Assembly: GCA_019285715.1 (NCBI GenBank)
Contig: CP079108.1
Span: 945,001-1,009,000 of the forward strand
Length of the DNA: 64,000 nucleotides
Direction: 5' to 3'
From: Sphingosinicellaceae bacterium
GTDB taxonomy: Bacteria > Pseudomonadota > Alphaproteobacteria > Sphingomonadales > Sphingomonadaceae
Shown: in pieces, positions 1 through 64,000 of the stretch
Position numbering within the stretch: position 1 is the stretch's first letter
How the letters are laid out: every line of letters begins with the position of its first letter
Position numbers and translations under genes: made by a program
Notes under the pieces: model-generated
Told to the model about the DNA's origin: nothing
What the model saw: only the letters and a program-made list of their open reading frames with translations
Database searches by the model: none

Positions 1-1066
1 TGGCCTCCAGCGGTGCCTGTCTCACGGAGACGGTGTTGCTGCACGTGCCGCGCTCCTTCACCCCCGCGCACCGGTAGTAGTCCTTGCCGGATATCGTGTA
101 GTTCGACCCGCACTCGCCGCATTTGATCAGGCCCGAGAGCAGGTGGCGCTTGCGGTTCCTAGCCTCCGGCGGCACCTCGGCGCCGGGCCGGGCTCGCCGC
201 GCGAACTCCGCGTCGAGGCGCTCGGCGAGCGCGTCGTCGATGATACGAAGTTCCGGCACATCGACCGTCATCCAGTCGGCCGCGTCGCGCAGGCGGTAGC
301 GGCGCTCGCGCCTGTCGGACTCCGGGTTCTTGCGCCATTCACGGCGTTTCCACACGAGCCTGCCCCGGTAAAGCGGGTTACTCAGGATGCCGACCTGCTT
401 CGCGGGATCACCTCGGATCGTCGAAGCGTTCCACTTGCCGCCGCGGGGACCCGGTACGCCGCGCTTGTTCAGGTCCTTCGCGATCGCGATCGACGACCGG
501 CCACTAGCGAATTGCTCGCAGATCCATCTAACGGTTTCGGCCTTGTTCTCATCGATCGAGAGCAGGCCGCGGATCGGCTCGCCGGCGGCATCGTGCTTCA
601 CGACCTTGTCGTAGCCGTAGGCGCGGCCACCGGGGGAGCGGCCTGCGGCGACCACAGCCTCGAGGCCCCTGATCGTCTTCTTCTGGAGATTGGCGAGGTA
701 TATCCCACCGAGCATGCCAGCCACGCCGAGCTTTATCTCATCGATCTCGCCCTCCGACGCCGTGTGCAGACGGACCCTGGAGTAGCGCAGCATTTTGCCC
801 AGCCACTGGATGTCCTCCCCGTCCCGCGCCACACGGTCCATGGACTCCGAGACCACGATGTCGATGCGCCCGTTGCGGACGTCCCGCAACATCCGATTGA
901 GTTCGGGCCGGTCGCGGCTGTATCCGGAGATCTCCGGATCGGCGTAGACGCCGACCACCTTGCCGCCGAGCCGGTCGATCAGCGGTGGCAGCGACGACGC
1001 CTGGTCGTCGCTCGACGAGGAGTTCTGCAGCGCCGTGGAATGGCGCGCGTAGATGGCGACCCGCAT
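1..1066 (-). CDS. Large serine recombinase (resolvase + Recombinase + zinc ribbon), 3' end outside window
   Basis: Site-specific serine recombinase, typical of phage or ICE integrases. The frame starts at an ATG at 1066 with the resolvase signature MRVAIYARHS, where Ser10 is the expected nucleophile. A second resolvase motif (SESMDRVARD) follows near residue 75. The middle part holds a Recombinase domain (GRSPGGRAYGYDK, then WNASTIRGDP near residue 240). The last visible part is a recombinase zinc ribbon with LIKCGECGSNY and later cysteines. No stop occurs before the left edge, so the C-terminus lies outside. The catalytic-domain gene at 1098-1514 lies 31 nt upstream on the same strand, so the two are probably cotranscribed. 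It probably marks one end of an integrated element; its attachment sites cannot be seen here. Confidence 0.9.
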   Translation of the reverse strand, partial: MRVAIYARHSTALQNSSSSDDQASSLPPLIDRLGGKVVGVYADPEISGYSRDRPELNRMLRDVRNGRIDIVVSESMDRVARDGEDIQWLGKMLRYSRVRLHTASEGEIDEIKLGVAGMLGGIYLANLQKKTIRGLEAVVAAGRSPGGRAYGYDKVVKHDAAGEPIRGLLSIDENKAETVRWICEQFASGRSSIAIAKDLNKRGVPGPRGGKWNASTIRGDPAKQVGILSNPLYRGRLVWKRREWRKNPESDRRERRYRLRDAADWMTVDVPELRIIDDALAERLDAEFARRARPGAEVPPEARNRKRHLLSGLIKCGECGSNYTISGKDYYRCAGVKERGTCSNTVSVRQAPLEA

Positions 1067-1097
1067 CTCTTCTACCCATTGCCCGAGGCCGGCGTGT

Positions 1098-1514
1098 CTA
1101 TTCCGGCCATGAGCCCAGTTGCAAGCGCCCGGTCATGTCATGCTCGATCAGGGCGTACTCGCAGCCGTCGTGGGTCCAGTCTTGAAGGTCCACGATCTGG
1201 AAGCGCTTGGGACCGGGCATGTAGAAGGGAATGCGCGTCCGCCCGATGGAATCGATTAGCCTTGCCAGGACTTTCGGGTCCCGGTCGAGCCGGTCCAGCG
1301 AGTTGATCAGGACGGCGGATACCTTGTACCCGCGGATGTCGGCGACGAGCCGGCACAGGCCCGGACGATCCTCGACGGGCACACGCGCAGACGCGTCGTC
1401 ATGGTAGGACAACACTCCGGTCGCACCGAGGGCGCCGGCGAGGGCGACAAGCTCGTTCACAGCCGACGCTGCGGCCACTCTGTCGGTCACGCTCGTCCGC
1501 GTGTAGATAGCCAT
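1098..1514 (-). CDS. Stand-alone serine-recombinase catalytic-domain protein
   Basis: A 138-aa protein that is essentially one resolvase N-terminal domain. It begins MAIYTRTSVTDR, matching the YxRxS active-site motif, and continues with RPGLCRLVADIRGYKVSAVL and SLDRLDRDPKVL, the standard arginine-containing helix. No DNA-binding or Recombinase domain follows; the C-terminus (about 45 aa) ends near HDMTGRLQLGSWPE and is not recognised. I chose ATG 1514 over ATG 1520 because a GAGGAA ribosome site has normal spacing only for 1514. It sits directly upstream of the large serine recombinase and may modulate it. It could also be a shortened, decaying recombinase, but the core residues are intact. 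Confidence 0.75.
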   Translation of the reverse strand: MAIYTRTSVTDRVAAASAVNELVALAGALGATGVLSYHDDASARVPVEDRPGLCRLVADIRGYKVSAVLINSLDRLDRDPKVLARLIDSIGRTRIPFYMPGPKRFQIVDLQDWTHDGCEYALIEHDMTGRLQLGSWPE

Positions 1515-1751
1515 CAGCATTTCCTCATTCCTTTTCTTTGATGGGAGGCGTCGGACGACCGGCGACGTGCTCGGCGGCGGCCTGACGCGCGAACAGGACG
1601 ACCAGGCGCTCGAGTGCCCTTTCACGATCGGACGACGGCATGCCCGTTTGACGCGCGTTCGCGTGCGGTGCGGCCGAGCGGGTCAGGGGTCTTGCGGCGT
1701 GCACGAATGGGAAGTAGGACCGCCCCCGCTAATAGGGTGCAAGAAAGTCAC

Positions 1752-2279
1752 ATGCGCGGCGGCAGAAATTTCCTCTTTCCTCGCAGTGCCGTCCCTCCCG
1801 GCATCGGATCGCACGTCAGGCGCGAGCGCGTCGCCCGGAAGCTCAGCCAAGACGGCCTCGCGCGGCTCGCCGGTTTGCGGCGCGAGACGGTGTGCAGGAT
1901 TGAAGCCGGGAGGCCACCGTCGTCGCACGCGCTTTTCGCGATCGAGTGGGCCCTCGGCCTAGATTCGCCTCATTTCGTCAAGGACTGGAAGGATCCGGCC
2001 TCGCCGGACGAGCCGTCATTGGGCCCCCGCGTTCGTGCCCGTCGGCGGAAGTTGGGCCTCAGCCTCCAGGATCTTGCCGCTGTCTCCGGCGTGGTTGCGT
2101 CGACGATCTCGCGGTTCGAACGCGAGCTGGTCAGCTGCGCCAAGATCGTGACCGAGGACACCGACGAGCACGGTCTCCACCGCGCCAGGATACTGAAGCC
2201 CGACCTTGCCAAGGCTCTTGGATGTTCCGTCGCCGAGCTGCAGGCCTACTGCGACGCGATCGATCCCGGCCCGAATTGA
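1752..2279 (+). CDS. XRE-family regulator with two helix-turn-helix domains
   Basis: A 175-aa DNA-binding protein with two XRE-type HTH units. The first (about residues 18-68) contains VRRERVARKLSQDGLARLAG followed by ETVCRIEAGR. The second (about residues 92-165) contains RRRKLGLSLQDLAAVSG and STISRFERE, with an acidic insertion before a final conserved helix around AKALGCSVAELQAY. It probably represses the neighbouring recombinases or the protease-nuclease operon. It diverges from the recombinase pair and lies 255 bp upstream of the protease-nuclease gene. ATG 1752 is preferred because the first HTH begins about 17 residues later; upstream in-frame codons read through low-quality sequence. 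Confidence 0.8.
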   Translation: MRGGRNFLFPRSAVPPGIGSHVRRERVARKLSQDGLARLAGLRRETVCRIEAGRPPSSHALFAIEWALGLDSPHFVKDWKDPASPDEPSLGPRVRARRRKLGLSLQDLAAVSGVVASTISRFERELVSCAKIVTEDTDEHGLHRARILKPDLAKALGCSVAELQAYCDAIDPGPN

Positions 2280-2534
2280 GGGCCGCAACCAATTATCATT
2301 CGCTTTCGGGCTGGCAGAGTCGATAACCCAGTCGATATGCCATACATCGCGAAGGCGAGATTGATCCTGCCGACAAGACAGTTCCGCCATCGTTGAACGA
2401 GCTAGAGTGCACATCGGCGGCGGCGCGCGCCGGTCCTCGCGCGAAACCTTCTTGAATTTTTAGTTCGGCGCTGGAATCCGGCGGACGGAAATGGCGACCG
2501 ATGCTATCCTGTGAACGTCTTGCGGGGGCGGGTG

Positions 2535-4496
2535 ATGAGCGACGATCAGACAGGGAACCCGAGCTTCGTGGCGACGCAGTCGGCCGAGCTCTCCGCGGAG
2601 GTCGAGAAGGCGGCCATCGCCGACGCGGGCTACGTTCCAGCCGCTGCGAGGGCCCGGCGTCGTGCCCGTGCCGAAGCGGACGACCGCATCGAGATCAGGA
2701 AGGACTTCCTCGAGAACGCGCGGAGCGATCCCAACGGCTTCGAGCGGGTCATCGGCGCAAGTGACCTGATGTCGATAAACTACCTCGACCGCGGACGACG
2801 CGTGGCAGCGGCCGTCTGCCGGATCAAGGTGCCGAGCCCGGGCGGCGCCTGGTACGGGACCGGCTTCCTCGTCGGTCCCAGGCTCCTGATGACCAATCAC
2901 CACGTGATCTCGAACGCCGACGATGCGAGCCAGGCCGAGGCCGAGTTCGGCTACGAGCACGACGTCGACGGCGTCCTGCAGGCGCCGATCTCATTCAACC
3001 TGCGGCCGCACGAGATCTTCTTCACCAATGCGGAGCTCGACGTCACGTTCGTCGCGGTGACGCCTCTGTCCGATCAGGACGTGCCGCTCGAACGATACGG
3101 CAGGCTTCCGCTGATCCCGCTGTCCGGGAAGGCCATCGGTGGCGAGTGGGTGAGCATCATCCAGCATCCCGGAAGCGAACCGAAGCAGATCGCGATCCGC
3201 GCCAGCAAGGTCATCACGCTCGATCCGGAGGCGGCGACCGGCATCGACCTGACCAGGTTCATCCACTACTCGACCGACACCGAGCCCGGCTCCTCCGGAG
3301 CGCCCGTGCTCAACGACCAGTGGCAGGTCATCGCCCTTCATCACAAGGCCGTCCCGGCGCCGAGAAAGGGGGGTAGGGCACCCGCGAAGACGGTTTGGAT
3401 CGCCAACGAGGGGGTGCGGATCAGCGCGATCTTCCGCCTGCTGGAGCAGCAGCGCTTCGAGTGCCCGCAGGCCGGTCTCGTACTGGACCGCCTCGACCAG
3501 TCGCTCGGATACGCGCCCCTGTCACCGGGCGCCACCGCTGGCGAGATCCTGCTCGAGGCCGACCGAACACCGCTGCCTACGGCCCGATGGACTGGGGTCA
3601 TCGGTTACGAGGCCGACTTCCTCAGCGAACGGATCGACCTAGCGAAGATATACGCGCCCGCACTGGCGCGTGGAGAGGTCGCACCCCTGCGCGACGGAAG
3701 CGGCCATGAACTGACGTACCGTCACTTCACTTCGGTCATCCACGCCGGGAGGCACTTCCCCCTCATCACCGCAGTCAACATCGACGGCGAGAAGCTCGTC
3801 CATCCGGGCAAGCGCAAGGACACCTGGCGGCGGGATGCGCGCATCGACGACGTCCACCAGCCTAACGGCGACTTCTACGAGAAGGCGAAGGGCAAGGACG
3901 CGGTGCAGTTCAGCCGAGGACACCAGGTCCGGCTGTTCGATCCGTGCTGGAGCACCTCCACCAAGCCGGAAGCCGCCTTCGAGGAGGCCAAGCTCGGCGC
4001 CGAGGACACGTTCCACTACACCAATGCCGCGCCCCAGGTTCAGGGATACAACGACATCGACTGGGGAAACCTCGAGGACTATCTACTCGACAAGGCACAA
4101 TCGAGCCGCAAGCTGCTGACGGTATTCACCGGCCCGATCTACCGCGACGACGACCCGCTCTACGGCAAGGATCGTCCGGGCGGGCCCTGGCGCATTCCCC
4201 TCTCGTTCTGGAAGATCGCCGTCCTCCAGAAGTCGAAGACCAAGGTGGCGGCGGCCGCGTTCATCGTCGGGCAGACCCAATACGTACAGGCGCTGTACGA
4301 GGCGAAGGTGTTCTCCGGCCTGAAGCCCTACTCCATCGACGAGATGCGCAAGCGACGCATCCAGACCACGATCGCCGCGATCGAACAGGAGACCGGGCTC
4401 GACTTCGCCGCCGTCAAGCCGTTCGACGCCCAGGGGACCCTCGAGGCTACGCGGCAGACGCATTGGATCTCCGACATCGGGGACGTGGTGATCTGA
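2535..4496 (+). CDS. Trypsin-like serine protease fused to DNA/RNA non-specific (NUC1) endonuclease
   Basis: A 653-aa two-domain effector-like protein. After a charged N-terminal helical segment, a trypsin-like peptidase spans about residues 90-300: GTGFLVGPRLLMTNHHV gives His123, NAELDVTFV gives Asp169 and PGSSGAPVLN gives Ser254, a complete triad. The C-terminal half (about 360-620) resembles NUC1/endonuclease G: FSRGHQVR places the general-base His463 in the position of the DRGH motif (with Ser for Asp), followed by FHYTNAAPQ and an N-x3-W-x2-L segment. No signal peptide is visible, so it should act in the cytoplasm. ATG 2535 follows a G-rich ribosome site. The VRR-NUC gene starts 25 bp downstream. 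Protease-nuclease fusions are common in bacterial conflict systems; use here in phage defence is inference. Confidence 0.88.
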   Translation: MSDDQTGNPSFVATQSAELSAEVEKAAIADAGYVPAAARARRRARAEADDRIEIRKDFLENARSDPNGFERVIGASDLMSINYLDRGRRVAAAVCRIKVPSPGGAWYGTGFLVGPRLLMTNHHVISNADDASQAEAEFGYEHDVDGVLQAPISFNLRPHEIFFTNAELDVTFVAVTPLSDQDVPLERYGRLPLIPLSGKAIGGEWVSIIQHPGSEPKQIAIRASKVITLDPEAATGIDLTRFIHYSTDTEPGSSGAPVLNDQWQVIALHHKAVPAPRKGGRAPAKTVWIANEGVRISAIFRLLEQQRFECPQAGLVLDRLDQSLGYAPLSPGATAGEILLEADRTPLPTARWTGVIGYEADFLSERIDLAKIYAPALARGEVAPLRDGSGHELTYRHFTSVIHAGRHFPLITAVNIDGEKLVHPGKRKDTWRRDARIDDVHQPNGDFYEKAKGKDAVQFSRGHQVRLFDPCWSTSTKPEAAFEEAKLGAEDTFHYTNAAPQVQGYNDIDWGNLEDYLLDKAQSSRKLLTVFTGPIYRDDDPLYGKDRPGGPWRIPLSFWKIAVLQKSKTKVAAAAFIVGQTQYVQALYEAKVFSGLKPYSIDEMRKRRIQTTIAAIEQETGLDFAAVKPFDAQGTLEATRQTHWISDIGDVVI

Positions 4497-4521
4497 CGAG
4501 CTCCTTGCTTCGGCCTCGCCG

Positions 4522-5196
4522 GTGAGATCGCGTATCAGCATCTCGCTTTGCGATCAGTGCGACGCACTTGGCATCCCCCTCCACCCCATCCGGCTCCCGC
4601 GGACCGGGCAGAGCTGGCACGTAGCGGCTCGTGACCATGGTCGGCCGGAGCCCGCCGCGGCGGCGCTGCTGCGAGCCGAGGGATGGGCCTGCGCCTCGTG
4701 CGAAGGCGGCCCCATGCTGCTCCTCATGAAGGCGGCCTGCCTACGCCGGTTGACGGAGCTGAACACGCTAGGCCCCCGGGACAGTCTGACCCGCTTCCTC
4801 GAGGCGCAGTTCGTCATCAACGGCGCGAAAATGGACAGCATCGTCGACGCGATCGGCAACGCCGGCACGGCGGAGGTCCGGTCCAACTTCGAGGCGATCT
4901 ACGCCGCCGGCGTGGCCGCATACTACCCCGGGGTCGGGCTGGACCTGATAGAGGGTCTGCATGCCGCCCTCGGCGGGGCCCGGCTCGCCGGCATCGCGGC
5001 GCGCTTCGCCGTCGACGCCTACCGCTACCGTGCGGGTTGGCCCGACATCACCGCGGTTCGCGACGGCCAGATGCTGTTCCGGGAGGTGAAGACGACCGAC
5101 AGGCTCCTCGCATCGCAGATCGCGACGATCAGCGACGTCCTGTTGCCCGAGGGCCTGACCGTCGACGTCGTGCAGCTCAGTCCGATCGTTGCGTGA
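4522..5196 (+). CDS. VRR-NUC family nuclease with N-terminal CxxC/CxxC zinc-binding motifs
   Basis: A 224-aa protein starting at GTG. The C-terminus carries a VRR-NUC (PD-(D/E)XK) core: RAGWPDITAVRDGQMLFREVKTTDR followed by LASQIATI, giving the G-W-P-D, E-V-K and downstream Gln residues. The N-terminus has CDQC (about residues 10-13) and CASC (about 58-61), which could bind one zinc ion. The middle (about 80-170) is helical and unrecognised. It lies 25 bp behind the protease-nuclease gene and is probably its operon partner, so two nucleases would be coexpressed. VRR-NUC domains act on branched or phage DNA in other proteins; the substrate here is unknown. Confidence 0.8.
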   Translation: MRSRISISLCDQCDALGIPLHPIRLPRTGQSWHVAARDHGRPEPAAAALLRAEGWACASCEGGPMLLLMKAACLRRLTELNTLGPRDSLTRFLEAQFVINGAKMDSIVDAIGNAGTAEVRSNFEAIYAAGVAAYYPGVGLDLIEGLHAALGGARLAGIAARFAVDAYRYRAGWPDITAVRDGQMLFREVKTTDRLLASQIATISDVLLPEGLTVDVVQLSPIVA

Positions 5197-5612
5197 TACG
5201 CCAAGCCGGCGCCTGCCGGCTCTCGCGGCTTGCGTCGCAACGCCGGCGGGAGCGAAATCCTTGCCCATCGCGTAGCGTGTCGGCCGGACCGACCGCGGCT
5301 GCGGAGATCCACGCAACCTTCTTGAACACGGTCGGCGATGGTCGAAGGCGCGGCCGTGCAACGCCGCTCTGTGTCTCGAGATCAAGGCGGAGGTTCGGAC
5401 GGAGAGGAAATCCGACGGACTTCGCAGACAATCCAGATGATGAGAATGGACACATGAATGACAACCAAGCTCGCACCGGGGACCAACCGAAGCTGAACTC
5501 CCCGGCGGAACGAGGAGGCGGCCTTGCTCATGAGCAAACAATGGTACTTGTAGGTACCATGCAATGCTGTTATGTTCTTCTTGCCGGATGCACCGGCGAA
5601 GGACCAGACATC
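5197..5612. other. Intergenic region before the histidine kinase
   Basis: About 416 bp with no convincing gene. Open frames run through it on both strands but show no recognisable domains. The only clear structure is the palindrome at 5541-5560, which sits 52 bp before the kinase start and probably lies in its promoter. Confidence 0.5.
5541..5560. promoter_or_regulatory. Palindrome A of the GGTACTT-N2-AAGTACC family
   Basis: The sequence ATGGTACTTGTAGGTACCAT has perfect outer arms ATGGTAC/GTACCAT and is a close variant of the sites at 14295 and 16966. It lies 52 bp upstream of the histidine kinase ATG. Probable operator for a common regulator. Confidence 0.6.
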
Positions 5613-6311
5613 ATGCCTCAGTCAGTTCAACGCACTCCCGACCACCTGTCTCGCGGGATCGATCCATCCCTCACCGCATCGTCTCTGGAGCGGCTCATGC
5701 TTGCGGAACAAGCCCACCGCACCGCCAACGATCTGAGCGTGGTCATGGCCGCTCTCCATCTCGCGAAGACCCGTCCCCGCGAGGGTGCCGACCGCCTAGA
5801 GACTGCGATGAACCAGGTCATGGCGCTGGCGGCGGCGCAGCGTCTCCTCATCCCGCCGATGGCCTCCTGCCGGCGTGACGTCGGCGACCTCGTCGAGCGC
5901 GTCTGTCGTCAGATCTCCCTCGCCCGACTGGCGCCCAACGGCATCGACCTGCACGTCGCGGCCGACGCGTGCATCATGGACGCCACCACCGCGTGGGCCG
6001 TCGCCGCCATCATCGCGGAACTTCTCAACAACGCCGCTCGCCACGCCTTCAAGGACCGGACCGGGACCGTGCGGGTGGAGCTCCGGTACCGGAACGACTT
6101 CTTGATCGCCCGCGTCGTCGACGACGGGGTCGGCTCGGGCAGGCGCCCCGACATGCGCCAAGTCAGGGCAGGTTCCGGCGCAGGTGTCGGATCGAGCATC
6201 GTCCACGCTCTGGCACGAAGCGTCGACGCAACCTTCGAACGTTCCGCTTCGCCCGACGGCACCACCGCCGAGTTCTGGCTGCACGTCGAGAGGTCATCAC
6301 TATGCGCGTGA
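5613..6311 (+). CDS. Soluble sensor histidine kinase (HisKA_2/HWE-like)
   Basis: A 232-aa cytosolic kinase. The H-box is EQAHRTANDLSVVMAAL with phospho-acceptor His35. The ATPase part has an N-box (ELLNNAARHAF, about residues 138-148), a G1-type box (VVDDGVGSG) and a glycine-rich GSGAGVGSSI segment before the final strand. There is no transmembrane helix and no PAS, GAF or other sensor domain, so it must take its signal from a partner or act as a phosphotransfer module. HisKA_2/HWE kinases often feed the alphaproteobacterial general stress response; that link is inferred. ATG 5613 places the H-box about 30 residues in. No response regulator is adjacent. Palindrome A lies in its upstream region. 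Confidence 0.8.
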   Translation: MPQSVQRTPDHLSRGIDPSLTASSLERLMLAEQAHRTANDLSVVMAALHLAKTRPREGADRLETAMNQVMALAAAQRLLIPPMASCRRDVGDLVERVCRQISLARLAPNGIDLHVAADACIMDATTAWAVAAIIAELLNNAARHAFKDRTGTVRVELRYRNDFLIARVVDDGVGSGRRPDMRQVRAGSGAGVGSSIVHALARSVDATFERSASPDGTTAEFWLHVERSSLCA

Positions 6312-6350
6312 CAAGACGGGGAAGGCGCACACCGCACGCCGTCGAGCCGA

Positions 6351-6635
6351 TCAGGCGCCGACGTCTTCTGGGCGAGAGTCGGCTTCGGCCGACCCGGGCT
6401 CCGCGCCCGTGCCGTCGAGCGTGATACCTTCGAAAAAGGTGGCGGGCGTCACGTTGAGAGCGCGCGCCAGCCTGCCGATGGTCAGCAGCGAGGCATTCTG
6501 CATGCCGTTTTCGACCCGGCCAACGTACAGGCGGTTGATGCCCGATGCCGCTCCGAGTTCGGCCTGGATCATACCCGCCCGATCCCGCGCCTCACGGACC
6601 TTCGCCCCGACGGCCTTGTAGAAGGCGTTCTCCAT
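6351..6635 (-). CDS. Small XRE-family transcriptional regulator
   Basis: A 94-aa protein with one XRE HTH domain (about residues 8-62): VGAKVREARDRAGMIQAELG, then SGINRLYVGRVENG and LLTIGRLARALNV, followed by the usual TPATFFEG end. The C-terminal tail is acidic and of low complexity. ATG 6635 has a strong AAGGAGG just upstream, although spacing is short; a second in-frame ATG at 6668 would add 11 residues. It is convergent with the histidine kinase, ending 39 bp from it. It is a candidate binder of one of the palindromes in this region, but nothing in the sequence ties it to a particular site. Confidence 0.85.
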   Translation of the reverse strand: MENAFYKAVGAKVREARDRAGMIQAELGAASGINRLYVGRVENGMQNASLLTIGRLARALNVTPATFFEGITLDGTGAEPGSAEADSRPEDVGA

Positions 6636-7041
6636 ACGCCTCCTTAGCGCATAGCTAGCTTCGGCCATACATCCGCGACCGCGTTCGAGATCGAGGCGCA
6701 CGGTGCTGGTCGTCTCGGCACGGGTGACGCCGTGTCGATCTTCGAATCCTCGGCAGACCTTCGCTCGGCGACATGCTCGTTTGCAACGTATCAGATGCGG
6801 AGCGCCGCATAGGAAGCCGATAGCGGCGCCGATGACGTTGATGTCTAGCTCCGACGACAGTCGAGGGCACGCGGATCTCGACACGGCCTGCAGAATGAAT
6901 AACCGATGCGGGACGGCTCCTTCGACCCAAAGCGCAGGCAACGGCCGCCGGAGGGCGCCGATGCCGGCAGCTTCCCTTCTCCACCTGATCTGCTTCTCGC
7001 GGACTGTCGCAACTGATGACCGCCGCCGCTTGCGGCGATCG
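6636..7041. other. Intergenic stretch without a recognisable gene
   Basis: About 400 bp between the XRE gene and the GNAT gene. Short frames exist on both strands, but none has a recognisable motif or a good ribosome site. Confidence 0.4.
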
Positions 7042-7581
7042 CTAGCCGGTGTTGCTGTGTTTCAATGCAAGCCGAACCTTGCATGAGCCCCCAGCCTCCG
7101 AAGATCGACCGATGACGCGGAAACCGCAGCCCGACAGCATGCGCAGGGATGCTTCGTTGACGGACTCCGCCCACGCGTAGGTCGGGAACCTAGGTGTCGC
7201 GCCAATGAGCGCGGCGAGGGCTTCAGCGCCGTAGCCCCGGCGGCGATAGCGCGCCGCGATGCCGAAAGTCAGTTCCCTGCCAGGCGCGTCTTCCGACCGC
7301 GATGTTCCGATCCATCCGATCAGGTCGCCGCCTGCACGAAGCGTGATCGCCCTCGCGCCGAAGCCGGTTTCGCGAACTCTTCGGCCGTCACGCGCTATCC
7401 AGGCCGCGACCTCGGCTCGCGATGAGGTAAGTCCGCCTCCGACGAACTCGACGACCTCCGGGTCCTCCATGATCCGCGTCATGGCGTCCACGTCGCGCTT
7501 CGCCAGGCGCCGGAGGATCAGGCGCCCGGTCTCGATGTCCAAGTTGCAGGGCAACGCTCGCTTCAACGGAGCCTCGCGCAT
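7042..7581 (-). CDS. GNAT-family N-acetyltransferase (RimJ/RimL-like)
   Basis: A 179-aa acetyltransferase. It has the RimJ-type opening IETGRLILRRL (about residues 15-25), a central ELTFGIAARYRRRGYGAEAL, which contains the acetyl-CoA binding R-x-x-G-x-G/A loop (RRRGYGAE), and the final AWAESVNEASLRMLSGCGF typical of this family. Likely substrates are protein N-termini or small amines; nothing in the context specifies one. ATG 7581 is chosen because the conserved domain begins about 15 residues later; the frame extends further upstream without family resemblance. It is a single gene, transcribed away from the recombinase trio. Confidence 0.85.
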   Translation of the reverse strand: MREAPLKRALPCNLDIETGRLILRRLAKRDVDAMTRIMEDPEVVEFVGGGLTSSRAEVAAWIARDGRRVRETGFGARAITLRAGGDLIGWIGTSRSEDAPGRELTFGIAARYRRRGYGAEALAALIGATPRFPTYAWAESVNEASLRMLSGCGFRVIGRSSEAGGSCKVRLALKHSNTG

Positions 7582-8110
7582 CGATTGGTGGGTATAAAGA
7601 CGCCGCTTTCGTAGCGGTCGCGGCACGGGGAGCAATGGCTTCCGGTCTGCTGCATGGAGATACACCGATGCTGGGGGCCGTAGGGGCCGACGAAGCACAC
7701 GGACGTCGGATGCTCGATGATCTCGAACCAACACGCTACAAAGACAACCGAGCACCGCACGAAGACTATATAGGCCGTATGAGGTATAATATAAATAACG
7801 GTCGACGAGGGGCTGGCAGCCAGTGTGTAATTACACCAGCACAGATGTTGTAAGCGAGAAAGCGACGGACAGTCGCCTTTTGCCGGGCTCGACAAATTCG
7901 GCAATGTCGACGAGTGCGCACTTCGATATTATTCCTGGACTATCAGCTTGGGTGCAGCGTGCGCTGGTGTAGATATCCTTGCACTGCTCGATCCTGCGCG
8001 TCGCGATCCAACTCTTCCGTCGCCGTCCGAATCCAGCGATCGGCCTAACCGGCAGTAGGCACGGCTGCCACTCGATAGCGATTGATTGCGGCGTCCGCGT
8101 GAACTATATC
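7582..8110. other. AT-richer leader region upstream of the recombinase trio
   Basis: About 530 bp with no supported gene. It is visibly more AT-rich than its surroundings, especially at 7775-7800. It holds a palindrome and a spaced inverted repeat (separate entry), and a likely promoter for the trio. Confidence 0.5.
7825..7971. repeat. Palindrome and spaced inverted repeat upstream of the tyrosine recombinases
   Basis: GTGTAATTACAC at 7825-7836 is a perfect 12-bp palindrome. It runs into TTACACCAGC (7831-7840), whose ACACCAGC is matched in inverted orientation by GCTGGTGT at 7963-7970, about 120 bp away. Spaced inverted repeats next to a tyrosine recombinase can be arm or core binding sites. 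This is a candidate element end or regulatory site; no second copy of the junction was found within the window. Confidence 0.4.
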
Positions 8111-9520
8111 ATGTCGATGCCGAACATCTACCGCCCGGCCCCTAGGATGAACGGTCGGCGTCGCCATACGCTGCACCGCGTGACTGGCGACGCAGGGCCA
8201 CGATACGTCGTGCTCGATCCACATGGCGGCATTGCGCCCCTCGCGGCTGCGCTCATCACCAAGATGCGGGAGGGGCGACTGGCTGTCGCGACCGTGCCGG
8301 TGTACGCCCGGGGAGCCCTAGTCTTCCTCGACGACGTCTCGCACAACGCGATGTCGACGGCGCCAGGGGCCTACACGCCTTGGTCACCGCCTTGCGACGT
8401 GATCGAACTCTTCAAGGACTGCATCCGCCGGCTCGGTGGGAAGCTCGAGGAGTCGACCGTCGAGCCAGGCGTCTACCACGTCACCGTCGAGGAAGAGGAC
8501 GACCACGACGGCGTGGTCGCGGCCATCTGCGGCGTGTTCCACTACTACGACGCGGCGGTGAAGGCGGGCGTGTACGAGTGGGCCAATCCGTTCGAGATCC
8601 CGCTCGAGCACCGTGTCCATCGTAGCATTCCCGGAGTGGCCGGTCGCTTCACGGTATTGCCCCGCTTCCGCTTCAGGATGCCTCGCGCGGAGGGGTCCCC
8701 GCTCAGGACTGATCCCAGCGACCGCGTACACGACGTCGTCCCGGCGCTGATCGCCGCTGGAGCCCCCATCGCGGTCGTCATGATGATCAAGTTGATGATC
8801 GAAGGCCTCGCCCGGATCGCCGAGCAGATCAGGCTTAACCTATGGGACTGGTGGAACGCATCGCAGTTCGGGTCGCTCATCGAGACCACGAACAAAGGTG
8901 GGCGGGGTAGGCGCACCAAGCAGCAGGCGATCACTTCGGCGCTCGTCGCGGAACTCCTGCACTACGCTAACAACGAAAGGGTGCTGCTCGACCGGAACGG
9001 CTGGTCGTTAGACCGGTGGCGGCAATTCCTGACGGATCCGACCAGGAGCATGAAGGAGCGACGGATGGCGGCCAAGAAGGCGCCGCTGTTCCCAGCCAGG
9101 CACAAGGGCTTCTACTCGAGGTCGGGCGTCATCGACAACTGGTACAGGTCAGCGATGCGTGTGGCCGGCCTGCCGAGCCGCACCCATTATCTCCGCCACA
9201 GCGGAGTCAACGACTTCCTCGCCTACATCGAAGCCCGGGACGACCTGACCCCAGAAGAGAAGAGGGCAGCCAAGCTCGAGTTCGCGAAGTCGTTGGGGTG
9301 GGCTTGGCCGGAGGCGATGCTCGAGAGGTACAGCCTGCCAGCGCGCAAGGCCGCGCAGCTCGTCACAGCTACGGAATGGCTCGCGCACCGGCACAGACAG
9401 CAGGAGCTGATCATGGCTGGCTTGGGGCGCCCGCCTCGCGCCGCGAGCCTGAAGTCAACCTCTTGTGATGGCCAGCTCTCCCGGCTCGTCAAGTACGCCA
9501 TCGATAGGATAGCCGCATGA
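8111..9520 (+). CDS. Tyrosine recombinase/integrase, first gene of a three-gene trio
   Basis: A 469-aa site-specific recombinase. The catalytic core is in the C-terminal half. Box I is IEGLARIAEQIRLNLWDW with Arg235. A basic loop follows (TNKGGRGRRTKQQ). Box II is THYLRHSGVND with His359, Arg362 and His363. The nucleophile is most likely Tyr407 in MLERYSLP. The N-terminal 200 residues would bind core DNA and are not similar to anything I recognise. ATG 8111 is the first good start; the frame opens further upstream but without domain content. Its stop overlaps the start of the next gene (ATGA), so the two are translationally coupled. Probably the catalytic integrase of a mobile element. Confidence 0.85.
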   Translation: MSMPNIYRPAPRMNGRRRHTLHRVTGDAGPRYVVLDPHGGIAPLAAALITKMREGRLAVATVPVYARGALVFLDDVSHNAMSTAPGAYTPWSPPCDVIELFKDCIRRLGGKLEESTVEPGVYHVTVEEEDDHDGVVAAICGVFHYYDAAVKAGVYEWANPFEIPLEHRVHRSIPGVAGRFTVLPRFRFRMPRAEGSPLRTDPSDRVHDVVPALIAAGAPIAVVMMIKLMIEGLARIAEQIRLNLWDWWNASQFGSLIETTNKGGRGRRTKQQAITSALVAELLHYANNERVLLDRNGWSLDRWRQFLTDPTRSMKERRMAAKKAPLFPARHKGFYSRSGVIDNWYRSAMRVAGLPSRTHYLRHSGVNDFLAYIEARDDLTPEEKRAAKLEFAKSLGWAWPEAMLERYSLPARKAAQLVTATEWLAHRHRQQELIMAGLGRPPRAASLKSTSCDGQLSRLVKYAIDRIAA

Positions 9521-12306
9521 TTCACAAGCAACCGCTGGACCGATACGTGAATACACTCGTCTCTCTTCACGGAATGGGGCACGGACGCATTCGCAGACTG
9601 CTGTGCTGCGGCCTGCTCCCCGCCATCGGGGAGCCCTCGACGTCCGCTCACAAGGCGCCCTCCGAAACTTCGACCGGGGCATTGCAGCGTATGCTCGATG
9701 ACGGTCCGGCGTTCACGAGCCGCGAGCAGTTCCGGGACTTCCGCGGGAAGCTCGCGGCGGGCGAAAGCCTGAGCGGCGTGATCCTCTCCAAGCGCCGCAT
9801 AAGGGAAGCGGCGGCGGTTCTGCTCGAAGAGGGCGAGCCCCTGGTCGTCGAAACCGTATTCCAGCTAGCAGGTGGAAATCGCCCCCAGATCGGCGCAGCG
9901 CTTCGGTTGCTGGCCCTAGAGTGGCCGGGCGGCCTGGAGCGAGCCGTGATGAACGCCGCCGATCTCGAGCCGCAGCATCTCGCAGCCATGGCGCGGTCCG
10001 GTCTCGTGCCAGAGTTGTCATGGGACGGGAAGAAGCGCGGGCTCATCGACGCGGCGGTGCTCGCTTCCGATCTGCGAAAGCGCTTCTACAGGTGGAAGCC
10101 TGAGCGCTTCGAGTTCCAGCAGGTGATCGACCTTGGTGTCATGCGGAATGGGCTGCGGCTGGGATGGGCGGATGACAATCCCGCCGGCGTGCTCGACCCA
10201 CTCATCGACATGATGATCCGCCACCAGCACAATCCGACCGTGCACAAGGTGCAAACACTTGCAAGCGGTGGAGCCGCGCAGATCGAAGCGCATCTGCGCG
10301 CCCGCGCCCGCTCGACAGGCGACGTCTCTCTTCCGCACCGGTTATCGCGGGGAAAATGGAGAGAAGAGGATCTACGCCAAGCCTTGCCCCCGCAGATGTC
10401 GGACCTGTTCAACACCGCTCTCGACCCGGTCCGCGGCTCTCCGCACGATAAACTCTCCCTACCGAAAACGGGCCGCATAATTGAAAATCCCCACGCGCAA
10501 TTGCAGATCATCGGCGCCGTCGTCGCCCTGCACCGCCCAAGGGCAAGCGCGCTCCTGCGCAGTTCGGACAAGGCCGAGCAGGCCGCGAGCAATTTGGCCA
10601 GGGGCCTCGCCGGGATCGACGTCACGAACCCGGCCCTGCTCGCAATTGGCTTCGACGCCATCCGCCTCCTGCTCCGCGGTCCGATGGACCCCCGCGAAGT
10701 CCGTCAGACATTGCGGCACATCGACCACTGGCGGTTCATAATCGAGGTGTACGACGACTACCTTGCCACGCCGGGTCTTCCGACCGCGACGCGTGCCTTC
10801 CTCATTCGATTCCGACCCGTCTGGCCTTCCGGCGGTCAGGCGCTCTTCAGGCAAGTCAAGGACGAGCTCAACGCGTTCGCTCGGAGCAGCAAGGCGGCCC
10901 TCGACGAGAAGCTGCAACCCTTTCTGAAGGACGTTCCTGGATTCGTCCAAGGCGTTCTAGGCGTACAGGTGCAGCTCGAAGGGCTTCGCGGGCACGTGCG
11001 CACCCAAGTGGCGAAGGAGGAGAAGAAAGGAACGGAGGCGGTCTGGCCGCTCCACGAGACCTTCATCAGCTCGACACCAGTCGGCGGGGGAGGGATGGCC
11101 ACCGACGAGTACGACTACAGGGTTCACCGCTGGATCGACGTCATGGGCCGGATCGATGCCATCACCGACACCTTCGCGAGGCCGAGCGTCTTGTATGCCC
11201 TCGACCCATTCGGCGGCCATCCAGGCGCCGAACAGCTGTTCGAGAACCGGTTCGTCGTGGAACTGCTCGGGTGCCGTCGCGATGGTGTCGATGTCGACTA
11301 CCAGATCGACGTCCTCAGACTACACCGGGACTACGGCTTCTGGGAGTCGCGTGATCTTCCCGACGGCGAGGCCTACGCGCTCCGTTCGGCACGCCTGGCT
11401 GAGTTCGGTCTCACTCCGGAGATCGCAGCGCAGACCGGCGGGGGCATCGCTAACTTCGGACGGGGCAAGTTCATCCGCGCCAGAAAGGCCCGGCTTCTGC
11501 TGGGCCACTTTCTGTTCCCGATCGAGGAAGCCTATCATTCGTCGCTTATCGGAGCTCTCCAGATTGCCGCACGTGCCGTCGAGGCGTTGCGCATCGGCGA
11601 TCTAGTGCAATGGAACATCGGAGAAGGTCTTGAGACGGTCCTGGACGAGACGGGCAGACCATTCACGGTTCTCAGCTCCGTTCCGAAGAACCACGTGGAA
11701 CCACGGAAGTCGCCGTTGACCTCGGAGTGCGAAGACCTGGCCGACAAGCTGCTCGCACTCGCCAGCGAGCGCTTCTTCCAGGGCGGTCCCATCCCGGTAT
11801 TGAAGCGGGCGAACCACAACGGCAAAGGACCCGAGAGGGAGCGGATGCTGTTCTGCACCCGCGAGGCCGGCATGGCCGGAAGCGTCATCAACAACAACAG
11901 TCGTCTGCTGATGGGCGGCAACGGCGGCTTCCAGAGCCACTGGTGCAAGTACCTGTGGTCGAAACTCCGACGCTCAGAAGGCAAATCGCTCGACGAGCGT
12001 CGACAGGGACATGGCCACAAGACCGAGCGGATGGCGGCCTACTACGACGTGCTCACCCCCGACGAGAATTACAGGATCCTGCAAGTGCTCCACGAGCAGG
12101 CCGAGACCCGTGCCGCGCATAGGCGCGGAGAGCGGGACAGCCCGCTGCCCGACCCTCCGCTTTCGGACCTGCGCCTCGAGGCCGGGCGGCTTGCAAACGA
12201 CATCGTCTTCCTCGCGGCGCGCGATGCGACACCGCAGCTCAAGGCGGCACGCGAGAGGCTTTCGCTCATCGAAGCCAAGATTCGGCGGGCGGAGAGGGCG
12301 GCGTGA
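9517..12306 (+). CDS. Large tyrosine-recombinase-like protein, second gene of the trio
   Basis: A 929-aa protein with a divergent tyrosine-recombinase core at its C-terminal end. Box I-like ARAVEALRIGDLVQW (Arg686) is followed by a strand region ending near VEPRKSPL. The terminal motif GHGHKTERMAAYYDVL carries His834 and Tyr842/Tyr843 in the H-x(n)-Y arrangement. The canonical HxLRH motif is not obvious; SHWCKYLWSKLRR occupies that position. About 600 N-terminal residues are unrecognised. It overlaps both neighbours by 4 nt. The size and position recall TnpB of Tn554-type elements and the large proteins of other recombinase trios; homology to any specific family needs a search. Confidence 0.7.
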   Translation: MIHKQPLDRYVNTLVSLHGMGHGRIRRLLCCGLLPAIGEPSTSAHKAPSETSTGALQRMLDDGPAFTSREQFRDFRGKLAAGESLSGVILSKRRIREAAAVLLEEGEPLVVETVFQLAGGNRPQIGAALRLLALEWPGGLERAVMNAADLEPQHLAAMARSGLVPELSWDGKKRGLIDAAVLASDLRKRFYRWKPERFEFQQVIDLGVMRNGLRLGWADDNPAGVLDPLIDMMIRHQHNPTVHKVQTLASGGAAQIEAHLRARARSTGDVSLPHRLSRGKWREEDLRQALPPQMSDLFNTALDPVRGSPHDKLSLPKTGRIIENPHAQLQIIGAVVALHRPRASALLRSSDKAEQAASNLARGLAGIDVTNPALLAIGFDAIRLLLRGPMDPREVRQTLRHIDHWRFIIEVYDDYLATPGLPTATRAFLIRFRPVWPSGGQALFRQVKDELNAFARSSKAALDEKLQPFLKDVPGFVQGVLGVQVQLEGLRGHVRTQVAKEEKKGTEAVWPLHETFISSTPVGGGGMATDEYDYRVHRWIDVMGRIDAITDTFARPSVLYALDPFGGHPGAEQLFENRFVVELLGCRRDGVDVDYQIDVLRLHRDYGFWESRDLPDGEAYALRSARLAEFGLTPEIAAQTGGGIANFGRGKFIRARKARLLLGHFLFPIEEAYHSSLIGALQIAARAVEALRIGDLVQWNIGEGLETVLDETGRPFTVLSSVPKNHVEPRKSPLTSECEDLADKLLALASERFFQGGPIPVLKRANHNGKGPERERMLFCTREAGMAGSVINNNSRLLMGGNGGFQSHWCKYLWSKLRRSEGKSLDERRQGHGHKTERMAAYYDVLTPDENYRILQVLHEQAETRAAHRRGERDSPLPDPPLSDLRLEAGRLANDIVFLAARDATPQLKAARERLSLIEAKIRRAERAA

Positions 12307-13187
12307 GCGGCCCGATCCTCCATGCCGTCGAACTCGGGTTACAGCCTTCTGTCGACGACTCACGCCTGGTGCGGCTGGGCAAGCGCGCCGCGCTGCTACT
12401 CATCTCCCGCGACGAGCCGATCAGCAGGGCCACGCTCTGCGCCGCGTCCAAGGAGGTAGAGAGCGAGCCCGGACGCCGGAAGCCGGGGTTCAGCGAGGCG
12501 AGCCTTCGTACCAATGCGGGCCTGCGAAGGGTGTATAGGCTAGCCCGGAGCATGCCGGCCAGGTCCGTGGTGAGGCGGCGCGGAAAGGTGGCAGCGCATA
12601 TACTCCGGATGACCAAGGCCGAAATCGCCATCTCGCTGGTCGTCGGGCGGATGGCAGCCCTGGAGCGGGAGGAGGAGCACCGTCTCGCGATGGAGCGCCT
12701 CGGCATCCAATCCGCCGCTCCGGCGGTCGAGCGCGCCCGCATCGAGCGTGACGCCCTTGCGGTCAACGTGGCGCTCGACGGCGTCCGGCACCGACCCGCA
12801 GCCGCCGACCTCAGGATCGCCGTTTCGCGTGCCAATGCCGACGCCGTTGGAAGGGCGACGGCCTGGGCGGAACGCCAGGGCATCCGACCGACCTCACAGT
12901 GGCTGGCGGCTCGTTGCGGCCTCCACCCGGGGACCGTGGAGCGCATGGCGATGGCGGCATCCGCGAAAGAGGCAATCGCGAAGACGTTCGGCTTCGAGGT
13001 GCCACTGCCCCCATCACTGATGCGCTACCGGAAATGGGACCTCGGCCGTGCGCTACACGTCGAGCGGACCTACATCCGCGCTCTTCACGACGCGACCATG
13101 ACGATCGCCGCCGTCGTCATCGAGCGCGAGCAGCAGGAACGCCGGGCCGCCGTCCGGGCCGCGCAGGTCCGGGATGCGGTCCTGTGA
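12303..13187 (+). CDS. Third protein of the recombinase trio, probable DNA-binding accessory protein
   Basis: A 294-aa basic, helical protein starting at GTG within a GTGA overlap with the preceding stop. Residues 55-95 (SEASLRTNAGLRRVYRLARS and following) and 195-255 (SQWLAARCGLHPGTVERMAM, then RKWDLGRALHVERTYIRALH) look like helix-turn-helix segments. It has no catalytic motif that I can recognise. By position it corresponds to TnpC-type accessory factors that orient or regulate the recombinases. Its last 71 nt overlap the 3' end of the convergent exonuclease gene, which places the probable right boundary of the trio here. Confidence 0.6.
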   Translation: MSGPILHAVELGLQPSVDDSRLVRLGKRAALLLISRDEPISRATLCAASKEVESEPGRRKPGFSEASLRTNAGLRRVYRLARSMPARSVVRRRGKVAAHILRMTKAEIAISLVVGRMAALEREEEHRLAMERLGIQSAAPAVERARIERDALAVNVALDGVRHRPAAADLRIAVSRANADAVGRATAWAERQGIRPTSQWLAARCGLHPGTVERMAMAASAKEAIAKTFGFEVPLPPSLMRYRKWDLGRALHVERTYIRALHDATMTIAAVVIEREQQERRAAVRAAQVRDAVL

Positions 13188-13923
13188 GCCGCCCGCGCGC
13201 AACGGAGACCAAGTGGTGACCGGCGAGGGACTGCACGTTGGGGTCGACGCCGGCCACGCCCTCGAGGACGTCGGCGATCCCGGTCCACGCGGTCGCTGCG
13301 AACCCGTCGTCGCCGGTCTCGAACGACCGGTGGTAGGCGTAGGCGAGGAACGTGCCTACGACGTCGAGCCGGTTGTGCTCGGCAACGGCGTCGTGCCTTC
13401 CCCGCGAATGCAGGGTGAGCACCGGTCGGGCGGAGAGCCCGTTGCGGACCGCGAATCCCAGACCCGCACAGGCGTCCGCCAGCCGCCAGGCCGCGCGCCG
13501 ATCGCCGCATGCGAAGCGCTCCATCACGTCGACGTGCGACCCGGCCGCTCCCCCGCACCAGCCCGCGAGGGCGCGTACACCGAACATCCAGTTCGAACAG
13601 GCGCGCTGGCGGAGAAGCCGGAGATCGTGACCGCCGTTCCACGTCACCAGGCGGGAAGACCCCTCCGCCGGATCGGGGAGCAGCAGGTCGACGCACCCGA
13701 GGATAGAAGTCTCGTCCAGCTCCGGATGAGCGAACGTCCTCAGATCCACATCGGCGAAACCGTTCGGATGCTCATCGCAGACGAGCACGGTGGCGCTGAC
13801 AATGCGGTGCAGCGCCGGCCTCGCGTGGCCGCCGGCGGAGTGCCGGGGCGCCTGGGACAGCGCGTCGCCATCGGGAACGCTCTCGACGTCGAGGACGGCC
13901 ACGCGAGCCGAGGTCCGGATCAC
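13117..13923 (-). CDS. Predicted 3'-5' exonuclease, PolB-type (DNA_pol_B_exo2-like)
   Basis: A 268-aa DEDD exonuclease. Exo I is AVLDVESVPDG with Asp12 and Glu14, Exo II is VTWNGGHDLRLL with Asp100, and Exo III is AEHNRLDVVGTFLAY with Asp187. The HVDVMERF segment between them is also typical of this family. It should degrade DNA or RNA from the 3' end using two metal ions. The GTG start at 13923 overlaps the stop of the upstream DUF2384-like gene (GTGA), so translation is coupled. The proline-rich last 25 residues are antisense to the recombinase-trio third gene and may not be native. Its role beside an antitoxin-like protein is unknown. Confidence 0.75.
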   Translation of the reverse strand: MIRTSARVAVLDVESVPDGDALSQAPRHSAGGHARPALHRIVSATVLVCDEHPNGFADVDLRTFAHPELDETSILGCVDLLLPDPAEGSSRLVTWNGGHDLRLLRQRACSNWMFGVRALAGWCGGAAGSHVDVMERFACGDRRAAWRLADACAGLGFAVRNGLSARPVLTLHSRGRHDAVAEHNRLDVVGTFLAYAYHRSFETGDDGFAATAWTGIADVLEGVAGVDPNVQSLAGHHLVSVARGRLTGPHPGPARPGRRPGVPAARAR

Positions 13924-14276
13924 GTCCCGTGCCTCGCCGCGGCAGCAGCGCGCATTGCGCGGAGTTCGGTGGCGCCGCGCGACATGAAGGCGAGCGGCGT
14001 CTCCATGCCGTCCTCGTCGTCGCGCAGCCACTCGAGCAGGACGTCCTCGGGAAACACCAAGTCGAGCTCGCGCGCGACGTCGATGACCAGCCGCAGCCTG
14101 GTCTCGGCGTCGGCGTCCGGCACGTCCAGAAGGAAATCGGCCCCTTCACCGTACGCTTCCAAGCCGAGAAGCGCGGCGGTTTGCGCCGGCGCGAGGCGCC
14201 AGTGGGCGGCGATCTCCACGAACCGCGTACAAGCCGATCGCAGCTCACACGCGCCAGCTTCCTCCATAACCCTCAT
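13920..14276 (-). CDS. DUF2384 (MbcA/ParS/Xre antitoxin)-like protein
   Basis: A 118-aa protein matching the plan of the antitoxin/Xre MbcA/ParS toxin-binding domain: HWRLAPAQTAALLGL (about residues 26-40), then ETRLRLVIDVARELDLVF, an EWLRDD segment and a final TPLAFMSRGATELRAM. In classical systems this domain neutralises a RES-type toxin. Here the coupled downstream gene is instead a PolB-type exonuclease. ATG 14276 has AGAGGG about 6 nt upstream; GTG 14279 is an alternative. Palindrome B begins 18 bp upstream and is shared with the divergent HU-like gene, so the protein may autoregulate through it, as many antitoxins do. Confidence 0.6.
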   Translation of the reverse strand: MRVMEEAGACELRSACTRFVEIAAHWRLAPAQTAALLGLEAYGEGADFLLDVPDADAETRLRLVIDVARELDLVFPEDVLLEWLRDDEDGMETPLAFMSRGATELRAMRAAAAARHGT

Positions 14277-14294
14277 CACCGACCCTCTAATAAT

Positions 14295-14310
14295 GGTACT
14301 TATAAGTACC
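14295..14310. promoter_or_regulatory. Palindrome B: perfect GGTACTTATAAGTACC
   Basis: A perfect 16-bp palindrome centred between two divergent genes, 18 bp before the DUF2384-like start and 29 bp before the HU-like start. Its TATAA centre could overlap a -10 element on either strand. Same family as the sites at 5541 and 16966. Confidence 0.7.
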
Positions 14311-14339
14311 TAATGCGCCTAGGCTTCAGGAGTTCCCAA

Positions 14340-14651
14340 GTGACCCACAGTGAATTGGCCAGACGCGTCGCAAGGCGCGAAAGCGTGTCGATACGGGACG
14401 CCCGCCGCATCCTCGATGCGGCCGCGCTCGAGATTGCGATCGCGCTGGCGGCCGGCGAACCCGCGACCATCGCCGGCGTGGGGACCTTCGCACGGCGGGC
14501 GGATGCCAGCGGCCGAACCCGCTTCAGATCGTCCACCACCACCCGCGCGGCCGCCCCTCCCGGACTTTCGGCCGCCATACCCACGCCCACGATCGTGGGG
14601 GTAGACGACGTCACGCCCGGAAGCAGTTGCGGAGCACAACCCCGGTGCTAA
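14340..14651 (+). CDS. HU/IHF-like DNA-binding protein
   Basis: A 103-aa protein with the histone-like fold signature: THSELARRVARRESVSIRDARRILDAA forms the N-terminal helices, followed by AAGEPATIAGVGTFARR, equivalent to the GxxVxLxGFGxF strand of HU. The DNA-intercalating arm is shorter than in HU and the tail is Pro/Thr-rich. The GTG at 14340 follows CAGGAG at 7-nt spacing, which favours it over the ATG at 14313 that lies against the palindrome. It diverges from the DUF2384-like gene across palindrome B and is followed 10 bp later by an unknown gene. Mobile elements often carry such nucleoid proteins. Confidence 0.75.
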   Translation: MTHSELARRVARRESVSIRDARRILDAAALEIAIALAAGEPATIAGVGTFARRADASGRTRFRSSTTTRAAAPPGLSAAIPTPTIVGVDDVTPGSSCGAQPRC

Positions 14652-14661
14652 TCAGAAGCTG

Positions 14662-15345
14662 ATGGCGTTCCGCGATCCAGACGAACCGTTCTCGCTCGAC
14701 TTCGCCGATCTCGAGCTGCTCATGGCCCTGTTGCGCTCACCCCACGGGAAGCCGGCGGCGATGCGACCGCGGTTGCGCGAATTTCAGAAGCGGTTCTTCC
14801 CGAAGGTCGCCAACACCGGCCGCGGCCGACGAGCAACCTACACCTTACGCGAGGCGCTGCACGTCGCGGTCGCCTTCGAACTCGTCGACATGGACCTCAG
14901 CTCTCCCCGCTGCATCAACGTCGTCGAGCAGAACAGACGCCGGCTCGATCCGCTTTTCGTCGCCGCGTGGGCGACCGTCCGCGGACTGGAGGAGGGCAGG
15001 CTCGACGAGGAGGCCTTATCCCGGCGGAGGGCGCGGTTGACATTCCACGTCGCGTTGTCGGCGACGACTCACGGCGGCGGCGTCTATTCCGCATTCGGCG
15101 GACCGCCCGAGGACCCTTGGCCAGCGGACTGGCCGGGACGCCGCTCGCGCATATCAATAGACATGGTGGCGCTGGTGGCCGACGTTCTCGCGGCGCTCGA
15201 AGGCGAGAGCTTCCGCTTCCTGCGGCGGGAGGTCGACGGCGAGTTCCTCGCGCTCGGCCACGAAATGTTCGGGCCAAAGCCGGTCGAGGAGTGGCAGCCG
15301 GGCCGGATCGATCCATACGACGACAGGTACGTTCTCCAGAGCTGA
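14662..15345 (+). CDS. Hypothetical protein with possible N-terminal winged helix
   Basis: A 227-aa protein without a family I recognise. Residues 38-90 (LREFQKRFFPKVANTGRGRR, then YTLREALHVAVAFELVDM) resemble MerR-like or winged-helix DNA-binding segments, with a basic GRGRRA turn before the second helix. The remainder is mixed alpha/beta with a glycine-rich stretch near residue 135. It starts 10 bp after the HU-like gene with a weak AGAAG ribosome site and is probably cotranscribed with it from palindrome B. A regulatory role is a guess from the context. Confidence 0.55.
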   Translation: MAFRDPDEPFSLDFADLELLMALLRSPHGKPAAMRPRLREFQKRFFPKVANTGRGRRATYTLREALHVAVAFELVDMDLSSPRCINVVEQNRRRLDPLFVAAWATVRGLEEGRLDEEALSRRRARLTFHVALSATTHGGGVYSAFGGPPEDPWPADWPGRRSRISIDMVALVADVLAALEGESFRFLRREVDGEFLALGHEMFGPKPVEEWQPGRIDPYDDRYVLQS

Positions 15346-15405
15346 ATTTCCGGAAGTCGATGATGGGGAAAAAGGTCCCGGTCGCGGCGCTCCCCGGAGA
15401 TCAAC

Positions 15406-16035
15406 ATGGAACTGAACATCGTGATCCGCACGGCGGACCCCGCCGGCGCGGCGGCCACCCTGCGCGCCCTCGGCTTGGAGATCTCGCCACCGAACAGGCC
15501 CAACCCGACGCGATGGCACGGCAAGGCCCGCGTGTCGGTTCTCGTCGAGGCGTGCGGACCGGGCGAGCAGCCCTCGGCCGTACTCGGTGTCGAGGATCCG
15601 CATCGCCTGCGCGCAGCGATGACGGGCCAGGCCACGACCGCTGACGCCGATGGCCCGGTCGTGATCGACATCGGCGGCCTCCCGGTGTCCGTGGTCGCCG
15701 ACGCCGGGTTGGTCTCCCGCCCGGGCGGCGACGCCAGCATTCTCCTCCATGCGGAGGTGATCCTCCGCGACGCGGCAGGCGAGCTGGCCGAAGCATTCAG
15801 TCGGCTCGACGTCCGGAATGCCCGTGTGGTCGGACCGCAGCTCCTGCTCGGGCGTTTCGAACGCCTCTTCACGATGGTCGTCGACGGTTCCGACCAAGGA
15901 TCGCTGGAGGTGATCAACGCGATCCTCGCTGTCCACTCGGACGACACAATGCGCATCGAGGCACGTGCGGCAGAAGAGTTCGACGGTCTCACCCTGGCTC
16001 GCATCGACAAGTTCGCATGGGACGTCCGCGTGTAA
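15406..16035 (+). CDS. Hypothetical protein
   Basis: A 209-aa protein, unrecognised. It begins MELNIVIRTADP and shows alternating strands and helices throughout (for example PVVIDIGGLPVSVVADAG and ERLFTMVVDGSDQGSLEVINAILAV), suggesting a compact cytosolic alpha/beta protein. No signal peptide, membrane helix, cysteine pair or catalytic motif stands out. A GGAG sits 6 nt before the ATG. It follows the preceding gene by 60 bp and is probably the last gene of the HU-like operon. Confidence 0.55.
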   Translation: MELNIVIRTADPAGAAATLRALGLEISPPNRPNPTRWHGKARVSVLVEACGPGEQPSAVLGVEDPHRLRAAMTGQATTADADGPVVIDIGGLPVSVVADAGLVSRPGGDASILLHAEVILRDAAGELAEAFSRLDVRNARVVGPQLLLGRFERLFTMVVDGSDQGSLEVINAILAVHSDDTMRIEARAAEEFDGLTLARIDKFAWDVRV

Positions 16036-16159
16036 CGCGGTGCAGGCGTGCGGAAGCTGGAACGGTGCCGTCCCGTCGGAAAGATCGGCAGGAGCGCCCT
16101 GCGGGCAGTTGCGGCCCGGCTCGTCATGAGGCGCCTTCGTTCCCATGCTCGCTCCGCGC

Positions 16160-16458
16160 CTAACGGACGCGGGGTTCGTTAGGAGCGCGAGGAATATCGG
16201 CTCCACTCGGCACACCGATGCGTATCGGCCGACAGATCCCTTGGTGCAGCCGTAACTCGACGAGCCAAACATTGACGATCTCGTTGAGAGGAGAGCCGGC
16301 CGGGATCGTCTTTCGACGTGCGGCCAGAATCCGGGCGAACCGGTCGGGGCCGACTCGACGTCCAGAACGCCGCAGCGGCGGCCGTGCTTGCCCGGAAGCG
16401 CACGATCCTCGTCGATCAATTCATCTGCCCCGGCGTCATAGCGCCGTTCGCGGGTCAT
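16160..16458 (-). pseudogene. Frameshifted remnant downstream of the second DUF2384-like gene
   Basis: One frame starts MTRERRYDAGADELIDEDRA and reaches GVLDVESAP, which resembles the Exo I start of the exonuclease at 13117-13923 (AVLDVESVP). The natural-looking continuation is in another frame: DRFARILAARRKTIPAGSP, then NEIVNVWLVELRLHQG, ending at TAG 16160-16162. A single shift in the GCCCCG run near 16349 would join them. Either this is a decayed partner gene or a short ORF beginning elsewhere. The rest of 16036-16528 shows no gene. Confidence 0.35.
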
Positions 16459-16528
16459 GATCGGCGCAGGGGTCGGATGACCGGCGGCTGCTCCGGCAAG
16501 ACGGCGGCACGGCTTGCCATGACCACTC

Positions 16529-16942
16529 TCAGCAGAGCCAGCCGCGCGGAAACCTCCTCAGGCGCTCGGCGGACAGCTGCCTGGCGATCGCCCGGACGCC
16601 GTCGTCCTGGTCTATCATGATCCGCAGCGGTGTGGTCGGCACGGGGCACGACCCCTCCGTCCACAGACCGGGGTTCGGCGAGCGGACCCACTCGCGCACC
16701 GCGTCCTCGTCGGCGAGCAGAGCACGCGCGTCGTCGGCGATCGAGACGATCCATCGCATCCGCGCCTCGGACTCGAACGCGGCCGACCTGTCCGACGCGT
16801 TCGCCCCACGGGGCGCTCGCGTGAGCATGTCGCGCTCCTCGTCGAGGATGCCGAGTACGTCGAGCGCCCAATCGAAGGCCTTGAGCATCGCGGCGTGCTC
16901 GGCTTCCGATGCGTCGTCGACGAGTGTGAGGTGAATTGCCAT
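16529..16942 (-). CDS. Second DUF2384-like protein
   Basis: A 137-aa protein. Its C-terminal part has REWVRSPNPGLWTEG, then TTPLRIMIDQDDGVRAIARQL, matching the W-x(n)-N/P, P-L-x-x-M and G-x-x-x-V-x-x-L pattern at the end of MbcA/ParS/Xre antitoxin domains. The N-terminal half (MAIHLTLVDDASEAEHAAML and following) is helical and less typical. The chosen ATG 16942 lies 24 bp from palindrome C; a longer frame would read back through the palindrome and is unlikely. Same layout as the gene at 13920-14276: palindrome, antitoxin-like gene, then an (in this case broken) VLDVES gene. Resemblance to the family is moderate. Confidence 0.45.
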   Translation of the reverse strand: MAIHLTLVDDASEAEHAAMLKAFDWALDVLGILDEERDMLTRAPRGANASDRSAAFESEARMRWIVSIADDARALLADEDAVREWVRSPNPGLWTEGSCPVPTTPLRIMIDQDDGVRAIARQLSAERLRRFPRGWLC

Positions 16943-16965
16943 GCCAATTAGATGGGACCACAAAA

Positions 16966-16981
16966 GGTACTTACAAGTACC
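16966..16981. promoter_or_regulatory. Palindrome C: GGTACTTACAAGTACC
   Basis: A 16-bp site with 7-bp perfect arms, differing from palindrome B only at one central base. It lies between the second DUF2384-like gene (24 bp from its ATG) and the TM0106-type nuclease gene (about 80 bp from its start). Probable shared operator. Confidence 0.65.
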
Positions 16982-17062
16982 ATAACCAGACACCATCTAG
17001 TCTACTCGCCGGTCGATTCCACGATGGACTGCCGACCTTGCGAGGAGGAGAATGCCTTGGAG

Positions 17063-18658
17063 ATGGTGACCGCGACCCAGCTCTACGACCACGTGACGTG
17101 CCCGCGGCGGGTCGATCTCGACGCCCACGCCGACGGGCTCCGGAAGGCCGACGTCAGCCCGTTCGTGCGCATGCTATGGCAGCGCGGTGCCAGTCACGAG
17201 TCTGATGTCGTCAGGACGCTGCCGGAGGGCACGGTGCTCCTGGCGGGCCTGCCGGGACCGGAGCGGGAGCACCGCACCGCGGAGGCGATGGCCGGCGGTG
17301 CCGAGCTGATCCACGGCGGCCGCATCTCTGCGGACGACCTCCTCGGCGACCCCGATCTGCTCGTGCGTCGGGACGGCCGCTACCTGCCGGTCGACATCAA
17401 GTCGGGACGTGCCGAGGAGAACGGTGACGATGACGGCGAGCCGGGCCGGCCGAAACCGCACTACGCGGTTCAGGTCGCGCTCTACGTCGACGTCCTGGAA
17501 AGGCAGGGTTTGTCCGCGGGCAGGCATCCGGAAATCTGGGACGTGCGTGGCGACCGCATCGCCTACGATCTCGAGGCACCCCGCGGTCCGCGGACCCCGA
17601 CGAGCCTTTGGGACCTCTACACCTTGAGCCGTGATGCGGTCCGAGCCATCCTGGCCTCACCGCATTCGACCCGCGGTGCGCTGTCCGCCGCCTGCGGATT
17701 CTGCCATTGGCGCGAGGTCTGCAGTGCCGAGCTCGAGGCCGCGGGCGACCTAACATTGGTGCCGGCGCTCGGCCGCGCCGCGCGTGACATCCTCTCGTCG
17801 AGCATCCCGACGCTCGACGCCTTGGCGACGATGGACCCGGAGGTCTACATCCGGGGCAGGAAGACCGTCTTCGCCGGGGTCGGTCCGGATCGTCTGCGCC
17901 TGTACAGGGACCGGGCGCGCCTGCTTACGACGCCCGGCGCAACGCCGTATCTGCGCCATGCGGTCGTCCTGCCCGAGACCAGGCTCGAAATAATGTTCGA
18001 CATCGAAGCGGACCCGATGCGCGACCTCGTCTACCTGCACGGCTTCATCGAGCGGACTGGCCGGGATCCGGCCACGGAGGTCTTCACCCCGTTCTATGCC
18101 GGCACACCGACGCCGGAAGGCGAACGGGAAGCCTTCGCCGGCGCCATCGCCTATCTCGCCGAAAGGCCAAGCGCGACGGTGTTCTACTATTCAAGGTACG
18201 AGAGGACGATGTACCGAAAGCTGCAGCGCCGTTTTCCGGACGTATGCTCCGAGGACACGATCGCGGCCATCTTCACGCCGCCGCGCTCGGTCGACCTCTA
18301 CTGCGACGTGGTCGCCAAGGCCACGGAATGGCCCACCCGCAGCCATTCGATCAAAACCATCGCGAAACATCTCGGGTTCGCCTGGCGCGACACCGACCCG
18401 TCGGGTGCGGCCTCGATCGAATGGTACGACCGCTGGGTAAAGGGCAACGACCCGGACGTCCGCCAGCGCATCCTCGACTACAACGAGGACGACTGCCGGG
18501 CGACCGGCGTCGTGCTGGACGGCGTCAGGGCTTTAAAGCCGTTTCCCCCCCGCGTCAACGGAGGTGATCAGGGAGCCGCTTCCGGGATGAGCGGGACGGT
18601 CCGCATCGATCTTGAAGCGTTCGGGAGCGTCCGATCGACTTACGGTCGGCGCAGGTGA
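17063..18658 (+). CDS. TM0106-family RecB-like nuclease with C-terminal RNase H-like domain
   Basis: A 531-aa protein. The N-terminal PD-(D/E)XK nuclease (about 1-240) opens with ATQLYDHVTCPRRVDLD and MLWQRGASHESDV, then ISADDLLGDPDLLVRRDGRYLPVDIKSGR, giving the D and D-x-K catalytic residues, and QVALYVDVL. A Cas4-like cysteine cluster (CGFCHWREVC) follows. The C-terminal part (about 310-500) is a YprB/RNase H-like exonuclease: LEIMFDIEADP, then YYSRYERTM and a terminal YNEDDCRAT. The start is set by GAGGAGG; TTG 17057 is an alternative. It lies next to palindrome C, divergent from the DUF2384-like gene. Its physiological substrate is unknown. Confidence 0.8.
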   Translation: MVTATQLYDHVTCPRRVDLDAHADGLRKADVSPFVRMLWQRGASHESDVVRTLPEGTVLLAGLPGPEREHRTAEAMAGGAELIHGGRISADDLLGDPDLLVRRDGRYLPVDIKSGRAEENGDDDGEPGRPKPHYAVQVALYVDVLERQGLSAGRHPEIWDVRGDRIAYDLEAPRGPRTPTSLWDLYTLSRDAVRAILASPHSTRGALSAACGFCHWREVCSAELEAAGDLTLVPALGRAARDILSSSIPTLDALATMDPEVYIRGRKTVFAGVGPDRLRLYRDRARLLTTPGATPYLRHAVVLPETRLEIMFDIEADPMRDLVYLHGFIERTGRDPATEVFTPFYAGTPTPEGEREAFAGAIAYLAERPSATVFYYSRYERTMYRKLQRRFPDVCSEDTIAAIFTPPRSVDLYCDVVAKATEWPTRSHSIKTIAKHLGFAWRDTDPSGAASIEWYDRWVKGNDPDVRQRILDYNEDDCRATGVVLDGVRALKPFPPRVNGGDQGAASGMSGTVRIDLEAFGSVRSTYGRRR

Positions 18659-18826
18659 ATACGTCGATCGGCGGTTCCAACGCCGGCACCCGGCTGGAGC
18701 GACGGTGCCAAGCGATCGGATCGCCTGGCCGTCGACGGCGCGTGCAGCTTGATGGTCATTGAATAAAGGTTGGCGAATGCCGGGCTGGACGGAAAATCCT
18801 GAAGGCGTTCCAGTTTCGAAAGGTGA

Positions 18827-19531
18827 ATGATGACGAACCGAATAAGTCTGACCACGCCGTCCGCGATCCGGCAGCGCATCGCGACGCTCCGCAGGGACTA
18901 CGGAGTCCAGGACTGGCTTACCGTCGTGAGCGGCGTCACCGCGGACGCATACAGGGCCGCCGGCTTCCGCGGCGAGGAGTTCGGCGAACTGCTACGGGAC
19001 CAGATGGAGCAGCGCGGCATGCTGTCGATCCACTTGCGTCGGAAGGCCATCATGCGCCTCCGCCCGGGGTTCGACGGTCACTCCGGGCGCCTCTTCGACG
19101 AAGACGGACTGGTCGACCTGAACCTCTACTTCGACGACGGGAGCTACCGCGAGAGCCCCGAGCCGGCGATCCGCACGAACGGAACGCTGCCGTCGTGGCT
19201 GCAGGTCGCCGGCGGGCTTGGTCGGTCGGCTGAAACCGTCCTCGCCGGGAAGCTGCCTCGCTGCTTGCGGCGGGTCCGCATGATCGACGCGTCAACCGAG
19301 ACGATGATCTGGGGCGTCGTGAACACCGTGCGCATGGACCGCTCGTACGAATCTCTGGCGTCGATGCCGATCGACGTGGCACGTGATCTGGGCGTCGCCG
19401 AGCAACGTCACCTCGCTCATCTCCCGTGGCTCGGCGTCGAGAGCGCGCCGCCTCCGGCGACTGAAGTCAGGCCCGACCCGCAGCCCGCGACGAGGCCGCG
19501 CGCCCGTCCACGCCTGCGTCTGGTCGACTGA
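18827..19531 (+). CDS. Hypothetical protein
   Basis: A 234-aa protein of unknown family. It starts with tandem ATGs (18827 and 18830) after an AAAGG ribosome site. Features seen are an N-terminal helix (RQRIATLRRDYGVQDWLTVVSG), an acidic loop (FDEDGLVDLNLYFDDGSYRE near residues 90-110) and a strand-rich middle (RVRMIDASTETMIWGVVNTVRM), ending in a Pro/Arg-rich disordered tail. It follows the RecB-like nuclease by about 170 bp on the same strand and might belong to the same functional unit. Confidence 0.5.
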   Translation: MMTNRISLTTPSAIRQRIATLRRDYGVQDWLTVVSGVTADAYRAAGFRGEEFGELLRDQMEQRGMLSIHLRRKAIMRLRPGFDGHSGRLFDEDGLVDLNLYFDDGSYRESPEPAIRTNGTLPSWLQVAGGLGRSAETVLAGKLPRCLRRVRMIDASTETMIWGVVNTVRMDRSYESLASMPIDVARDLGVAEQRHLAHLPWLGVESAPPPATEVRPDPQPATRPRARPRLRLVD

Positions 19532-19644
19532 ACCCGCACGCGTCGGCGACCGTGTACACGGATCGCATTCACCACCGACGCGGGAAGGCAGCCGCCGCCG
19601 AGATTCCAGCCTGCCAAATCGCCAAGGACGTGATCCTCACGGGA

Positions 19645-20577
19645 TCAGGAGCGTGGCCTGTCGAGCGGCAAGCCATCCGCGTCTCTGCAATCCGACAGCA
19701 GCATCTCGTGGTGCGCGGCGCCAGGTGGCAACATCGGATAGCAGTTCTCCGCACCGGCGGTCACGATCTCCACGAGCACCGGACCGGGGGTCGCGAGCGC
19801 GTGGGCGAGCGAAGCGGTGAGCTCTGCGGGGTCGTCGATGCGGAAGCCGCTCCAGCCGTAGGCGGCGGCGAGGGCGACGAAGTCGGGGAGCGCCTCGGCG
19901 CGGCTGTGGCTCAGACGACGGTCGTGAATCAGGTCCTGCCACTGCCTGACCATCCCCATCGCGCCGTTGTTGAGGATGATCAGCTTGACCGGCAGGCGGT
20001 GCTGGACGGCGGTCGCCAGCTCCTGGATGTTCATCTGCACCGACGCTTCACCGGAGACGCAGACGACCAGCCGGTCCGGATACGCGATCTGGGCGCCGAG
20101 GGCGGCCGGGAGGCCGTATCCCATAGTGCCCAGCCCACCGGAGGTCAGCCCGCGGCCGGGCTCATCGAAGCTCATGTACTGCGCGGCCCACATCTGGTGC
20201 TGGCCGACATCGGTGCTGACCACCACGTCGTGGTCCCGGAGAAGCGCCGACAGTTGCGACAGCGCGTGCTGCGGCAGCACCCGGTCGGGGTTGGGCCGGA
20301 ACGCCAGGCAGCGTTGGGATCGCCAGCCCGCGATGTCCTGCCACCAGCTGGTCAGGTCCGGCGCCGCCGCCTCGCCCCAGGCGCGCAGCACCGCCTCGAG
20401 CACGTCGGCGGCGTCACCCACGACACCCAGGTCGACCGGGACGAGCTTGCCGATCTCGCTCGGATCGACGTCCACATGGATCTTGCGGCTTCCCGGGGAG
20501 AAGCCATCGAGACGCCCGGTGACGCGGTCGTCGAAGCGCGCACCCAGGCAGACGAGCAGGTCGCAGCCGTGCGGGAG
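19645..20577 (-). pseudogene. Truncated acetolactate synthase large subunit (C-terminal half only)
   Basis: The frame matches the C-terminal part of the intact ilvB at 24009-25739: [39 protein letters not shown] and LPPGAAHHEMLL are nearly the same in both. The N-terminal half, including the catalytic glutamate region, is missing. The similarity stops abruptly near 20573 (GGTCGCAGCCGTGC), where the 3' end of a hydrolase gene begins; a frame stays open past the junction but is no longer ilvB-like. The two copies have diverged at many positions, so the event is not recent or came from a related genome. No promoter or start can serve it, so I call it a pseudogene. Confidence 0.85.
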
Positions 20578-20603
20578 AAAAGGTTGGCCGCTTCCGAGAG
20601 ACG

Positions 20604-21629
20604 TCAGGTTCCAACGCGCCGGTCGAGGAATTCCAGCATCGTGTCGCCGATCTGCGGACCATGGGTCTCCAGCGCGAAATGTCCGGTAGGGAAGAACCTG
20701 ATCTCCGCGTCCGGGATGTCGCGTCGAAACGCTTCGGCGCCCGGGGGCAGGAAGTAGATGTCCTTGCTGCCCCACACCGCGAGCAGCGGCGGCTTGTGGG
20801 TCCGGAAGTAGGACTGCCACGCATCGTATAGCGCCACGTTGGTGCGGTAGTCGTAGATCAGGTCGAGCTGGATCTCGTCGGTGCCCGGTCGATTGAAGTA
20901 GGCGATGTCGAGAGTGTAGCCGTCCGGCGAGACGAGCGCTTCATCCGCCCCGGTCACGTACTGCGTGCGGATCGCTTCCGGTGTCAGCGCCGCCCGGACC
21001 GCGTTGCGGTTCTCCGCCGAAGGTTTCGCCCAGTACATCTGGTACGGACCCCAGGCCCTGCTCAGGCCCTCGGCATAGGCGTTGCCATTCTGGCTGATGA
21101 TGGCGGTGACGCGCTCGGGATGCGCAGCCGCGAGCCGGAAGCCGGTGGGTGCGCCGTAATCGAAGACGTAGATAGCATAGCGCTCCAGCCCGAGCGCCTC
21201 GGTGAAGCCCTCGATCGTCCGAGTGAGGTTCTCGAAGGTGTAGTCGTACTCGCCTCGGGGCGGTGCCTTGGTCAGCCCGAAACCCGGGAGATCGGGGGCG
21301 ATCACGCGGTACCTGCCCGCGAGCGGCGGGATCAGATTGCGGAACATGTGGCTGGTGGTCGGATAGCCATGCAGCAGCAATACGACGGGAGCGTCCGCCG
21401 GGCCTGCCTCCCGGTAGAAGACGTCCACCGGCCCGACCTTCTGGGTCTTGTACTTCACGGTCGACGCATGTCGTTCCGTTTCATCGAAGGCCCTGGTTCG
21501 GATCTTGGAGCGCAGAGGGAGAGCGGCGGCTTGAGCGGGGCGGGCGATCACGGCCGCCAAACCGATCGAGAGTATGCCGAGGGACGCGCGGCGTGAGAGG
21601 GAGGATTGGGGAGCGGCTCTCATGTTCAT
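20604..21629 (-). CDS. Exported alpha/beta hydrolase (haloalkane dehalogenase/epoxide hydrolase-like)
   Basis: A 341-aa protein with a Tat-like signal: SRRASLGILSIGLAAVIARPAQA. The fold begins at VVLLLHGYPTTSHMFRNLIP (oxyanion loop), followed by DLPGFGLTKAP. The nucleophile appears to be an aspartate in YVFDYGAPTG, as in haloalkane dehalogenases and epoxide hydrolases rather than Ser esterases. The general-base His is in FFPTGHFALETHG near the C-terminus. ATG 21629 (MNMRAAP) fits the signal peptide. It lies downstream of bioB on the same strand with a 366-bp gap, and its 3' end abuts the truncated ilvB. The substrate is unknown. Confidence 0.85.
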   Translation of the reverse strand: MNMRAAPQSSLSRRASLGILSIGLAAVIARPAQAAALPLRSKIRTRAFDETERHASTVKYKTQKVGPVDVFYREAGPADAPVVLLLHGYPTTSHMFRNLIPPLAGRYRVIAPDLPGFGLTKAPPRGEYDYTFENLTRTIEGFTEALGLERYAIYVFDYGAPTGFRLAAAHPERVTAIISQNGNAYAEGLSRAWGPYQMYWAKPSAENRNAVRAALTPEAIRTQYVTGADEALVSPDGYTLDIAYFNRPGTDEIQLDLIYDYRTNVALYDAWQSYFRTHKPPLLAVWGSKDIYFLPPGAEAFRRDIPDAEIRFFPTGHFALETHGPQIGDTMLEFLDRRVGT

Positions 21630-21995
21630 TTCTGTCTTTCTCTCGAGTGCAACGCACGCACCGCGGCTACCGGCTTCCTGTTCTCGATGTTCAGCGGGGG
21701 CGCCCGCCGTATGCAGCACTTTCATCGAGCTGATGCTTCCCATCGCCACCACATGGCAGGGCGGAACACCGGCTATCCTCGCCCTCGGCGACGACATCTC
21801 CGTCCCACACGGCTTCGACCATGCGAACCTCCGCATACCATCGGCTCTGCCGTGGCCGGCTTCAGCGTTGCGTCCGGCGATCGGGTACCCGGCCGGAGCG
21901 CATGGCTTCGGAATATGACCTGACTCTGTCAGTTCGCTTCGGTGCATCTCAAGGTTACACCTGGAGGCACCAACAGGAGCGGTCGCGGCGTCCGA
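21630..21995. other. Intergenic region between bioB and the hydrolase
   Basis: About 366 bp. Open frames occur on the plus strand, but none has a recognisable product. It probably contains the hydrolase promoter; no operator or terminator was found by eye. Confidence 0.4.
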
Positions 21996-23006
21996 TCAGG
22001 TAGCGGGGAGGCAATCAACAATGTGCGGCGTCCTCGCTTGGTGGAGACCCAGCCGATCCAGCAGCACCTGATCGCTTCGGCCATCGGGGTTGGGAGTAGT
22101 CAGCAGTACTTCGCCATTGAAAATCGAGTTGACGCCGGCCGCGAAGCACAAGGCCTGGAGCTCGTCCGACATGTACTGCCGTCCCGCTGCGATCCGGACC
22201 ACGCTGCGGGGCATCAGGATCCGCGCCACGGCGACGAGCCGCGCGAAACTTATGCCGTCGGGCCGTTCAGCGCGGTCCGAGATCGGAGCCCCCTCCACGT
22301 AGTTCCACAGGTTGAGCGGCACGCTTTCCGGGTGCTGCGGGAGGTTCGCCAGCAGGCGCAGCATCTCCAGTCGGTCGTCGACGGATTCGCCAAGGCCGAT
22401 GATACCGCCACAGCATACCTTCACGCCTGAGGCTCGCACGTTCTCCAAGGTCCGCAGCCTGTCGGCCATGCTGCGCGTCGTGGCGACATTCGGATAGTAT
22501 CGGGGCGACGTGTCGATGTTGTGGTTGTAATAGTCGAGGCCTGCATCGGCGAGGCGCTTCGCTTGACCTTCGTCGAGCATCCCCAGCGTTACGCATGTTT
22601 CCATCCCGAGCCGTCTCACCCCCTCGATCATCGGAATGACGCGGTCCAAGTCGCGCTCTTTCGGTGAGCGCCATGCCGCGCCTAGGCAGAAGCGGGTGGC
22701 GCCGGCCGCCTTTGCCTTCTCCGCCGCTGCGATCACCGCCTCGACCTCCATGAGCTTGGTCGCCTTGACGCCGGTCGCCAGGGACGCGCTCTGCGAGCAG
22801 TACCCGCAATCCTCCGGACAGCCGCCGGTCTTGATGCTGAGCAGTGTCGCGATTTCGATCGAGGTCGGATCGAATGATGTCCGATGGATGCGCTGCGCCT
22901 CGAACAGCAGATCGGGAAACGGCTGCTCGTAAAGCACGGTAACCTCGTCGGAGCGCCAATCATGCCGCATCGCAGGCGGACGGGTCGAAACGTCGTCATG
23001 GATCAT
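21996..23006 (-). CDS. bioB: Biotin synthase
   Basis: A 336-aa radical SAM enzyme that inserts sulfur into dethiobiotin, the last step of biotin synthesis. The cluster motif is [16 protein letters not shown] (Cx3Cx2C). Other family landmarks are [37 protein letters not shown] and the final [19 protein letters not shown]. It differs from most BioB at [12 protein letters not shown], where NxLxxxxGTPL is usual, so this may be a divergent or second copy. ATG 23006 lies inside a BioR box; the next Met (RPPAMRHDW) would still keep the domain. No other bio gene is adjacent; bioR diverges from it. Confidence 0.9.
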
Positions 23007-23016
23007 TATCGATAAT
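23005..23016. promoter_or_regulatory. BioR box at the bioB start
   Basis: ATTATCGATAAT, a perfect palindrome containing TTATCGATAA, which matches the published BioR consensus TTATMKATAA. It overlaps the bioB start codon by two bases. Confidence 0.85.
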
Positions 23017-23088
23017 TCCGGGCAAATTGAGCTGACGATCCGGGCTGTTTAGGGCACGCTGAGCCCTGCGCAGCAAATTTCTCTGGCG

Positions 23089-23100
23089 ATTATCGATAAT
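23089..23100. promoter_or_regulatory. BioR box at the bioR start
   Basis: An identical 12-bp ATTATCGATAAT palindrome, overlapping the bioR start codon by two bases. Together with the box at 23005 it brackets the 92-bp divergent promoter region, suggesting coordinate repression and autoregulation. Confidence 0.85.
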
Positions 23101-23719
23101 GGTTGTCCCTACGGTTGCGGAACGCATCGCGAGCGAACTCTCGGCGAGGATCGTCTCCGGTGCGTTGTCACCCGGGACGCGTTTGCGCCAGGAGGTGTTC
23201 GTCCGTGAGTTCGGAGCCAGCCATGCCGCTATCCGCGAGGCGTTCCTCAGGTTGGAGGTGCGACGCCTGGTCGTCAGTGAGCACCGCCGGGGCTGCATGG
23301 TCCTGACCCTGGAGCCGGAGGGCGAGCGCGAAGTGGTGACGATGCGCGCCGCGTTGGAGGTCCTGTCGATCCGTCAGCTCGGTCGTCGCCCCGGCGCGAA
23401 GGCGTTGCTGAAGATCGAGGAGGCACTGGACGCAGGGGATCGGGCATGTGACCTGACCGAGTGGGAGAGTGCCAATCGCGACTTCCACAACGGTCTCGCC
23501 GAGGCCTCCGGGCTGACACGGCTCGCTGCGTCGATTGCCGAACTCAACATCGTCTCTTCGCGATACGCACTCTCACACGACCGCTCGACGCAATGGCGAC
23601 CGCGGTCCAATCAAGACCACCGCCGGATCTTCGACGCCCTCTGCAGCGGCCTTCTGGACCAGGCGGCAAGCCTACTCGACAATCACATCCGAGCCGCGGA
23701 CCGGCGTGGCCGCACCTGA
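23099..23719 (+). CDS. bioR: GntR-family regulator of biotin genes, BioR-type
   Basis: A 206-aa FCD-type GntR regulator. The winged helix spans about residues 5-70: ERIASELSARIVSGALSPGT, FGASHAAIREAFLRLE and VVSEHRRGCMV. The C-terminal FCD domain (about 80-200) has ANRDFHNGLAEASG and a late NQDHRRIFDAL with metal-ligand-type His residues, and the LLDNHIR end. The BioR assignment rests on divergent pairing with bioB and two TTATCGATAA boxes in the shared intergenic region, the classic alphaproteobacterial arrangement. The start codon is embedded in one box and has no Shine-Dalgarno sequence, so the message may be leaderless or the true start may be slightly downstream. Confidence 0.85.
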   Translation: MVVPTVAERIASELSARIVSGALSPGTRLRQEVFVREFGASHAAIREAFLRLEVRRLVVSEHRRGCMVLTLEPEGEREVVTMRAALEVLSIRQLGRRPGAKALLKIEEALDAGDRACDLTEWESANRDFHNGLAEASGLTRLAASIAELNIVSSRYALSHDRSTQWRPRSNQDHRRIFDALCSGLLDQAASLLDNHIRAADRRGRT

Positions 23720-24008
23720 AGCTGAACGCCGATTACTGGAACCCCGCGCGGAACGGCACCGTACAGATCGCAACCCTCTCCGATGACCCGATCGCGACGA
23801 AAGGTCGTGCATCAAGTCGCCGATCTCACCCAGCCGAACGTCACATGTGGACGCCGGCCGGATGTCGCCGACCGTTCGCGCAGTCGCCAGCGCCAGCTGC
23901 CCTTCGCAGGGTGCGTAGGTCTTAGACCAGGGTGCCATCGACGGCGTCGCCGACCCGCCGCGGTGCCCGCCGATCGGCCCGTCCGCCATTGCAGCGAAGG
24001 TCCGGGCG

Positions 24009-25739
24009 CTACGCAGCCGACTCTCCGTCCGCGTCGCGTAGCAGCATCTCGTTATGGGCCGCACCGGGCGGCAGCATCGGGTAGCAGTTCTCATCGCCGG
24101 CGGTGACGATCTCGACGAGCACCGGGCCGGGGGTGTCGAGCGCCTCGGCCAGTGTCGCCGCGAGCGCGTCCGGGTCGGCGATACGCAGTCCCTTCCAGCC
24201 ATAGGCGGCAGCCAGCGCGACGAAGTCGGGGAGCGCCTCGGCCCGGCTGTGGCTGAGCCGCCGGTCGTAGATCAGGTCCTGCCACTGCCGCACCATGCCC
24301 ATCGCACCATTGTTGAGGATGACCAGCTTGACCGGCAGCCCGTGCTGCACCGCGGTCGCCAGTTCCTGGATATTCATCTGGACCGACGCTTCGCCCGACA
24401 CGCAGACGACGAGGCGATCCGGATGCGCGATCTGCGCACCGAGTGCCGCGGGCAGGCCGTAGCCCATGGTGCCGAGACCACCCGAGGTGAGCCAGCGGCC
24501 CGGCGCCTCGAAGCCGAGATACTGCGCCGCCCACATCTGATGCTGGCCGACGTCGGTCGCGACCACCACATCATGTTCGCGGAGCAGTGCCGACAGTTGC
24601 GACAGCGCGTGCTGCGGTAGCACCCGGTCGGGGGCGGGCCGGAACGCCAGGCAGCGCTGGGCCCGCCAGCCCCCGATGTCCTGCCACCAGCTTGTCAGGT
24701 CTGGCGCCGCCGCCTCGCCCCAGGCGCGCACCACCGCCTCGAGCACGTCGGCGGCGTCGCCCACGACACCCAGGTCGACCGGGACCAGCTTGCCGATCTC
24801 GCTCGGGTCGACGTCGACATGGATTTTGCGGCTGCCCGGCGAGAAGCCGTCGAGTCGCCCGGTGACGCGGTCGTCGAAGCGCGCACCCAGGCAGACGAGC
24901 AGGTCGCAACCGTGCATGGCGAGGTTCGCCTCCATCGTGCCGTGCATGCCCGGCATGCCGAGCCACTGCGGGTCGCTCGCCGGAAACGCGCCGAGTCCGA
25001 GCAGCGTAGTCGTCACCGGTGCACTGGTCAGCGCCGCCAGCCGGGCCAGCGCGTCCGAGGCAGCCGCGCCGGCGTTGACGATGCCACCGCCGGCATAAAG
25101 CAGCGGCCGCCGCGCGGCGCGCAGCATCGCGACTATCTGCCGTGCCGCGTCGGCATGAGCGTTGACCGGCGGGGCAGGAGGCGGGGCGGCGGCGTGCTGC
25201 TCGGCCAGCGTCGCCTGCAGGTCCTTGGTCAGTTCGACGAATACCGGGCCCGGCCGGCCGCTGCGGGCCTGGTGCAGCGCTTCCGCGATGGTGGCGGCGA
25301 CATCCTCGGCGGCGTGGACGCTGCGGCTCCACTTGGTCGCGGGGCGCGTCAGGGCCATGGCGTTCGCCTCCTGGAAGGCGCCGGTGCCGGTCTTCTCGCG
25401 CGCCACCTGACCGGCGATGACGAGCACCGGCACCGAGTCCATCAGCGCGTCGACGAGACCCGTGATCGTGTTGGTCAGGCCCGGCCCGCTGGTGACGAGC
25501 ACGACCCCGACCCGCCCCGTGGAGCGTGCATAGCCCTCCGCCATGTGCACGGCAGCCTGTTCGTGACGAACGAGCACGTGGCGGATGTCGCTGCGGTCGA
25601 CCAAGGCATCATACAGCGGAAGTACGGCACCGCCGGGATAGCCGAAGATCGTGTCAACACCGCCCGCGACGAGTGCGTCGAGGCACGCCTCGGCACCGGT
25701 CATTCGCGGTGCCGGCGCCAGCGCCCGGAGCGCGCTCAT
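24009..25739 (-). CDS. ilvB: Acetolactate synthase large subunit
   Basis: A 576-aa TPP enzyme that condenses two pyruvates (or pyruvate plus 2-oxobutyrate), the first common step of branched-chain amino acid synthesis. The catalytic glutamate is Glu60 in [20 protein letters not shown]-region motifs include [14 protein letters not shown] and [14 protein letters not shown]. The TPP-Mg motif reads SGEASVQMN where AHAS usually has GDAS, so the first metal ligand would be Glu rather than Asp. Its ATG overlaps the stop of the small-subunit gene (ATGA). The C-terminal half is duplicated as a pseudogene at 19645-20577. Probably regulated by the divergent Lrp protein. Confidence 0.92.
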
Positions 25740-25978
25740 GGTGCCGGCGTCTCGACGACCCGCCGCACCCCATCGACCCGCGCCAGCTTGGCGACGATGA
25801 TCTGCCGGCGCGCCTCGGGCAACTCGCCGATGTCGAGGTGGAGTTGCACGCCCGCCGTCACACGCCGGCACGAGTAGCTGTTCGGCAGCCAGTCGATGGC
25901 CGTGAACAGGTCGAGGATGCGCGCCTGCACGCCAATCTCGGGCGCGGCTTCGATCTCGATCAGGCGGGGCTTCGGCAC
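25736..25978 (-). CDS. Acetolactate synthase small (ACT) subunit, IlvM/IlvN-like
   Basis: An 80-aa single ACT domain protein: [24 protein letters not shown] with the conserved ligand-binding turn, then [29 protein letters not shown]. The length is close to IlvM (about 85 aa) rather than full IlvN/IlvH. It would bind the catalytic subunit and set its activity and feedback response. It is translated first, with its stop overlapping the ilvB start, which is the reverse of the usual large-then-small order. The promoter should lie between this gene and the divergent lrp-like gene. Confidence 0.8.
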
Positions 25979-26055
25979 GGGCGATCTCCTGCGCCTTGTC
26001 TAGGCGCATACCCGAGGAATTATCTGCTTTTCTCGCAGCTTCACGGGGAGAATGG

Positions 26056-26068
26056 GCATAATATATGC
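26056..26068. promoter_or_regulatory. Dyad in the ilv/lrp divergent promoter region
   Basis: GCATAATATATGC: 5-bp arms GCATA/TATGC around ATA, in an AT-rich segment between the divergent ACT-subunit and Lrp genes. A plausible Lrp/AsnC-type operator that could also overlap a -10 element. Confidence 0.4.
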
Positions 26069-26081
26069 TACGATAACCGTT

Positions 26082-26543
26082 ATGAGTAAAATCGATGCCT
26101 TCGACCGCAAGCTGCTGGCCGAGCTCCAGAGCGATTGCTCGCGCTCGACGGCCGAGGTCGCGGAGGCCGTCGGCCTGTCGCAGTCGCCGGCGTGGCGCCG
26201 CATCCAGCGGCTGCGCGAGGAGGGCTACATCCGGCGCGAGGTCGCGGTGCTCGACCGTCGCAAGCTCGGCCTCGACACCCAGGTGTTCGCGCAGGTGAAG
26301 CTCGACACCCACGGGCGCCAGCACCTCGACGAGTTCGCCGCCGCCATCCTCGGCTTTCCCGAGGTGCTCGAATGCCATGTGCTGATGGGGCCCGTCGACT
26401 TCCTACTCCGCATCGTCACGACTGACATCGAAGCCTACGAACGGTTCTTCTTCGAGAAGCTGAGCCGTGTGCCCGGCGTTCAGGAGGTCAATTCGACGGT
26501 CGCGCTGTCCGAGATCAAGGCGACGACCGCGCTGCCGCTCTGA
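26082..26543 (+). CDS. Lrp/AsnC-family transcriptional regulator
   Basis: A 153-aa regulator. The N-terminal HTH ([20 protein letters not shown], then [18 protein letters not shown]) is followed by an AsnC_trans_reg/RAM domain ([39 protein letters not shown]), which binds amino acids and assembles the octamer. ATG 26082 is preferred over 26052, which would add residues read through the dyad. It diverges from the acetolactate synthase genes and very probably controls them in response to a branched-chain amino acid. It is convergent with the D-aminoacylase gene, 28 bp away. Confidence 0.9.
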
Positions 26544-26571
26544 GCCCGCCTGCGGTCAGCACGGTGCCTCT

Positions 26572-28305
26572 TCACTTGCTCCGGGTCCAACTGGCCGCGT
26601 CGGCTTTGCAGCCGCCGCCGGCCGCGCCCGTCCAGGCTCGACCGCGCACCACCCGCCCCGTCGCGGCGCCAGTGGGTTTACCGCCCCGCAGCGCCAACCG
26701 CCCGTTGACCAGGACGGTCTCGACGCCCGTCGCAAGCTGATCAGGCCGCTCGTAGGTCGAGTGATCGGCGATGGTCGCAGGATCGAACACGACGACGTCG
26801 GCATAGGCACCAACCTTGAGCCGGCCGCGATCGGGCAGCGACAGGTTGTCCGCCGGCAGGCTGGTCAGCCGGTGGATCGCGTCGGGCAGCGTCACGTCGC
26901 CGGTCTCGCGGACATAGTGGCCAAGCAGCCGCGCGAAGTTGCCGTAGGTGCGCGGGTGGGTCTTGCTGAGCAGGAAGACGCCTTCGGGGGCGGGCGCGTC
27001 GGCGTCGGAACCGAAGCTCATCCACGGCAGCTTGACGGCGCGGCGCACGTTCGCCTCGTCCATCAGGAAGTACGCGACGCCGACGCGGCTGCCGTCCTCG
27101 ATGACGAGGTCCATGGCGGTGTCCTCGGGGGTGGTGCCGCGTTCCCGGGCGACCTGGGCGAGCGTCTTCCCGGCCAGCGGCTTGAGTTTGGGTTTGTTGA
27201 ACCCGAGCAGCAGCAGGCCGTCGGGCCCGGCGCCCGCGTATAGGTTCTCCCAAGTGGCGGGGTGCGCCGTCCGCATCTCGGCACGGACCCTCTCCCGGAT
27301 GGCCGGGTCCTTAAGCCGCGCGATCCACGCCTCCAGCCCGCCGTCCTGCACCCACGACGGCATCGCAGCGTCGAGGCCGGTCGCACCCGCGGTGTACAGG
27401 TACATGTCGGACGTGATCCGCGTGCCCTGGGCGCGTGCCGCTTCGATCATCGCGATGATGTGGTCGATCTTGCTCCAGTTGTCGCGGCCGGCCTGCTTGA
27501 AGTGGTAGATCTCCGCCGGCGCGCCGGAGGCCCGCGCGATGTCGATCGTCTCCTGAACGCCTGCCTCCAACCGGTCGCCCTCGCTCCGCATGTGGACCGT
27601 GTAGATGCCGCCGCATGCCGCCGACACCTTGGCGAGCGCGATTAGCTCAGGTGTCTTGGCGTAGGTGTTGGGCGCGTAGATGAGCGCCGTGCTCAGCCCG
27701 AGCGCGCCCTCCTCCATGGCCTGCCGGACGAGCCCCTGCATCGCCGTCAGCTGCACAGGATTCGGCTGCACGTCGGCTTCGCCCAGCAGGTTCTCCCGCA
27801 CGGTGCCGGCGCCGACGAACGACGCGACGTTCGGGGCGATGCCGCGCTTCTCGAGCATCGCGAGATACTCGCCGAGCGTCGTCCAGCCGACCGGGTACCT
27901 GATGTCGCCCTGCCGCTTCACCGCGAGCGCCTTCATCGCCGGTGACAGCGGACCCATCGAGAACTCGCCCATGACCTCGAGTGTGACGCCTTGGGTGATG
28001 TCGGAGACCGCGCGACCATCGGCGATCAGGCTCTCCTCCGGATGGGCGAGCATGTTGATGAACCCGGGCGAGACGGCCTTCCCCCGCGCGTCGACTTCGG
28101 TCGCGCCATGGCCAGGCAGATGCGGCGCGATCGCGGCGATCCGGTCACCGGTGACGGCCACATCGGCAGGGAAGGGTTTACCGCCGCTGCCGTCGTAGAC
28201 CGTGCCGCCCCTTATCACGACGTCATAACCTCGAGGTGCAGCTTGCACTGACGCCGCGATCGCGACCGCGACGACGGACACGGCCAGATGGCGGACCGAG
28301 CTCAT
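26572..28305 (-). CDS. Exported N-acyl-D-amino-acid deacylase family amidohydrolase
   Basis: A 577-aa secreted amidohydrolase with a signal peptide (SVVAVAIAASVQAAP). The family start is YDVVIRGGTVYDGSGGKPF. Retained metal-site residues are His in YTVHMRSEGD and YHFKQAGRDNW and Asp in SFGSDADAP. Two positions differ from classical D-aminoacylase: the HxH at the end of strand 1 reads MLAHPEE, and the bridging Cys position (VGNCG) reads MGEFSMG, with Glu. This subgroup may therefore have a different metal site and substrate. AGGAG precedes the ATG. Last gene of the operon; it would release D-amino acids from N-acyl or peptide forms in the periplasm. Confidence 0.85.
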   Translation of the reverse strand: MSSVRHLAVSVVAVAIAASVQAAPRGYDVVIRGGTVYDGSGGKPFPADVAVTGDRIAAIAPHLPGHGATEVDARGKAVSPGFINMLAHPEESLIADGRAVSDITQGVTLEVMGEFSMGPLSPAMKALAVKRQGDIRYPVGWTTLGEYLAMLEKRGIAPNVASFVGAGTVRENLLGEADVQPNPVQLTAMQGLVRQAMEEGALGLSTALIYAPNTYAKTPELIALAKVSAACGGIYTVHMRSEGDRLEAGVQETIDIARASGAPAEIYHFKQAGRDNWSKIDHIIAMIEAARAQGTRITSDMYLYTAGATGLDAAMPSWVQDGGLEAWIARLKDPAIRERVRAEMRTAHPATWENLYAGAGPDGLLLLGFNKPKLKPLAGKTLAQVARERGTTPEDTAMDLVIEDGSRVGVAYFLMDEANVRRAVKLPWMSFGSDADAPAPEGVFLLSKTHPRTYGNFARLLGHYVRETGDVTLPDAIHRLTSLPADNLSLPDRGRLKVGAYADVVVFDPATIADHSTYERPDQLATGVETVLVNGRLALRGGKPTGAATGRVVRGRAWTGAAGGGCKADAASWTRSK

Positions 28306-28314
28306 GCCAATCTC

Positions 28315-29874
28315 CTATTTCAGGGGTGTAAGCTGCAGGTCCTGATAGTCGAACGAGAAGTCCGCAGTCGGTGACACCGGCTTCATCGCGACCCGCTCGA
28401 CCTTCCCGTCAGCATCTAGCGCGAAGGTGACGTAGGCGGGTTCGGTACCCGGATCGTCGAAGCGGGCGATGAAGCTGTCATACTGCCAGTGCACGAGCCG
28501 GCCAGTCATTCCCGGCGTGGTCGTGAAGTCGATGGCGAGGCCCTTGGCGTCCGAACCGACCCTGACCGTGCCGTACCACGGATCGGCGTAGCTGCCGGCG
28601 TAGCGCGCCAGAGGCAGCGACGGACCTACCTGCGCCGGCGTCGCTGCGCGCTGCGTGACCGTCGCCGCGGATGTTGTCAGCCGACGCTCGACGTAGGCGG
28701 CGTAGCGCGCGGGCCAGTCCTGCGGCGGTCGGCCCAGATAGTGGTCGAGCAGCTCGTACATGAGACCCAGCCGTAGCGAGCTGTCCTCGCTGTTCAGCGT
28801 GATCGCGAAGGCGACGTTCTTCTCAGGGATCAGAACAACCGATGTGACGAATCCGAACACGCCTCCCGCATGCCAGATGATCTTCGCGCCGGCGTAGTCG
28901 CGGACCTCCCACCCGAGGGCGTAGTTCAGGAAGCTCGGCTCGGTCCCGGCCAGTTCGGGCGGCGGGGCGGCGATCGGCTCGATCGTCACCGGCTGCCACA
29001 TTTCCGCCGACGACGTCTCACTGAACAGCCGGCCGCCCCCCGGCAGCTTGCCGTGCGCCAGTTGCAGCTGCAGCCACTTGGCCATGTCGGCGGCGCTGAT
29101 CGCCAGCAGTCCCGCCGGTGCCGAGGACTGGCCGAGCTGGTCATGCTCGTCGAGCATCCGCTGCGGCGCCAACCCCCGCACGGTACCGCCGATCCGCGCA
29201 TGCGGCTGGGCACGGTCGACGGTGGCCAGGCGAACCGCCGGGTCGGCGGTCGAACTCACCATGCCCGCCGGCTTGAAGACGTGGTCGCGCAGGTAGTCCT
29301 CGTAACCCTGGCCGCTGACCGCCTCGATCAACGCCCCCGCGACGGTGTAGAGGATGTTGTCGTAGGCATAGCCGCTGCGGAAGCTGGTCGTCGGCTTGAT
29401 GTAGCGGAGCCGGTGGACGATCTCGGCTCGCGACAGGCTACCGTGCGGCACGAAGAGCAGGTCCCCTGCACCTAGGCCGAGGCCGCTGCGGTGGACGAGC
29501 AGGTCGCGCACCGTCATCTCGCGCGTCACCCAGGCGTCGTACATCTGGAAGCCGGGCAGGCGGTCCGCGACCTTGTCGTCCCAGCCCAGCTTGCCGGCGT
29601 CGACCAGCGTCGCCAGTGCCGCGACCGTCATCGCCTTGCCGGTGGAGCCGGTCATGAACAGGGTATCGGCGTCGACCGGTTCGGAACCGCCGAGCTTGCG
29701 GACGCCGTAACCGCGCGCGAGTACGACCTTTCCGTCCTCGACGATGGCGACGGCCATGCCCGGAACGCCGACCTTTTGTCGCAGAGCTTCGACGCGAGCA
29801 TCGAAATTCGTGGGTGGAGCGGCGAGCGCCGGCACGGCGCATGCAAGCGCCAGCAGAACTACGAGGCTTCTCAT
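28315..29874 (-). CDS. Secreted beta-lactamase-family serine hydrolase
   Basis: A 519-aa class C beta-lactamase-like hydrolase or D,D-peptidase with a signal peptide (MRSLVVLLALACAVPALAAP). The catalytic SxxK is in MTGSTGKAMTV and the YxN in GYAYDNILYT; a late HAGGVFGF gives the KTG-equivalent HxG. A C-terminal extension of about 110 residues (SYADPWYGTVRVGSDAKG onward) resembles DUF3471. The ATG overlaps the stop of the upstream transporter (ATGA). Probably hydrolyses D-amino-acid-containing peptides or esters in the periplasm and so feeds the pathway of this operon. Confidence 0.85.
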   Translation of the reverse strand: MRSLVVLLALACAVPALAAPPTNFDARVEALRQKVGVPGMAVAIVEDGKVVLARGYGVRKLGGSEPVDADTLFMTGSTGKAMTVAALATLVDAGKLGWDDKVADRLPGFQMYDAWVTREMTVRDLLVHRSGLGLGAGDLLFVPHGSLSRAEIVHRLRYIKPTTSFRSGYAYDNILYTVAGALIEAVSGQGYEDYLRDHVFKPAGMVSSTADPAVRLATVDRAQPHARIGGTVRGLAPQRMLDEHDQLGQSSAPAGLLAISAADMAKWLQLQLAHGKLPGGGRLFSETSSAEMWQPVTIEPIAAPPPELAGTEPSFLNYALGWEVRDYAGAKIIWHAGGVFGFVTSVVLIPEKNVAFAITLNSEDSSLRLGLMYELLDHYLGRPPQDWPARYAAYVERRLTTSAATVTQRAATPAQVGPSLPLARYAGSYADPWYGTVRVGSDAKGLAIDFTTTPGMTGRLVHWQYDSFIARFDDPGTEPAYVTFALDADGKVERVAMKPVSPTADFSFDYQDLQLTPLK

Positions 29875-30992
29875 AGGACTTCCCCAACAAGGCGTGGATG
29901 AAAGAGCAGCCAAAGCCCGCGGGTCGCCAGCGGGATGACGTAGACGGCGAGGACTGTCCAGGCGAGCAGGCGGTAGCCTCCGGCAATCAGCGCGACGAGG
30001 CCCACCCGTTCGGCCACCAACATGCAGACGGCGAGCAGGACCAGCGCGCCGATGCCCCGTTGCGCCCTCGTCAGGGGGCGGCCGTGGGCGGCGCCGGCGA
30101 TCCTCTCGTTGATCGCATGGACCGCCCCGGTGCCGCTTTCGAGCAGCGCCGCGAAGATCATCAACTGGAACAGGTAACGAAACCAAGGCTGGCCGATACG
30201 GGTGAGCAGGTCGTCGGACGGCAGCGCCTGAGCGGCGATCTCCGGCATGAAGGCGGTCATGCAGACGAAGAACAGCACCGCCGGCAGCATGGCGAGCACG
30301 CCTGCGCCGAGGCCTGCGACAACCGCGTCGCGATCGGAGCCGAGATGGCGCAGGACCGGCAGGATGATCACCGCGCCGACGATGTTGTAGGCGGCATAGG
30401 TGATGCCGCCAGCCGCCCAGCCGCTGGTCGGAATCGTCGGCGCGGCGAAGGCCGCACCGATGCGGTCGCCGAAGGTGGTCAGCGCCAGCCCGAAGAACAG
30501 GATGTAGACGCCGTACAGCAGCACCGACACCCAGGCGAACAATCGTTCGACCGCGTCGTTGCCGAAGGCGACGACGACGGCGATCGAGGCCATCAAGGCG
30601 AACGTCCCGGCCAGCTTCGGAACGCCAAGGGTCGCATGGCCGATTTCGCCGGCGGCCGCTCCGAAGACCGCCAGCACGAGCACGATGAAGAAGGCGTAGG
30701 CGATCTCGAAGGCGATCCAGTAGCGGCCGAGCAGGATCTTGAAGAAAGTGCGGTAGTTGTCGGCGCGGGCACGGTGGGCGAGCAGGAAGGTGAGCGCGGC
30801 GACGCTGCTCCAGATCGCCGTCGCTAGCGCCATCGCCGCGAGGCCGCCCCATGCGCCGGCGGGCAGGAAGAACTCGGCGATCTCGCGGCCCGTCGCATAG
30901 CCGCCGCCGATGACGACGGCCTTGAACGCGAGGCCGGGCAGGACGAGGCGCTGGAACCAGCGCGCCGTCCCGCTGGCGGCCGCGGACCTCAT
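29871..30992 (-). CDS. YkvI-like amino-acid transporter-type membrane protein
   Basis: A 373-aa integral membrane protein with about ten hydrophobic segments. It begins GLAFKAVVIGGGYATGREIAEFF, the conserved unwound first helix of the YkvI family, a LeuT-fold group related to amino-acid transporters. SGTGAVHAINERIAG lies in a cytoplasmic loop before the last three helices. It overlaps both neighbours by 4 nt, so it is coupled with the DgcN-like gene upstream and the serine hydrolase downstream. Probable inner-membrane uptake of a D-amino acid or its derivative; the substrate is inferred only from the operon. Confidence 0.75.
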   Translation of the reverse strand: MRSAAASGTARWFQRLVLPGLAFKAVVIGGGYATGREIAEFFLPAGAWGGLAAMALATAIWSSVAALTFLLAHRARADNYRTFFKILLGRYWIAFEIAYAFFIVLVLAVFGAAAGEIGHATLGVPKLAGTFALMASIAVVVAFGNDAVERLFAWVSVLLYGVYILFFGLALTTFGDRIGAAFAAPTIPTSGWAAGGITYAAYNIVGAVIILPVLRHLGSDRDAVVAGLGAGVLAMLPAVLFFVCMTAFMPEIAAQALPSDDLLTRIGQPWFRYLFQLMIFAALLESGTGAVHAINERIAGAAHGRPLTRAQRGIGALVLLAVCMLVAERVGLVALIAGGYRLLAWTVLAVYVIPLATRGLWLLFHPRLVGEVL

Positions 30993-32047
30993 GCCATGCA
31001 GGCGTCGAGCAGATCGTCGAACGCAGGGCCGCCGCGTATGGGGTCGGCCGCGGGCATGCCGAGCCGGGCGGCGGTGGCCGCGATCTCGGCGGCGGCGGCG
31101 GTGGCGGTCACATGTCCGGTGTTGAGGCTGATCCCGACACAACGGATGTGCGGGTTGGTCAGGCGCCCGAGCGCGATCGTCAAGTCGATCACCGCCTCGA
31201 TCGACGGCACCTGGAAGTCCGGCGAACCGAGCAGGACCGTGCGGCCGGGTTCGTGGCAGACGACGAACAGATCGGGCTGGCTACCGTGCAACAGGCCAAG
31301 CGACACGGCCGCGTAGGAGGGGTGGAACAACGAGCCCTGGCCCTCGATGACGTCGAGATGGTCAGGGGTGGCGGCAGGGCTCAGCTGCTCGGCTGCGCCC
31401 GCCAGGAAGTCCGAGACGACGGCATCCATGGGTATGCCGGCGCCGGCGATCATGATGCCGGTCTGGCCGGTGGCGCGGAAGCTCGCGTCGATGCCGCGTT
31501 CCCGCAGACCACGCGCGATCGCCAGAGCGGTGTACTTCTTCCCCAGCGCGCAGTCGGTGCCGACGGTCAGCAACCGCCGGCCGGGACGCCGCGCGCCGCT
31601 GGCGACGGCAAGACCGGGCGGCGGCACGCGCACGTCGATAAGGCGGCGGCCGAGACGTTCGGCGGCAGCGCGCAGGACGTCGATCTCGGCAAGCCGGGCG
31701 TGCATTCCGGACACGAGGTCGAGCCCCGCCTCCAATGCCGCGAGCAAGGTCGCGTACCAGGCCGGCGGGATCGAACCTCCGCGCGCCGCCACGCCGATGA
31801 CCAAGGCCCGAGCGCCCGCTGCCGCCGCGGCGGCGGGGTTCATGCGCGGCAGGCCGGTCGTGACCGCCGCACCCGGCAGCGCGAGCTCCCCGATACAGCG
31901 CTCACCGGCCCAGTCCGCCAAGCCGTGCGCGGTCTTGGCGAACCCGTCCTCGACCGTGTCGCCGAGGAAAAGGAGATACGGTCCGGGCAGCGCCGGTCGC
32001 GGGTCGTCCGCCGGTCCCGATGTCGCCACCTGCGCGGCCTGGGCCAC
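30989..32047 (-). CDS. DUF1611 protein, DgcN-like (D-glutamate N-acetyltransferase family)
   Basis: A 352-aa protein of the DUF1611 family, which includes DgcN, the D-glutamate N-acetyltransferase of the DgcN-DgcA pathway. The C-terminal P-loop-like domain has TVGTDCALGKKYTALAI (about residues 168-184), then FRATGQTGIMIAG and VIEGQGSLFHPSYA. The N-terminal Rossmann-like part starts PYLLFLGDTVEDGFAKTAHGL. The start is a GTG 3 bp after the TonB gene stop. A DgcA-like epimerase is encoded in the same operon at 35675, so a D-amino acid could be N-acylated here and then racemised there. Whether the substrate is D-glutamate or another D-amino acid is open. Confidence 0.85.
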   Translation of the reverse strand: MAQAAQVATSGPADDPRPALPGPYLLFLGDTVEDGFAKTAHGLADWAGERCIGELALPGAAVTTGLPRMNPAAAAAAGARALVIGVAARGGSIPPAWYATLLAALEAGLDLVSGMHARLAEIDVLRAAAERLGRRLIDVRVPPPGLAVASGARRPGRRLLTVGTDCALGKKYTALAIARGLRERGIDASFRATGQTGIMIAGAGIPMDAVVSDFLAGAAEQLSPAATPDHLDVIEGQGSLFHPSYAAVSLGLLHGSQPDLFVVCHEPGRTVLLGSPDFQVPSIEAVIDLTIALGRLTNPHIRCVGISLNTGHVTATAAAAEIAATAARLGMPAADPIRGGPAFDDLLDACMA

Positions 32048-32050
32048 GAC

Positions 32051-34303
32051 TCAGTACGCCGCGGTCAGGGCAACGCCGACGGTGCGCGGGCGGATGATAC
32101 CGGTTCCGACGGCACCTGCCGGGCGCAGGTTGAAGCCGTTCGCGGTGCGCGGACTTACCGAGACGATGCCGCCGCTGTCGGTCAGGTTCTTGGCGTAGGC
32201 CTCGAGCGTGAAGCGGCCGAAATCGACGCCGGCGCGCAGGTCGACCACCTCGTAGGAAGGCACGCGGGGCTGGGAGCGACCGCTGATCGGCGTGTAGGTG
32301 GTGTCGAAGTTGGCATACTGGCGCGACAGCAGTCGCACCGACGCGCCAGCGAACGCTTTGACGGCTTCGCTCAGGTTCCAAGTGTAGTCGCCGTTGGCGC
32401 TGACACTGATTTTCGGCGAGAATGGCAGTGGGTCGCCGCGCAGGCCGCCGACGATGGCGGGCGCATCCTGCGTCAGCTTAGCGTCGGTGTAAGCGCCATT
32501 GACCGAGAAGACGAGGCCGGGGGCTGGACGTGCGGTGGCGGTGAACTCGGCACCTTCACTCCGCGCCTTGCCGGCGTTGGTGTTGACGCCGAAGCCGTTG
32601 ATGACCGCCAGCAACTGGATCCTGCTCCAGTCGATGTAGAAGCCCGAGACCTCCAACGAGAAGCTGTTGTCGGCGGTCTGCCCCTTGAAGCCGGCCTCGT
32701 AGCTGATCACCGTGTCGGGGCCGAAATCGCGCGGCGTGCCGGCCGGCGCCCCGGGTGCGAGCGCGTTGGGGCCGCCTGGACGATAACCCTTGGCGACGCG
32801 CGCATAGAGCGACGCGTCAGGGGTCAGCTTGAACTTCGGTGCGACCGAGTAGGTGAACACGTTATCGCTCGAACGCGAGATCGGGAGCACGTTGGTGCCG
32901 CCCGCCAGCGCCCCCGCCGTGGTCTGCGCGGCGCGCTGCTTGTTGTGGCTGTAGCGGCCGCCGAGGTCGACATCGAAGCGGTCGCCGAGATGGACGGTGA
33001 CATTGCCGAAGCCGGCGATCTCCTCGTAGCGCGACCGCAGATTGACGTCGGCGAGCAGCGGCAGACCTGCGACGGGCGTAAGCGTGCCCGGGTTCACCGC
33101 ATTATATTGCTGAGAGATCAGCGCCTTCTCGTGCGTATAATAGGCGCCGGCGACGATATCCAGGAAGCTGATCCGGTTGCCCGACGACAGGCGCAGTTCC
33201 TGATCGTACTTCTCGTTGTTCGTGCGCTGGCTAAGGAACAGGTTGTTGGGCGTCCCGAAGACGGCGGCGATCAGCGGACTGAGGTTGGCGCTGAAGTCCT
33301 CACGCCGGGATTGCTTCTGGGTGCTGTAACCGCTCGCCGAAGTCAGGTCGGCGAAACCGAGATCGACGTTCGCGGTGCCGGTGTAGACGCGGTAGCGGAT
33401 GTCTCTGAACTGCGGCACGAACTGAGATACGGTGTCGCCGCCGTAGAGCTGCCTGAGGGTCAGTGGATCGGCGTCGACCACGGTCGGCGCGTTGACGTCG
33501 ATGTTCTGCGCGATCGCCGTCAGGCGGAAGGAGGCGCGGTCCGAGGGCTTGAACAGCAACGATGCGCGACCGCCGTAGGTGCGGTCGCCGTTGATGTTCT
33601 TCTGGACGTTCGAGCCGCCCGTGCCGATCGAATCGATGAACCCTCCGTCCTTGCGGTAGAAGCCCGAAGCACGCACCGCCAACGTGTCGCCCAGCGGCAC
33701 GTTGACGACGGCATTGCCGTAGTAGCCGATCTGGCCGCCGCTGACCGTCTCGACACCGGCGCGGCCGCGCACCACGAGCTTGTCGGTCTGCGGGGCGTTT
33801 GTGACGAACTTGAGCAGGCCGCCGAGGGAATTGGCCCCGTACAGCGTGCCCTGCGGGCCGCGCAGGATTTCGATCTGCGCGATGTCGAAGGTGTCGAAGT
33901 CGCCCGCCAGCGTCGCACCGTTGGCAAGACCGGTGCTCGACCCGAACGGCACCTCGTCGACGTAGACCGCGACCGTGGAGGCGACGCCGCCGGTGTTGAT
34001 GCCGCGGAGGATCAGGCGCGCCTCACCGGGGTTCGACTGGTTGATCTGCAGGCCGGGGACGTTCTTCAGGTAGTCGCCGAACGTCACCGCCTGCTGGCGT
34101 TCAAGCGTTGCGCCCGTGATCACCGAGACCGACTGGGGGACGTCGATCAGCGCCTGATTGCGCTTCTGCGCCGTGACGATGATGTCCTCGCCGGTTGCCA
34201 CGGAATTCGCGTCCGCCTGACCGATCACGGCTTGGGCATGCCCAGCACCCGCGATCGCAACCGAGCCGACCGAAGCCATCAACAGGCTGCGTATGCTGAT
34301 CAT
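32051..34303 (-). CDS. TonB-dependent outer-membrane receptor
   Basis: A 750-aa receptor with a signal peptide ending near GAGHAQA, a TonB-box-like EDIIVTAQKR, a plug domain (QALIDVPQSVSVITGATL to FDIAQIEILRGPQGTLYGANSLGG) and a 22-strand-type barrel ending in a C-terminal aromatic residue (VGVALTAAY). ATG 34303 has GGAG at 8 nt. It takes up a substrate too large for porins, here probably D-amino-acid-containing peptides or peptidoglycan fragments, judging only from the operon. A TTGGGAC-N6-GTC element lies about 80 bp upstream, so it likely has its own promoter under the XRE-cupin regulator. Confidence 0.92.
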   Translation of the reverse strand: MISIRSLLMASVGSVAIAGAGHAQAVIGQADANSVATGEDIIVTAQKRNQALIDVPQSVSVITGATLERQQAVTFGDYLKNVPGLQINQSNPGEARLILRGINTGGVASTVAVYVDEVPFGSSTGLANGATLAGDFDTFDIAQIEILRGPQGTLYGANSLGGLLKFVTNAPQTDKLVVRGRAGVETVSGGQIGYYGNAVVNVPLGDTLAVRASGFYRKDGGFIDSIGTGGSNVQKNINGDRTYGGRASLLFKPSDRASFRLTAIAQNIDVNAPTVVDADPLTLRQLYGGDTVSQFVPQFRDIRYRVYTGTANVDLGFADLTSASGYSTQKQSRREDFSANLSPLIAAVFGTPNNLFLSQRTNNEKYDQELRLSSGNRISFLDIVAGAYYTHEKALISQQYNAVNPGTLTPVAGLPLLADVNLRSRYEEIAGFGNVTVHLGDRFDVDLGGRYSHNKQRAAQTTAGALAGGTNVLPISRSSDNVFTYSVAPKFKLTPDASLYARVAKGYRPGGPNALAPGAPAGTPRDFGPDTVISYEAGFKGQTADNSFSLEVSGFYIDWSRIQLLAVINGFGVNTNAGKARSEGAEFTATARPAPGLVFSVNGAYTDAKLTQDAPAIVGGLRGDPLPFSPKISVSANGDYTWNLSEAVKAFAGASVRLLSRQYANFDTTYTPISGRSQPRVPSYEVVDLRAGVDFGRFTLEAYAKNLTDSGGIVSVSPRTANGFNLRPAGAVGTGIIRPRTVGVALTAAY

Positions 34304-34380
34304 CAGGATTCTCCGTTCGTGCACGTGCCGGACCCCGACGCGGACATGTTGGCAGCGTGAACCTAGTCACGCCTATACAA

Positions 34381-34396
34381 GACAATATTGTCCCAA
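34381..34396 (-). promoter_or_regulatory. Putative XRE-cupin operator upstream of the TonB gene
   Basis: On the minus strand this reads TTGGGAC-AATATT-GTC, matching the arm and spacing of the stronger dyad at 38764-38783 (TTGGGAC-N6-GTCCCAA). It also contains a perfect 12-bp palindrome GACAATATTGTC. It sits in the 104-bp gap between the POT transporter and the TonB receptor gene. Confidence 0.5.
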
Positions 34397-34407
34397 TTCG
34401 AGAACTG

Positions 34408-35682
34408 TCAATCGGATTTCGCAGCAGGTTCTTTTTCGTCGCCGGGTGTTGCCAGATTGTGCAGGACGAGCGCTGAGGCCACGGCCAGTGCCGCCAGCAG
34501 AGCAAAGAAGACGGGTGGCGCCATCCGGCTCCACAAGCTGCCGACCAGACCGGCGCTGAGGCTGCCGGTGAAGGTGATGAGGAACCAGGCCGCGACGGTG
34601 GTCGCACCAAGTTGCGGTGGCGCCAGGCGGGCGAAGAGGCCGAGCCCGGTGGGCAGAATGAAAAGCTCTCCCACGGTGAAGATCATGAAGAACGTGACCA
34701 GCCAGGGCCATCCGGCGCGCTCGCCCGGATTGACCCACGCGACGAGCGCGAGAAGTCCATACGCGGCGGCGACAACCAGCGCGCCGGTCGCCATGCGGCG
34801 CGTGGCACGTGGCTCCGGCCGCAGCAGTGCGCGTTGGCGCCACCACGCCAACAGAAAAGGGGTCAGCAGCATTACGAACAGGGGATTGAGGGACTGGAAC
34901 CAGGTCATCGGGATGAGCCACCCCGCGACGGAGCGGTCGATGCCGGTGTCGGCCCAGAGCGCGACGGTGTTGCCCACCTGCTCGTAGGCCGAACGGAACA
35001 GCGTCACCGCGACGCCGACCCCGATCAGCAACAGCACGGTCCGGCGGTCGAGGCCCCCGGCGGCTACGCTCGAAGCTATGCGGCGCGGCGTCGGCGGCGG
35101 CAGGTAGCGCTGACCCGACAGGTAGATGATCAGGCCGCCGAGCATCCCGAACCCGGCGATCGCAAAGCCGTAATGCCAGCCGTAGATCTCGCCCACGGTC
35201 CCGCAGATCAACGGCGCGAGGAACCCCCCGATGTTAATCCCGACGTAGTAGACGTTGAACGCCCAGCCGCGGCGCGGGTCGTCGCGTCGGTATAGTTCGC
35301 CGACCTGGGCCGGCAGGCTGGGAAGGAACAGGCCGTTACCGACCGCGATGGTCGTCAATGCGACGTAGAACAGCGGTTCGAACGCCATCATGAAGTGGCC
35401 CGCCGCCATGATCATCGCACCGGCGATGACGGCGCGACGCTGGCCCAGCCAGCGGTCGGCGATCTGACCGCCGATGATCGGCGTGAAGTAGGCGGTCGCG
35501 GTGTAGGCGCCGTAGATGAACGAGGCGTTCGCTTGCCCGATCATCAGCTGCTTGGTCATGTAGTAGACCAGCAGCGCCCGCATTCCGTAGTAGGAGAACT
35601 GCTCCCACATGTTGGTCAGGAACAGCACTGTCAGCCCGCGCGGCTGACCGAACCACGCCGGCTCGGCGGCCGTGCTAGCCAC
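34408..35682 (-). CDS. POT/PTR2-family peptide transporter
   Basis: A 424-aa MFS-type proton-coupled oligopeptide transporter with about 12 membrane helices. The family signature is at the first helix: NMWEQFSYYGMRALLVYY. FIYGAYTATAYFTPIIGGQIADRWLGQRR covers helix 2-3 with the motif-A-like loop, and FNVYYVGINIGGFLAPLI matches the FYxxINxGS signature with changes. A GTG start at 35682 overlaps the stop of the epimerase gene by 8 nt. The usual E-x-x-E-R/K motif is reduced to WEQF, as in several sphingomonad members. Likely imports di- or tripeptides released by the operon's hydrolases. Confidence 0.85.
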   Translation of the reverse strand: MASTAAEPAWFGQPRGLTVLFLTNMWEQFSYYGMRALLVYYMTKQLMIGQANASFIYGAYTATAYFTPIIGGQIADRWLGQRRAVIAGAMIMAAGHFMMAFEPLFYVALTTIAVGNGLFLPSLPAQVGELYRRDDPRRGWAFNVYYVGINIGGFLAPLICGTVGEIYGWHYGFAIAGFGMLGGLIIYLSGQRYLPPPTPRRIASSVAAGGLDRRTVLLLIGVGVAVTLFRSAYEQVGNTVALWADTGIDRSVAGWLIPMTWFQSLNPLFVMLLTPFLLAWWRQRALLRPEPRATRRMATGALVVAAAYGLLALVAWVNPGERAGWPWLVTFFMIFTVGELFILPTGLGLFARLAPPQLGATTVAAWFLITFTGSLSAGLVGSLWSRMAPPVFFALLAALAVASALVLHNLATPGDEKEPAAKSD

Positions 35683-36664
35683 CCCAGACCTGCGGGCCCG
35701 ACCAGATGCGGCCGCTCGAGTAGGTGACGCTCGACCCCAGGTCGTTAGAAATGAAGGTAGGTCCGTCCAGGTCCACCAGGTCGCACGATTGGCCGAGCAC
35801 GAACGCCGGGGCCATCGCCAGGCCGGTCCCGACCATGCAGCCGACCATGACGCCCATGCCTTGCCGTCGCGCAGCAGCCGCCATCGCAAGGCCCTCGGTG
35901 AGCCCGCCGCACTTGTCGAGCTTGATGTTGACCACGTCGAAGCGGCCAGCCGCCGTCTCGATATCGGCACCTGTCAGCAGGCTCTCATCGCCCGCAATCG
36001 GTATCGGCGAGCGGTAGCCGTCGAGGTCGGCCTCGCTGCCACGGCGCAGCGGCTGCTCGAGCAGCGCCACCCCGTGCTTGACCAGCCCTGCGACCAGTCG
36101 GTCGAGTTCGCTTCGCACGAAGCCCTGATTGCCGTCGACGCCGATCCAGACGTCGGGCCGCGCGGTGCGGATCGCCGCCACGCGGGTCAGGTCGAGATCG
36201 ATGTCGCCGGTGAGCTTGACCTTGATCGAGCGAGCCTCGGCGTAGCGCCGTGCGCGCGCCGCCATCGCGTCGGGCTCGTCGGCACCAATGGTGAAGGTCG
36301 TTCGCAGCGGGCGCGGTGGGTCGAGACCGGCGAGCTCCCACACCGGCACATCGGCATGCGCCGCCTCGAGCTCCCACAAGGCACAGTCCACGGCGTTGCG
36401 CGCGCCGCCGGCCGGCATCAGACACAGCAGTTCCGTCCGGCTAGGCCGAGCTTGGATCAGCGCCCGCGCCGCCTCGATCTGAGCCAGCATGTTCGGGACG
36501 TCGTCGCCTAGGAAATAGGCACCGCCTCCTTCTCCACGACCGCGGTGCCCGCCATCCGACAGCGTGACGCGAACCACGTCCCAGGTCTCGAACACGTATC
36601 CCGAGATCCGGAACGGCTCCTTTAGGCGCAATGTCTCGGTGGCGACTTCGAGCAGCAGGCCCAT
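35675..36664 (-). CDS. Enolase-superfamily dipeptide epimerase, DgcA-like
   Basis: A 329-aa member of the muconate lactonising enzyme subgroup. The barrel carries the acid/base lysines in SIKVKLTGD and NIKLDKCGG, and the metal ligands Asp in GVDGNQGF, Glu in LLEQPL and Asp in AGDESL. Dipeptide epimerases invert L-Ala-D/L-Glu type peptides; DgcA members racemise N-acetyl-D-glutamate. The presence of a DUF1611 gene in the same operon favours an N-acyl-D-amino acid racemase role. ATG 36664 shares one base with the stop of the upstream serine hydrolase (TGATG), so translation is coupled. Confidence 0.87.
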   Translation of the reverse strand: MGLLLEVATETLRLKEPFRISGYVFETWDVVRVTLSDGGHRGRGEGGGAYFLGDDVPNMLAQIEAARALIQARPSRTELLCLMPAGGARNAVDCALWELEAAHADVPVWELAGLDPPRPLRTTFTIGADEPDAMAARARRYAEARSIKVKLTGDIDLDLTRVAAIRTARPDVWIGVDGNQGFVRSELDRLVAGLVKHGVALLEQPLRRGSEADLDGYRSPIPIAGDESLLTGADIETAAGRFDVVNIKLDKCGGLTEGLAMAAAARRQGMGVMVGCMVGTGLAMAPAFVLGQSCDLVDLDGPTFISNDLGSSVTYSSGRIWSGPQVWGG

Positions 36665-38694
36665 CAGTAGTTGACCGTCATCGCCATGAGATTGAACGTT
36701 ACGGCGACGTAGAGAACCACCAGCGCCGACGCGAACACCAGTACGGCCCACAGCTTGCGCATCCAGCCGCGATGGTCGGTCAGGGCGATCCACAGGTTCC
36801 CGCCGCTGACCAGCACCATGCCGACGAAGACGACGGCGCCGGCGATCTGCAGCACCCAGAGCAGCGGATCATACCCTGCCGTCCCGCCGGACGCACTGAG
36901 GATCGCGGTCGCGACACCGAACCAGCCCGCGACCAGCAGGACGGCCAGGGCTGCGGTCAGCTGCGTCGCCCGCCGGGCACGCAGCGCCGGGCCCGTGATG
37001 GTCAAGGGCACCTTCAGGTTGCGCCGGACGATCCAGGCGATGGGCCAGAACAGCGCGGTGAGGAGCATCACGCCAAGGCCGACGGCGAGCGTAGGTACCA
37101 GCCACGTCGCCGAGCGGCTCGCGGGGACGGGATCGAACACTTCGAACGGTGCTGCTAGATCGAAGCTCCAGCGCACGACCTTGCCGTTCTCGACCTTCGC
37201 GGCGATGCGGTCGTGGCCGTCGACATTCCGCCATACGAACGGTGCGATCTCGACCCAGTGCCGTGGCCGTCCGGCGGCGTTGACGACGCTCGGTATGATC
37301 AGTTCGCCTTTCGGCCCCGCCGCGATCGTCGTCTGGCCGCCGAGCCAGTATATCGCCGACAGGAACGACGATTCCGGGCGTCGGCTGGCGATCCAGTTGC
37401 CGGCCATCATCCGGACATGCTCCGCCGCCGTCTTGGCGTCGACCCGGCCGTCTGGCGGTGCGACATCGGGAAAATACCGGTCCGCGAAATCCTCGAAAAT
37501 CGCGGTCCGCAACGCCTGTACCGCTGCCGCCTTTCCCGAGCCGTTGAACGAGACGTAGAAGCCTACTCCGTCTTTCATGAACAGGTGCAGCGACGTGTGG
37601 AACGCCGAGGTGTCGCCGAGGTGGCCGATGACCTCGCGCCCGTTGATGTTGGTCTCGAAGAAGCCCAGCTCCATGCGGTTGAGCGGCGGCACCAGCGACC
37701 GCGGATCGACCCGCGACAGCGGGCTGTCGTGCATCATGTCGGCGGTGGCGGGCTGGAGGATGCGCTGTCCGTCAAGCTCGCCGCGCTGCAAGTGGGCCAG
37801 CATGAAGCGCGCCATGTCGGTGCCGGTTGCGGACGCCGAGCCTGCCGGCGCCGGGCCGATGAACTCGAAGCCCTTGGGCTCGCCGGGCTTGGGATATCCC
37901 GTGGCCATCTGGGCCGCGAGCGCGGCCGGCAGCGGTTGGCGGAACGTCGCATTGCGCATTCCGAGCGGCTGGAAGATGTGATGCTCGAGGTAGGTGTCGA
38001 AGTCCTCGTGGGAAACGCGCTGGACGATGTAGGCGGCGAGCGCCGTCGCCCAGTTGGAGTAGGCCGGCGTCGTGCCGGGCGCGAATATGCGGGTCGGCGT
38101 CCACCGCTTCAGATAGGCGCCGAGCGCCGGATTCTCGGCACCGTCATAGGTGATGATGCCCTTTGCCGCCTCCTCGAAGCCGCCGGTGTGGGTCATCAGC
38201 TGCCGCATGGTCACCGGCCTGCCGTCGAGCGGCGGAATCCTGAAGTCGAGGTAGGTGTCGACATCGGCGTCGAGGTCGAGCTTGTGCTGCTCGACGAGCT
38301 GCATCACCGCGGTCCAGGTGAACAGCTTCGAAACCGATCCCGGCCGGAACAGGGTGCGCTCCGGATCGACCGGTGTTCGCTTCTCGGCATCGGCGAACCC
38401 GAAACCGCGCGCGCTCAGGAGCTTGCCGTCCTTGACGACCGCGACGACCGCTCCGGGTATGTCGGCACTGCGCAGGGCATAGGGCATGTAGCCCTCGAGC
38501 CACGTATCGACATCAGCCTTGGTCAGCTCTCGCCCCGACGTGGCCGTCGGAGCGCGCGCCGGTAGCGTCGACGCGGCGGCCTGCGACGCGGGCGCGAGCG
38601 CGGGCTTGAGCGACGGGGCCGGGGCTCCGCCATCCTGCGCCTGAACCGCCCCGCTCGCGAACAGAGCCGCGACCAGTATCGATTTCAACTTCAT
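36664..38694 (-). CDS. Serine hydrolase with C-terminal membrane helices, first gene of the D-amino-acid operon
   Basis: A 676-aa beta-lactamase-family protein with a signal peptide (ILVAALFASGAVQAQ) and an Ala/Pro-rich linker. The hydrolase (about 70-400) has SxxK in RPGSVSKLFTW and YxN in TPAYSNWATAL. After a DUF-like beta domain, four or five hydrophobic segments (about 540-676) anchor it in the inner membrane with the catalytic domain outside. GAGGA lies 7 nt before the ATG. The operator-like dyad at 38764 lies 70 bp upstream. It may cleave D-Ala-containing peptides at the cell surface; the substrate is inferred. Confidence 0.85.
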   Translation of the reverse strand: MKLKSILVAALFASGAVQAQDGGAPAPSLKPALAPASQAAASTLPARAPTATSGRELTKADVDTWLEGYMPYALRSADIPGAVVAVVKDGKLLSARGFGFADAEKRTPVDPERTLFRPGSVSKLFTWTAVMQLVEQHKLDLDADVDTYLDFRIPPLDGRPVTMRQLMTHTGGFEEAAKGIITYDGAENPALGAYLKRWTPTRIFAPGTTPAYSNWATALAAYIVQRVSHEDFDTYLEHHIFQPLGMRNATFRQPLPAALAAQMATGYPKPGEPKGFEFIGPAPAGSASATGTDMARFMLAHLQRGELDGQRILQPATADMMHDSPLSRVDPRSLVPPLNRMELGFFETNINGREVIGHLGDTSAFHTSLHLFMKDGVGFYVSFNGSGKAAAVQALRTAIFEDFADRYFPDVAPPDGRVDAKTAAEHVRMMAGNWIASRRPESSFLSAIYWLGGQTTIAAGPKGELIIPSVVNAAGRPRHWVEIAPFVWRNVDGHDRIAAKVENGKVVRWSFDLAAPFEVFDPVPASRSATWLVPTLAVGLGVMLLTALFWPIAWIVRRNLKVPLTITGPALRARRATQLTAALAVLLVAGWFGVATAILSASGGTAGYDPLLWVLQIAGAVVFVGMVLVSGGNLWIALTDHRGWMRKLWAVLVFASALVVLYVAVTFNLMAMTVNY

Positions 38695-38763
38695 GGCCTG
38701 TCCTCGTGTGCCGGGATTGCTCCGCTACGGTTCAAGGGATAAGCTGGGCCTCTCTTGCTCCGA

Positions 38764-38783
38764 TTGGGACGGTGTGGTCCCAA
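38764..38783. promoter_or_regulatory. Dyad TTGGGAC-N6-GTCCCAA between the operon and its regulator
   Basis: Perfect 7-bp arms around GGTGTG in the 124-bp divergent region. It lies 35 bp before the XRE-cupin ATG and 70 bp before the first operon gene. Probable operator of the regulator encoded next to it. Confidence 0.65.
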
Positions 38784-38818
38784 ATGGAAAAACCGTCAAC
38801 CAGGATGCTCGCTGAACC

Positions 38819-39499
38819 ATGTCCGCTGCTGCCCCGACACTCGGCGCACTGCTGCGCAATCTCCGCAGCCGCGAGGGCTGGACCCTGAAGGAGATGAGCG
38901 CGAAGAGCGGCATCCCGGTCTCGACTCTGTCGAAGGTCGAGCATGACCGACTGACGCTGACGTACGACAAACTCTATCTTCTCAGTCAGCGGCTCGGCTT
39001 GCGCATGTCGGAACTGTTCGCAGAGCCCGCCGAGGACGCGGTGCCGACGGTCACCGCCCGCCGCAGCATCGGGACGCTCGAGCATGCGGTGCGGGTCGAA
39101 ACGCAGAACTACGACTACTTCTATCTCTGCACGGAGCTGCGTCGGAAGCGCATGATTCCGGTGGTCACCAGGATCAGGGCCAAGACTGCGGAGCAGTTCG
39201 GTGACCTCGTCCATCATGCCGGCGAGGAGTACATCTACGTGTTGGAAGGGCGGGTGGTGGTCAACACGGACTTCTACGATCCGGTCATCCTCACGCCCGG
39301 GCAGTCCATCTACATCGATTCGACCATGGGCCACGCCTATCTGGCGGCAGATGGCTGCGACGAGGCCACCGTGCTTGGCATCATGTCGAGCGCGGACGAA
39401 GACCTGATGCTCTCGCTGATGACGCGACATGAAGAGCAGCAGGTGACCCGTGCGGCTCCGGTTCCGACCAGGGCCAGGCCGAAGGCCGGCGACGGCTGA
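38819..39499 (+). CDS. XRE-cupin transcriptional regulator
   Basis: A 226-aa two-domain regulator. The HTH (about residues 8-62) has LLRNLRSREGWTLKEMSAKS and STLSKVEHDRLTLTYDKLY. The C-terminal cupin (about 110-200) has EQFGDLVHHAGEEYIYVLEG and ILTPGQSIYIDSTMGHAYLA, where the His and Glu residues could bind a metal or ligand. Such regulators often sense an amino acid or its acyl derivative. It is divergent from the eight-gene operon, and the TTGGGAC-N6-GTC sites in front of the operon and the TonB gene are its likely targets. Confidence 0.88.
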   Translation: MSAAAPTLGALLRNLRSREGWTLKEMSAKSGIPVSTLSKVEHDRLTLTYDKLYLLSQRLGLRMSELFAEPAEDAVPTVTARRSIGTLEHAVRVETQNYDYFYLCTELRRKRMIPVVTRIRAKTAEQFGDLVHHAGEEYIYVLEGRVVVNTDFYDPVILTPGQSIYIDSTMGHAYLAADGCDEATVLGIMSSADEDLMLSLMTRHEEQQVTRAAPVPTRARPKAGDG

Positions 39500-39685
39500 A
39501 CCACGATGACGCCCCGGAGGCCCGCACTGGGTAGCCCCTACGCCGGCGGCACCGTTGCGATCCTCGCGGTCGACCCGGCCACCGGATCACCGGCGGCAGA
39601 GATCACCACCTGGCCGGCGAACGACGCTTAATTGCGCCGCGCTCCGCTAGGACGGGTGTGGCGAGTTGTGACGTGGCTCCGCCCG

Positions 39686-40267
39686 TCACGCCAATAGACC
39701 GGCGGCCAATCTCCGAAACACCTCTATCGCCTTTGGCAGAGCTGTTCGCGGCTCATCATCCGCCGCGACCCACAGAGCTGCGTTCAAGGCGGCGCCACTG
39801 AGGAGGCGGGCGGCCGCCGCGGCATCCACCCGGCGGATGACACTTTCCGAGATGAGCTTGTCGACGGCCTGCTTCGTCATTTCCAGGCAGGTATTCTGGC
39901 TCGGCCAGCGGGAGGGATCGCCAAGGAACGCCGGGCCGTCCAGAAGCACGATGCGTCGTACTTCCGGATCAAGCGCCATCTCGATGTAGGCCTCCCCTTC
40001 CGCGAGTAGGGCTTCCCAGCCGGTTACCGCCGCCGCTCCTGCCGCCCGCGCGCGCTCAGCCATCTCGCCGTCCACCTGCGCGACGACGGCGGCGAGCAGC
40101 CCCGTCTTGCCACCGAAGTTGTGGTAGAGCGCCCCCCGCGTAAGCCCAACCTGCGCGGTGAGTTCATCCATCGACGCCCCGGCGAAGCCCTTCTCGGCGA
40201 ACGCCCCGCGTGCGGCCGAGATCAGCTTGGCACGGTTCTCCTCCACCGTGTCGATGCGGCGTTTCAA
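39686..40267 (-). CDS. TetR/AcrR-family repressor
   Basis: A 193-aa repressor. The N-terminal HTH is typical: AKLISAARGAFAEKGFAGAS, then VGLTRGALYHNFGGKTGLL. The C-terminal ligand domain contains EAYIEMALDPEVRRIVLLDGP, characteristic of the TetR_C group with a conserved DGPA segment. It is divergent from a RidA-family gene. Twin palindromes covering the probable promoter between them (40308-40353) are the likely operators, giving autoregulation plus control of ridA. The ligand is unknown. Confidence 0.9.
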   Translation of the reverse strand: MKRRIDTVEENRAKLISAARGAFAEKGFAGASMDELTAQVGLTRGALYHNFGGKTGLLAAVVAQVDGEMAERARAAGAAAVTGWEALLAEGEAYIEMALDPEVRRIVLLDGPAFLGDPSRWPSQNTCLEMTKQAVDKLISESVIRRVDAAAAARLLSGAALNAALWVAADDEPRTALPKAIEVFRRLAAGLLA

Positions 40268-40307
40268 GACCGTGGCGCCTCGACATCAGGCAGCGATCGG
40301 CAAGCAT

Positions 40308-40353
40308 TTGACATACGCCTCGTATGTTCAGTATTTGCCATACGTGACGTATA
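40308..40353. promoter_or_regulatory. Twin TetR operators overlapping a promoter
   Basis: Site 1 at 40311-40327 is ACATACG-CCT-CGTATGT (perfect 7-bp arms). Site 2 at 40339-40353 is CATACG-TGA-CGTATA (one mismatch). Their centres are 27 bp apart. A TTGACA at 40308-40313 overlaps site 1 and would be the -35 of a promoter reading towards the RidA gene. Confidence 0.65.
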
Positions 40354-40434
40354 TGAGCCTGTTCGTCGCCAAGCAACCGCTTGGCGTCGGCGACAGGCTC
40401 GGCCGCCATCGAGCGGCGAGAGAGGATCCAACAC

Positions 40435-40833
40435 ATGAAGCAACGCGATGCGATCTTTCCGGCGTCCCGGCACGCCCTCTACGAGGCGCACGGCTATTCC
40501 GCGGCGATCCGCTCCGACGACCTCCTGTTCGTCTCCGGGCAGGTCGGCAGCCGTGACGACGGCTCGCCCGAGTCCGACTTCGCCGGCCAGGTCCGATTGG
40601 CCTTCGCCAACCTGGAAGCCACGCTTTCGGCCGGAGGATGCGGGTTCGACGATATCGTCGACGTGATGACGTTCCATACCAATCCGGAAGAACAGTTTGA
40701 GACGATCATGGCCGTGAAGGCTGAGGTGTTCGGGGAGCCGCCGTATCCGACCTGGACCGCGATCGGCGTCAACTGGCTCGCCGGTTTCGACTTCGAGATC
40801 AAGGTGATCGCCCGTATTCCGACGCGGAGCTAG
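40435..40833 (+). CDS. RidA/YjgF-family protein
   Basis: A 132-aa RidA-like protein: YSAAIRSDDLLFVSGQVGSR, then FAGQVRLAFANLEATLSAGGC and VDVMTFHTNPEEQF, ending PTWTAIGVNWLAGFDFEIKVIA. The Arg that binds the substrate carboxylate in true RidA is replaced near the end by the GVNWLAG segment, so it may not be an imine deaminase but another subgroup. GAGAGGA precedes ATG 40435 by 8-9 nt. It is divergent from, and probably repressed by, the TetR protein. Confidence 0.85.
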   Translation: MKQRDAIFPASRHALYEAHGYSAAIRSDDLLFVSGQVGSRDDGSPESDFAGQVRLAFANLEATLSAGGCGFDDIVDVMTFHTNPEEQFETIMAVKAEVFGEPPYPTWTAIGVNWLAGFDFEIKVIARIPTRS

Positions 40834-41302
40834 GCGTCGAGGCTCACGCCCGATGCTGGGGCGTCGAAGACCGCGGCTTGAGGCAAGCCGATGCGGCTCG
40901 GCGAACCGAAACCGAGGATGGCACACTGCCGTGCTTCGGATCTCGCCGCGACGCTGCTCGCCGTCTCGGCTTCCGTATCTTCAGCCCGCGCCACTGATCG
41001 ACGGAAGCCGGTCGGCACGCAGGCTGTTCGCACCACTTGGAGTCCGACGTTTCCCACGCTAAAACAGTCCTGACACAACTTAAGGCGCAGAAACGTGCGC
41101 TTGAGAGGGCTGCATAGGGTGACCCGTGTCACAGGGGGTGCGCTGTCCCGGGGGCGACCGCCGCATCGGCGACGGTCGCTTGCCTCGGAGGCCTAATCAG
41201 CCGATTGCACGTCACTCACCGGGGCCGGTATAATAGAACACTCGAACCTCACAGAGGTATGTCGCTTGCGAATGACGATCTGCGTTCGAAAATCCTGAGC
41301 TT
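40834..41302. other. Intergenic region
   Basis: About 470 bp without a supported gene. A GTGAC-N4-GTCAC dyad occurs at 41119-41132, with no gene close enough to assign it. The composition shifts towards lower GC from about 41200 as the accessory segment begins. Confidence 0.4.
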
Positions 41303-41809
41303 ATGCGTCGGACGGAAATCACCATGCTCGTCGCCTTGGCGAACTCAAAGCTGTCGGATGGCGATCCTGTCCAAGCGCAGGCCACCGCATCCGGCGGCGC
41401 CGTGGTCGTTCAAGGTTCTCGCGTCACCCGTATCTGATGGCCGACGAAGGCAAGGTCTACACCTATGTCGGCTGCAAGTTTCCGCGCATGGCAGCTTAAA
41501 CCACTACGCTCGCGAGGACGTCACGCCCGGCATTTTTAAGAGCAGCAACACCGTCGGAACTTCTTCTCGATCGTCAGGCGCGGTGTCATCGAAACGTATC
41601 AGAAAAGGAGAGAGGCGCACCGGTCGCACTATACTGCCGAGTTCGGTCTCCGCTACAACACCAAGATCAGCGACAGCGAGCGCGCCGACGAAGCTCCGTC
41701 AGGCGCGTCCGGCAAGCGCCTGACCTATCGGCAGGCTGACGCTGCCCAGACAGTAGGCCGAAAAGCAGCGCACTTTCGACGATGGCGCAAACACAAGATG
41801 TGGTCTTGA
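41303..41809 (+). pseudogene. Degenerate IS1595-family (ISxO2-like) transposase remnant
   Basis: Pieces of one transposase lie in different frames. A frame through 41430-41500 reads YLMADEGKVYTYVGCKFPR, like the conserved LMTDE region. A second frame from 41561 to the TGA at 41807-41809 reads FFSIVRRGVIETYQKRREAH, then YTAEFGLRYN and GASGKRLTYRQ, which are the closing motifs of ISxO2-like transposases. At least two frameshifts and loss of the N-terminus make it inactive. I could not identify terminal inverted repeats. The small frame at 41303-41437 may be its decayed upstream part. Confidence 0.65.
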
Positions 41810-42031
41810 AACCGCAATCCACAGACTCCAGCGCACCGCCTGTTGACTCTCCGGAACGTTTAACGAACAACTAATACGAACGATTGAGGCCGGACGCTAC
41901 CAACGTCCGGCCTCGGTCGATCCGCAACGATGGCAATCGCTCGCGGGTCAGATGGGTGCGCCCGACTTTACTCTATGCCGATCCCCGGAAGCGTCAAGGG
42001 CGATTGTCGATACATATAAGGCAATCGTTAT

Positions 42032-42262
42032 ATGGCTATCTACCAAGACGCATCCGTAGTCCGAAAGGGTTCCGGCGCTGCTTTTGAAAACACTTACAAG
42101 CCGGGAACCGCCTGCCCGCACTCAGGCATCTACCGGTGCCAAAGCTGCGGGCATGAGGTCGCATCCAATAAGCGTCAGCCGCTTCCGCCCCAGCATGAGA
42201 AGCCGCATACCGGTGCGATCATCTGGAAGCTGGTGGTGTATGCGGAGCATAAGAAGGATTAG
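42032..42262 (+). CDS. Small conserved protein with a zinc-ribbon-like CxxC motif
   Basis: A 76-aa protein: FENTYKPGTACPHSGIYRCQSCGHEVASNK, then QPLPPQHEKPHTG. The PG-x-x-CP-x-SGIY-x-C-x-x-CG pattern is that of a widespread short family with a YjzC-like fold and unknown function; Cys and His residues could hold a metal. Between the IS remnant and the RiPP-like cluster, on the plus strand, it is apparently a single gene. The upstream region is AT-rich with no strong ribosome site. Confidence 0.6.
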   Translation: MAIYQDASVVRKGSGAAFENTYKPGTACPHSGIYRCQSCGHEVASNKRQPLPPQHEKPHTGAIIWKLVVYAEHKKD

Positions 42263-42482
42263 GCTCGTCTAGCGATAGCGCTCGCACTGACGACCGTTCA
42301 TACCGGCCCAAAGTGCGGGCGCAATTCCAAGTACTGTCCGTGCCGTCGATACCAGCTCGTCGGCCGGGATCGTGCGCTGCATGAAGACCGCGACAGCTTC
42401 AATGTCGCCGTCCGTCCGCAGGAGTAGAGGATGTTCGGGTGGACGCGGCCGTGCTGCCAGCGAGGCGGCGAACCGCAGTCAC

Positions 42483-42656
42483 CTAGCCTCTGCCTGCGGC
42501 ATCATACGTGAATTTGATGACAACGCCGCTGGGGTAGTTGGCCTGTTTAAGGCGCCCCAGTTCGTCATAACTGTAACTGAGAGACACCTGCGCCACTACG
42601 GGCGTTACCATGCACACGCCAATAGCCACACAGGCGATTTTGAAAAGGATCGACAT
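42483..42656 (-). CDS. Short secreted YD/RHS-repeat peptide, probably a gene fragment
   Basis: A 57-aa frame with a clear signal peptide (FKIACVAIGVCMVTPVVAQ) followed by one and a half RHS/YD repeats: SYSYDELGRLKQANYPSG, then VVIKFTYDAAGRG and a stop. Full RHS proteins have dozens of such repeats, so this is either the stump of a large toxin-type gene or a micro-protein of the kind seen near other RHS genes. An AGGGG lies upstream of ATG 42656. No further repeats are visible downstream of the stop. Confidence 0.5.
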   Translation of the reverse strand: MSILFKIACVAIGVCMVTPVVAQVSLSYSYDELGRLKQANYPSGVVIKFTYDAAGRG

Positions 42657-43264
42657 TGGACTGCCCCTCAAACACCCGACTCGGCTTCTAACCGGAATGT
42701 GAGAATATTCCGTTACCGAAGCAGATATTCACTCGGGATACTCTTACCGCAAGACTAAGAGTTGCTTTCTTCTATTAACTAAGACGGGGACGTCTACGTA
42801 GGGCAAGCGGGTTCATGAACGAGCAGGCAAGTGGATGGCACGAAAGAGGCGGCCGGACCCGGCCCCAGCGGTCCCGGCAGGTCAGGTTCAGCAGCAGCGA
42901 CGTTGCAATCAGCAGAGTTGAATGACTATCGGCCTGCAAGCGGAACCGCAAGCCGAGCAACGCGCACTTTCAGTATGTCGGGTGAAGCCCGCCTCAATGG
43001 TCGTCAGGCCTGCAGCTCGATGTGATCGGGCAACTTCGCTGTGATCGCTCCGCCGTCCCCGACTTCCTAGCAACCTCGCCCCCAACCTGTTCCATTGTTC
43101 CCGAACGGTCTTCGACACGCTCTGAATTCGATGACCAGCAACCCGACCCCGTGGCCGACCGCGGTCGTATTGGCCGAACGGCATTGGTCGACTGTTATAA
43201 TCTGACTTTGACAGCATACGCCAAGCTGTTAGCCTGAAGATGAATCACGTTGAGGCAAGCGCTG
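42657..43264. other. Intergenic region upstream of the RiPP-like cluster
   Basis: About 600 bp with only short, uncharacteristic frames. It should contain the cluster promoter. I looked for a leader-core precursor peptide and found no convincing one. Confidence 0.4.
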
Positions 43265-43975
43265 ATGACCAAGACCTTGCTGAAAGATGCATCGGTCCAG
43301 ATCGATGATTATTTCGGCTTCATGATCATTGACGACCTGTTAACTTCTACCGACCGTGAAAGGCTGCATGCCCACGTTATTCAGGATAGCTTCTTCTACG
43401 AGAACTCTTTCGAATGGAACCGCGTCTGGCATCCCCTTTCCGGAATGGCGCTGTTGACTGGTCCGAGGTCATATGGGGCGACTGGCAAGCCTGGTCCTAG
43501 GTTTCCGACCGACACCGCCTACGACCTGTTCTTCGAAGCCGTGGGGCACCGGTTGGAGATCATCGGTGAATTCCTTCGGCTCGGGTCGGAGGAGGTCAGA
43601 TACGTGATGTCCGCCTATCTTTACAGGTCCGGCTGGGGGCTCCCGTGGCACGAGGACATAGGACAGGAAAGCGAGTACAAGGGCGCGTTCACCTACTATC
43701 TTCATGATCGCTGGCGCGGCAACTGGGGTGGCGAACTCATGATCCTCGCCGACGAGCGGGTCGGTCAAGGTTCCGCAGGGGCGATCGATCTGGCGTTCGC
43801 ACAGGGAACGGGTCTGCGGTCGCCGTCGAGCGTCGAGAACGGTGTCGGCACTTTCATCTTTCCGAAATCGAACCGGCTCGTCGTCATGAGACCGAAGGTG
43901 CTTCATTCGGTCAATCCGGTGTCGGACCTTGCGGGGGAGAACATGCGGTTCTCACTCGCCGGTTTCTACCTGTAG
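43265..43975 (+). CDS. 2-oxoglutarate/Fe(II)-dependent oxygenase (prolyl-4-hydroxylase-like)
   Basis: A 236-aa double-stranded beta-helix oxygenase. The iron ligands are HxD in GLPWHEDIGQ and the distal His in PKVLHSVNPV; the 2-oxoglutarate-binding Arg follows in MRFSLAGFYL. The core also has WRGNWGGELMILAD, typical of the 2OG-FeII_Oxy_3 type. ATG 43265 is preferred over TTG 43250. It precedes the small protein and radical SAM genes on the same strand with short gaps, so it is likely a tailoring enzyme that hydroxylates a peptide in this cluster. Confidence 0.8.
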   Translation: MTKTLLKDASVQIDDYFGFMIIDDLLTSTDRERLHAHVIQDSFFYENSFEWNRVWHPLSGMALLTGPRSYGATGKPGPRFPTDTAYDLFFEAVGHRLEIIGEFLRLGSEEVRYVMSAYLYRSGWGLPWHEDIGQESEYKGAFTYYLHDRWRGNWGGELMILADERVGQGSAGAIDLAFAQGTGLRSPSSVENGVGTFIFPKSNRLVVMRPKVLHSVNPVSDLAGENMRFSLAGFYL

Positions 43976-43992
43976 GTGAGGGCTACCAGATC

Positions 43993-44262
43993 ATGACCGA
44001 AGAGACTCCGGCAGTCGAGATGGAGAGGCATCGCGAGATGCTTCTGGTCCTTGGGCACGGGAGCGTCGGCCCGATTGCGTCCGAGGAGAATGATCGTGCT
44101 GACGCGATTCCCATGGACGAGGACGCGGAAGCCGACGAATGGACGTCTCTGATCCTGAATGCGAGTACGAAGCTCGTGACGGAGGCGCGGCTGCGCACGT
44201 GCGTGGCCGGGCTGGCGGCTGTCAACCGCTACATCGACGAACGGACAAGCACGGACCGCTAA
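43993..44262 (+). CDS. Small acidic protein, candidate RiPP precursor or accessory protein
   Basis: An 89-aa protein with no recognised family, lying 17 bp after the oxygenase and 58 bp before the radical SAM gene, with GTGAGGG as ribosome site. It has an acidic centre (ENDRADAIPMDEDAEADEW) and a helical C-terminal part (LILNASTKLVTEARLRTCVAGL) ending in DERTSTDR. Length and position fit a RiPP precursor, but there is no obvious Gly-Gly cleavage site and only one Cys, so it could equally be an accessory or leader-binding protein. Confidence 0.6.
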   Translation: MTEETPAVEMERHREMLLVLGHGSVGPIASEENDRADAIPMDEDAEADEWTSLILNASTKLVTEARLRTCVAGLAAVNRYIDERTSTDR

Positions 44263-44320
44263 TCCTGGACAGGCTTGGTTCTGGGTCTATCTCTCATTTT
44301 GGAATTGGGATGGTGAAGGC

Positions 44321-46201
44321 ATGAAGGTCGCACTCGTCGGTATGCCCTGGTTCTGGGCCCACATGCCCTCGATCCAGCTCGCGGTCGTGAAGGACATGTT
44401 CGCGAAATGCGACGTGGGTTCGGATGTATTCGAATTCTACGCGGATTTCGCCGACCTGTTCGGCGTCGATCTCTACGGCAAGATCGCGAACACCGGCACG
44501 TTCCTTGGAGAACGCCTGTTCACGCAGTTCTACTACGACGAGCTGCTTCAGCAGGCGCCGTCGGAAGTGCCCGGGCTGTCGTTCGACGAGCCTCACGTAG
44601 AGCAGCACATCCTCCGGTTCGGGAAGCCGCTCGTCGAGCACTTCCTGGAGCAATGCCTCGCTAGTGGCGATTGGCCCAGCTATGACGCGATATGCCTGAC
44701 GCTAACCGCCCAGCAGGTCGGCGCGTCCATGGCCTTCGCCAAACTCGTCAAGGCGAGGCACCCTCAGATCCCGATCATCGTCGGCGGAGCTGGCTGCGCC
44801 GGCGAAATGGGCCGAGCGGTACTCGAAGTCTGCGCCGAATTCGGCATCGCCGTGCACGGTGAGGCGGAAGCCACCGTGCCGGCACTGGTCGAGGCGCTTC
44901 GTGGCGAGCGAGCACTTGCCGACGTGCCTGGCATCAGTTGGCGCGCTTCGGATGGCGGCATCCGAAGTTCGGTGGCGACAAAGGTCCACGTGTTCGGCAG
45001 CGCGCGAGGTGCGTTGAACTACGACGCGTATTTCGAGCGGGTGAAGACCCTGCCGGGTCTCAACCGGCTTCCTGTGTGGGTGCCGTTCGAGAGCAGCCGC
45101 GGCTGCTGGTACGGCGAGAAGTCCCAGTGCACGTTCTGCGGCCTCAATGAGATAATCAAGTTCCGCCAGCGGGACACGAGCGTCCTCTACGACGAGTTAC
45201 ACGAATACGAGCGGGCCTACGGGCGGACCCATTTCTTCGCCGTCGACCTCATCATGCCGCGCACCTTCTTCGCCGACTTCCTGCCTCAGGTGATCGCATC
45301 CGGAAAGCGGTGGACGATCTTCTACGAGGTCAAGTCCAACATGCGACGGGGGCAGGTGGACATGTTGGCTAAGGCGGGCGTGCGCTGGATCCAACCTGGC
45401 ATCGAGAGCCTAAACGATCACGTTCTGAAGCTGATGCGGAAGGGAGTGACCGCAGCTCACAACGTTCAGACGTTGAGGCTCGCTGCGGAGATGGGGGTGA
45501 CGGTAAGCTGGAACCTGATCTCCAACTTCCCGCGCGAGACGCCTTCCGACTATCATCAGATGCGGGAGGTGTTCCGCCATCTCCACCACCTCGATCCGCC
45601 GAGCGGGCTGGCCCCGTTCGAGGTCCACCGCTTCAGTCCTTTTCACGAGGAGCCTGAAAAGCACGGCGTCCGGCTGTGCGGCCCGCATCGCAAGTACGAC
45701 GCCGTGTTTCCCGTCGACCGGACCGTGCTCGAGCGCCTGGTCTACAGGTTCGAATACGAGCTTATCCGGCCGAGCAGTCCCGAACTCGCTGCCGCCCACG
45801 ACGAGGTGGACGAAGCCGTCGTCGCCTGGAAGCAGGCGAATGCACGGCACGCGAGGTTCGAACTGACGCTGCAGGGCGACGGCTCGGCGCATCTGTTCGA
45901 CACCAGGTTAGACGGTGCCGCCCGGCAGTGGGCATTGCCGCCGGCGGAGACGTCGCTGCTGCGGTTCCTGGACGAGATGAGGCCGGCGGTTCGGCTCGTC
46001 GGCGAGTTCGCGGAAGCCGAGGCTGAAGCCTTTCGTGTCCTAGGCGGTCAGGTCGGCGTGGAGCGGTTGCTGGATCACTGGCGCGAAGAGGGCACGGTAA
46101 TCCAGCTGTCCGGCATGGTTCTCGCGTTGCCCACCATACCGGCGCCAGCGCCGGGAATCCCGTCCGTCGAAGCACTCGAGATCGCCGAGCTGGTCGAATA
46201 G
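44321..46201 (+). CDS. B12-binding radical SAM RiPP maturase (rSAM_ocin_1-like)
   Basis: A 626-aa enzyme of the ribosomal peptide maturation radical SAM protein 1 type. It starts VALVGMPWFWAHMPSIQLAV, the family signature. A B12-binding-like domain (about 100-230) has IPIIVGGAGCAGEMGRAVLE and GIAVHGEAEATVPALVE. The radical SAM core begins at SSRGCWYGEKSQCTFCGLN (Cx7Cx2C), the diagnostic form. Later motifs are WTIFYEVKSNMR and IQPGIESLNDHVLKLMRKG. The C-terminal 170 residues are cluster-specific. Members C-methylate or otherwise modify a precursor peptide; the product here is unknown. Confidence 0.88.
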   Translation: MKVALVGMPWFWAHMPSIQLAVVKDMFAKCDVGSDVFEFYADFADLFGVDLYGKIANTGTFLGERLFTQFYYDELLQQAPSEVPGLSFDEPHVEQHILRFGKPLVEHFLEQCLASGDWPSYDAICLTLTAQQVGASMAFAKLVKARHPQIPIIVGGAGCAGEMGRAVLEVCAEFGIAVHGEAEATVPALVEALRGERALADVPGISWRASDGGIRSSVATKVHVFGSARGALNYDAYFERVKTLPGLNRLPVWVPFESSRGCWYGEKSQCTFCGLNEIIKFRQRDTSVLYDELHEYERAYGRTHFFAVDLIMPRTFFADFLPQVIASGKRWTIFYEVKSNMRRGQVDMLAKAGVRWIQPGIESLNDHVLKLMRKGVTAAHNVQTLRLAAEMGVTVSWNLISNFPRETPSDYHQMREVFRHLHHLDPPSGLAPFEVHRFSPFHEEPEKHGVRLCGPHRKYDAVFPVDRTVLERLVYRFEYELIRPSSPELAAAHDEVDEAVVAWKQANARHARFELTLQGDGSAHLFDTRLDGAARQWALPPAETSLLRFLDEMRPAVRLVGEFAEAEAEAFRVLGGQVGVERLLDHWREEGTVIQLSGMVLALPTIPAPAPGIPSVEALEIAELVE

Positions 46202-46203
46202 AC

Positions 46204-47244
46204 GTGCGGTTCCGGGATGCCCTGGTTCACCCGCAGACCTCGCTTGAACGGGGCCGGAATGCGCTCCTCGCTCACGACGGTGCGATCGCCATGACGATCG
46301 TCCGGGAGATCGCGCGAAGCCTCAAGAACGTCGTCTCCGTCGCATTCGTGATCGTGGCCGCCATCGTCCTGGCACGCGAAGCCCTCTGGTCCCTCGCCAG
46401 TCCAACGAGGGTCCTCGCGACCACGGGGATCGCCTCCTTGGCCGCCATCGCCCTAGACGTCGCACTTCGAATGCGTCTGCGGTTCTTCCAGATGGAGTCC
46501 TTACTGTCTCCCGCCGCGCTCGCCCCCCGCTTCCGCAACGGCTACCGTCTCCGGCTCCATCTCGTCTCGAGCGTCGCGGCATGCGCGGCGCTTTGCATCC
46601 CGGACGCTGCCACGGCGGTCGGCGTTTTCGCCTCTTGGTGGCTGTCGCTCGTTCCGGCGCAGCTACTGGCATTCATAGTAGGGGTCCGCGACATGAGGAT
46701 CCGATCCATCGCGGGACCCTGGTTGCGGATGTGGCGGTCCAGACACGCTGGAGCCGGCGCCCTGCCCGTTCTGCTAGCGCTTGCCGGCGGGATCGCCCTA
46801 GCCGGGTTCTCGGGCGCCAATTGGGCGACGTATCTGGCGGCGGCGGCCGTGTTGGCGACGATCGCCTGGTACTCGCCTGTCGATCACGGCGTCGTGAACT
46901 TCGAGCGCATGATGGGCCACTCGTCACTGCGATCGCTCGCGAGGCGCCTGGTCCGACCCGCGGGGATGTCGCTGCTGTCGACCGCGGTGGCCGCCCTGAC
47001 CGGATCCGCTGGCTTTGCTCTACTCGTCGTAGCGACAACCGGCGCAGTGCTGCTGTACAGGGCTGCGACGGTTCAGCTCGCCCGCTTCCTTCCGGCTCAC
47101 CAGGTCGGGTTCGCCATGCTGGTCATCCTGTTCGCTGCCTTCGCCACCGCGTTCGCCGTTCCTTTTGCCGCGCCGGTTCTCCTTCTCGCGCTGGTCGGTT
47201 GGATGCTCGTCCGGTCGGGTCGGACCACTTGGCTCATCGAATGA
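46204..47244 (+). CDS. Multi-pass membrane protein, probable permease partner of the ABC ATPase
   Basis: A 346-aa protein with about eight hydrophobic segments, the first at NVVSVAFVIVAAIVLA and the last at PVLLLALVGWMLV. No characterised family is obvious. The GTG at 46204 is only 2 nt after the radical SAM stop; ATG 46291 (MTIVREIARSL) would remove 29 non-hydrophobic residues and is an alternative. Its stop overlaps the start of the ATPase gene (ATGA), which argues that the two form one ABC transporter, likely exporting the modified peptide or giving immunity to it. Confidence 0.65.
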   Translation: MRFRDALVHPQTSLERGRNALLAHDGAIAMTIVREIARSLKNVVSVAFVIVAAIVLAREALWSLASPTRVLATTGIASLAAIALDVALRMRLRFFQMESLLSPAALAPRFRNGYRLRLHLVSSVAACAALCIPDAATAVGVFASWWLSLVPAQLLAFIVGVRDMRIRSIAGPWLRMWRSRHAGAGALPVLLALAGGIALAGFSGANWATYLAAAAVLATIAWYSPVDHGVVNFERMMGHSSLRSLARRLVRPAGMSLLSTAVAALTGSAGFALLVVATTGAVLLYRAATVQLARFLPAHQVGFAMLVILFAAFATAFAVPFAAPVLLLALVGWMLVRSGRTTWLIE

Positions 47245-47972
47245 GCGGAGCCGCCATCGCTGTCTCCGAGATGTCGGTCCTGCGCGGTGGCAACCTCGTC
47301 GTCGACCGGATGTCCATGACGATCGATCACGGTAGATGGTTCGGACTCATCGGCGCGAACGGCTCAGGCAAGACGAGCTTCCTGCGTGGCCTGGTCGGGC
47401 GTCTACCCTGCTATGCCGCAAGCTGCGCGATCGACGGCGTCGAACTCCGCGACGAACCGCGACTCCGGGCGGCGAGGATCGGGTTCATGCCGCCTTCGGA
47501 GCACCTGCCAGCCGCGCTGACCTGCCGCCAGCTCTTTTTCATCGCCCAGCCCGATGAAGCCATCTGGCGAAACGGCGTCTCGGACGTCAGCGAGGCCATC
47601 GGGATCGGCAAGCTGCTCGACCGGCGGGTGGGCGATTGCTCGGCGGGGATGAAGCAGCGGATCGCGATCGGTGTCGCGTTCGCCACGGGCAAGGACACTG
47701 TCATCCTCGACGAACCATTCAACTGGCTCGATCCCGTCGCCGCGTTCGACCTACGTATCGCTCTTCGCAAGCGGGTGGAGAAAGGGCTCACGCTCGTCAC
47801 CGCCTTGCATGACATGCTGACGCTCACATCCTGCGATGAAGGATCACTCATCGGCGACGGTAAAGTAATTGCTAATCTAAGTAACTTCGATATTTACGCA
47901 GGCAGAAACGATGTTACCGGGTTCGAAACTGAAATGATTGCCTTGCTGCGCAAGCATTCGCAGTTCGCTTGA
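47241..47972 (+). CDS. ABC transporter ATP-binding protein
   Basis: A 243-aa ATPase with Walker A GANGSGKTSF, a signature motif in DCSAGMKQRIAIG (CSAGM in place of LSGGQ), Walker B DTVILDEPF and an H-loop in TALHDML. The divergent signature and short length fit peptide export or immunity transporters of the ABC-2 type. It is translationally coupled to the membrane protein and ends the cluster. The last 60 codons and the DNA beyond are noticeably AT-richer than the rest of the operon. Confidence 0.85.
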   Translation: MSGAAIAVSEMSVLRGGNLVVDRMSMTIDHGRWFGLIGANGSGKTSFLRGLVGRLPCYAASCAIDGVELRDEPRLRAARIGFMPPSEHLPAALTCRQLFFIAQPDEAIWRNGVSDVSEAIGIGKLLDRRVGDCSAGMKQRIAIGVAFATGKDTVILDEPFNWLDPVAAFDLRIALRKRVEKGLTLVTALHDMLTLTSCDEGSLIGDGKVIANLSNFDIYAGRNDVTGFETEMIALLRKHSQFA

Positions 47973-48107
47973 CAATGATCGATCCTTCTATACCGTTTGG
48001 CTTCCGCGAATCTTTTCATGACTCTCGTGGCGTGCTTCGCGGTCCATTGATTTGGAAAGGAAGTATTTATGGCACAGGTTGTTGCACTTAGGGTCAGGAC
48101 TCGTTGA

Positions 48108-48497
48108 TCAGAGCCAGAAGATGACGGTGGCGGCGAGCGCGATGGCGGAGAAAAAGACGGTTGGGCATCGATCGTAGCGGGTGGCGACACGGCGCCAGTC
48201 CTTCAGGCGGCCGAACATGATCTCGATACGGCTGCGGCTTCGGTAGCGGCGCTTGTCGTATTTGATCGGTGAGAGCCGCGATTTTCGGCCCGGGATGCAG
48301 GGTGTTATGCCCTTTGCCTGCAAGGCGTCCCGATACCAGTCGGCGTCGTAGCCGCGGTCGGCGAGCATCCACCGCGCCTTGGGCAGATCGTCGAGCAGGG
48401 CTGCAGCGCCGGTGTAGTCGCTGACCTGGCCGGCGGTCATGAAGAAGCTCAGCGGGCGACCATCGGCATCGGTGACGGCGTGGAGCTTCGTGTTCAT
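48108..48497 (-). CDS. IS5-family transposase, OrfB
   Basis: A 129-aa DDE domain: MNTKLHAVTDADGRPLSFF, then RWMLADRGYDADWYRDAL with the second Asp and SRSRIEIMFGRLKDWRRVATRYDR with the catalytic Glu in the Y-(2)-R-(3)-E-(6)-K-like signature of IS4/IS5 transposases. Probably made as a fusion with OrfA by programmed frameshifting rather than from its own ATG. Confidence 0.85.
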   Translation of the reverse strand: MNTKLHAVTDADGRPLSFFMTAGQVSDYTGAAALLDDLPKARWMLADRGYDADWYRDALQAKGITPCIPGRKSRLSPIKYDKRRYRSRSRIEIMFGRLKDWRRVATRYDRCPTVFFSAIALAATVIFWL

Positions 48498-48865
48498 GCC
48501 GCCTTTGGTGCGGCCGATGAGCCGGCCAAGACCCCCTTTTTAACCCGCAGGCTCGATGCCGTGCGGTGGGCCTTCAAATAGGTCGCGTCGATCATGATCG
48601 TCTTCGGCGTAGCGCTCGCGGCGGCCAGTCCTTCCATCATGCGCAGGAACACGCCCCTCTCGCCCCATCGCTTCCAGCGGTTGTAGAGCGTCTTGGACGG
48701 TCCGTACTCCCTGGGAGCATCACACCAGCGCAACCCGTTGCGGTTCACAAATACGATGCCGCTCAACACCCGCCGATCATCGACACGGGGCCTACCATGG
48801 CTCTTGGGGAAATACGGCTCAAGCCGAGCCATCTGCTCGTCGGTCAGCCAATACAGGTCGCTCAT
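48494..48865 (-). CDS. IS5-family transposase, OrfA
   Basis: A 123-aa N-terminal part of the transposase: LYWLTDEQMARLEPYFPKSH, RVLSGIVFVNRNGLRWCDAP and KTLYNRWKRWGERGVFLRM (DUF4096-type region), then KTIMIDATYLKAHRTASS, which supplies the first catalytic Asp. A -1 frameshift at A5G5 (48532-48541 on the plus strand as C5T5) would lead into OrfB through KGGLGRLIGRTKGG. ATG 48865 is chosen; an upstream in-frame ATG at 48904 lies close to the inverted repeat. Confidence 0.85.
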   Translation of the reverse strand: MSDLYWLTDEQMARLEPYFPKSHGRPRVDDRRVLSGIVFVNRNGLRWCDAPREYGPSKTLYNRWKRWGERGVFLRMMEGLAAASATPKTIMIDATYLKAHRTASSLRVKKGVLAGSSAAPKAA

Positions 48866-49134
48866 GCTCAGTCTCCTTGCGAAGCCTGAATCAGATCGCG
48901 ACACTCAGATCAATGGGTCCTGACCCTAGGGCTGGCTGACGAACATAGAACCTTGTCGCGATCAGCTTATCGTGTTTTCACGCAGAACTGCCGAACGTTA
49001 TCGTGTTTGGGCGTTTGCACCTTGGTTGTATTCACGTTGGTCAGTTTGATGCCGCTGCATATCCTTATCGTGCGCTATCACAGGCGGTCCCAGCCGAGAT
49101 GGCCACATCCGACTTCGGCGCCGGCGGGCTCGCT

Positions 49135-50676
49135 TCATCGGCGAGCGAGAAAGCGGTCCGCCGTTCGTAGCGACAAGGCCATGATGGTCAGAGCCGGGTT
49201 GACGGCCAGGGCGCTTGGAAAGACCGAGTTGTCGCAGATGGTGAGGTTCGCGACGTCATGCGCACGACCGTCGGCGTCCACCACCGACGTTGCGGGATCG
49301 TCGCCCATTCGCGCCGTGCCGATGGTATGCGCGTATCGATCGTACGCCCAGATGTCGTGAGCCCCCGCTTCGGTCCAGATCTCGCGCATCACCCGTTCGG
49401 CGTGTGCCGTCATCAGCCGCTCGTTCTCACCTGCACTAAACGTGATTAAGGGTTTTGGCAGACCTCGGGCATCAAGTTCCGCGGACAGTGTCAGCGCGTG
49501 GCAATCGTAGGGCAGGCAGTCGCCTAGGATGTTGATCCCCGCGACGTGGTTGTAGCCTTGCATATGCTCCTTGAGGTCGTCGCCCCAGAGGCCACGCCCT
49601 CTGGCGACCTGGACCGCATAGGTGAGCGGCATGACGCCGATCGACTGCAGCAGATAGCCGCCTGCGAAGTCGGCATCGGCCGCGCGGTGGGTATCCTCGG
49701 AGATCAGCCCGCCGGGAATGCCCTTGTACGGGCGCGTCTCCTCGTCGAACTGGCCCCAGACCTGCATGCCGGTGTGCGCCATGAAGTTGCGCCCGACCTG
49801 GCCACTCGAATTGGCTAGTGCGTTGATCAACAGCAGTCGTGGCGTTTCGATCGCACCGGCGCAGAGGAAGACGTGGCGGCAGCGCTGACGCTGATCCTGC
49901 CCCTCGTGGCGGTAGACGACGCCTGTGATGACGCCGCCGGCACCCCGTTCCACGCCGATGACAAAGCTAAGCGTCCTAATTTCGGCGCCGTGCATGACCG
50001 CCAATGGAATGTAAGTCACATCCATGCTCGCCTTGGCACCGGTCGAGCAGCCCGCCTGGCAGAAGCCGCGGTTGCTGCACGCCGGACGCCAGCCGTGCCC
50101 AGGTTGGTAGTAGGATCCGGACAAGGCCGCATTGGCCGCGGGCGACGTCCGGATGCCGAGCGACGCGCAAGCCCGCTCCATCAACTGCGCGGCTGCATTC
50201 AGCGGCAGCGGTGCCAGCGGATAAGGCTGGTCCCTCGGCGGACCCCAAGGGTAGCTTGCAGGTCCTGACACGCCCAGGAACGCCTCGATCTCGTCGAAGT
50301 ACCGGGCAAGGTCCTGATAGCCGATCGGCCAGTCGACACCGACGCCGAATTCGGTATTTAGCTTGAAATCGTCAGGTTGAGGGCGAGGCGTGTAGGCTGT
50401 GTAGTGGAGCGTCGAACCACCTACGCCGATGCCACTGTTGTTCTTTCCGAACTGGATCGGGTCGGCACCGGCGCTAAGGCGCTCGTCCATCCAGAACAGC
50501 TTGTTCTGTTCGGTTTCGTCGGTCGCGAAGTCGGCGGCCGGATCCCATTGCCGTCCGGCCTCGAGCGCGACCACGCTCAGACCCGCGGCAGCCAGTCGGG
50601 CCATGAGCGGCGCACCGCCCGCCCCGGTCCCGATCACGACGGCGTCGACGATGTCATCCGTGCGATAACGCGTCAA
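49135..50676 (-). CDS. GMC-family FAD oxidoreductase (gluconate/sorbose dehydrogenase-type large subunit)
   Basis: A 513-aa flavoprotein. The FAD-binding GxGxxG is in VIGTGAGGAPLMARLAAAG near the N-terminus. NNSGIGVGGSTLHYTAYTPR is the second FAD contact. CSNRGFCQAGCSTGAKAS is a cysteine-rich segment typical of membrane-bound gluconate 2-dehydrogenase relatives. The C-terminal GMC motif is ANLTICDNSVFPSALAVNPALTIMALSLR. It starts at TTG overlapping the stop of the small-subunit gene (TTGA). It probably oxidises a sugar or alcohol in the periplasm or at the membrane, passing electrons to the respiratory chain; no cytochrome subunit is encoded nearby. Confidence 0.87.
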   Translation of the reverse strand: MTRYRTDDIVDAVVIGTGAGGAPLMARLAAAGLSVVALEAGRQWDPAADFATDETEQNKLFWMDERLSAGADPIQFGKNNSGIGVGGSTLHYTAYTPRPQPDDFKLNTEFGVGVDWPIGYQDLARYFDEIEAFLGVSGPASYPWGPPRDQPYPLAPLPLNAAAQLMERACASLGIRTSPAANAALSGSYYQPGHGWRPACSNRGFCQAGCSTGAKASMDVTYIPLAVMHGAEIRTLSFVIGVERGAGGVITGVVYRHEGQDQRQRCRHVFLCAGAIETPRLLLINALANSSGQVGRNFMAHTGMQVWGQFDEETRPYKGIPGGLISEDTHRAADADFAGGYLLQSIGVMPLTYAVQVARGRGLWGDDLKEHMQGYNHVAGINILGDCLPYDCHALTLSAELDARGLPKPLITFSAGENERLMTAHAERVMREIWTEAGAHDIWAYDRYAHTIGTARMGDDPATSVVDADGRAHDVANLTICDNSVFPSALAVNPALTIMALSLRTADRFLARR

Positions 50677-51278
50677 GCGATGCGCTCCGGCTCATGAGCG
50701 GCGCGCGCTTCCAGCCCGACGGCCTGCCAACCTCTCGCATCCGCGAATCCGGCATAGCCGATCTCGTCCAGTGCCACTGGTTGCGCGTAGAAGATGTCGA
50801 CCAGTGCCGCCAGAAGCTCCTCGAAGAACCGGTCCGGCTTGATGCCCTTCCATTCAGGACCGGACACGCGATTGAACTGGATCGCGCGCAGGACCTCGTC
50901 CTGCTGCTCCACGTCCAGCCCGACGAAATCCCGGCTGAACATCCCGTGGGCGGCGGCATCCAGCGCACCAAGACCAAGCTCGAACAGCGTGGCATCATCA
51001 GGCATGTCCGCGTGCCGCCAACCGCTTCTGGTCCCGGCACCCAGACGACGACGTAGCTCTCGTCCGAGGTCGAGACCGGGCACTTCATGAGGAATGAGGC
51101 GCGCCGCCACCGCATCGAGTATCAGAGCCACACCTGCGAAGGCGGCCTCCACCGGAATGGCGTGGCCGGTGCGCCGCTGGAGTGCTGCGGCCGTGGGCGG
51201 GGTGACCAAGGGTCCTGACAGCAGCCTGGCGGATGTGCCCATCGGGTATGAGGGAGACCGCTCGCGGGATTCTACCAT
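50673..51278 (-). CDS. Gluconate 2-dehydrogenase subunit 3-like protein
   Basis: A 201-aa small subunit. Landmarks are GVALILDAVAARLIPHEVPG, then DDATLFELGLGALDAAAH, and FFEELLAALVDIFYAQPVAL, matching the Gluconate_2-dh3 family that accompanies GMC dehydrogenases. GGAG lies 6-7 nt before ATG 51278. The N-terminal residues are not clearly a Tat signal, unlike many relatives, so its location is uncertain. It is translated just before the flavoprotein and coupled to it. Divergent from an AraC regulator across 165 bp. Confidence 0.8.
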   Translation of the reverse strand: MVESRERSPSYPMGTSARLLSGPLVTPPTAAALQRRTGHAIPVEAAFAGVALILDAVAARLIPHEVPGLDLGRELRRRLGAGTRSGWRHADMPDDATLFELGLGALDAAAHGMFSRDFVGLDVEQQDEVLRAIQFNRVSGPEWKGIKPDRFFEELLAALVDIFYAQPVALDEIGYAGFADARGWQAVGLEARAAHEPERIA

Positions 51279-51443
51279 CGACTTCTCCGACACACGCGAA
51301 CGGCACCTCTGCGTGTGTAGAACGATGTCGGAACCAGCCTCCACGAGACACGGCCGAAAAGCGCACGATAAGCTCGGCTACGGCAGTCCACGCCTCAAAA
51401 GTGATTTTGAAACCTCCTCGCGATCGTGGACGAAGTGAGCGTC

Positions 51444-52334
51444 ATGGTCATCTGCCTCGCTCAGCCTACATCGCCGGCGGAACGGGCGACGGGTCTCGGT
51501 GAATCGCCGATCCTATGGACGGCGCCCGTCGGCAGGGATGGTGCCACCGTGCGCCGCTGGCGCGATATCGATCCCAACATCTCTCAGCCGGCCTTCGATC
51601 AGCACTACCTCACCATCCATCTCGGTGGTCACAAGCGCATCGTCAGACGAGGCGAGGGAAGGGCGCTAGAAGTCGACACCGAAGATGGCGCGATGTCGCT
51701 GATCCCGGCCGGCTCAGCGTACGAGTGGCGTACGTCCGGGCCGATCGACTTCGCGCACCTCTACCTGCCGGTGAGCGCAGTTCGGCAGATCGGCATCGAA
51801 GCGTTCGGACGCGACGGCGGCCGGGGGGTGGAGGACCGGCTCGGGTTCGTCGATCCGCTGATCCGGTCGCTCTTCGTGACGATGCTTGCCGAGATCGCGA
51901 CGCCAGATCTGACGTCCGATTTCTATCTCGACGCGCTCTACACCACGCTTATGGTAGCCCTATTGAAGGGCCGTGCGGGTCGACTGTCGGCGGCCCAGAC
52001 GCCGATGTCGTTGGCACCCGCCCGGCTCCGCCGGGTCTACGACTACATCGACGTAAATTTCGCGTCCGAAATCGGCATCGACGAACTCGCGGGTGTCGCG
52101 GCGCTGAGCCGCTTCCATTTCGGCCGCGCCTTCTCCGCAGCCAATGGTGCCGCGCCGTATGCCTATCTGACCGGGCGGCGGATCGCGCACAGCAAGATGC
52201 TCCTGCGCGAAGCAAGCCTGGTGATCGGTGAGATCGCCCGGCGATCGGGCTTTCGAACGCCGGGTCAGTTCTCCCGGATGTTCAAGAGAGCCATCGGAGT
52301 TTCGCCTCGGGAGTATCAACGACTGTCTCGATGA
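51444..52334 (+). CDS. AraC-family transcriptional regulator
   Basis: A 296-aa regulator. The C-terminal pair of HTH motifs is clear: RVYDYIDVNFASEIGIDELA, LSRFHFGRAFSAANG, then LVIGEIARRSGFRTPGQFSRMFKRAIGVSPREYQ. The N-terminal half is a cupin-like sensor with HYLTIHLGGHKRIVRRGEG. ATG 51444 is preferred over GTG 51426. It is divergent from the GMC dehydrogenase pair and upstream of a secreted protein, so it may control either. The inducer is unknown. Confidence 0.87.
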   Translation: MVICLAQPTSPAERATGLGESPILWTAPVGRDGATVRRWRDIDPNISQPAFDQHYLTIHLGGHKRIVRRGEGRALEVDTEDGAMSLIPAGSAYEWRTSGPIDFAHLYLPVSAVRQIGIEAFGRDGGRGVEDRLGFVDPLIRSLFVTMLAEIATPDLTSDFYLDALYTTLMVALLKGRAGRLSAAQTPMSLAPARLRRVYDYIDVNFASEIGIDELAGVAALSRFHFGRAFSAANGAAPYAYLTGRRIAHSKMLLREASLVIGEIARRSGFRTPGQFSRMFKRAIGVSPREYQRLSR

Positions 52335-52441
52335 CAGTGCGTTTCGTGCGCGAAACGCGCGTGTCGTGCGGTTACTTCCGTTTCACTGGCACCGCGACGA
52401 CCTGACACCGGTTGACGCGGCGAACGAGAGGAACCGCTCAA

Positions 52442-53611
52442 ATGAAACTACATCTGACGATCTTACTGCTGGCCAGCGTCGCGACGCCCGCCATGGCGAA
52501 GCTGGCTCCCGAGGCGGCGGCACTCGCCGCCACGGCGGCACGGGAATCCGGTCGGCCGGTCTACACCGCCGCGAACGGTGTCAGATTCACGAAACAGCAG
52601 AACGTCTTCGTGAAGAGCGCGTTGGCGGTCGATTTCACCTACCGCGCGGCAACCGTCACCTTGCCTCTCTTCCGGGGCAAAGCCCCGGATGGGACCGACG
52701 TTTTCTACATCATAACGGACACTTCGGACTTCGAAACGGCCAAGCGGATGGGCCTCAACTATGCACCGAAGATGGCGAAGGTCGTCGGAACGCAGGGTGC
52801 CCAGAACGTGACGGTCGACAACGGCATCATGAAATTCCGCGGCAATGTCGACTTCTCGCCGGAATACGAGGTCACGCCGGGAGATGCACCGACCTTCTTC
52901 CCGCCCAAGTCGTTCACCCCCGGTGCCACTGGCGACGCGGAATGGTCATCGATGGCCGTGCTGCCCAGTGGCGTCGTGCTCAATGTCCAGATGGTCCAGA
53001 ACGCGAGCGGTGCGCATGACCGGCTGAAGGCGATCGATCTCAAGAAGCGCACCGTGACGATGTCGCTTTTGGACGGCGTCCACAACGGCAAGCAGTACTA
53101 CTACCATCTCGTCACCGACGTATCGGCAGATCTGCCGTCGGTGCTCGAAAAGGGCGTGTACACACCCCGGCTCGCCATGATCCCGGCATTCGGCAAGTCG
53201 GAGCCCGGCGACAACTCGGCATTGCTGGGCTTCTCGCCTGTGCTGAACGGCAGCACGCAGAAGGGTTCCGGCCAGGATCAAGGCTTCTCCACTTCGCTCG
53301 CGAACATGGGCATCGATCCGATCAACGTCTTTCCGCTGCCTCCGCGCAACGAGGACGCGTCCAAGTCTAACAACTACAGTCCGCTATGGGATGCTCACGT
53401 CAGCATGTGGACGGAGAAGGCGATCGCCCAGGGCAAGGTTCATCGCATCTATTCGCTCGATGAACTCAAGGCGTTGATCAGATCGGGTATGATGACCAGT
53501 GCCATGATCAACCCGCCCGGGGCTGCGAACGGTTTCGTCGGCGGTCTTCGCCCAACAAAGGTGATCATCAATTGTCCGGTAATCGCTCAGCCCGACCTAC
53601 CGAAACAATAG
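52442..53611 (+). CDS. Exported hypothetical protein
   Basis: A 389-aa protein with a signal peptide (MKLHLTILLLASVATPAMA). The mature part is beta-rich and contains VFYIITDTSDFETAKRMGLN, SSMAVLPSGVVLNVQMVQNA and YSPLWDAHVSMWTEKAIA. This resembles a family of uncharacterised periplasmic proteins; I do not know its function. It lies about 110 bp after the AraC gene and ends before a strong intrinsic terminator at 53661, so it is probably a single-gene unit or cotranscribed with araC. Confidence 0.7.
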   Translation: MKLHLTILLLASVATPAMAKLAPEAAALAATAARESGRPVYTAANGVRFTKQQNVFVKSALAVDFTYRAATVTLPLFRGKAPDGTDVFYIITDTSDFETAKRMGLNYAPKMAKVVGTQGAQNVTVDNGIMKFRGNVDFSPEYEVTPGDAPTFFPPKSFTPGATGDAEWSSMAVLPSGVVLNVQMVQNASGAHDRLKAIDLKKRTVTMSLLDGVHNGKQYYYHLVTDVSADLPSVLEKGVYTPRLAMIPAFGKSEPGDNSALLGFSPVLNGSTQKGSGQDQGFSTSLANMGIDPINVFPLPPRNEDASKSNNYSPLWDAHVSMWTEKAIAQGKVHRIYSLDELKALIRSGMMTSAMINPPGAANGFVGGLRPTKVIINCPVIAQPDLPKQ

Positions 53612-53660
53612 TGTCCTGAGCTTCGTCGGCTTGCCGCTTTAAACGGGCCAGGTCGGCGGA

Positions 53661-53715
53661 GGACCGCGCACCCGTTCTCCCTCCCTGACCCCCAGGGGTG
53701 CGCGGTCCCTTTTTT
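53661..53715 (+). terminator. Rho-independent terminator
   Basis: A perfect 13-bp stem, GGACCGCGCACCC at 53661-53673 pairing with GGGTGCGCGGTCC at 53696-53708, followed by a run of seven T. It terminates the exported-protein gene and separates it from the TPP-enzyme operon that starts 18 bp later. Confidence 0.92.
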
Positions 53716-53732
53716 CATGAAGTGAGATTGCC

Positions 53733-55520
53733 ATGAGCCGTACTGTCGGAGACTTCGTCATAGAGCGCCTCGGAGAGTGGGGGGTAGATCTGATCTTCGG
53801 GTATCCCGGGGACGGCATAAACGGGACTTTCGCGGCGCTTCAGCGCGCTGACTGCCCGATCAGGTTCGTGCAGGTCCGGCACGAGGAGATGGCCGCGTTC
53901 ATGGCTTCGGCCTACGCGAAGTTCACCGGCCGGATGGGTACCTGCATTTCCACGGGTGGACCCGGCGCGACCCATATGATCACGGGTCTATACGATGCCA
54001 AGATGGACCACTCACCGGTCCTTGCCATAACCGGCGGCGCGGCCCGTGGTGTCCGCGGTGCCGGATACCAGCAGGAACTGAACCTGGACCGGGTCTTCGC
54101 GGACGTCGCGATCTTTGCGCAGGAAGCGTTGGTGGCCGAGCAGGTCCCGCATCTCCTCGACCGCGCGATCCGTGTCGCGACGGCGTACAAGGGCGTCGGC
54201 GTGGTGGTGCTGCCGGCCGACCTTCAGACCGCAGCCTATCGTGATCCACCCCGCCAGCACGGTTTCACGCGGTCGAGCAGCGGTTACTCGAGACCGAGGG
54301 TCGTTCCCTACGAGCAGGATCTGCAGCGCGCCGCCGACATCCTGAACGCGGGCACCAAGGTCGCGATCCTCGTCGGTGCCGGTGCCATCGGCGCTCATGA
54401 CGTCCTTACGGCGGTCGCCGACAAGCTCGGTGCCGGTGTCGCGAAGGCGTTACTCGGCAAGTCCGCACTTGCGGACGACCTGCCGTTCGTGACCGGCACC
54501 ATTGGACTGCTCGGCACCAAGCCGTCATCCGACATGATGGAGGACTGCGACACCCTGCTCATGGTCGGGACGAGCTTTCCCTGGGCCGAGTTCCTTCCCA
54601 AGACAGGGCAGGCGCGCAGCGTGCAGATCGACATCTCCGCTCACGCGCTCGGCATGCGATATCCGATCGACGTGCCCCTGCATGGGGACAGCATCGAGAC
54701 GCTTGAAGCCCTGCTGCCGCTACTGACCCGGAAGGAGGACCGCAGCTGGCGCGAAGGTGTGGAGAAGGGCGTAGCCGAGTGGTGGGAGTTGATGGATGAG
54801 CGCGCCCACGCCAAGGCCACCCCCGTCAATCCGCAGCGTGTCGTCTGGGAGTTGTCGCCACGGCTCGGGGCGGATGCGATCATCACGTCCGATTCCGGCA
54901 GCTGCGCCAACTGGTATGCGCGCGACCTACGCGTCAAGCAGGGCCAGATGATGAGCCTGTCGGGCGGCCTCGCCTCGATGGGTGCGGCGGTACCCTATGC
55001 GATCGCGGCCAAGTTCGCGCACCCCGACCGGCCGGTGGTCGCGTTGGTCGGCGACGGCGCCATGCAGATGAACAACATGGCCGAGCTGATAACCGTCCAG
55101 AAATACTGGCGGGAATGGGCGACGCCGACCTGGATCTGCTGTGTCTTCAACAACGAGGATCTGAATCAGGTGACCTGGGAACAGCGTGTGATGCTCGGCA
55201 GTCCCAGATTCGATGCGACGCAGCTCATCCCCAACGTGCCCTATGCGAAGTTCGCGGCGTCCATCGGCCTCAACGCGATCTACGTCGACGACCCCGAGAT
55301 GCTCGGCGCCGCCTGGGACGAGGCGCTGGCGTGCGACCGGCCTACCGTCATCGAGGTCAAGACCGATCCCGAGGTGCCGCCGCTGCCGCCGCATATCAGT
55401 TTCGAACAGGCGCGCACCTTCATGAGCATCCTGCTCCAGGGCGACGGTGGCGGGGCGCATCTGGTGGTCGAGTCCGCCCGGCAGGTCCTCGCCGGTCTCC
55501 TCCCGGGAGATCGACACTGA
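53733..55520 (+). CDS. Thiamine-diphosphate-dependent enzyme (pyruvate oxidase/POX-like)
   Basis: A 595-aa TPP enzyme with the three expected domains. The catalytic Glu is in QVRHEEMAAFMASAYAKFTG (about residue 51), after FGYPGDGINGTF. The central domain has VAILVGAGAIGA. The TPP-Mg motif is ALVGDGAMQMNNMAELIT. The C-terminal part resembles pyruvate oxidase and pyruvate dehydrogenase (quinone)-like proteins more than acetolactate synthase, but the substrate cannot be told from sequence. It is the first gene of a five-gene coupled operon that also has an alpha-hydroxy-acid oxidase, so a 2-oxoacid intermediate is plausible. Confidence 0.85.
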   Translation: MSRTVGDFVIERLGEWGVDLIFGYPGDGINGTFAALQRADCPIRFVQVRHEEMAAFMASAYAKFTGRMGTCISTGGPGATHMITGLYDAKMDHSPVLAITGGAARGVRGAGYQQELNLDRVFADVAIFAQEALVAEQVPHLLDRAIRVATAYKGVGVVVLPADLQTAAYRDPPRQHGFTRSSSGYSRPRVVPYEQDLQRAADILNAGTKVAILVGAGAIGAHDVLTAVADKLGAGVAKALLGKSALADDLPFVTGTIGLLGTKPSSDMMEDCDTLLMVGTSFPWAEFLPKTGQARSVQIDISAHALGMRYPIDVPLHGDSIETLEALLPLLTRKEDRSWREGVEKGVAEWWELMDERAHAKATPVNPQRVVWELSPRLGADAIITSDSGSCANWYARDLRVKQGQMMSLSGGLASMGAAVPYAIAAKFAHPDRPVVALVGDGAMQMNNMAELITVQKYWREWATPTWICCVFNNEDLNQVTWEQRVMLGSPRFDATQLIPNVPYAKFAASIGLNAIYVDDPEMLGAAWDEALACDRPTVIEVKTDPEVPPLPPHISFEQARTFMSILLQGDGGGAHLVVESARQVLAGLLPGDRH

Positions 55521-55522
55521 GC

Positions 55523-56248
55523 GTGCCCTTACCCCAGCTCGTCTTAGCCCATTACTTCGGCGGCTCGGATCATTCGTGGGCGCCATTGATGCGCGAACTC
55601 GGAGACTACCCGGTGGCCGCTCCGGTGCTGGCGGGCTTCGGCGGAACGCCGGCGGCGGTCGGCGGTCCCAGCCTCGACGGTTATGCCCAGCAGCTTGTGG
55701 CGGCTGCGCGGGGTCCGTGGATCGCGGTGGGCCATTCCATGGGAGCCAAGGTGGCGCTGGAGTCAGCGGTGTGCGGCGCTCCAGGCCTGCTCGGCTTGAT
55801 CCTGATCAGCCCGTCTCCGCCCACGCCCGAGCCGATCACCGACGACGCGCGTCGCAAGGCGCTCGCGGCTTGGGGCAACCGCGCCGCAGCGACGGCCAAC
55901 ATGACCGCCGTCACCGGCGGTGCGGTCTCTGCCGAAGTGCTGGCGCAATGCGTCGAAGACGAGCTCGCCGTGGACGAGGTCACATGGCGCTGGTGGTATG
56001 AGACCGGTAGCCTCGTCGACATCTCGGCAGCCGTCTCCAAGGTGGATCTGCCCGTGCTCGTGCTGACCGGTGACAATGACAAGGTGCTTGGCCTCGAAGT
56101 CGCCGTGGGCGTCACGCGCCACCTAGTCAACGCAGCGCTCGGCATCATTCCCGGTGGCGGGCACCTTGTACCTCTCGAACAGCCTGTAGCCGTCGCCGGG
56201 CGCATCCGCGAGTTCGTCTCGAGGCTTGCGGAACTGTCCGCAGCGTGA
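55523..56248 (+). CDS. Alpha/beta hydrolase
   Basis: A 241-aa cytosolic alpha/beta hydrolase starting at GTG, 2 nt after the TPP-enzyme stop. The fold starts at LPQLVLAHYFGGSDHSW. The nucleophile is Ser in AVGHSMGAKVALE, the acid is Asp in LVLTGDNDKVLG and the base is His in IIPGGGHLVPLEQP. It lacks a signal peptide. Its stop overlaps the next GTG (GTGA). Substrate unknown; it may cleave an ester or thioester made or used by the neighbouring TPP and oxidase enzymes. Confidence 0.82.
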   Translation: MPLPQLVLAHYFGGSDHSWAPLMRELGDYPVAAPVLAGFGGTPAAVGGPSLDGYAQQLVAAARGPWIAVGHSMGAKVALESAVCGAPGLLGLILISPSPPTPEPITDDARRKALAAWGNRAAATANMTAVTGGAVSAEVLAQCVEDELAVDEVTWRWWYETGSLVDISAAVSKVDLPVLVLTGDNDKVLGLEVAVGVTRHLVNAALGIIPGGGHLVPLEQPVAVAGRIREFVSRLAELSAA

Positions 56249-57387
56249 AGATCAATCTCGAGGATTTCAGGCGTATCGCTCGCCGCAAGCTGCCCCGCGC
56301 GGTGTTCGAATACATCGACGGCGGATCGTATAGCGAACTCACGCTCGGCCGCAATCGCACCGACCTCGACGCACTGGCTATCCACGGCGCGGTCATGCGC
56401 GACGTGTCGGAGCTTTCGATCCAGACGACGCTGGCGGGCGACCAGGCGTCGATGCCGTTTGCGCTGGCGCCCGTCGGAATGGCCGGCCTCGCCTGGCCTG
56501 ACGGCGAGATCGGCGCGGCGCGCGCCGCGGAGGCGTTCGGGGTCCCGTTCTGTCTATCCACCTTCTCCATCGCCTCGATCGAAGACGTGGCGGCAGCGGT
56601 GGAGCGGCCGTTCTGGTCGCAGCTCTACATGATGAAGCAGCAGAGCGTGAACGAAAGCCTGATCCACCGGGCCCTTGATGCAGGTTGCTCGGCGCTGGTG
56701 ATGACGCTCGACGTCCACGTCCACAGCCAGCGATGGGCCGACAACCGCAACGGGCTGACCTCGCCGGTCCGGGTCACCCCTTCCGGCCTGCTGAACATGG
56801 CAACGCATCTACCTTGGCTGCTGCGCATGGCCGGTAGCCGCCGGTGGACGTTCGCGACCATGCAAGCCGAGAATCCGCAGGCGGCGAACGTGTTCGAACT
56901 CGCGGCGTGGGTGAACGCGAACCTCAATCCGTCGATCAACGCGGACGTCGTGCGTTGGGTTCGTGCGAGATGGCCGCGCAAGCTCGTGCTGAAAGGCGTG
57001 ATGGGTATTAACGATGCCAAGATCGCGATCGATCTCGGAGCCGATGCGATCGTCGTGTCCAACCACGGTGGTCGACAACTCGACAGCGCGCCATCCTCCA
57101 TTTCGATGCTCCCGGCGATCGTCGAGGCGGTCGGCGACGATGTCGAAGTGCTTTGGGACGGTGGCGTCCGCACCGGTTTCGATATCGTCAAGGCGATGGG
57201 CCTAGGTGCTCATGGCTGCCTGGGCGGACGCTCCTGGGCCTATGCGGTTGCGGCCGATGGCGGACGAGGAGTGAGCGATATGCTTAGTTTGATGCGCCAG
57301 GAGCTGCTTGACTGCATGGCGCTGTCCGGGGTCACCGACATCCGTGCGTTGCCCGACGGGCTGGTGACGGGTCAGCAGACCCGATGA
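56245..57387 (+). CDS. FMN-dependent alpha-hydroxy-acid oxidase/dehydrogenase
   Basis: A 380-aa TIM-barrel flavoenzyme of the lactate/glycolate oxidase family. It starts INLEDFRRIARRKLPRAVFEYIDGGS, then PFALAPVGMAGLAWPDGE. The catalytic His-Gly-Gly-Arg is in VVSNHGGRQLDSAPSSI, with the flavin lysine in KLVLKGVMG and FMN phosphate contacts in DGGVRTGFDIVKAMGLGA. It oxidises an L-2-hydroxy acid to a 2-oxoacid. GTG start overlapping the previous stop; its own stop overlaps the next ATG. It could supply a 2-oxoacid to the TPP enzyme of the same operon. Confidence 0.9.
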   Translation: MKINLEDFRRIARRKLPRAVFEYIDGGSYSELTLGRNRTDLDALAIHGAVMRDVSELSIQTTLAGDQASMPFALAPVGMAGLAWPDGEIGAARAAEAFGVPFCLSTFSIASIEDVAAAVERPFWSQLYMMKQQSVNESLIHRALDAGCSALVMTLDVHVHSQRWADNRNGLTSPVRVTPSGLLNMATHLPWLLRMAGSRRWTFATMQAENPQAANVFELAAWVNANLNPSINADVVRWVRARWPRKLVLKGVMGINDAKIAIDLGADAIVVSNHGGRQLDSAPSSISMLPAIVEAVGDDVEVLWDGGVRTGFDIVKAMGLGAHGCLGGRSWAYAVAADGGRGVSDMLSLMRQELLDCMALSGVTDIRALPDGLVTGQQTR

Positions 57388-58430
57388 GCCGGATCGAAGC
57401 CACCATCTACGCGGCCACGGACACGCCGCTAGGCAACGGCGCCTTCACGGCAGACGGGCGACTGGTGGTCAGTCATCACCCGATGTACGCGACCCGACAT
57501 CGCGTTTCGGTGTTTTTGCCGGACGGCTCTCTCGCTCCCTTCCCGAACCTTGGTTGGAACACGCCGAATGACGACCCGATGACCTGGCTCGACGCTGTCC
57601 TCGGCCTCCACGACGATGCGGAAGGGCGGATTTGGCTCGCCGACATGGGGACGCGGTCGAACATCCAGCCCAAGCTCGTCGTCTGGGACACCCGTCGCGA
57701 TGCGCTATGGAAGGTGATCCCGCTACCGACCGCGGTGTTGACTCCGTTCTCGGAGCCGAACGACTTCGTCGTCGATGCGCCCCGTGGCAAAGTCTACATC
57801 GCCGACGAAGGTGCCGGCGGCGGTGGCGACGGTTCCCGCGCTGCCCTGATAGTCGTCGACATCCAGAGCGGGGCGGCGGTCCGGCGTCTAGAGGGGCACG
57901 AGGGTATCCTGGCTTCGCATGAGCCGCTCCTGATCGACGGCCTGAAGGTCGAACGGAACCTTCCGGATGGCACGCGCGAACCGATTTACGTCGGCGTCGA
58001 CGGCATCGTCATGGACCGTTCCGGTGAGTGGTTGTACCTGTCCCCGTTGAACGGCAAGACGCTTTGGCGACTTCGCATCCGTGATCTGCTCGATACCGCT
58101 CTCGATGATGTCATGCTGGCGGCGCGCCTCGAGCGCTATGCCGACAAGCCGAATTCAGGTGGCATGTGCATGGACCGGAATGGTGACATCTACCTGACGG
58201 CCATTGAAAGCAGCGCGGTCGGGCGCATCAGGGCCACGGATCGCAGTTACGACGAGATCGTCGCGCGGCCAGACATGTTCTGGCCCGATGGTATCATGGA
58301 GGGGCCCGACGGGGCATTCTACGTGGTCTGCACCCAACTTCCACGTTCTCCGACCTTGGCGCGACCGGGGGAGCAACCGGAACTGCCCTTCAAGGTCTTC
58401 CGCTTCGAAACCGGAGAATCGCAGACGTGA
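57384..58430 (+). CDS. Major royal jelly protein/SMP-30-like beta-propeller protein
   Basis: A 348-aa beta-propeller. LGLHDDAEGRIWLADMG, then PNDFVVDAPRGKVYIADEG and YVGVDGIVMDRSGEWLYLSPLNGKTL are the blade repeats of the MRJP/L-dopachrome tautomerase-related group, which overlaps with SMP-30 lactonases. NSGGMCMDRNGDIYLTAIES and FWPDGIMEGPDGAFYVV form the late blades. There is no signal peptide, so it would be a cytosolic lactonase-like enzyme rather than a secreted one. ATGA overlap with the oxidase; GTGA overlap with the next gene. Confidence 0.8.
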   Translation: MSRIEATIYAATDTPLGNGAFTADGRLVVSHHPMYATRHRVSVFLPDGSLAPFPNLGWNTPNDDPMTWLDAVLGLHDDAEGRIWLADMGTRSNIQPKLVVWDTRRDALWKVIPLPTAVLTPFSEPNDFVVDAPRGKVYIADEGAGGGGDGSRAALIVVDIQSGAAVRRLEGHEGILASHEPLLIDGLKVERNLPDGTREPIYVGVDGIVMDRSGEWLYLSPLNGKTLWRLRIRDLLDTALDDVMLAARLERYADKPNSGGMCMDRNGDIYLTAIESSAVGRIRATDRSYDEIVARPDMFWPDGIMEGPDGAFYVVCTQLPRSPTLARPGEQPELPFKVFRFETGESQT

Positions 58431-58885
58431 GCGAGCTTGGCCGCGGCGCCGTCGCCGGCGTACTGGCGGCTGCGGTCACCAGCCTGTTTCAAAGGGCTTG
58501 GACCGCCGCCGGAGCGCCGCCCACCGATAAACCGGCCGGCTCACCGCCAGCGACCGAAGTCGTAGCGGATCGGGCCGCTCAGCTGATATTTGGGGAAGCA
58601 TGGCCGCCGAGTACGCGGGCGTTCGCCGGCGAGGCCGTGCACTACGCCACGGGTGCAGCCATGGGAACGGCCTATGTTCTAGGCGGCTCCCGATGGCAGC
58701 GCGGTCGCGGTGTTGCCTATGGCCTGGGTTGGTGGGTCGTCATCGAGGAACTCGGTCTCAGCCTCGCAGGGATACGTCCCGCGCCGTGGCGTGTCGAACC
58801 GGCTGAGCACGTTCTCGCAGCGAAGTCCCACATCGTTTTTGGCCTCGCCCTCGATGGATTCCTGCGCCTCGCAAAAGGCGAATAG
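58427..58885 (+). CDS. YagU-like (DUF1440) inner-membrane protein
   Basis: A 152-aa protein of the DUF1440/YagU type: GAVAGVLAAAVTSLFQRAWT at the N-terminus, HYATGAAMGTAYVLGG, then GVAYGLGWWVVIEELGLSLAG and SHIVFGLALDGFLRL. Three or four short hydrophobic segments suggest an inner-membrane location. E. coli YagU is linked to acid resistance, but the biochemical role is unknown. It starts at GTG overlapping the previous stop and ends the operon. Confidence 0.75.
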   Translation: MSELGRGAVAGVLAAAVTSLFQRAWTAAGAPPTDKPAGSPPATEVVADRAAQLIFGEAWPPSTRAFAGEAVHYATGAAMGTAYVLGGSRWQRGRGVAYGLGWWVVIEELGLSLAGIRPAPWRVEPAEHVLAAKSHIVFGLALDGFLRLAKGE

Positions 58886-59469
58886 CCGCTGATCTGGTTC
58901 GCACGCCAAGCCAGGGCTGCGTAAGTCGATCGGATCGTAATTGAGGAATCACGATAAACTGAACGAAGCTCACGGACTACGCTTTTTCGATTAGAGCACA
59001 GCAGTTGCGATCCTGTTTCTTATGTTCATGACTGTTGTCCGCAATGAAACCAGACTGGTTTATGTTTGCGGCACGAGGTCTTTAAGCGACAGGCGCACGT
59101 TCGCGAACGACCGGGCTTATAGCTTGAATCGCTGAGAAATATGGCGTTGAGCGACCATTCTAGGCCGCTCAGCAAGCGCCTCGGTCTGGTCCTTCTCGAA
59201 AGCCGTTTCGCGTACTTTCGTGTGAGCGGATTCGGGGACCCTCTACACGGGCGACGTATAGCCCAATGTCACCGAGGACGCGATCGCGGACGTCCATGCT
59301 TTGAACCGTGGGCCCCGTGGTCACCGAGGTCAGCCGGGCTGGCGACGTCTGAGAAACCGAGCCCGCGCATCAGGATTACCTGGAGAGGCTGCCATATGGC
59401 GACACCGGCCAGTTCGTCAGACCCGACTGAGTGCGGCCACGCCGAGCGACCGCCGGCCAAACCCGAACA
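58886..59469. other. Intergenic region
   Basis: About 580 bp between the YagU-like gene and the convergent hydrolase-OsmC gene. Short frames exist but none is recognisable; part of it (about 59140-59400) may be decayed coding sequence. AT-rich around 58980-59080. No clear terminator was found. Confidence 0.4.
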
Positions 59470-60732
59470 TCAGCTTACCTCATTGCAAACAGTTTCCATG
59501 TCTCTGTAGTGCTCATCGTCGGGCCTTGCCGGGATCGCAGTTCCTGAACTCTCGGCAGCGGCGGTCTTAACGCGGGCGCCGTCTTCGAGTGTCCGATGAA
59601 CGGGGCACCGGTCGGCGATCTCAAGCAGCTTGGCGCGCTGCGCGTCGTCAAGCGGACCATTGAGCGTGATTTGGCGCGTGAACAGGTCGGCGGGTACGGT
59701 GCCGGCGTCTTTCACATGGCGCACCGCAACGCCGACCCGATCCAGCGGCAGGTGCTTACGCGCACTGTAGAGACGTACTGTCATCGCGGTACAGGCGGCG
59801 AGGCCAGCCGACACCAGCTGATACGGCGTCGGACCAGAGTCTAGACCGCCAACATCCACGGGTTCGTCGGCGTAAAAGCGCGCGCTGCCCGCGGTGATCT
59901 CGATCTGGAACTTCCCAGCACCAGTCTCGACCGCACGCACGACATCATCTGCGGCCGCTATCGGTTCGGAAACTGCGCCTACGTAGCGCGACGACCAGCT
60001 GGCAACGACCTGCGCGACATAATCCGCATCGCGGGCGCGGGTCAGGAGGTGGTCGGCGTCGTCGAGCGAGACGAAGCTCTTGGGGTGTCGGGCGGCGGTG
60101 AAGATATCCGCAGCGTTGTCGATGCCGACGATCTGATCGACGGGCGAGTGCATAACGAGCAGGGCGCGATGCAGCCCGGCGATGCGCGCGCCCTGATCGT
60201 GGTCCTGCAGCCCCTCGACGAGCCGCTGCGAAACGATGAACGGCCGTCCACCGATCCGAACCTCGGCTTGACCGTCGCGCGCGATCGCATCGAGGTGTCC
60301 CGCGAACAGATGCGCGACATGGGCGGCGGAGAACGGGGCTCCGATCACCGCCACCGCCTTTACCTCAGATATCGACCCTGCCGCAGCGATCACCGCCGCA
60401 CCTCCGAGACTGTGGCCTATCAGGAGCGACGGCGCGAACCCTGCGGCGCGCATGAAATCGGCCGCCGCGACGAGATCCTCGACATTTCCGCCGAAGTCGC
60501 TCTGCCCGAAGGAACCCTCGCTCTCACCCAGTCCGGTGAAGTCGAAGCGAAGAACCGCAATGCCCTGCTCGGTGAGTGCTCGGGCGATCCGAACCGCGCC
60601 GAGGCTGTTCTTGTCGCAGGTGAAGCAGTGAGCGAACAGGGCATAGGCATGCGGGGTTCCGACTGGGCGATCCAGACGCGCTGCGATCCTATGTCCGCCC
60701 GCGTTGGTGAAATGCAGTGCGTCCGATTGCAT
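59470..60732 (-). CDS. Bifunctional alpha/beta hydrolase-OsmC family protein
   Basis: A 420-aa fusion. The N-terminal hydrolase (about 1-255) has ALFAHCFTCDKNSLGAVRIA, RFDFTGLGESEG and nucleophile Ser in LIGHSLGGAAVIA, with a late DDADHLLTR giving His. The C-terminal OsmC domain (about 280-410) has PTPYQLVSAGLAACTAMTVRLYS and ADRCPVHRTLE, the two conserved cysteines of peroxide-reducing OsmC proteins. This fusion is known in many proteobacteria. ATG 60732 (MQSDALHFTN) is preferred. It probably helps handle organic peroxides or an acyl substrate under stress. Confidence 0.88.
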   Translation of the reverse strand: MQSDALHFTNAGGHRIAARLDRPVGTPHAYALFAHCFTCDKNSLGAVRIARALTEQGIAVLRFDFTGLGESEGSFGQSDFGGNVEDLVAAADFMRAAGFAPSLLIGHSLGGAAVIAAAGSISEVKAVAVIGAPFSAAHVAHLFAGHLDAIARDGQAEVRIGGRPFIVSQRLVEGLQDHDQGARIAGLHRALLVMHSPVDQIVGIDNAADIFTAARHPKSFVSLDDADHLLTRARDADYVAQVVASWSSRYVGAVSEPIAAADDVVRAVETGAGKFQIEITAGSARFYADEPVDVGGLDSGPTPYQLVSAGLAACTAMTVRLYSARKHLPLDRVGVAVRHVKDAGTVPADLFTRQITLNGPLDDAQRAKLLEIADRCPVHRTLEDGARVKTAAAESSGTAIPARPDDEHYRDMETVCNEVS

Positions 60733-61042
60733 GTCTGTATTCCTTGATCCGATTTGTCTGATGGCCACAAAGGGCCGCCGCGTCACCCCTGTTCAGGAGT
60801 GACGTGCACCACAATGTTTGCTCGCGCTTCCTGGCGTCCGCGAGATCGCAACGGGACTGCTGCTTGCGGCCCGACCGCGGGGCCCTCGCGTGTCCGCGTT
60901 GGACGGACTGCTTCCGCTTACGGCCCCGAGCCTGCCTCTAAGGACCACTTGAACAAGCGTCCGGTCATAGCATCCTAGGCTCGCTAAGGGATGACCGACT
61001 ATTGATCGGCAGCCGCTCCGTTCAACGTCGGCGCAGCTGCCG
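60733..61042. other. Intergenic region
   Basis: About 310 bp with no recognisable gene between two minus-strand genes. It should contain the promoter of the hydrolase-OsmC gene. Nothing else stands out. Confidence 0.4.
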
Positions 61043-62068
61043 TTACGGTTTGGCGCGAGACGCGGCAATCACGTTCTCGATTGCATCGATCACCGCTTGA
61101 GGCTGATCGACCTGGATGAAGTGGCCGGTCTTCGGCACGACGGCCGACCGGCCGCGCGTTGAGCGAGCGGCCAGTGCGTCGTGTCCAGCCTTCCACAACC
61201 CCCAATTACGCTCGGCGAGGGCACGATCGGCGTCGGCAACTTTCGGATCTGGAACAAGGGCTGCTGTTAGGACGACAACCGGCATTTCGCCCCAATTGCG
61301 GCGCGCGCCGAGCTCCTGGCGCGAGTTGATATCGCTCCGTCCGTCAGTTGAATGCTGGCTTTCAATCTCCGAAGCCATAGCGTCATACCGATCGGGCCGG
61401 ATCATCTGATAGGTTAGAAACGCCCGTTGTTCTGGTGTCCGCTCGGGTGAAAAGGCGAAGCACTCGGGGTGGCGCTCGGTCGCGAGTTTGCCCGATCTCG
61501 CGAGGCCCGAGCAGGCTCTTAGATGCGTGATGGTCTCGCTGAATGAAGACGCATCTTTGGCTAGCTCGTCAGGGCTCTCGCCCTTGTCCTGCTCGGCGTA
61601 CGACGGATCGATCAGCACAAGCCCGGCTAAGTCGGCTGAATAGCGATCAGCGTAGAGGGTGGAGTACAAGCCGCCGACTGAGTGGCCGACGAGAATGACC
61701 GGTAGGCGCACCCGGCTGCGACGAAGGACTTGATGCAGGTCGGCTACAGCTTGGTCAGCTGTCGATGGCCCACGCGGGGCGTCACTGTAGCCGTAGCCAG
61801 CTCGATCGTAGAAGCATGCGCGGGTCGATCGGGTCACAGGTACCGCTACCTTCTGCCAAGTGAGCAGATTGGCGCCGAGCCCGAACTCGAAAACGACGGT
61901 CGGCGCACCCCGCCCCGAACAGACGAGATTGATTCGGCGCCCCCCGGCAATCTTCACGAGATGCTTGCTCGAGAGGATCGTGTCGGCCGACAGAGTTGAT
62001 GCCCGCGCGGCGGTCGCGACAAGGAGCAACGACGTCAAGCCAAGCGCAAGCAGGTGGGCTGATCTCAT
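61043..62068 (-). CDS. Exported alpha/beta hydrolase
   Basis: A 341-aa secreted hydrolase with a signal peptide (LLALGLTSLLLVATAARAS). Fold landmarks are PTVVFEFGLGANLLTWQKVA, ACFYDRAGYGYSDAPRGP and nucleophile Ser in ILVGHSVGGLYSTLYADRY; the base is His in VVPKTGHFIQVDQPQAV. The mid section (about 165-255) is a helical lid with two Cys (LRACSGLA and HPECFAF) that could form a disulfide, fitting a periplasmic location. Substrate unknown. It lies 153 bp downstream of the methyltransferase gene on the same strand. Confidence 0.85.
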   Translation of the reverse strand: MRSAHLLALGLTSLLLVATAARASTLSADTILSSKHLVKIAGGRRINLVCSGRGAPTVVFEFGLGANLLTWQKVAVPVTRSTRACFYDRAGYGYSDAPRGPSTADQAVADLHQVLRRSRVRLPVILVGHSVGGLYSTLYADRYSADLAGLVLIDPSYAEQDKGESPDELAKDASSFSETITHLRACSGLARSGKLATERHPECFAFSPERTPEQRAFLTYQMIRPDRYDAMASEIESQHSTDGRSDINSRQELGARRNWGEMPVVVLTAALVPDPKVADADRALAERNWGLWKAGHDALAARSTRGRSAVVPKTGHFIQVDQPQAVIDAIENVIAASRAKP

Positions 62069-62221
62069 TCGCGGCTCCTACGGGTACGGCGTGGGTAGTC
62101 TCGCTATCGGTCACTCTAGTCAGCAAGCGTTCGCCGTCCAGCGTTCGCTTCAATGGTTGCGGATCGGACAAGGCTCGGGCGGCACCTTCCTTTCTCGAGC
62201 GGTCATGCCTGGGAGTGGAGG

Positions 62222-62923
62222 CTACGGCTTTCCCAGAGCGTTGCGCTCGAACACGAGCCGATCCCAAGTTACTCCCGGACGCTTGAGCTTACTGTCGGCA
62301 CCAGACTCCTCGTGAATGCACAGCAACCCGCTGGCAGCGGCCAGGGCAATCGTCTCGCTCGCGCTGACCTCGAACATACGGCGCCCAGCAGGCACTGGAC
62401 CGTGGCGAAGCGACAAGAACAATCGTCCGCCCGGTCGCGCGCAGGCTGCCACGTTCGGCATTGCGATCTGTCGCTCCGCCTGATCCAGGTGCATCCACAC
62501 CGCCGTCAGCATCACCAGGTCGAATATTTGCGCCGTCGCAGCCAGCACCTGAAGTTGGGGCAGACAATCGTCGAGCCATTTGATCCTTGGCGAGGGATGC
62601 AGCGCTCGCGCAGGCATTCGAAGTTCCGCCGTCGGCTCGACCGCGACGACGTGATATCCAAGGTCAGCGAAGCCCGCCGCGTCCCGGCCAGTTCCAGCAC
62701 CAACGTCGAGCACATTGGCAGGCGGTGGTGGAAACAGATGAAGGTGCGACGCATGCGCCTCCGCAAACGTGAAGCTCTCGTATTGGACGAGTAACTCTAG
62801 CGCTTCCGTCGCATACCCCTCCGTACCGCTGACACTCGCCCTCGACATCGGCCTTTGAGTCCGGGCGCTGGATGACAGGACCGTGCGCCCGCCGCCGTCC
62901 TGCAGGCTGCGGTCAGCGGTCAT
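62222..62923 (-). CDS. Class I SAM-dependent methyltransferase
   Basis: A 233-aa methyltransferase. Motif I is NVLDVGAGTGRDAAGFADLG (about residues 70-89), motif II is VVAVEPTAELR with the ribose-binding Glu, and the post-motif region is FDLVMLTAVWMHLDQAERQ. GGRLFLSLRHGP is motif III-like. The substrate is unknown; the family includes small-molecule methyltransferases. The ATG overlaps the stop of the HAD gene (ATGA). Upstream genes of the same transcript encode a phosphatase and a CPT-like kinase, which might point to resistance or modification of a small molecule. Confidence 0.87.
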   Translation of the reverse strand: MTADRSLQDGGGRTVLSSSARTQRPMSRASVSGTEGYATEALELLVQYESFTFAEAHASHLHLFPPPPANVLDVGAGTGRDAAGFADLGYHVVAVEPTAELRMPARALHPSPRIKWLDDCLPQLQVLAATAQIFDLVMLTAVWMHLDQAERQIAMPNVAACARPGGRLFLSLRHGPVPAGRRMFEVSASETIALAAASGLLCIHEESGADSKLKRPGVTWDRLVFERNALGKP

Positions 62924-63561
62924 AGCGCCGCGATCACTTCGGGAAGCTCATGCAATGACGCCAGTCGAGCGTGAGCTTGCTTGCACCCAGGGAGGTCGGG
63001 ATGCAGCACGCCCCAGGGACCGCGCCTCAGAAAGATCGCGATAAGGCCAGCCGATCTCGCGGGCAGGATGTCATTGTCGAGGCGATCACCGACATAAGCG
63101 ATCTGGTCTGGTGGAAATCCAATCAGATCGATCAGCTTGTCGAAAAAGTCGGCCGACGGCTTTTCGACCCCTAGGCTGGCCGAGGACGCGACGAAGTCGG
63201 CGTCCAGTCCGCACGACTGGAGCGCCTCATCGGCGCCATGTGGCTGATTGCCCGCGATGCCGACCAGGATTCCGGCGGCACGCAGCCTCGCCAGACAAGG
63301 CAAAGCATCTGGGTAAAGGTCTTGTTGCTCGATCCGGTACGCAGTCCCGCTTGCAGCCATGCCCGCCTCGATGCTCGCTATATCCACGCCAGGGGCGACG
63401 AGGTCGAAGACACGGCGATGATGCTCGCCACGCTGGATCACGGCACCGAGGGCAGCAAAGAACGTGAAGCGCGAGATGCCGAGGCGATCCGCCCAGATAC
63501 CCCACTGGCGCGTCTCGTCGACGAGTGTCTCGCCGACGTCGAAGACGACAGCCCGGATCAT
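62920..63561 (-). CDS. HAD-superfamily hydrolase
   Basis: A 213-aa HAD phosphatase. Motif I is AVVFDVGETLVDE with the nucleophile Asp8, but the second Asp of DxD is Gly (DVGET), as in some HAD subgroups. Motif II is GIAGNQP in place of T/S-N, motif III is the Lys in GVEKPSADFFDKL and motif IV is IAYVGDRLDNDILPA. The cap is a C1 helical insert (about 20-85). The missing DxD acid suggests a modified mechanism or a non-phosphatase role. Coupled by ATGA to the CPT-like gene upstream and to the methyltransferase downstream. Confidence 0.85.
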   Translation of the reverse strand: MIRAVVFDVGETLVDETRQWGIWADRLGISRFTFFAALGAVIQRGEHHRRVFDLVAPGVDIASIEAGMAASGTAYRIEQQDLYPDALPCLARLRAAGILVGIAGNQPHGADEALQSCGLDADFVASSASLGVEKPSADFFDKLIDLIGFPPDQIAYVGDRLDNDILPARSAGLIAIFLRRGPWGVLHPDLPGCKQAHARLASLHELPEVIAAL

Positions 63562-64000
63562 GCCTGTGTCTGAGGGGGCGAATTCGCAGCCGAGCTTGCC
63601 GCAAGCGCACGCCTGATCTCACTGGCCGCCTGCTCAGGATCGCACGCGATTGCATCAACTTCTAAATCGTAGACGCAGTTTAGATGGACCACCCCGTGTT
63701 GTCCGCGCGCCTGACCGACCCGGCGATCTCCTCGGGCAACTTCCCGGCGCTCGGCCTCGGTGATCGGGCAGTGGACGCCAACAAGGGTCAGGTGGATTCC
63801 CGCCAGTACGATATGCCAATCTTCAAGCAGCCACGGCTCGAACAGGACGTCATCCACGATTACGTTCAGTCCGGCATCGGCCACCGCCCGAACAGCCCGG
63901 TGAAAGGCGCGTTCGAGCTTCACTCCCGCCGGACCCAGCCGAAGTCGGACGCCGTCCTGATGGTCGATGAAGTATACTCCTCGGGCGCTGCCGTGCAGAT
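63558..64000 (-). CDS. Chloramphenicol phosphotransferase-like protein, 5' end outside window
   Basis: The C-terminal 146 codons of a CPT-family kinase. DAGLNVIVDDVLFEPWLLED matches the region after the catalytic Asp of CPT, and LTLVGVHCPITEAERREVARGDRR and HLNCVYDLEVD are typical later motifs. The frame remains open to the right edge, reading through RGVYFIDHQDG, so the P-loop lies beyond the window. CPT proteins phosphorylate small hydroxylated molecules; many chromosomal members have no link with chloramphenicol. First gene of a coupled trio with the HAD and methyltransferase genes. Confidence 0.8.
   Translation of the reverse strand, partial: LHGSARGVYFIDHQDGVRLRLGPAGVKLERAFHRAVRAVADAGLNVIVDDVLFEPWLLEDWHIVLAGIHLTLVGVHCPITEAERREVARGDRRVGQARGQHGVVHLNCVYDLEVDAIACDPEQAASEIRRALAASSAANSPPQTQA

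Follow-up and report, generated by a model that had tools for sequence, protein, structure and literature searches.

Gene organization of the locus

The window analysed here, the whole stretch of 64,000 nucleotides of contig CP079108.1 from a Sphingosinicellaceae bacterium, contains three same-strand open reading frames, termed A, B and C, with each adjacent pair sharing 4 nt (Table 1). The ORF coordinates bear out the lengths of 469, 929 and 294 aa and the 4-nt overlaps given in a preliminary description of this DNA, and the three genes form a real trio. The trio is present in a single copy in the complete 4.43 Mb genome, which consists of one contig. Models of Pfam, NCBIfam and PADLOC return nothing for A and B at E ≤ 1.

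Table 1. Positions of the trio genes and of neighbouring features in the window
Feature	Position (nt)	Strand	Basis or remark
Likely left-end zone (inferred)	7756..8110		End of E. coli relatives lies 88-89 nt before A
Gene A, short tyrosine recombinase, 469 aa	8111..9520	+	HMM of relatives, catalytic residues
Gene B, long tyrosine recombinase, 929 aa	9517..12306	+	HMM built without the window, hhalign
Gene C, 294 aa, N-terminal HTH-like stretch (21-78)	12303..13187	+	Weak HMM match, position
Putative cargo: PolB-type 3'-5' exonuclease (PF10108)	13120..13935	-	Homologue near another sphingomonad trio
Small partner of the exonuclease, DUF7323 below cut-off	13920..14279	-	
HU-like DNA-binding protein, element membership uncertain	14340..14651	+	PF00216, E=5e-8
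Putative cargo: PD-(D/E)XK + RNase H-like nuclease protein	16952..18658	+	

The short recombinase A

Comparison of A with PHROGs hints at a phage integrase (E 0.25). Its relatives in other bacteria, described below, allow for a firmer assignment. The homologue on a Deinococcus plasmid matches A pairwise at E=2e-12, comparison with the profile of the relatives (hhalign) gives E=1.4e-13 across residues 20-408, and an HMM built from six relatives retrieves A at E=6e-23, with the runner-up among the 375 window ORFs at 3.7. By pairwise, profile and HMM comparison alike, A is homologous to the short recombinase of the trio family whose members insert into umuC.

In the family alignment, residues R235, K262, H359, R362, W397 and Y407 of A are invariant. 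Most of the R-H-R-H-Y set that had been read from the sequence earlier (R235, H359, R362 and Y407) is thereby retained, with K262 and W397 as further catalytic positions, while the proposed H363 proves to be the variable His of an 'RH' pair. The alignment thus shows A to be a tyrosine recombinase with all catalytic residues. We refer to both A and B as tyrosine recombinases because of such residues and of homology. AlphaFold models computed without an alignment reached a pLDDT of 39 for A and 44 for the end of B; they were too poor and were not used.

The long recombinase B

The sequence similarity of B to the family is weak. A single-protein search with B found no relative in 397 genomes of the same bacterial family, and an HMM of four B relatives did not recover B among the 375 window ORFs. 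An HMM of seven relatives, with the window excluded, detects B at E=1.5e-6 (next ORF 1.1), and hhalign of B against these seven relatives gives a probability of 94 and E=1.2e-7 over residues 576-861. The catalytic core accordingly spans approximately residues 576-861 and is preceded by an N-terminal part of about 575 aa. As judged from these alignments, B is shown to be a long protein ending in a recombinase core.

The catalytic columns of B are occupied by R692, K724, H808, K811, H834 and Y843. The H834 and Y842/843 of the preliminary description agree with the alignment; its R686 does not, as the first catalytic arginine (Arg I) is R692. The core is homologous to that of the umuC-type family and carries its catalytic set with one replacement: the Arg II column holds Lys (K811) in the window and Arg in 7/7 homologues. 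Lys at this position is expected to weaken catalysis by tyrosine recombinases. The window copy may therefore be impaired, with the activity of B reduced or lost.

The third gene C

Gene C displays no recombinase similarity and gives one sub-threshold Pfam match. Against the third genes of the relatives it reaches E=0.005 by profile comparison and 0.01 by HMM (the best of 375 ORFs), both of which are weak. The earlier impression that C looks DNA-binding is in line with an HTH-like stretch at residues 21-78, which resembles TnpC-like third genes; by itself, this match is weak as well. Assignment of C to the family is hence weak, and rests mainly on its position and this HTH match. C is approximately twice as long as the other third genes compared here, of which those of Klebsiella and Deinococcus show sub-threshold similarity to DUF6262.

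Homologous trios in other bacteria

A tblastn search of plasmids with A led to a Deinococcus gobiensis plasmid (E=2e-5), on which a 474-aa homologue of A overlaps a gene for a 924-aa 'integrase' by 4 nt, followed by a third gene of 148 aa. With the Deinococcus protein as query, further homologues were found on Enterobacterales plasmids, in Lysinibacillus and Alicyclobacillus, and on more Deinococcus plasmids. Every well-preserved locus displays the same order of short recombinase, long recombinase and small protein, and 4-nt overlaps are common to most of these trios. The proteins measure 445-977-150 aa in Klebsiella and 446-709-157 aa in Lysinibacillus, where the trio is plasmid-borne; homologous trios are also present in E. 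coli and Proteus.

Closer to the window, a search of 366 genomes from the order, with an alignment as query, revealed trios in two more sphingomonads, with short overlaps and lengths of 468-739-184 aa and 459-about 780-at least 137 aa, the last gene being cut by the contig end. Single-sequence searches of 397 genomes of the family and 385 of the class returned only the window itself. A search of 337 class genomes with a profile of B yielded no further trio, only weak core matches, mostly in short reading frames; the longest of these (genome G696) proved to be an ordinary integrase. Nothing was found in viral contigs, or in 84,980 species genomes scanned with single proteins; such scans detect close relatives only.

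Given the copies in sphingomonads, the module extends over more than one phylum. The suggestion that the trio is possibly a new mobile-element class in sphingomonads is not supported in that form, given homologous trios in Deinococcus, Bacillota and Enterobacterales and a plan that is already published, with Tn554-like elements, including one on a Novosphingobium plasmid, listed in PMC3414803. What is new here is a divergent sphingomonad variant of this Tn554-like plan.

Insertion of related trios into umuC

Relatives in Enterobacterales offer a greater level of detail, since their ends can be read directly. We aligned the Klebsiella plasmid p299-OXA-48 to a plasmid with intact umuC. The backbone match ends at position 2503 of the latter and restarts at 2501, which places an insert of 11,055 bp in codon 146 of umuC (nt 436-438), with no more than 3 bp shared. 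Three E. coli chromosomes, those of AW1.7, CX04 and PO06101, have umuC interrupted at the same codon 146 (reference MG1655), by inserts of 11,055, 14,155 and 11,832 bp, respectively. The A-proximal end of the elements reads TGC-T[AG]TGTAACACTG and lies 88-89 nt before the start of A; the far end reads CTTGATCACTGTATAA. From their sequences, the two ends resemble imperfect inverted repeats. Of 5,426 E. coli genomes, 11 contain at least 80% of the trio query.

The cargo of these elements varies. Some carry CBASS genes (HORMA, TRIP13 and NucC) together with an Xre/MbcA/ParS-type antitoxin, and the CX04 element carries Gabija (GajA E=3e-261, GajB E=1e-286) and its own umuDC. The same target, combined with different cargo and different replicons, provides strong evidence that the umuC-inserted module moves as an element.

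The umuDC genes inside the CX04 element (positions 14852-16536 of that locus) could replace the umuC that the insertion destroys. On the Proteus mirabilis plasmid pDY.F1.2, a second overlapping recombinase pair of 329 and 707 aa (positions 11596-14705 of the extracted locus) adjoins a SIR2 gene within the umuC region that bears the trio element, an arrangement that reads as nested or composite elements.

We found no published name for the umuC-inserted trio islands. Hochhauser et al. 2023 (PMC10121019) report E. coli defence islands of the 'integrase-only' and multi-integrase types, the mobility of which is unclear; umuC is absent from that text, so the umuC islands are not equated with its hotspot 23. 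The tmexCD-toprJ 'hp-hp-int-int' elements also sit in umuC (PMC10654056), and were considered as possible relatives of the trio. By what means defence islands move when they have no phage, conjugation or transposase genes is posed as an open question in PMC10121019. One such group of islands is here tied to a defined module of three genes with exact umuC ends, on E. coli plasmids as well as chromosomes. With these ends, one can directly test mobility, the choice of target and how the two recombinases divide the work.

Comparison with known recombinase modules

The umuC islands of E. coli, Klebsiella and Proteus resemble the window in gene order and sizes, and in nuclease or defence cargo placed after the third gene. 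Identity to the window trio is approximately 20% or less. Their target is known, and Arg II is retained in their long protein, which carries a Cys-rich motif at its C-terminus, whereas window B lacks the conserved Arg II.

The preliminary description likened the gene order to Tn554, RIT elements and the Gamma-Mobile-Trio (GMT). The likeness to the Tn554/GMT plan stands. Tn554 of Staphylococcus and Tn554-like elements of Actinobacteria and Novosphingobium (PMC3414803) encode, as the window does, a short and a long recombinase plus a TnpC-like protein in one operon, although the 929 aa of window B exceed the range of 611-828 aa given for Tn554-like elements (PMC3414803). The resemblance to Tn554 is one of gene plan; the link in sequence is indirect, through a Bacillota member of the trio family that matches Rhodococcus pREL1, which is listed as Tn554-like (PMC3414803). 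The likeness to RIT elements (ritA-ritB-ritC) is limited to three overlapping genes, common in proteobacteria: RIT encodes three recombinases, while the third gene of the window is not one and the second encodes 929 aa.

The operons of SE (intA-tfp-intB-srap, PMC10214605) and GInt/Tn6571 (ginABCD, PMC5385486) likewise combine recombinases with a small helper at one end, and GinD is reported to be TnpC-related (PMC5385486). They comprise four genes. One of these encodes a third recombinase-like protein, for which the window trio has no counterpart, and C is not overlapped by another gene on its strand. The ORF at 13174-14313 that overlaps the end of C is spurious, being antisense to the PolB-type exonuclease gene. 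RIT, SE and GInt are thus excluded because their gene content differs. The rulB gene, a relative of umuC, is the insertion site of integron-like elements that have three recombinases (PMC4542609).

Our statements on GMT rest on the NCBIfam GmtY model and on loci read here. The trios fetched with this model measure 438-533 aa (Y), 756-1011 aa (Z) and 201-255 aa (X), so that the earlier remark that the sizes of the window genes match no known system fails: GMT trios have the same order and comparable sizes. With overlaps of 4-8 nt and defence-type genes nearby in addition, the window trio might be taken for a GMT element proper. We consider this very unlikely. A gives no match to the GmtY model, and the trio has none in NCBIfam at E ≤ 1. 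Profile comparison, which had been proposed as a check, speaks against sequence membership, with E values of 0.28 (A-GmtY), 0.055 (B-GmtZ) and 0.22 (C-GmtX), as opposed to 1e-13 for A in the umuC-type family. Furthermore, GmtZ has a Cys-rich C-terminal part that window B lacks.

Ends and neighbourhood of the window trio

Terminal inverted or direct repeats around the window trio are no better than those in shuffled sequences. Empty sites were sought by flanking DNA in 24 relatives, none of which shares both flanks of the window trio, and for a second sphingomonad trio in three genomes of the same genus, with none found. By analogy to the umuC elements, we expect the left end immediately upstream of A and the cargo to the right of C.

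The immediate right-hand neighbours, the PolB exonuclease gene and its DUF7323-like partner (together 13120-14279), are convergent with the trio. A homologue of the exonuclease is encoded near one of the other sphingomonad trios (16482-17240 of that locus; 28% identity, E=9e-14), where GmrSD-type and AAA ATPase genes also occur, and the remaining sphingomonad trio is accompanied by a cytosine methylase and a SNF2-type helicase. Both trios therefore likewise adjoin restriction- or nuclease-type genes. Unknown genes are also present to the right of the window trio. A RES/Xre toxin-antitoxin pair beside the trio, as in Klebsiella, was considered and rejected, the gene in question being the PolB-type exonuclease. 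The HU-like protein close to the trio is possibly an element-borne bending protein.

Genes for a protease-nuclease fusion, a kinase and an acetyltransferase lie to the left. Of the defence-like cargo initially proposed for both sides, the downstream defence-type genes are indeed present; the left-hand genes would fall outside the element, because the left end of the relatives lies just before A.

Further to the right, a 3' fragment of an ilvB-like (acetolactate synthase) gene at 19697-20572 shares 87% DNA identity with the intact copy at 24040-24915, 4.3 kb away. The fragment lies 6.5 kb from the trio, and identity climbs towards its break; it looks like a recombination scar.

These features might also be explained by a trio that was once mobile but became immobile upon loss of Arg II in B, in a neighbourhood rearranged since. 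K811, which sets the window apart from all seven homologues, and the lack of detectable ends around the trio fit such a remnant, and the ilvB fragment points to rearrangement nearby. All three frames are nevertheless open with their 4-nt couplings retained, and the catalytic set of A is complete. We hold this history to be possible, although we lean against it; it overlaps with our preferred reading as a refinement.

Proposed nature and mechanism of the trio

The exact ends and swapped cargo of the umuC relatives argue that the window trio is most likely a recombination module. We thus regard it as probable that the trio serves a site-specific mobile element of the Tn554/GMT plan, as a divergent representative, in Alphaproteobacteria, of a sparse family distributed over Alpha- and Gammaproteobacteria, Deinococcota and Bacillota. 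The single copy, the lack of visible ends and the surrounding nuclease genes would also suit a stand-alone genomic system, for instance in defence or genome maintenance, that employs recombinases without moving. Homologues with clean umuC junctions on plasmids and chromosomes make this quite unlikely. More tentatively, and with slightly more doubt than confidence, we propose that the mobile module represents a broad class, as yet without a name, of site-specific transposons that carry defence genes. This class would stand apart from GMT, SE, GInt and RIT and would occur at least in Alpha- and Gammaproteobacteria, Deinococcota and Bacillota. Its long recombinase would select the target by a unique N-terminal domain, and the sphingomonads would form a deep branch with a target of their own.

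In the mechanism we envisage, A, B and C would be made together from one translationally coupled operon, the coupling suggesting a fixed stoichiometry, and would assemble on the two ends of the element. The two different recombinases probably bind both ends and swap strands; A and B would cut and rejoin DNA via their tyrosines, giving a circular copy that is released or copied out. The circle would then insert at a preferred target, perhaps chosen by the long N-terminal part of B, with C assisting binding or orientation in the manner of TnpC in Tn554. For systems of this general plan, experiments on SE (PMC10214605) and GInt (PMC5385486) support intermediates in circular form and the requirement for several genes or the full set. 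Work on TnpA, TnpB and TnpC of Tn554, as cited in these papers, supports circles and a multi-gene requirement as well.

Other features of the window

The fusion gene left of the trio (2511-4496, plus strand) encodes 661 aa, in which a trypsin-like peptidase is joined to a DNA/RNA non-specific endonuclease domain; a protease-activated nuclease is a plausible reading. A local fall of the GC content to 57%, compared with approximately 65% elsewhere, immediately precedes a B12-binding radical SAM gene (about 42001-44000 and 44321-46201).

What the first reader, a model, noticed from the sequence alone, without database searches (positions are those of the whole stretch)
43265..47972. Putative RiPP cluster: 2OG oxygenase, small acidic protein, rSAM_ocin_1 maturase, ABC exporter
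The radical SAM protein carries the diagnostic VGMPW...PSIQL start and Cx7Cx2C cluster of the RiPP maturase 1 family. An iron oxygenase, an 89-aa protein in precursor position and a coupled membrane/ATPase pair complete a coherent cluster. I do not recognise this combination, and the small protein has no known precursor leader. The product could be a C-methylated and hydroxylated peptide.
Basis: partly seen in the sequence, partly recalled or inferred. Interest (0 to 1): 0.75.

Follow-up and report, generated by a model that had tools for sequence, protein, structure and literature searches.

The report
Peptide-antibiotic cluster cut by transposon
This is most likely a gene cluster that once made a chemically modified small peptide, but a jumping gene has landed in the first codons of what is probably the real peptide gene, and the dehydrating enzyme found beside that gene in a relative is missing, so in this strain the cluster may be a leftover.

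Summary
In detail: five co-directional genes (43265-47972) encode a 2OG-Fe oxygenase, an 89-aa protein, a full-length rSAM_ocin_1 (TIGR03975, Cx7Cx2C) radical SAM enzyme, a membrane protein and an ABC ATPase. The reading of the 89-aa protein as the precursor is probably wrong. The same five genes, in the same order, occur in Qipengyuania proteolytica, where a 100-aa ORF with a precursor-like hydrophobic, Ser/Thr-rich tail (..AWSITVTTVFIFASPAY) follows, and then a cyclase-free LanKC-like kinase. At that spot the window has the same ribosome-binding site and start (MAQVVAL versus MSNVVAL), cut after codon 7 by an 836-bp IS4/IS5-type element (48091-48926). Neither the rest of that ORF nor any LanKC/HopA1-type dehydratase was found in the genome. 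Sister radical SAM enzymes also sit beside kinase + lyase dehydratase genes (APH + HopA1; Acrocarpospora and genomes of the same order). Best explanation: remnant of a RiPP pathway combining kinase-type Ser/Thr dehydration with PoyC-like C-methylation, hydroxylation and export; the 89-aa protein is more likely a helical accessory. Evidence is comparative only; no product is known. New variant of a known kind, moderate interest.

The parts
43265..43975 (+). 2OG-Fe(II) oxygenase, 236 aa (putative peptide hydroxylase)
   Evidence: PF13640 40.6 bits; HxD 129-131 and His214; 64% identical to the Qipengyuania counterpart
43993..44262 (+). 89-aa acidic protein; start may be the internal ATG at 44020; probable helical accessory rather than precursor
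   Evidence: no Pfam/NCBIfam match; 39% over 77 aa to the Qipengyuania ORF in the same place, most conserved in the C-terminal block ARLRTC.AGL.AVN..I; AF2 long helix 43-88 with pLDDT about 89-95
44321..46201 (+). radical SAM RiPP maturase, 626 aa, TIGR03975 rSAM_ocin_1, Cx7Cx2C at window 45104
   Evidence: 478.6 bits, cut-off 281.85; motif; tree
46204..47244 (+). multi-pass membrane protein, 346 aa, probable ABC permease partner
   Evidence: hydropathy segments; 27% to the Qipengyuania counterpart; no family match; AF2 model unusable, pLDDT 48
47241..47972 (+). ABC transporter ATPase, 243 aa, overlapping the membrane gene by 4 bases
   Evidence: PF00005 75.4 bits; Walker A/B and signature motifs; 50% to Qipengyuania
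48069..48089 (+). first seven codons (MAQVVAL) of the probable true precursor gene, preceded by an AAAGGAA ribosome-binding site; truncated
   Evidence: same place, ribosome-binding site and M..VVAL start as L001:5367-5669; M..VVAL occurs at 1 of 1516 ATGs in the window (this one) and at 3 of 15782 in all loci, two of those being the Qipengyuania ORF itself
48091..48926 (-). IS4/IS5-type insertion element, 836 bp, flanked by TA on both sides, interrupting the probable precursor gene
   Evidence: inverted ends GGGTCAGGACTC/GGGTCAGGACCC; transposase ORFs 48108-48497 (DDE_Tnp_1 65.3 bits) and 48494-48904 (DUF4096 79.3 bits); 7 further copies in the genome, two at 87-88%

Best explanation
The five genes are the remaining part of a RiPP biosynthesis operon. 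In the complete version (Qipengyuania proteolytica) the inferred substrate is a 100-aa precursor made from an ORF just after the ATPase gene. A cyclase-free LanKC-like lyase/kinase would dehydrate Ser/Thr of its hydrophobic C-terminal core, the TIGR03975 radical SAM enzyme would C-methylate unactivated carbons (as PoyC does on Val/Ile), the 2OG oxygenase would hydroxylate, and the membrane/ATPase pair would export the product or protect the producer. The 89-aa protein is a conserved accessory, perhaps a recruiter of one enzyme. In the window strain an IS4/IS5-type element interrupts the precursor gene after codon 7; the rest of it and the dehydratase gene are missing, probably deleted, so the pathway is likely dead or runs with altered substrates. 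Shown: gene content, synteny, truncated start, IS boundaries, no detected dehydratase. Inferred: all chemistry, precursor identity, the deletion, the accessory role.
For: Five-gene order conserved with L001/L004. L001:5367-5669 ends in AWSITVTTVFIFASPAY and precedes a RamC_N + kinase protein (PF25816 63.7 bits; LanL model 129.5 bits, N-terminal parts only). The window has the matching ribosome-binding site and MAQVVAL at 48069, cut by the IS at 48091. No match in the genome for RamC_N, HopA1 or the Qipengyuania kinase, nor for the precursor. The maturase tree puts window + Qipengyuania (100/100) in an 8-row clade (100/100) with Acrocarpospora and five genomes of the same order. APH kinase + HopA1 lyase were found by Pfam in Acrocarpospora L002 (APH, HopA1) and in L041; look-alike ORFs lie in L040, L042, L043, L044. 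A Salipiger plasmid has a related kinase preceded by a Thr-rich precursor-like ORF. Precedents from papers: PoyC Cx7Cx2C C-methylation (PMC11285071), PoyI hydroxylation with PoyF dehydration (PMC9505594), APH + HopA1 dehydration in class V lanthipeptides (PMC9486802).
Against: Only one intact relative was found, so precursor identity rests on position, composition and a seven-codon match. Removing the IS with one TA copy gives MAQVVALRAG-stop, so a deletion or an earlier mutation has to be assumed; the flanking TA pair cannot tell which, because the genome's other copies also sit at TA where their ends are visible. The five remaining ORFs are intact with conserved motifs, as if still selected. 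The 89-aa protein's C-terminal block is well conserved and lies next to the maturase gene, which a precursor could also do. Pathways with C-methylation and hydroxylation but no dehydratase exist (pythonamide ere cluster, PMC9505594).
Confidence: 0.66

Rival explanations
1. The 89-aa protein is the precursor: the maturase and oxygenase act on its conserved C-terminal block and the ABC pair exports it; the cluster is complete and the downstream Qipengyuania genes are an unrelated second module.
For: Adjacent to the maturase and conserved in the same place in Qipengyuania; the conserved C-terminal block contains Thr, Cys, Val, Asn; no dehydratase is needed for a C-methylated/hydroxylated peptide; all five ORFs intact.
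Against: The conserved block is predicted as part of a long helix with high confidence and is rich in Arg; the sequence varies most at the N-terminal half, the reverse of the usual conserved leader; a more typical precursor ORF exists in the intact cluster, and its start survives in the window.
Confidence: 0.18
2. Both small proteins are substrates, or the 89-aa protein is a carrier on which a small molecule is built (pearlin-like), and the window strain has kept one branch.
For: Two small ORFs in Qipengyuania; carrier-peptide logic exists in the 3-thia-amino acid pathway (PMC9303977, listed).
Against: No PEARL or other carrier-peptide enzyme among the family matches to the cluster proteins; no direct support.
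Confidence: 0.08
3. The MAQVVAL start at 48069 is a chance resemblance; the strain never had the 100-aa gene there, and the element only landed in an intergenic region.
For: Only seven codons; the joined empty site reads MAQVVALRAG-stop.
Against: Similar position after the ATPase gene (about 97 versus 68 bases), same AAAGGAA site and VVAL at codons 4-7; outside these genes the pattern was seen at about 1 in 15,000 ATGs.
Confidence: 0.08

Closest known systems
Polytheonamide (poy) and pythonamide (ere) proteusin pathways
   Same: Cx7Cx2C cobalamin-type radical SAM C-methyltransferase (PoyC; also PoyB, EreB) with a 2OG-Fe hydroxylase (PoyI, EreI); poy also has a lanthipeptide-type dehydratase (PoyF)
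   Different: No nitrile-hydratase-like leader match on either small protein; no epimerase and no N-methyltransferase in the cluster; LanKC-like kinase instead of a LanM domain in the intact relative; a two-gene ABC pair
Class III/IV lanthipeptide synthetases (LanKC/LanL)
   Same: The intact relative has the RamC_N lyase-like and kinase parts directly after the precursor-like ORF
   Different: No cyclase part in the 423-aa protein; no Cys in the putative core; not found in the window genome
Class V lanthipeptides (cacaoidin, lexapeptide)
   Same: Sister maturase loci carry APH-like kinase + HopA1-like lyase, the dehydration pair of class V
   Different: Window and Qipengyuania clusters lack that pair; a radical SAM C-methyltransferase is added

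Membership tests
TIGR03975 rSAM_ocin_1 RiPP maturase | full-length model match above the curated cut-off | tested here: met
   478.6 bits versus 281.85, residues 3-604 of 626
TIGR03975 rSAM_ocin_1 RiPP maturase | Cx7Cx2C iron-sulfur motif | tested here: met
   CWYGEKSQCTFC at residue 262
Cobalamin-dependent C-methyltransferase | B12-binding domain | tested here: inconclusive
   PF02310 21.2 bits, below the cut-off of 32.1, residues 121-190
Cobalamin-dependent C-methyltransferase | methyl transfer to an unactivated carbon of the peptide | not testable with these tools
   needs biochemistry
Proteusin | nitrile-hydratase-like (NHLP) leader on the precursor | tested here: not met
   no NHLP match for the 89-aa protein, its relative, or the Qipengyuania 100-aa ORF
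Class III/IV lanthipeptide | LanKC/LanL synthetase in the cluster | tested here: not met
   no RamC_N and no match to the Qipengyuania kinase in the window genome; the intact relative has lyase + kinase parts without cyclase
Class V lanthipeptide | APH-type kinase plus HopA1-type lyase | tested here: not met
   no HopA1 match in the window genome; the pair was found only in sister maturase loci
RiPP precursor (89-aa protein) | conserved leader followed by a modifiable, flexible core | tested here: inconclusive
   conservation is highest in the C-terminal block, predicted as helix; based on two sequences only
RiPP precursor (89-aa protein) | is modified by the cluster enzymes | not testable with these tools
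   needs co-expression and mass spectrometry
IS4/IS5-type insertion element | terminal inverted repeats, DDE transposase in two overlapping ORFs, TA on both flanks, multiple genomic copies | tested here: met

The most novel reading that the evidence does not exclude
The maturase clade (window, Qipengyuania, Acrocarpospora, and a group of genomes of the same order) marks an undescribed kind of RiPP in which PoyC-type radical SAM C-methylation is combined with kinase + lyase dehydration (LanKC-like without cyclase, or APH + HopA1) on precursors that lack the NHLP leader, with a dedicated small helical helper, giving linear dehydrated, C-methylated and hydroxylated hydrophobic peptides.
Probability: 0.4. 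Interest if true: 0.6.

Novelty: new variant of a known kind. Interest (0 to 1): 0.42.

Why it matters
It moves the search for the product from the window strain, where the pathway is probably broken, to Qipengyuania proteolytica, where it looks intact and testable. It also points to a link between cobalamin-type radical SAM C-methyltransferases and two kinase-type dehydratase set-ups outside proteusins. For genome mining it is a warning: a tidy-looking cluster can have lost its substrate gene to an insertion element.

Tried and rejected
Local similarity of the 89-aa protein to 222-aa ORFs in three genomes: these read as carbonic anhydrases, a chance match around VLGHGS. Homology between the 89-aa protein and the conserved 89-93-aa ORF beside sister maturases: none (hhalign probability 0.3); that ORF to the 100-aa ORF: not significant (1.6). 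AF2 of the membrane protein: unusable. Foldseek of the 89-aa model against PDB: no match. Plasmid, viral-contig and class-wide searches for closer maturases: none (plasmids at most 34% in the rows listed, class at most 44% over part of the protein). Solved structures: only a weak general radical SAM match for the maturase, none for the oxygenase. Remnants of the precursor or kinase after the element: none convincing. Serratia and Streptomyces oxygenase relatives (29-32%) sit in neighbourhoods with no annotated radical SAM maturase. Promoter and terminator scan: not above chance. Literature: no paper found in the held library on this combination.

Full report
Observation. Five + strand genes lie at 43265-47972 as described. 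The radical SAM protein is a clear, full-length TIGR03975 member (478.6 bits, cut-off 281.85) with the Cx7Cx2C motif CWYGEKSQCTFC. The oxygenase passes the 2OG-FeII_Oxy_3 cut-off and has HxD...H. The ATPase has the ABC motifs; the membrane protein matches no family above cut-off and could not be modelled, so 'exporter' is inference from gene pairing.

Conservation. A scan of 84,980 genomes with the maturase gave two relatives by exact peptide patterns, Qipengyuania proteolytica (61%) and Acrocarpospora pleiomorpha (41%); such a scan finds close relatives only. Samples of 398 genomes of the order and 385 of the class gave no other close maturase, and in a family sample of 398 the oxygenase was found only in the window genome. 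In Qipengyuania all five genes occur in the same order with 64, 39, 61, 27 and 50% identity. The unit is therefore real, and rare in what was searched.

A second small ORF. In Qipengyuania a 100-aa ORF follows the ATPase gene (L001:5367-5669), with a charged leader-like part and a hydrophobic Ser/Thr-rich end, AWSITVTTVFIFASPAY. Next comes a 423-aa protein matching RamC_N (63.7 bits) and the N-terminal half of the LanL/LanKC models (129.5/105.9 bits) without a cyclase part. A kinase of this type on a Salipiger plasmid is also preceded by a precursor-like ORF with a Thr-rich tail. This makes the 100-aa ORF the better precursor candidate.

What happened in the window. 97 bases after the ATPase gene the window has AAAGGAA, a short spacer, then ATG and MAQVVAL, parallel to AAAGGAA and MSNVVAL in Qipengyuania. 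After codon 7 an 836-bp element begins (48091-48926) with inverted ends, two overlapping transposase ORFs of IS4/IS5 type and TA on both sides; seven more copies are in the genome. The M..VVAL start is rare: 1 of 1516 ATGs in the window (this one), and in all loci 3 of 15782, two of them the Qipengyuania ORF. Taking the element out with one TA gives MAQVVALRAG-stop, so the rest of the gene is gone. A deletion, for instance by recombination between two element copies, is the simplest guess, not shown. No homologue of the precursor, RamC_N, HopA1 or the Qipengyuania kinase was found in the genome. One search had no positive control; each rang in one control genome, and the precursor search recovered the Qipengyuania gene itself.

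Wider clade. In a 27-row maturase tree the window and Qipengyuania group at 100/100, inside an 8-row clade (100/100) with Acrocarpospora and five genomes of another family of the same order. Pfam finds an APH-type kinase and a HopA1-type lyase near the maturase in L041 and in Acrocarpospora; ORFs of similar sequence and size are seen in L040, L042, L043 and L044, not each tested. That pair dehydrates Ser/Thr in class V lanthipeptides (PMC9486802). So the maturase clade is repeatedly found with kinase-type dehydratases, which makes their absence in the window look like loss. The sister loci have their own conserved 89-93-aa ORF beside the maturase, not related by profile comparison to either small protein here.

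The 89-aa protein. It is a real gene (conserved in place, 39% over 77 aa). Conservation is highest in the C-terminal block ARLRTC[VI]AGLxAVN, which AF2 predicts as part of a long helix, residues 43-88, pLDDT about 89-95 over most of it, after a disordered acidic stretch (two sequences only, and helices are easily over-called). This suits a protein-protein adaptor better than a core peptide, but does not exclude a substrate.

Mechanism and comparison. Chemistry is by analogy: PoyC, with the same Cx7Cx2C motif, C-methylates Val/Ile of polytheonamide (PMC11285071); PoyI hydroxylates and PoyF dehydrates (PMC9505594). The present system works like that toolkit but is not filed as a proteusin: neither small protein has an NHLP leader match. 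The B12 domain match is below cut-off, so cobalamin dependence is inferred from the family.

Verdict. Observation confirmed; interpretation partly supported. Most likely an IS-truncated RiPP operon whose true precursor and dehydratase are lost here and can be studied in Qipengyuania. All of this is comparative; no product or activity is known.

Noticed in passing
window 42483-42671 (-), within 40834-43264: A 62-aa ORF with RHS/YD repeat match (PF05593, 45.5 bits) in an otherwise gene-poor 2.4-kb stretch upstream of the cluster; perhaps a remnant.
   Followed up: no
L065:7286-9446 (Salipiger sp. CCB-MM3 plasmid): A cyclase-free RamC_N-type kinase preceded by a 91-aa ORF with a Thr/Cys-rich tail (AACTCHSRTVITTSTPLCTTTTTTTSA) and followed by a SAM methyltransferase: looks like an uncharacterised RiPP locus in an alphaproteobacterium from mangrove soil.
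   Followed up: partly
L040-L044: Sister maturase loci: radical SAM, conserved 89-93-aa ORF (ending DEDMMDSAFF in most), subtilase, Reg_prop histidine kinase, APH kinase, HopA1 lyase; a second candidate RiPP system with its own sensor and protease (domains tested in L041 only).
   Followed up: partly
L049 (G187:C50) 195-3718: Two convergent TIGR03975-like radical SAM genes tail to tail within 3.6 kb.
   Followed up: no
L053 (G393:C1:1425026-1426642): A TIGR03975-like radical SAM match with an internal TAG stop, possibly a decayed gene.
   Followed up: no
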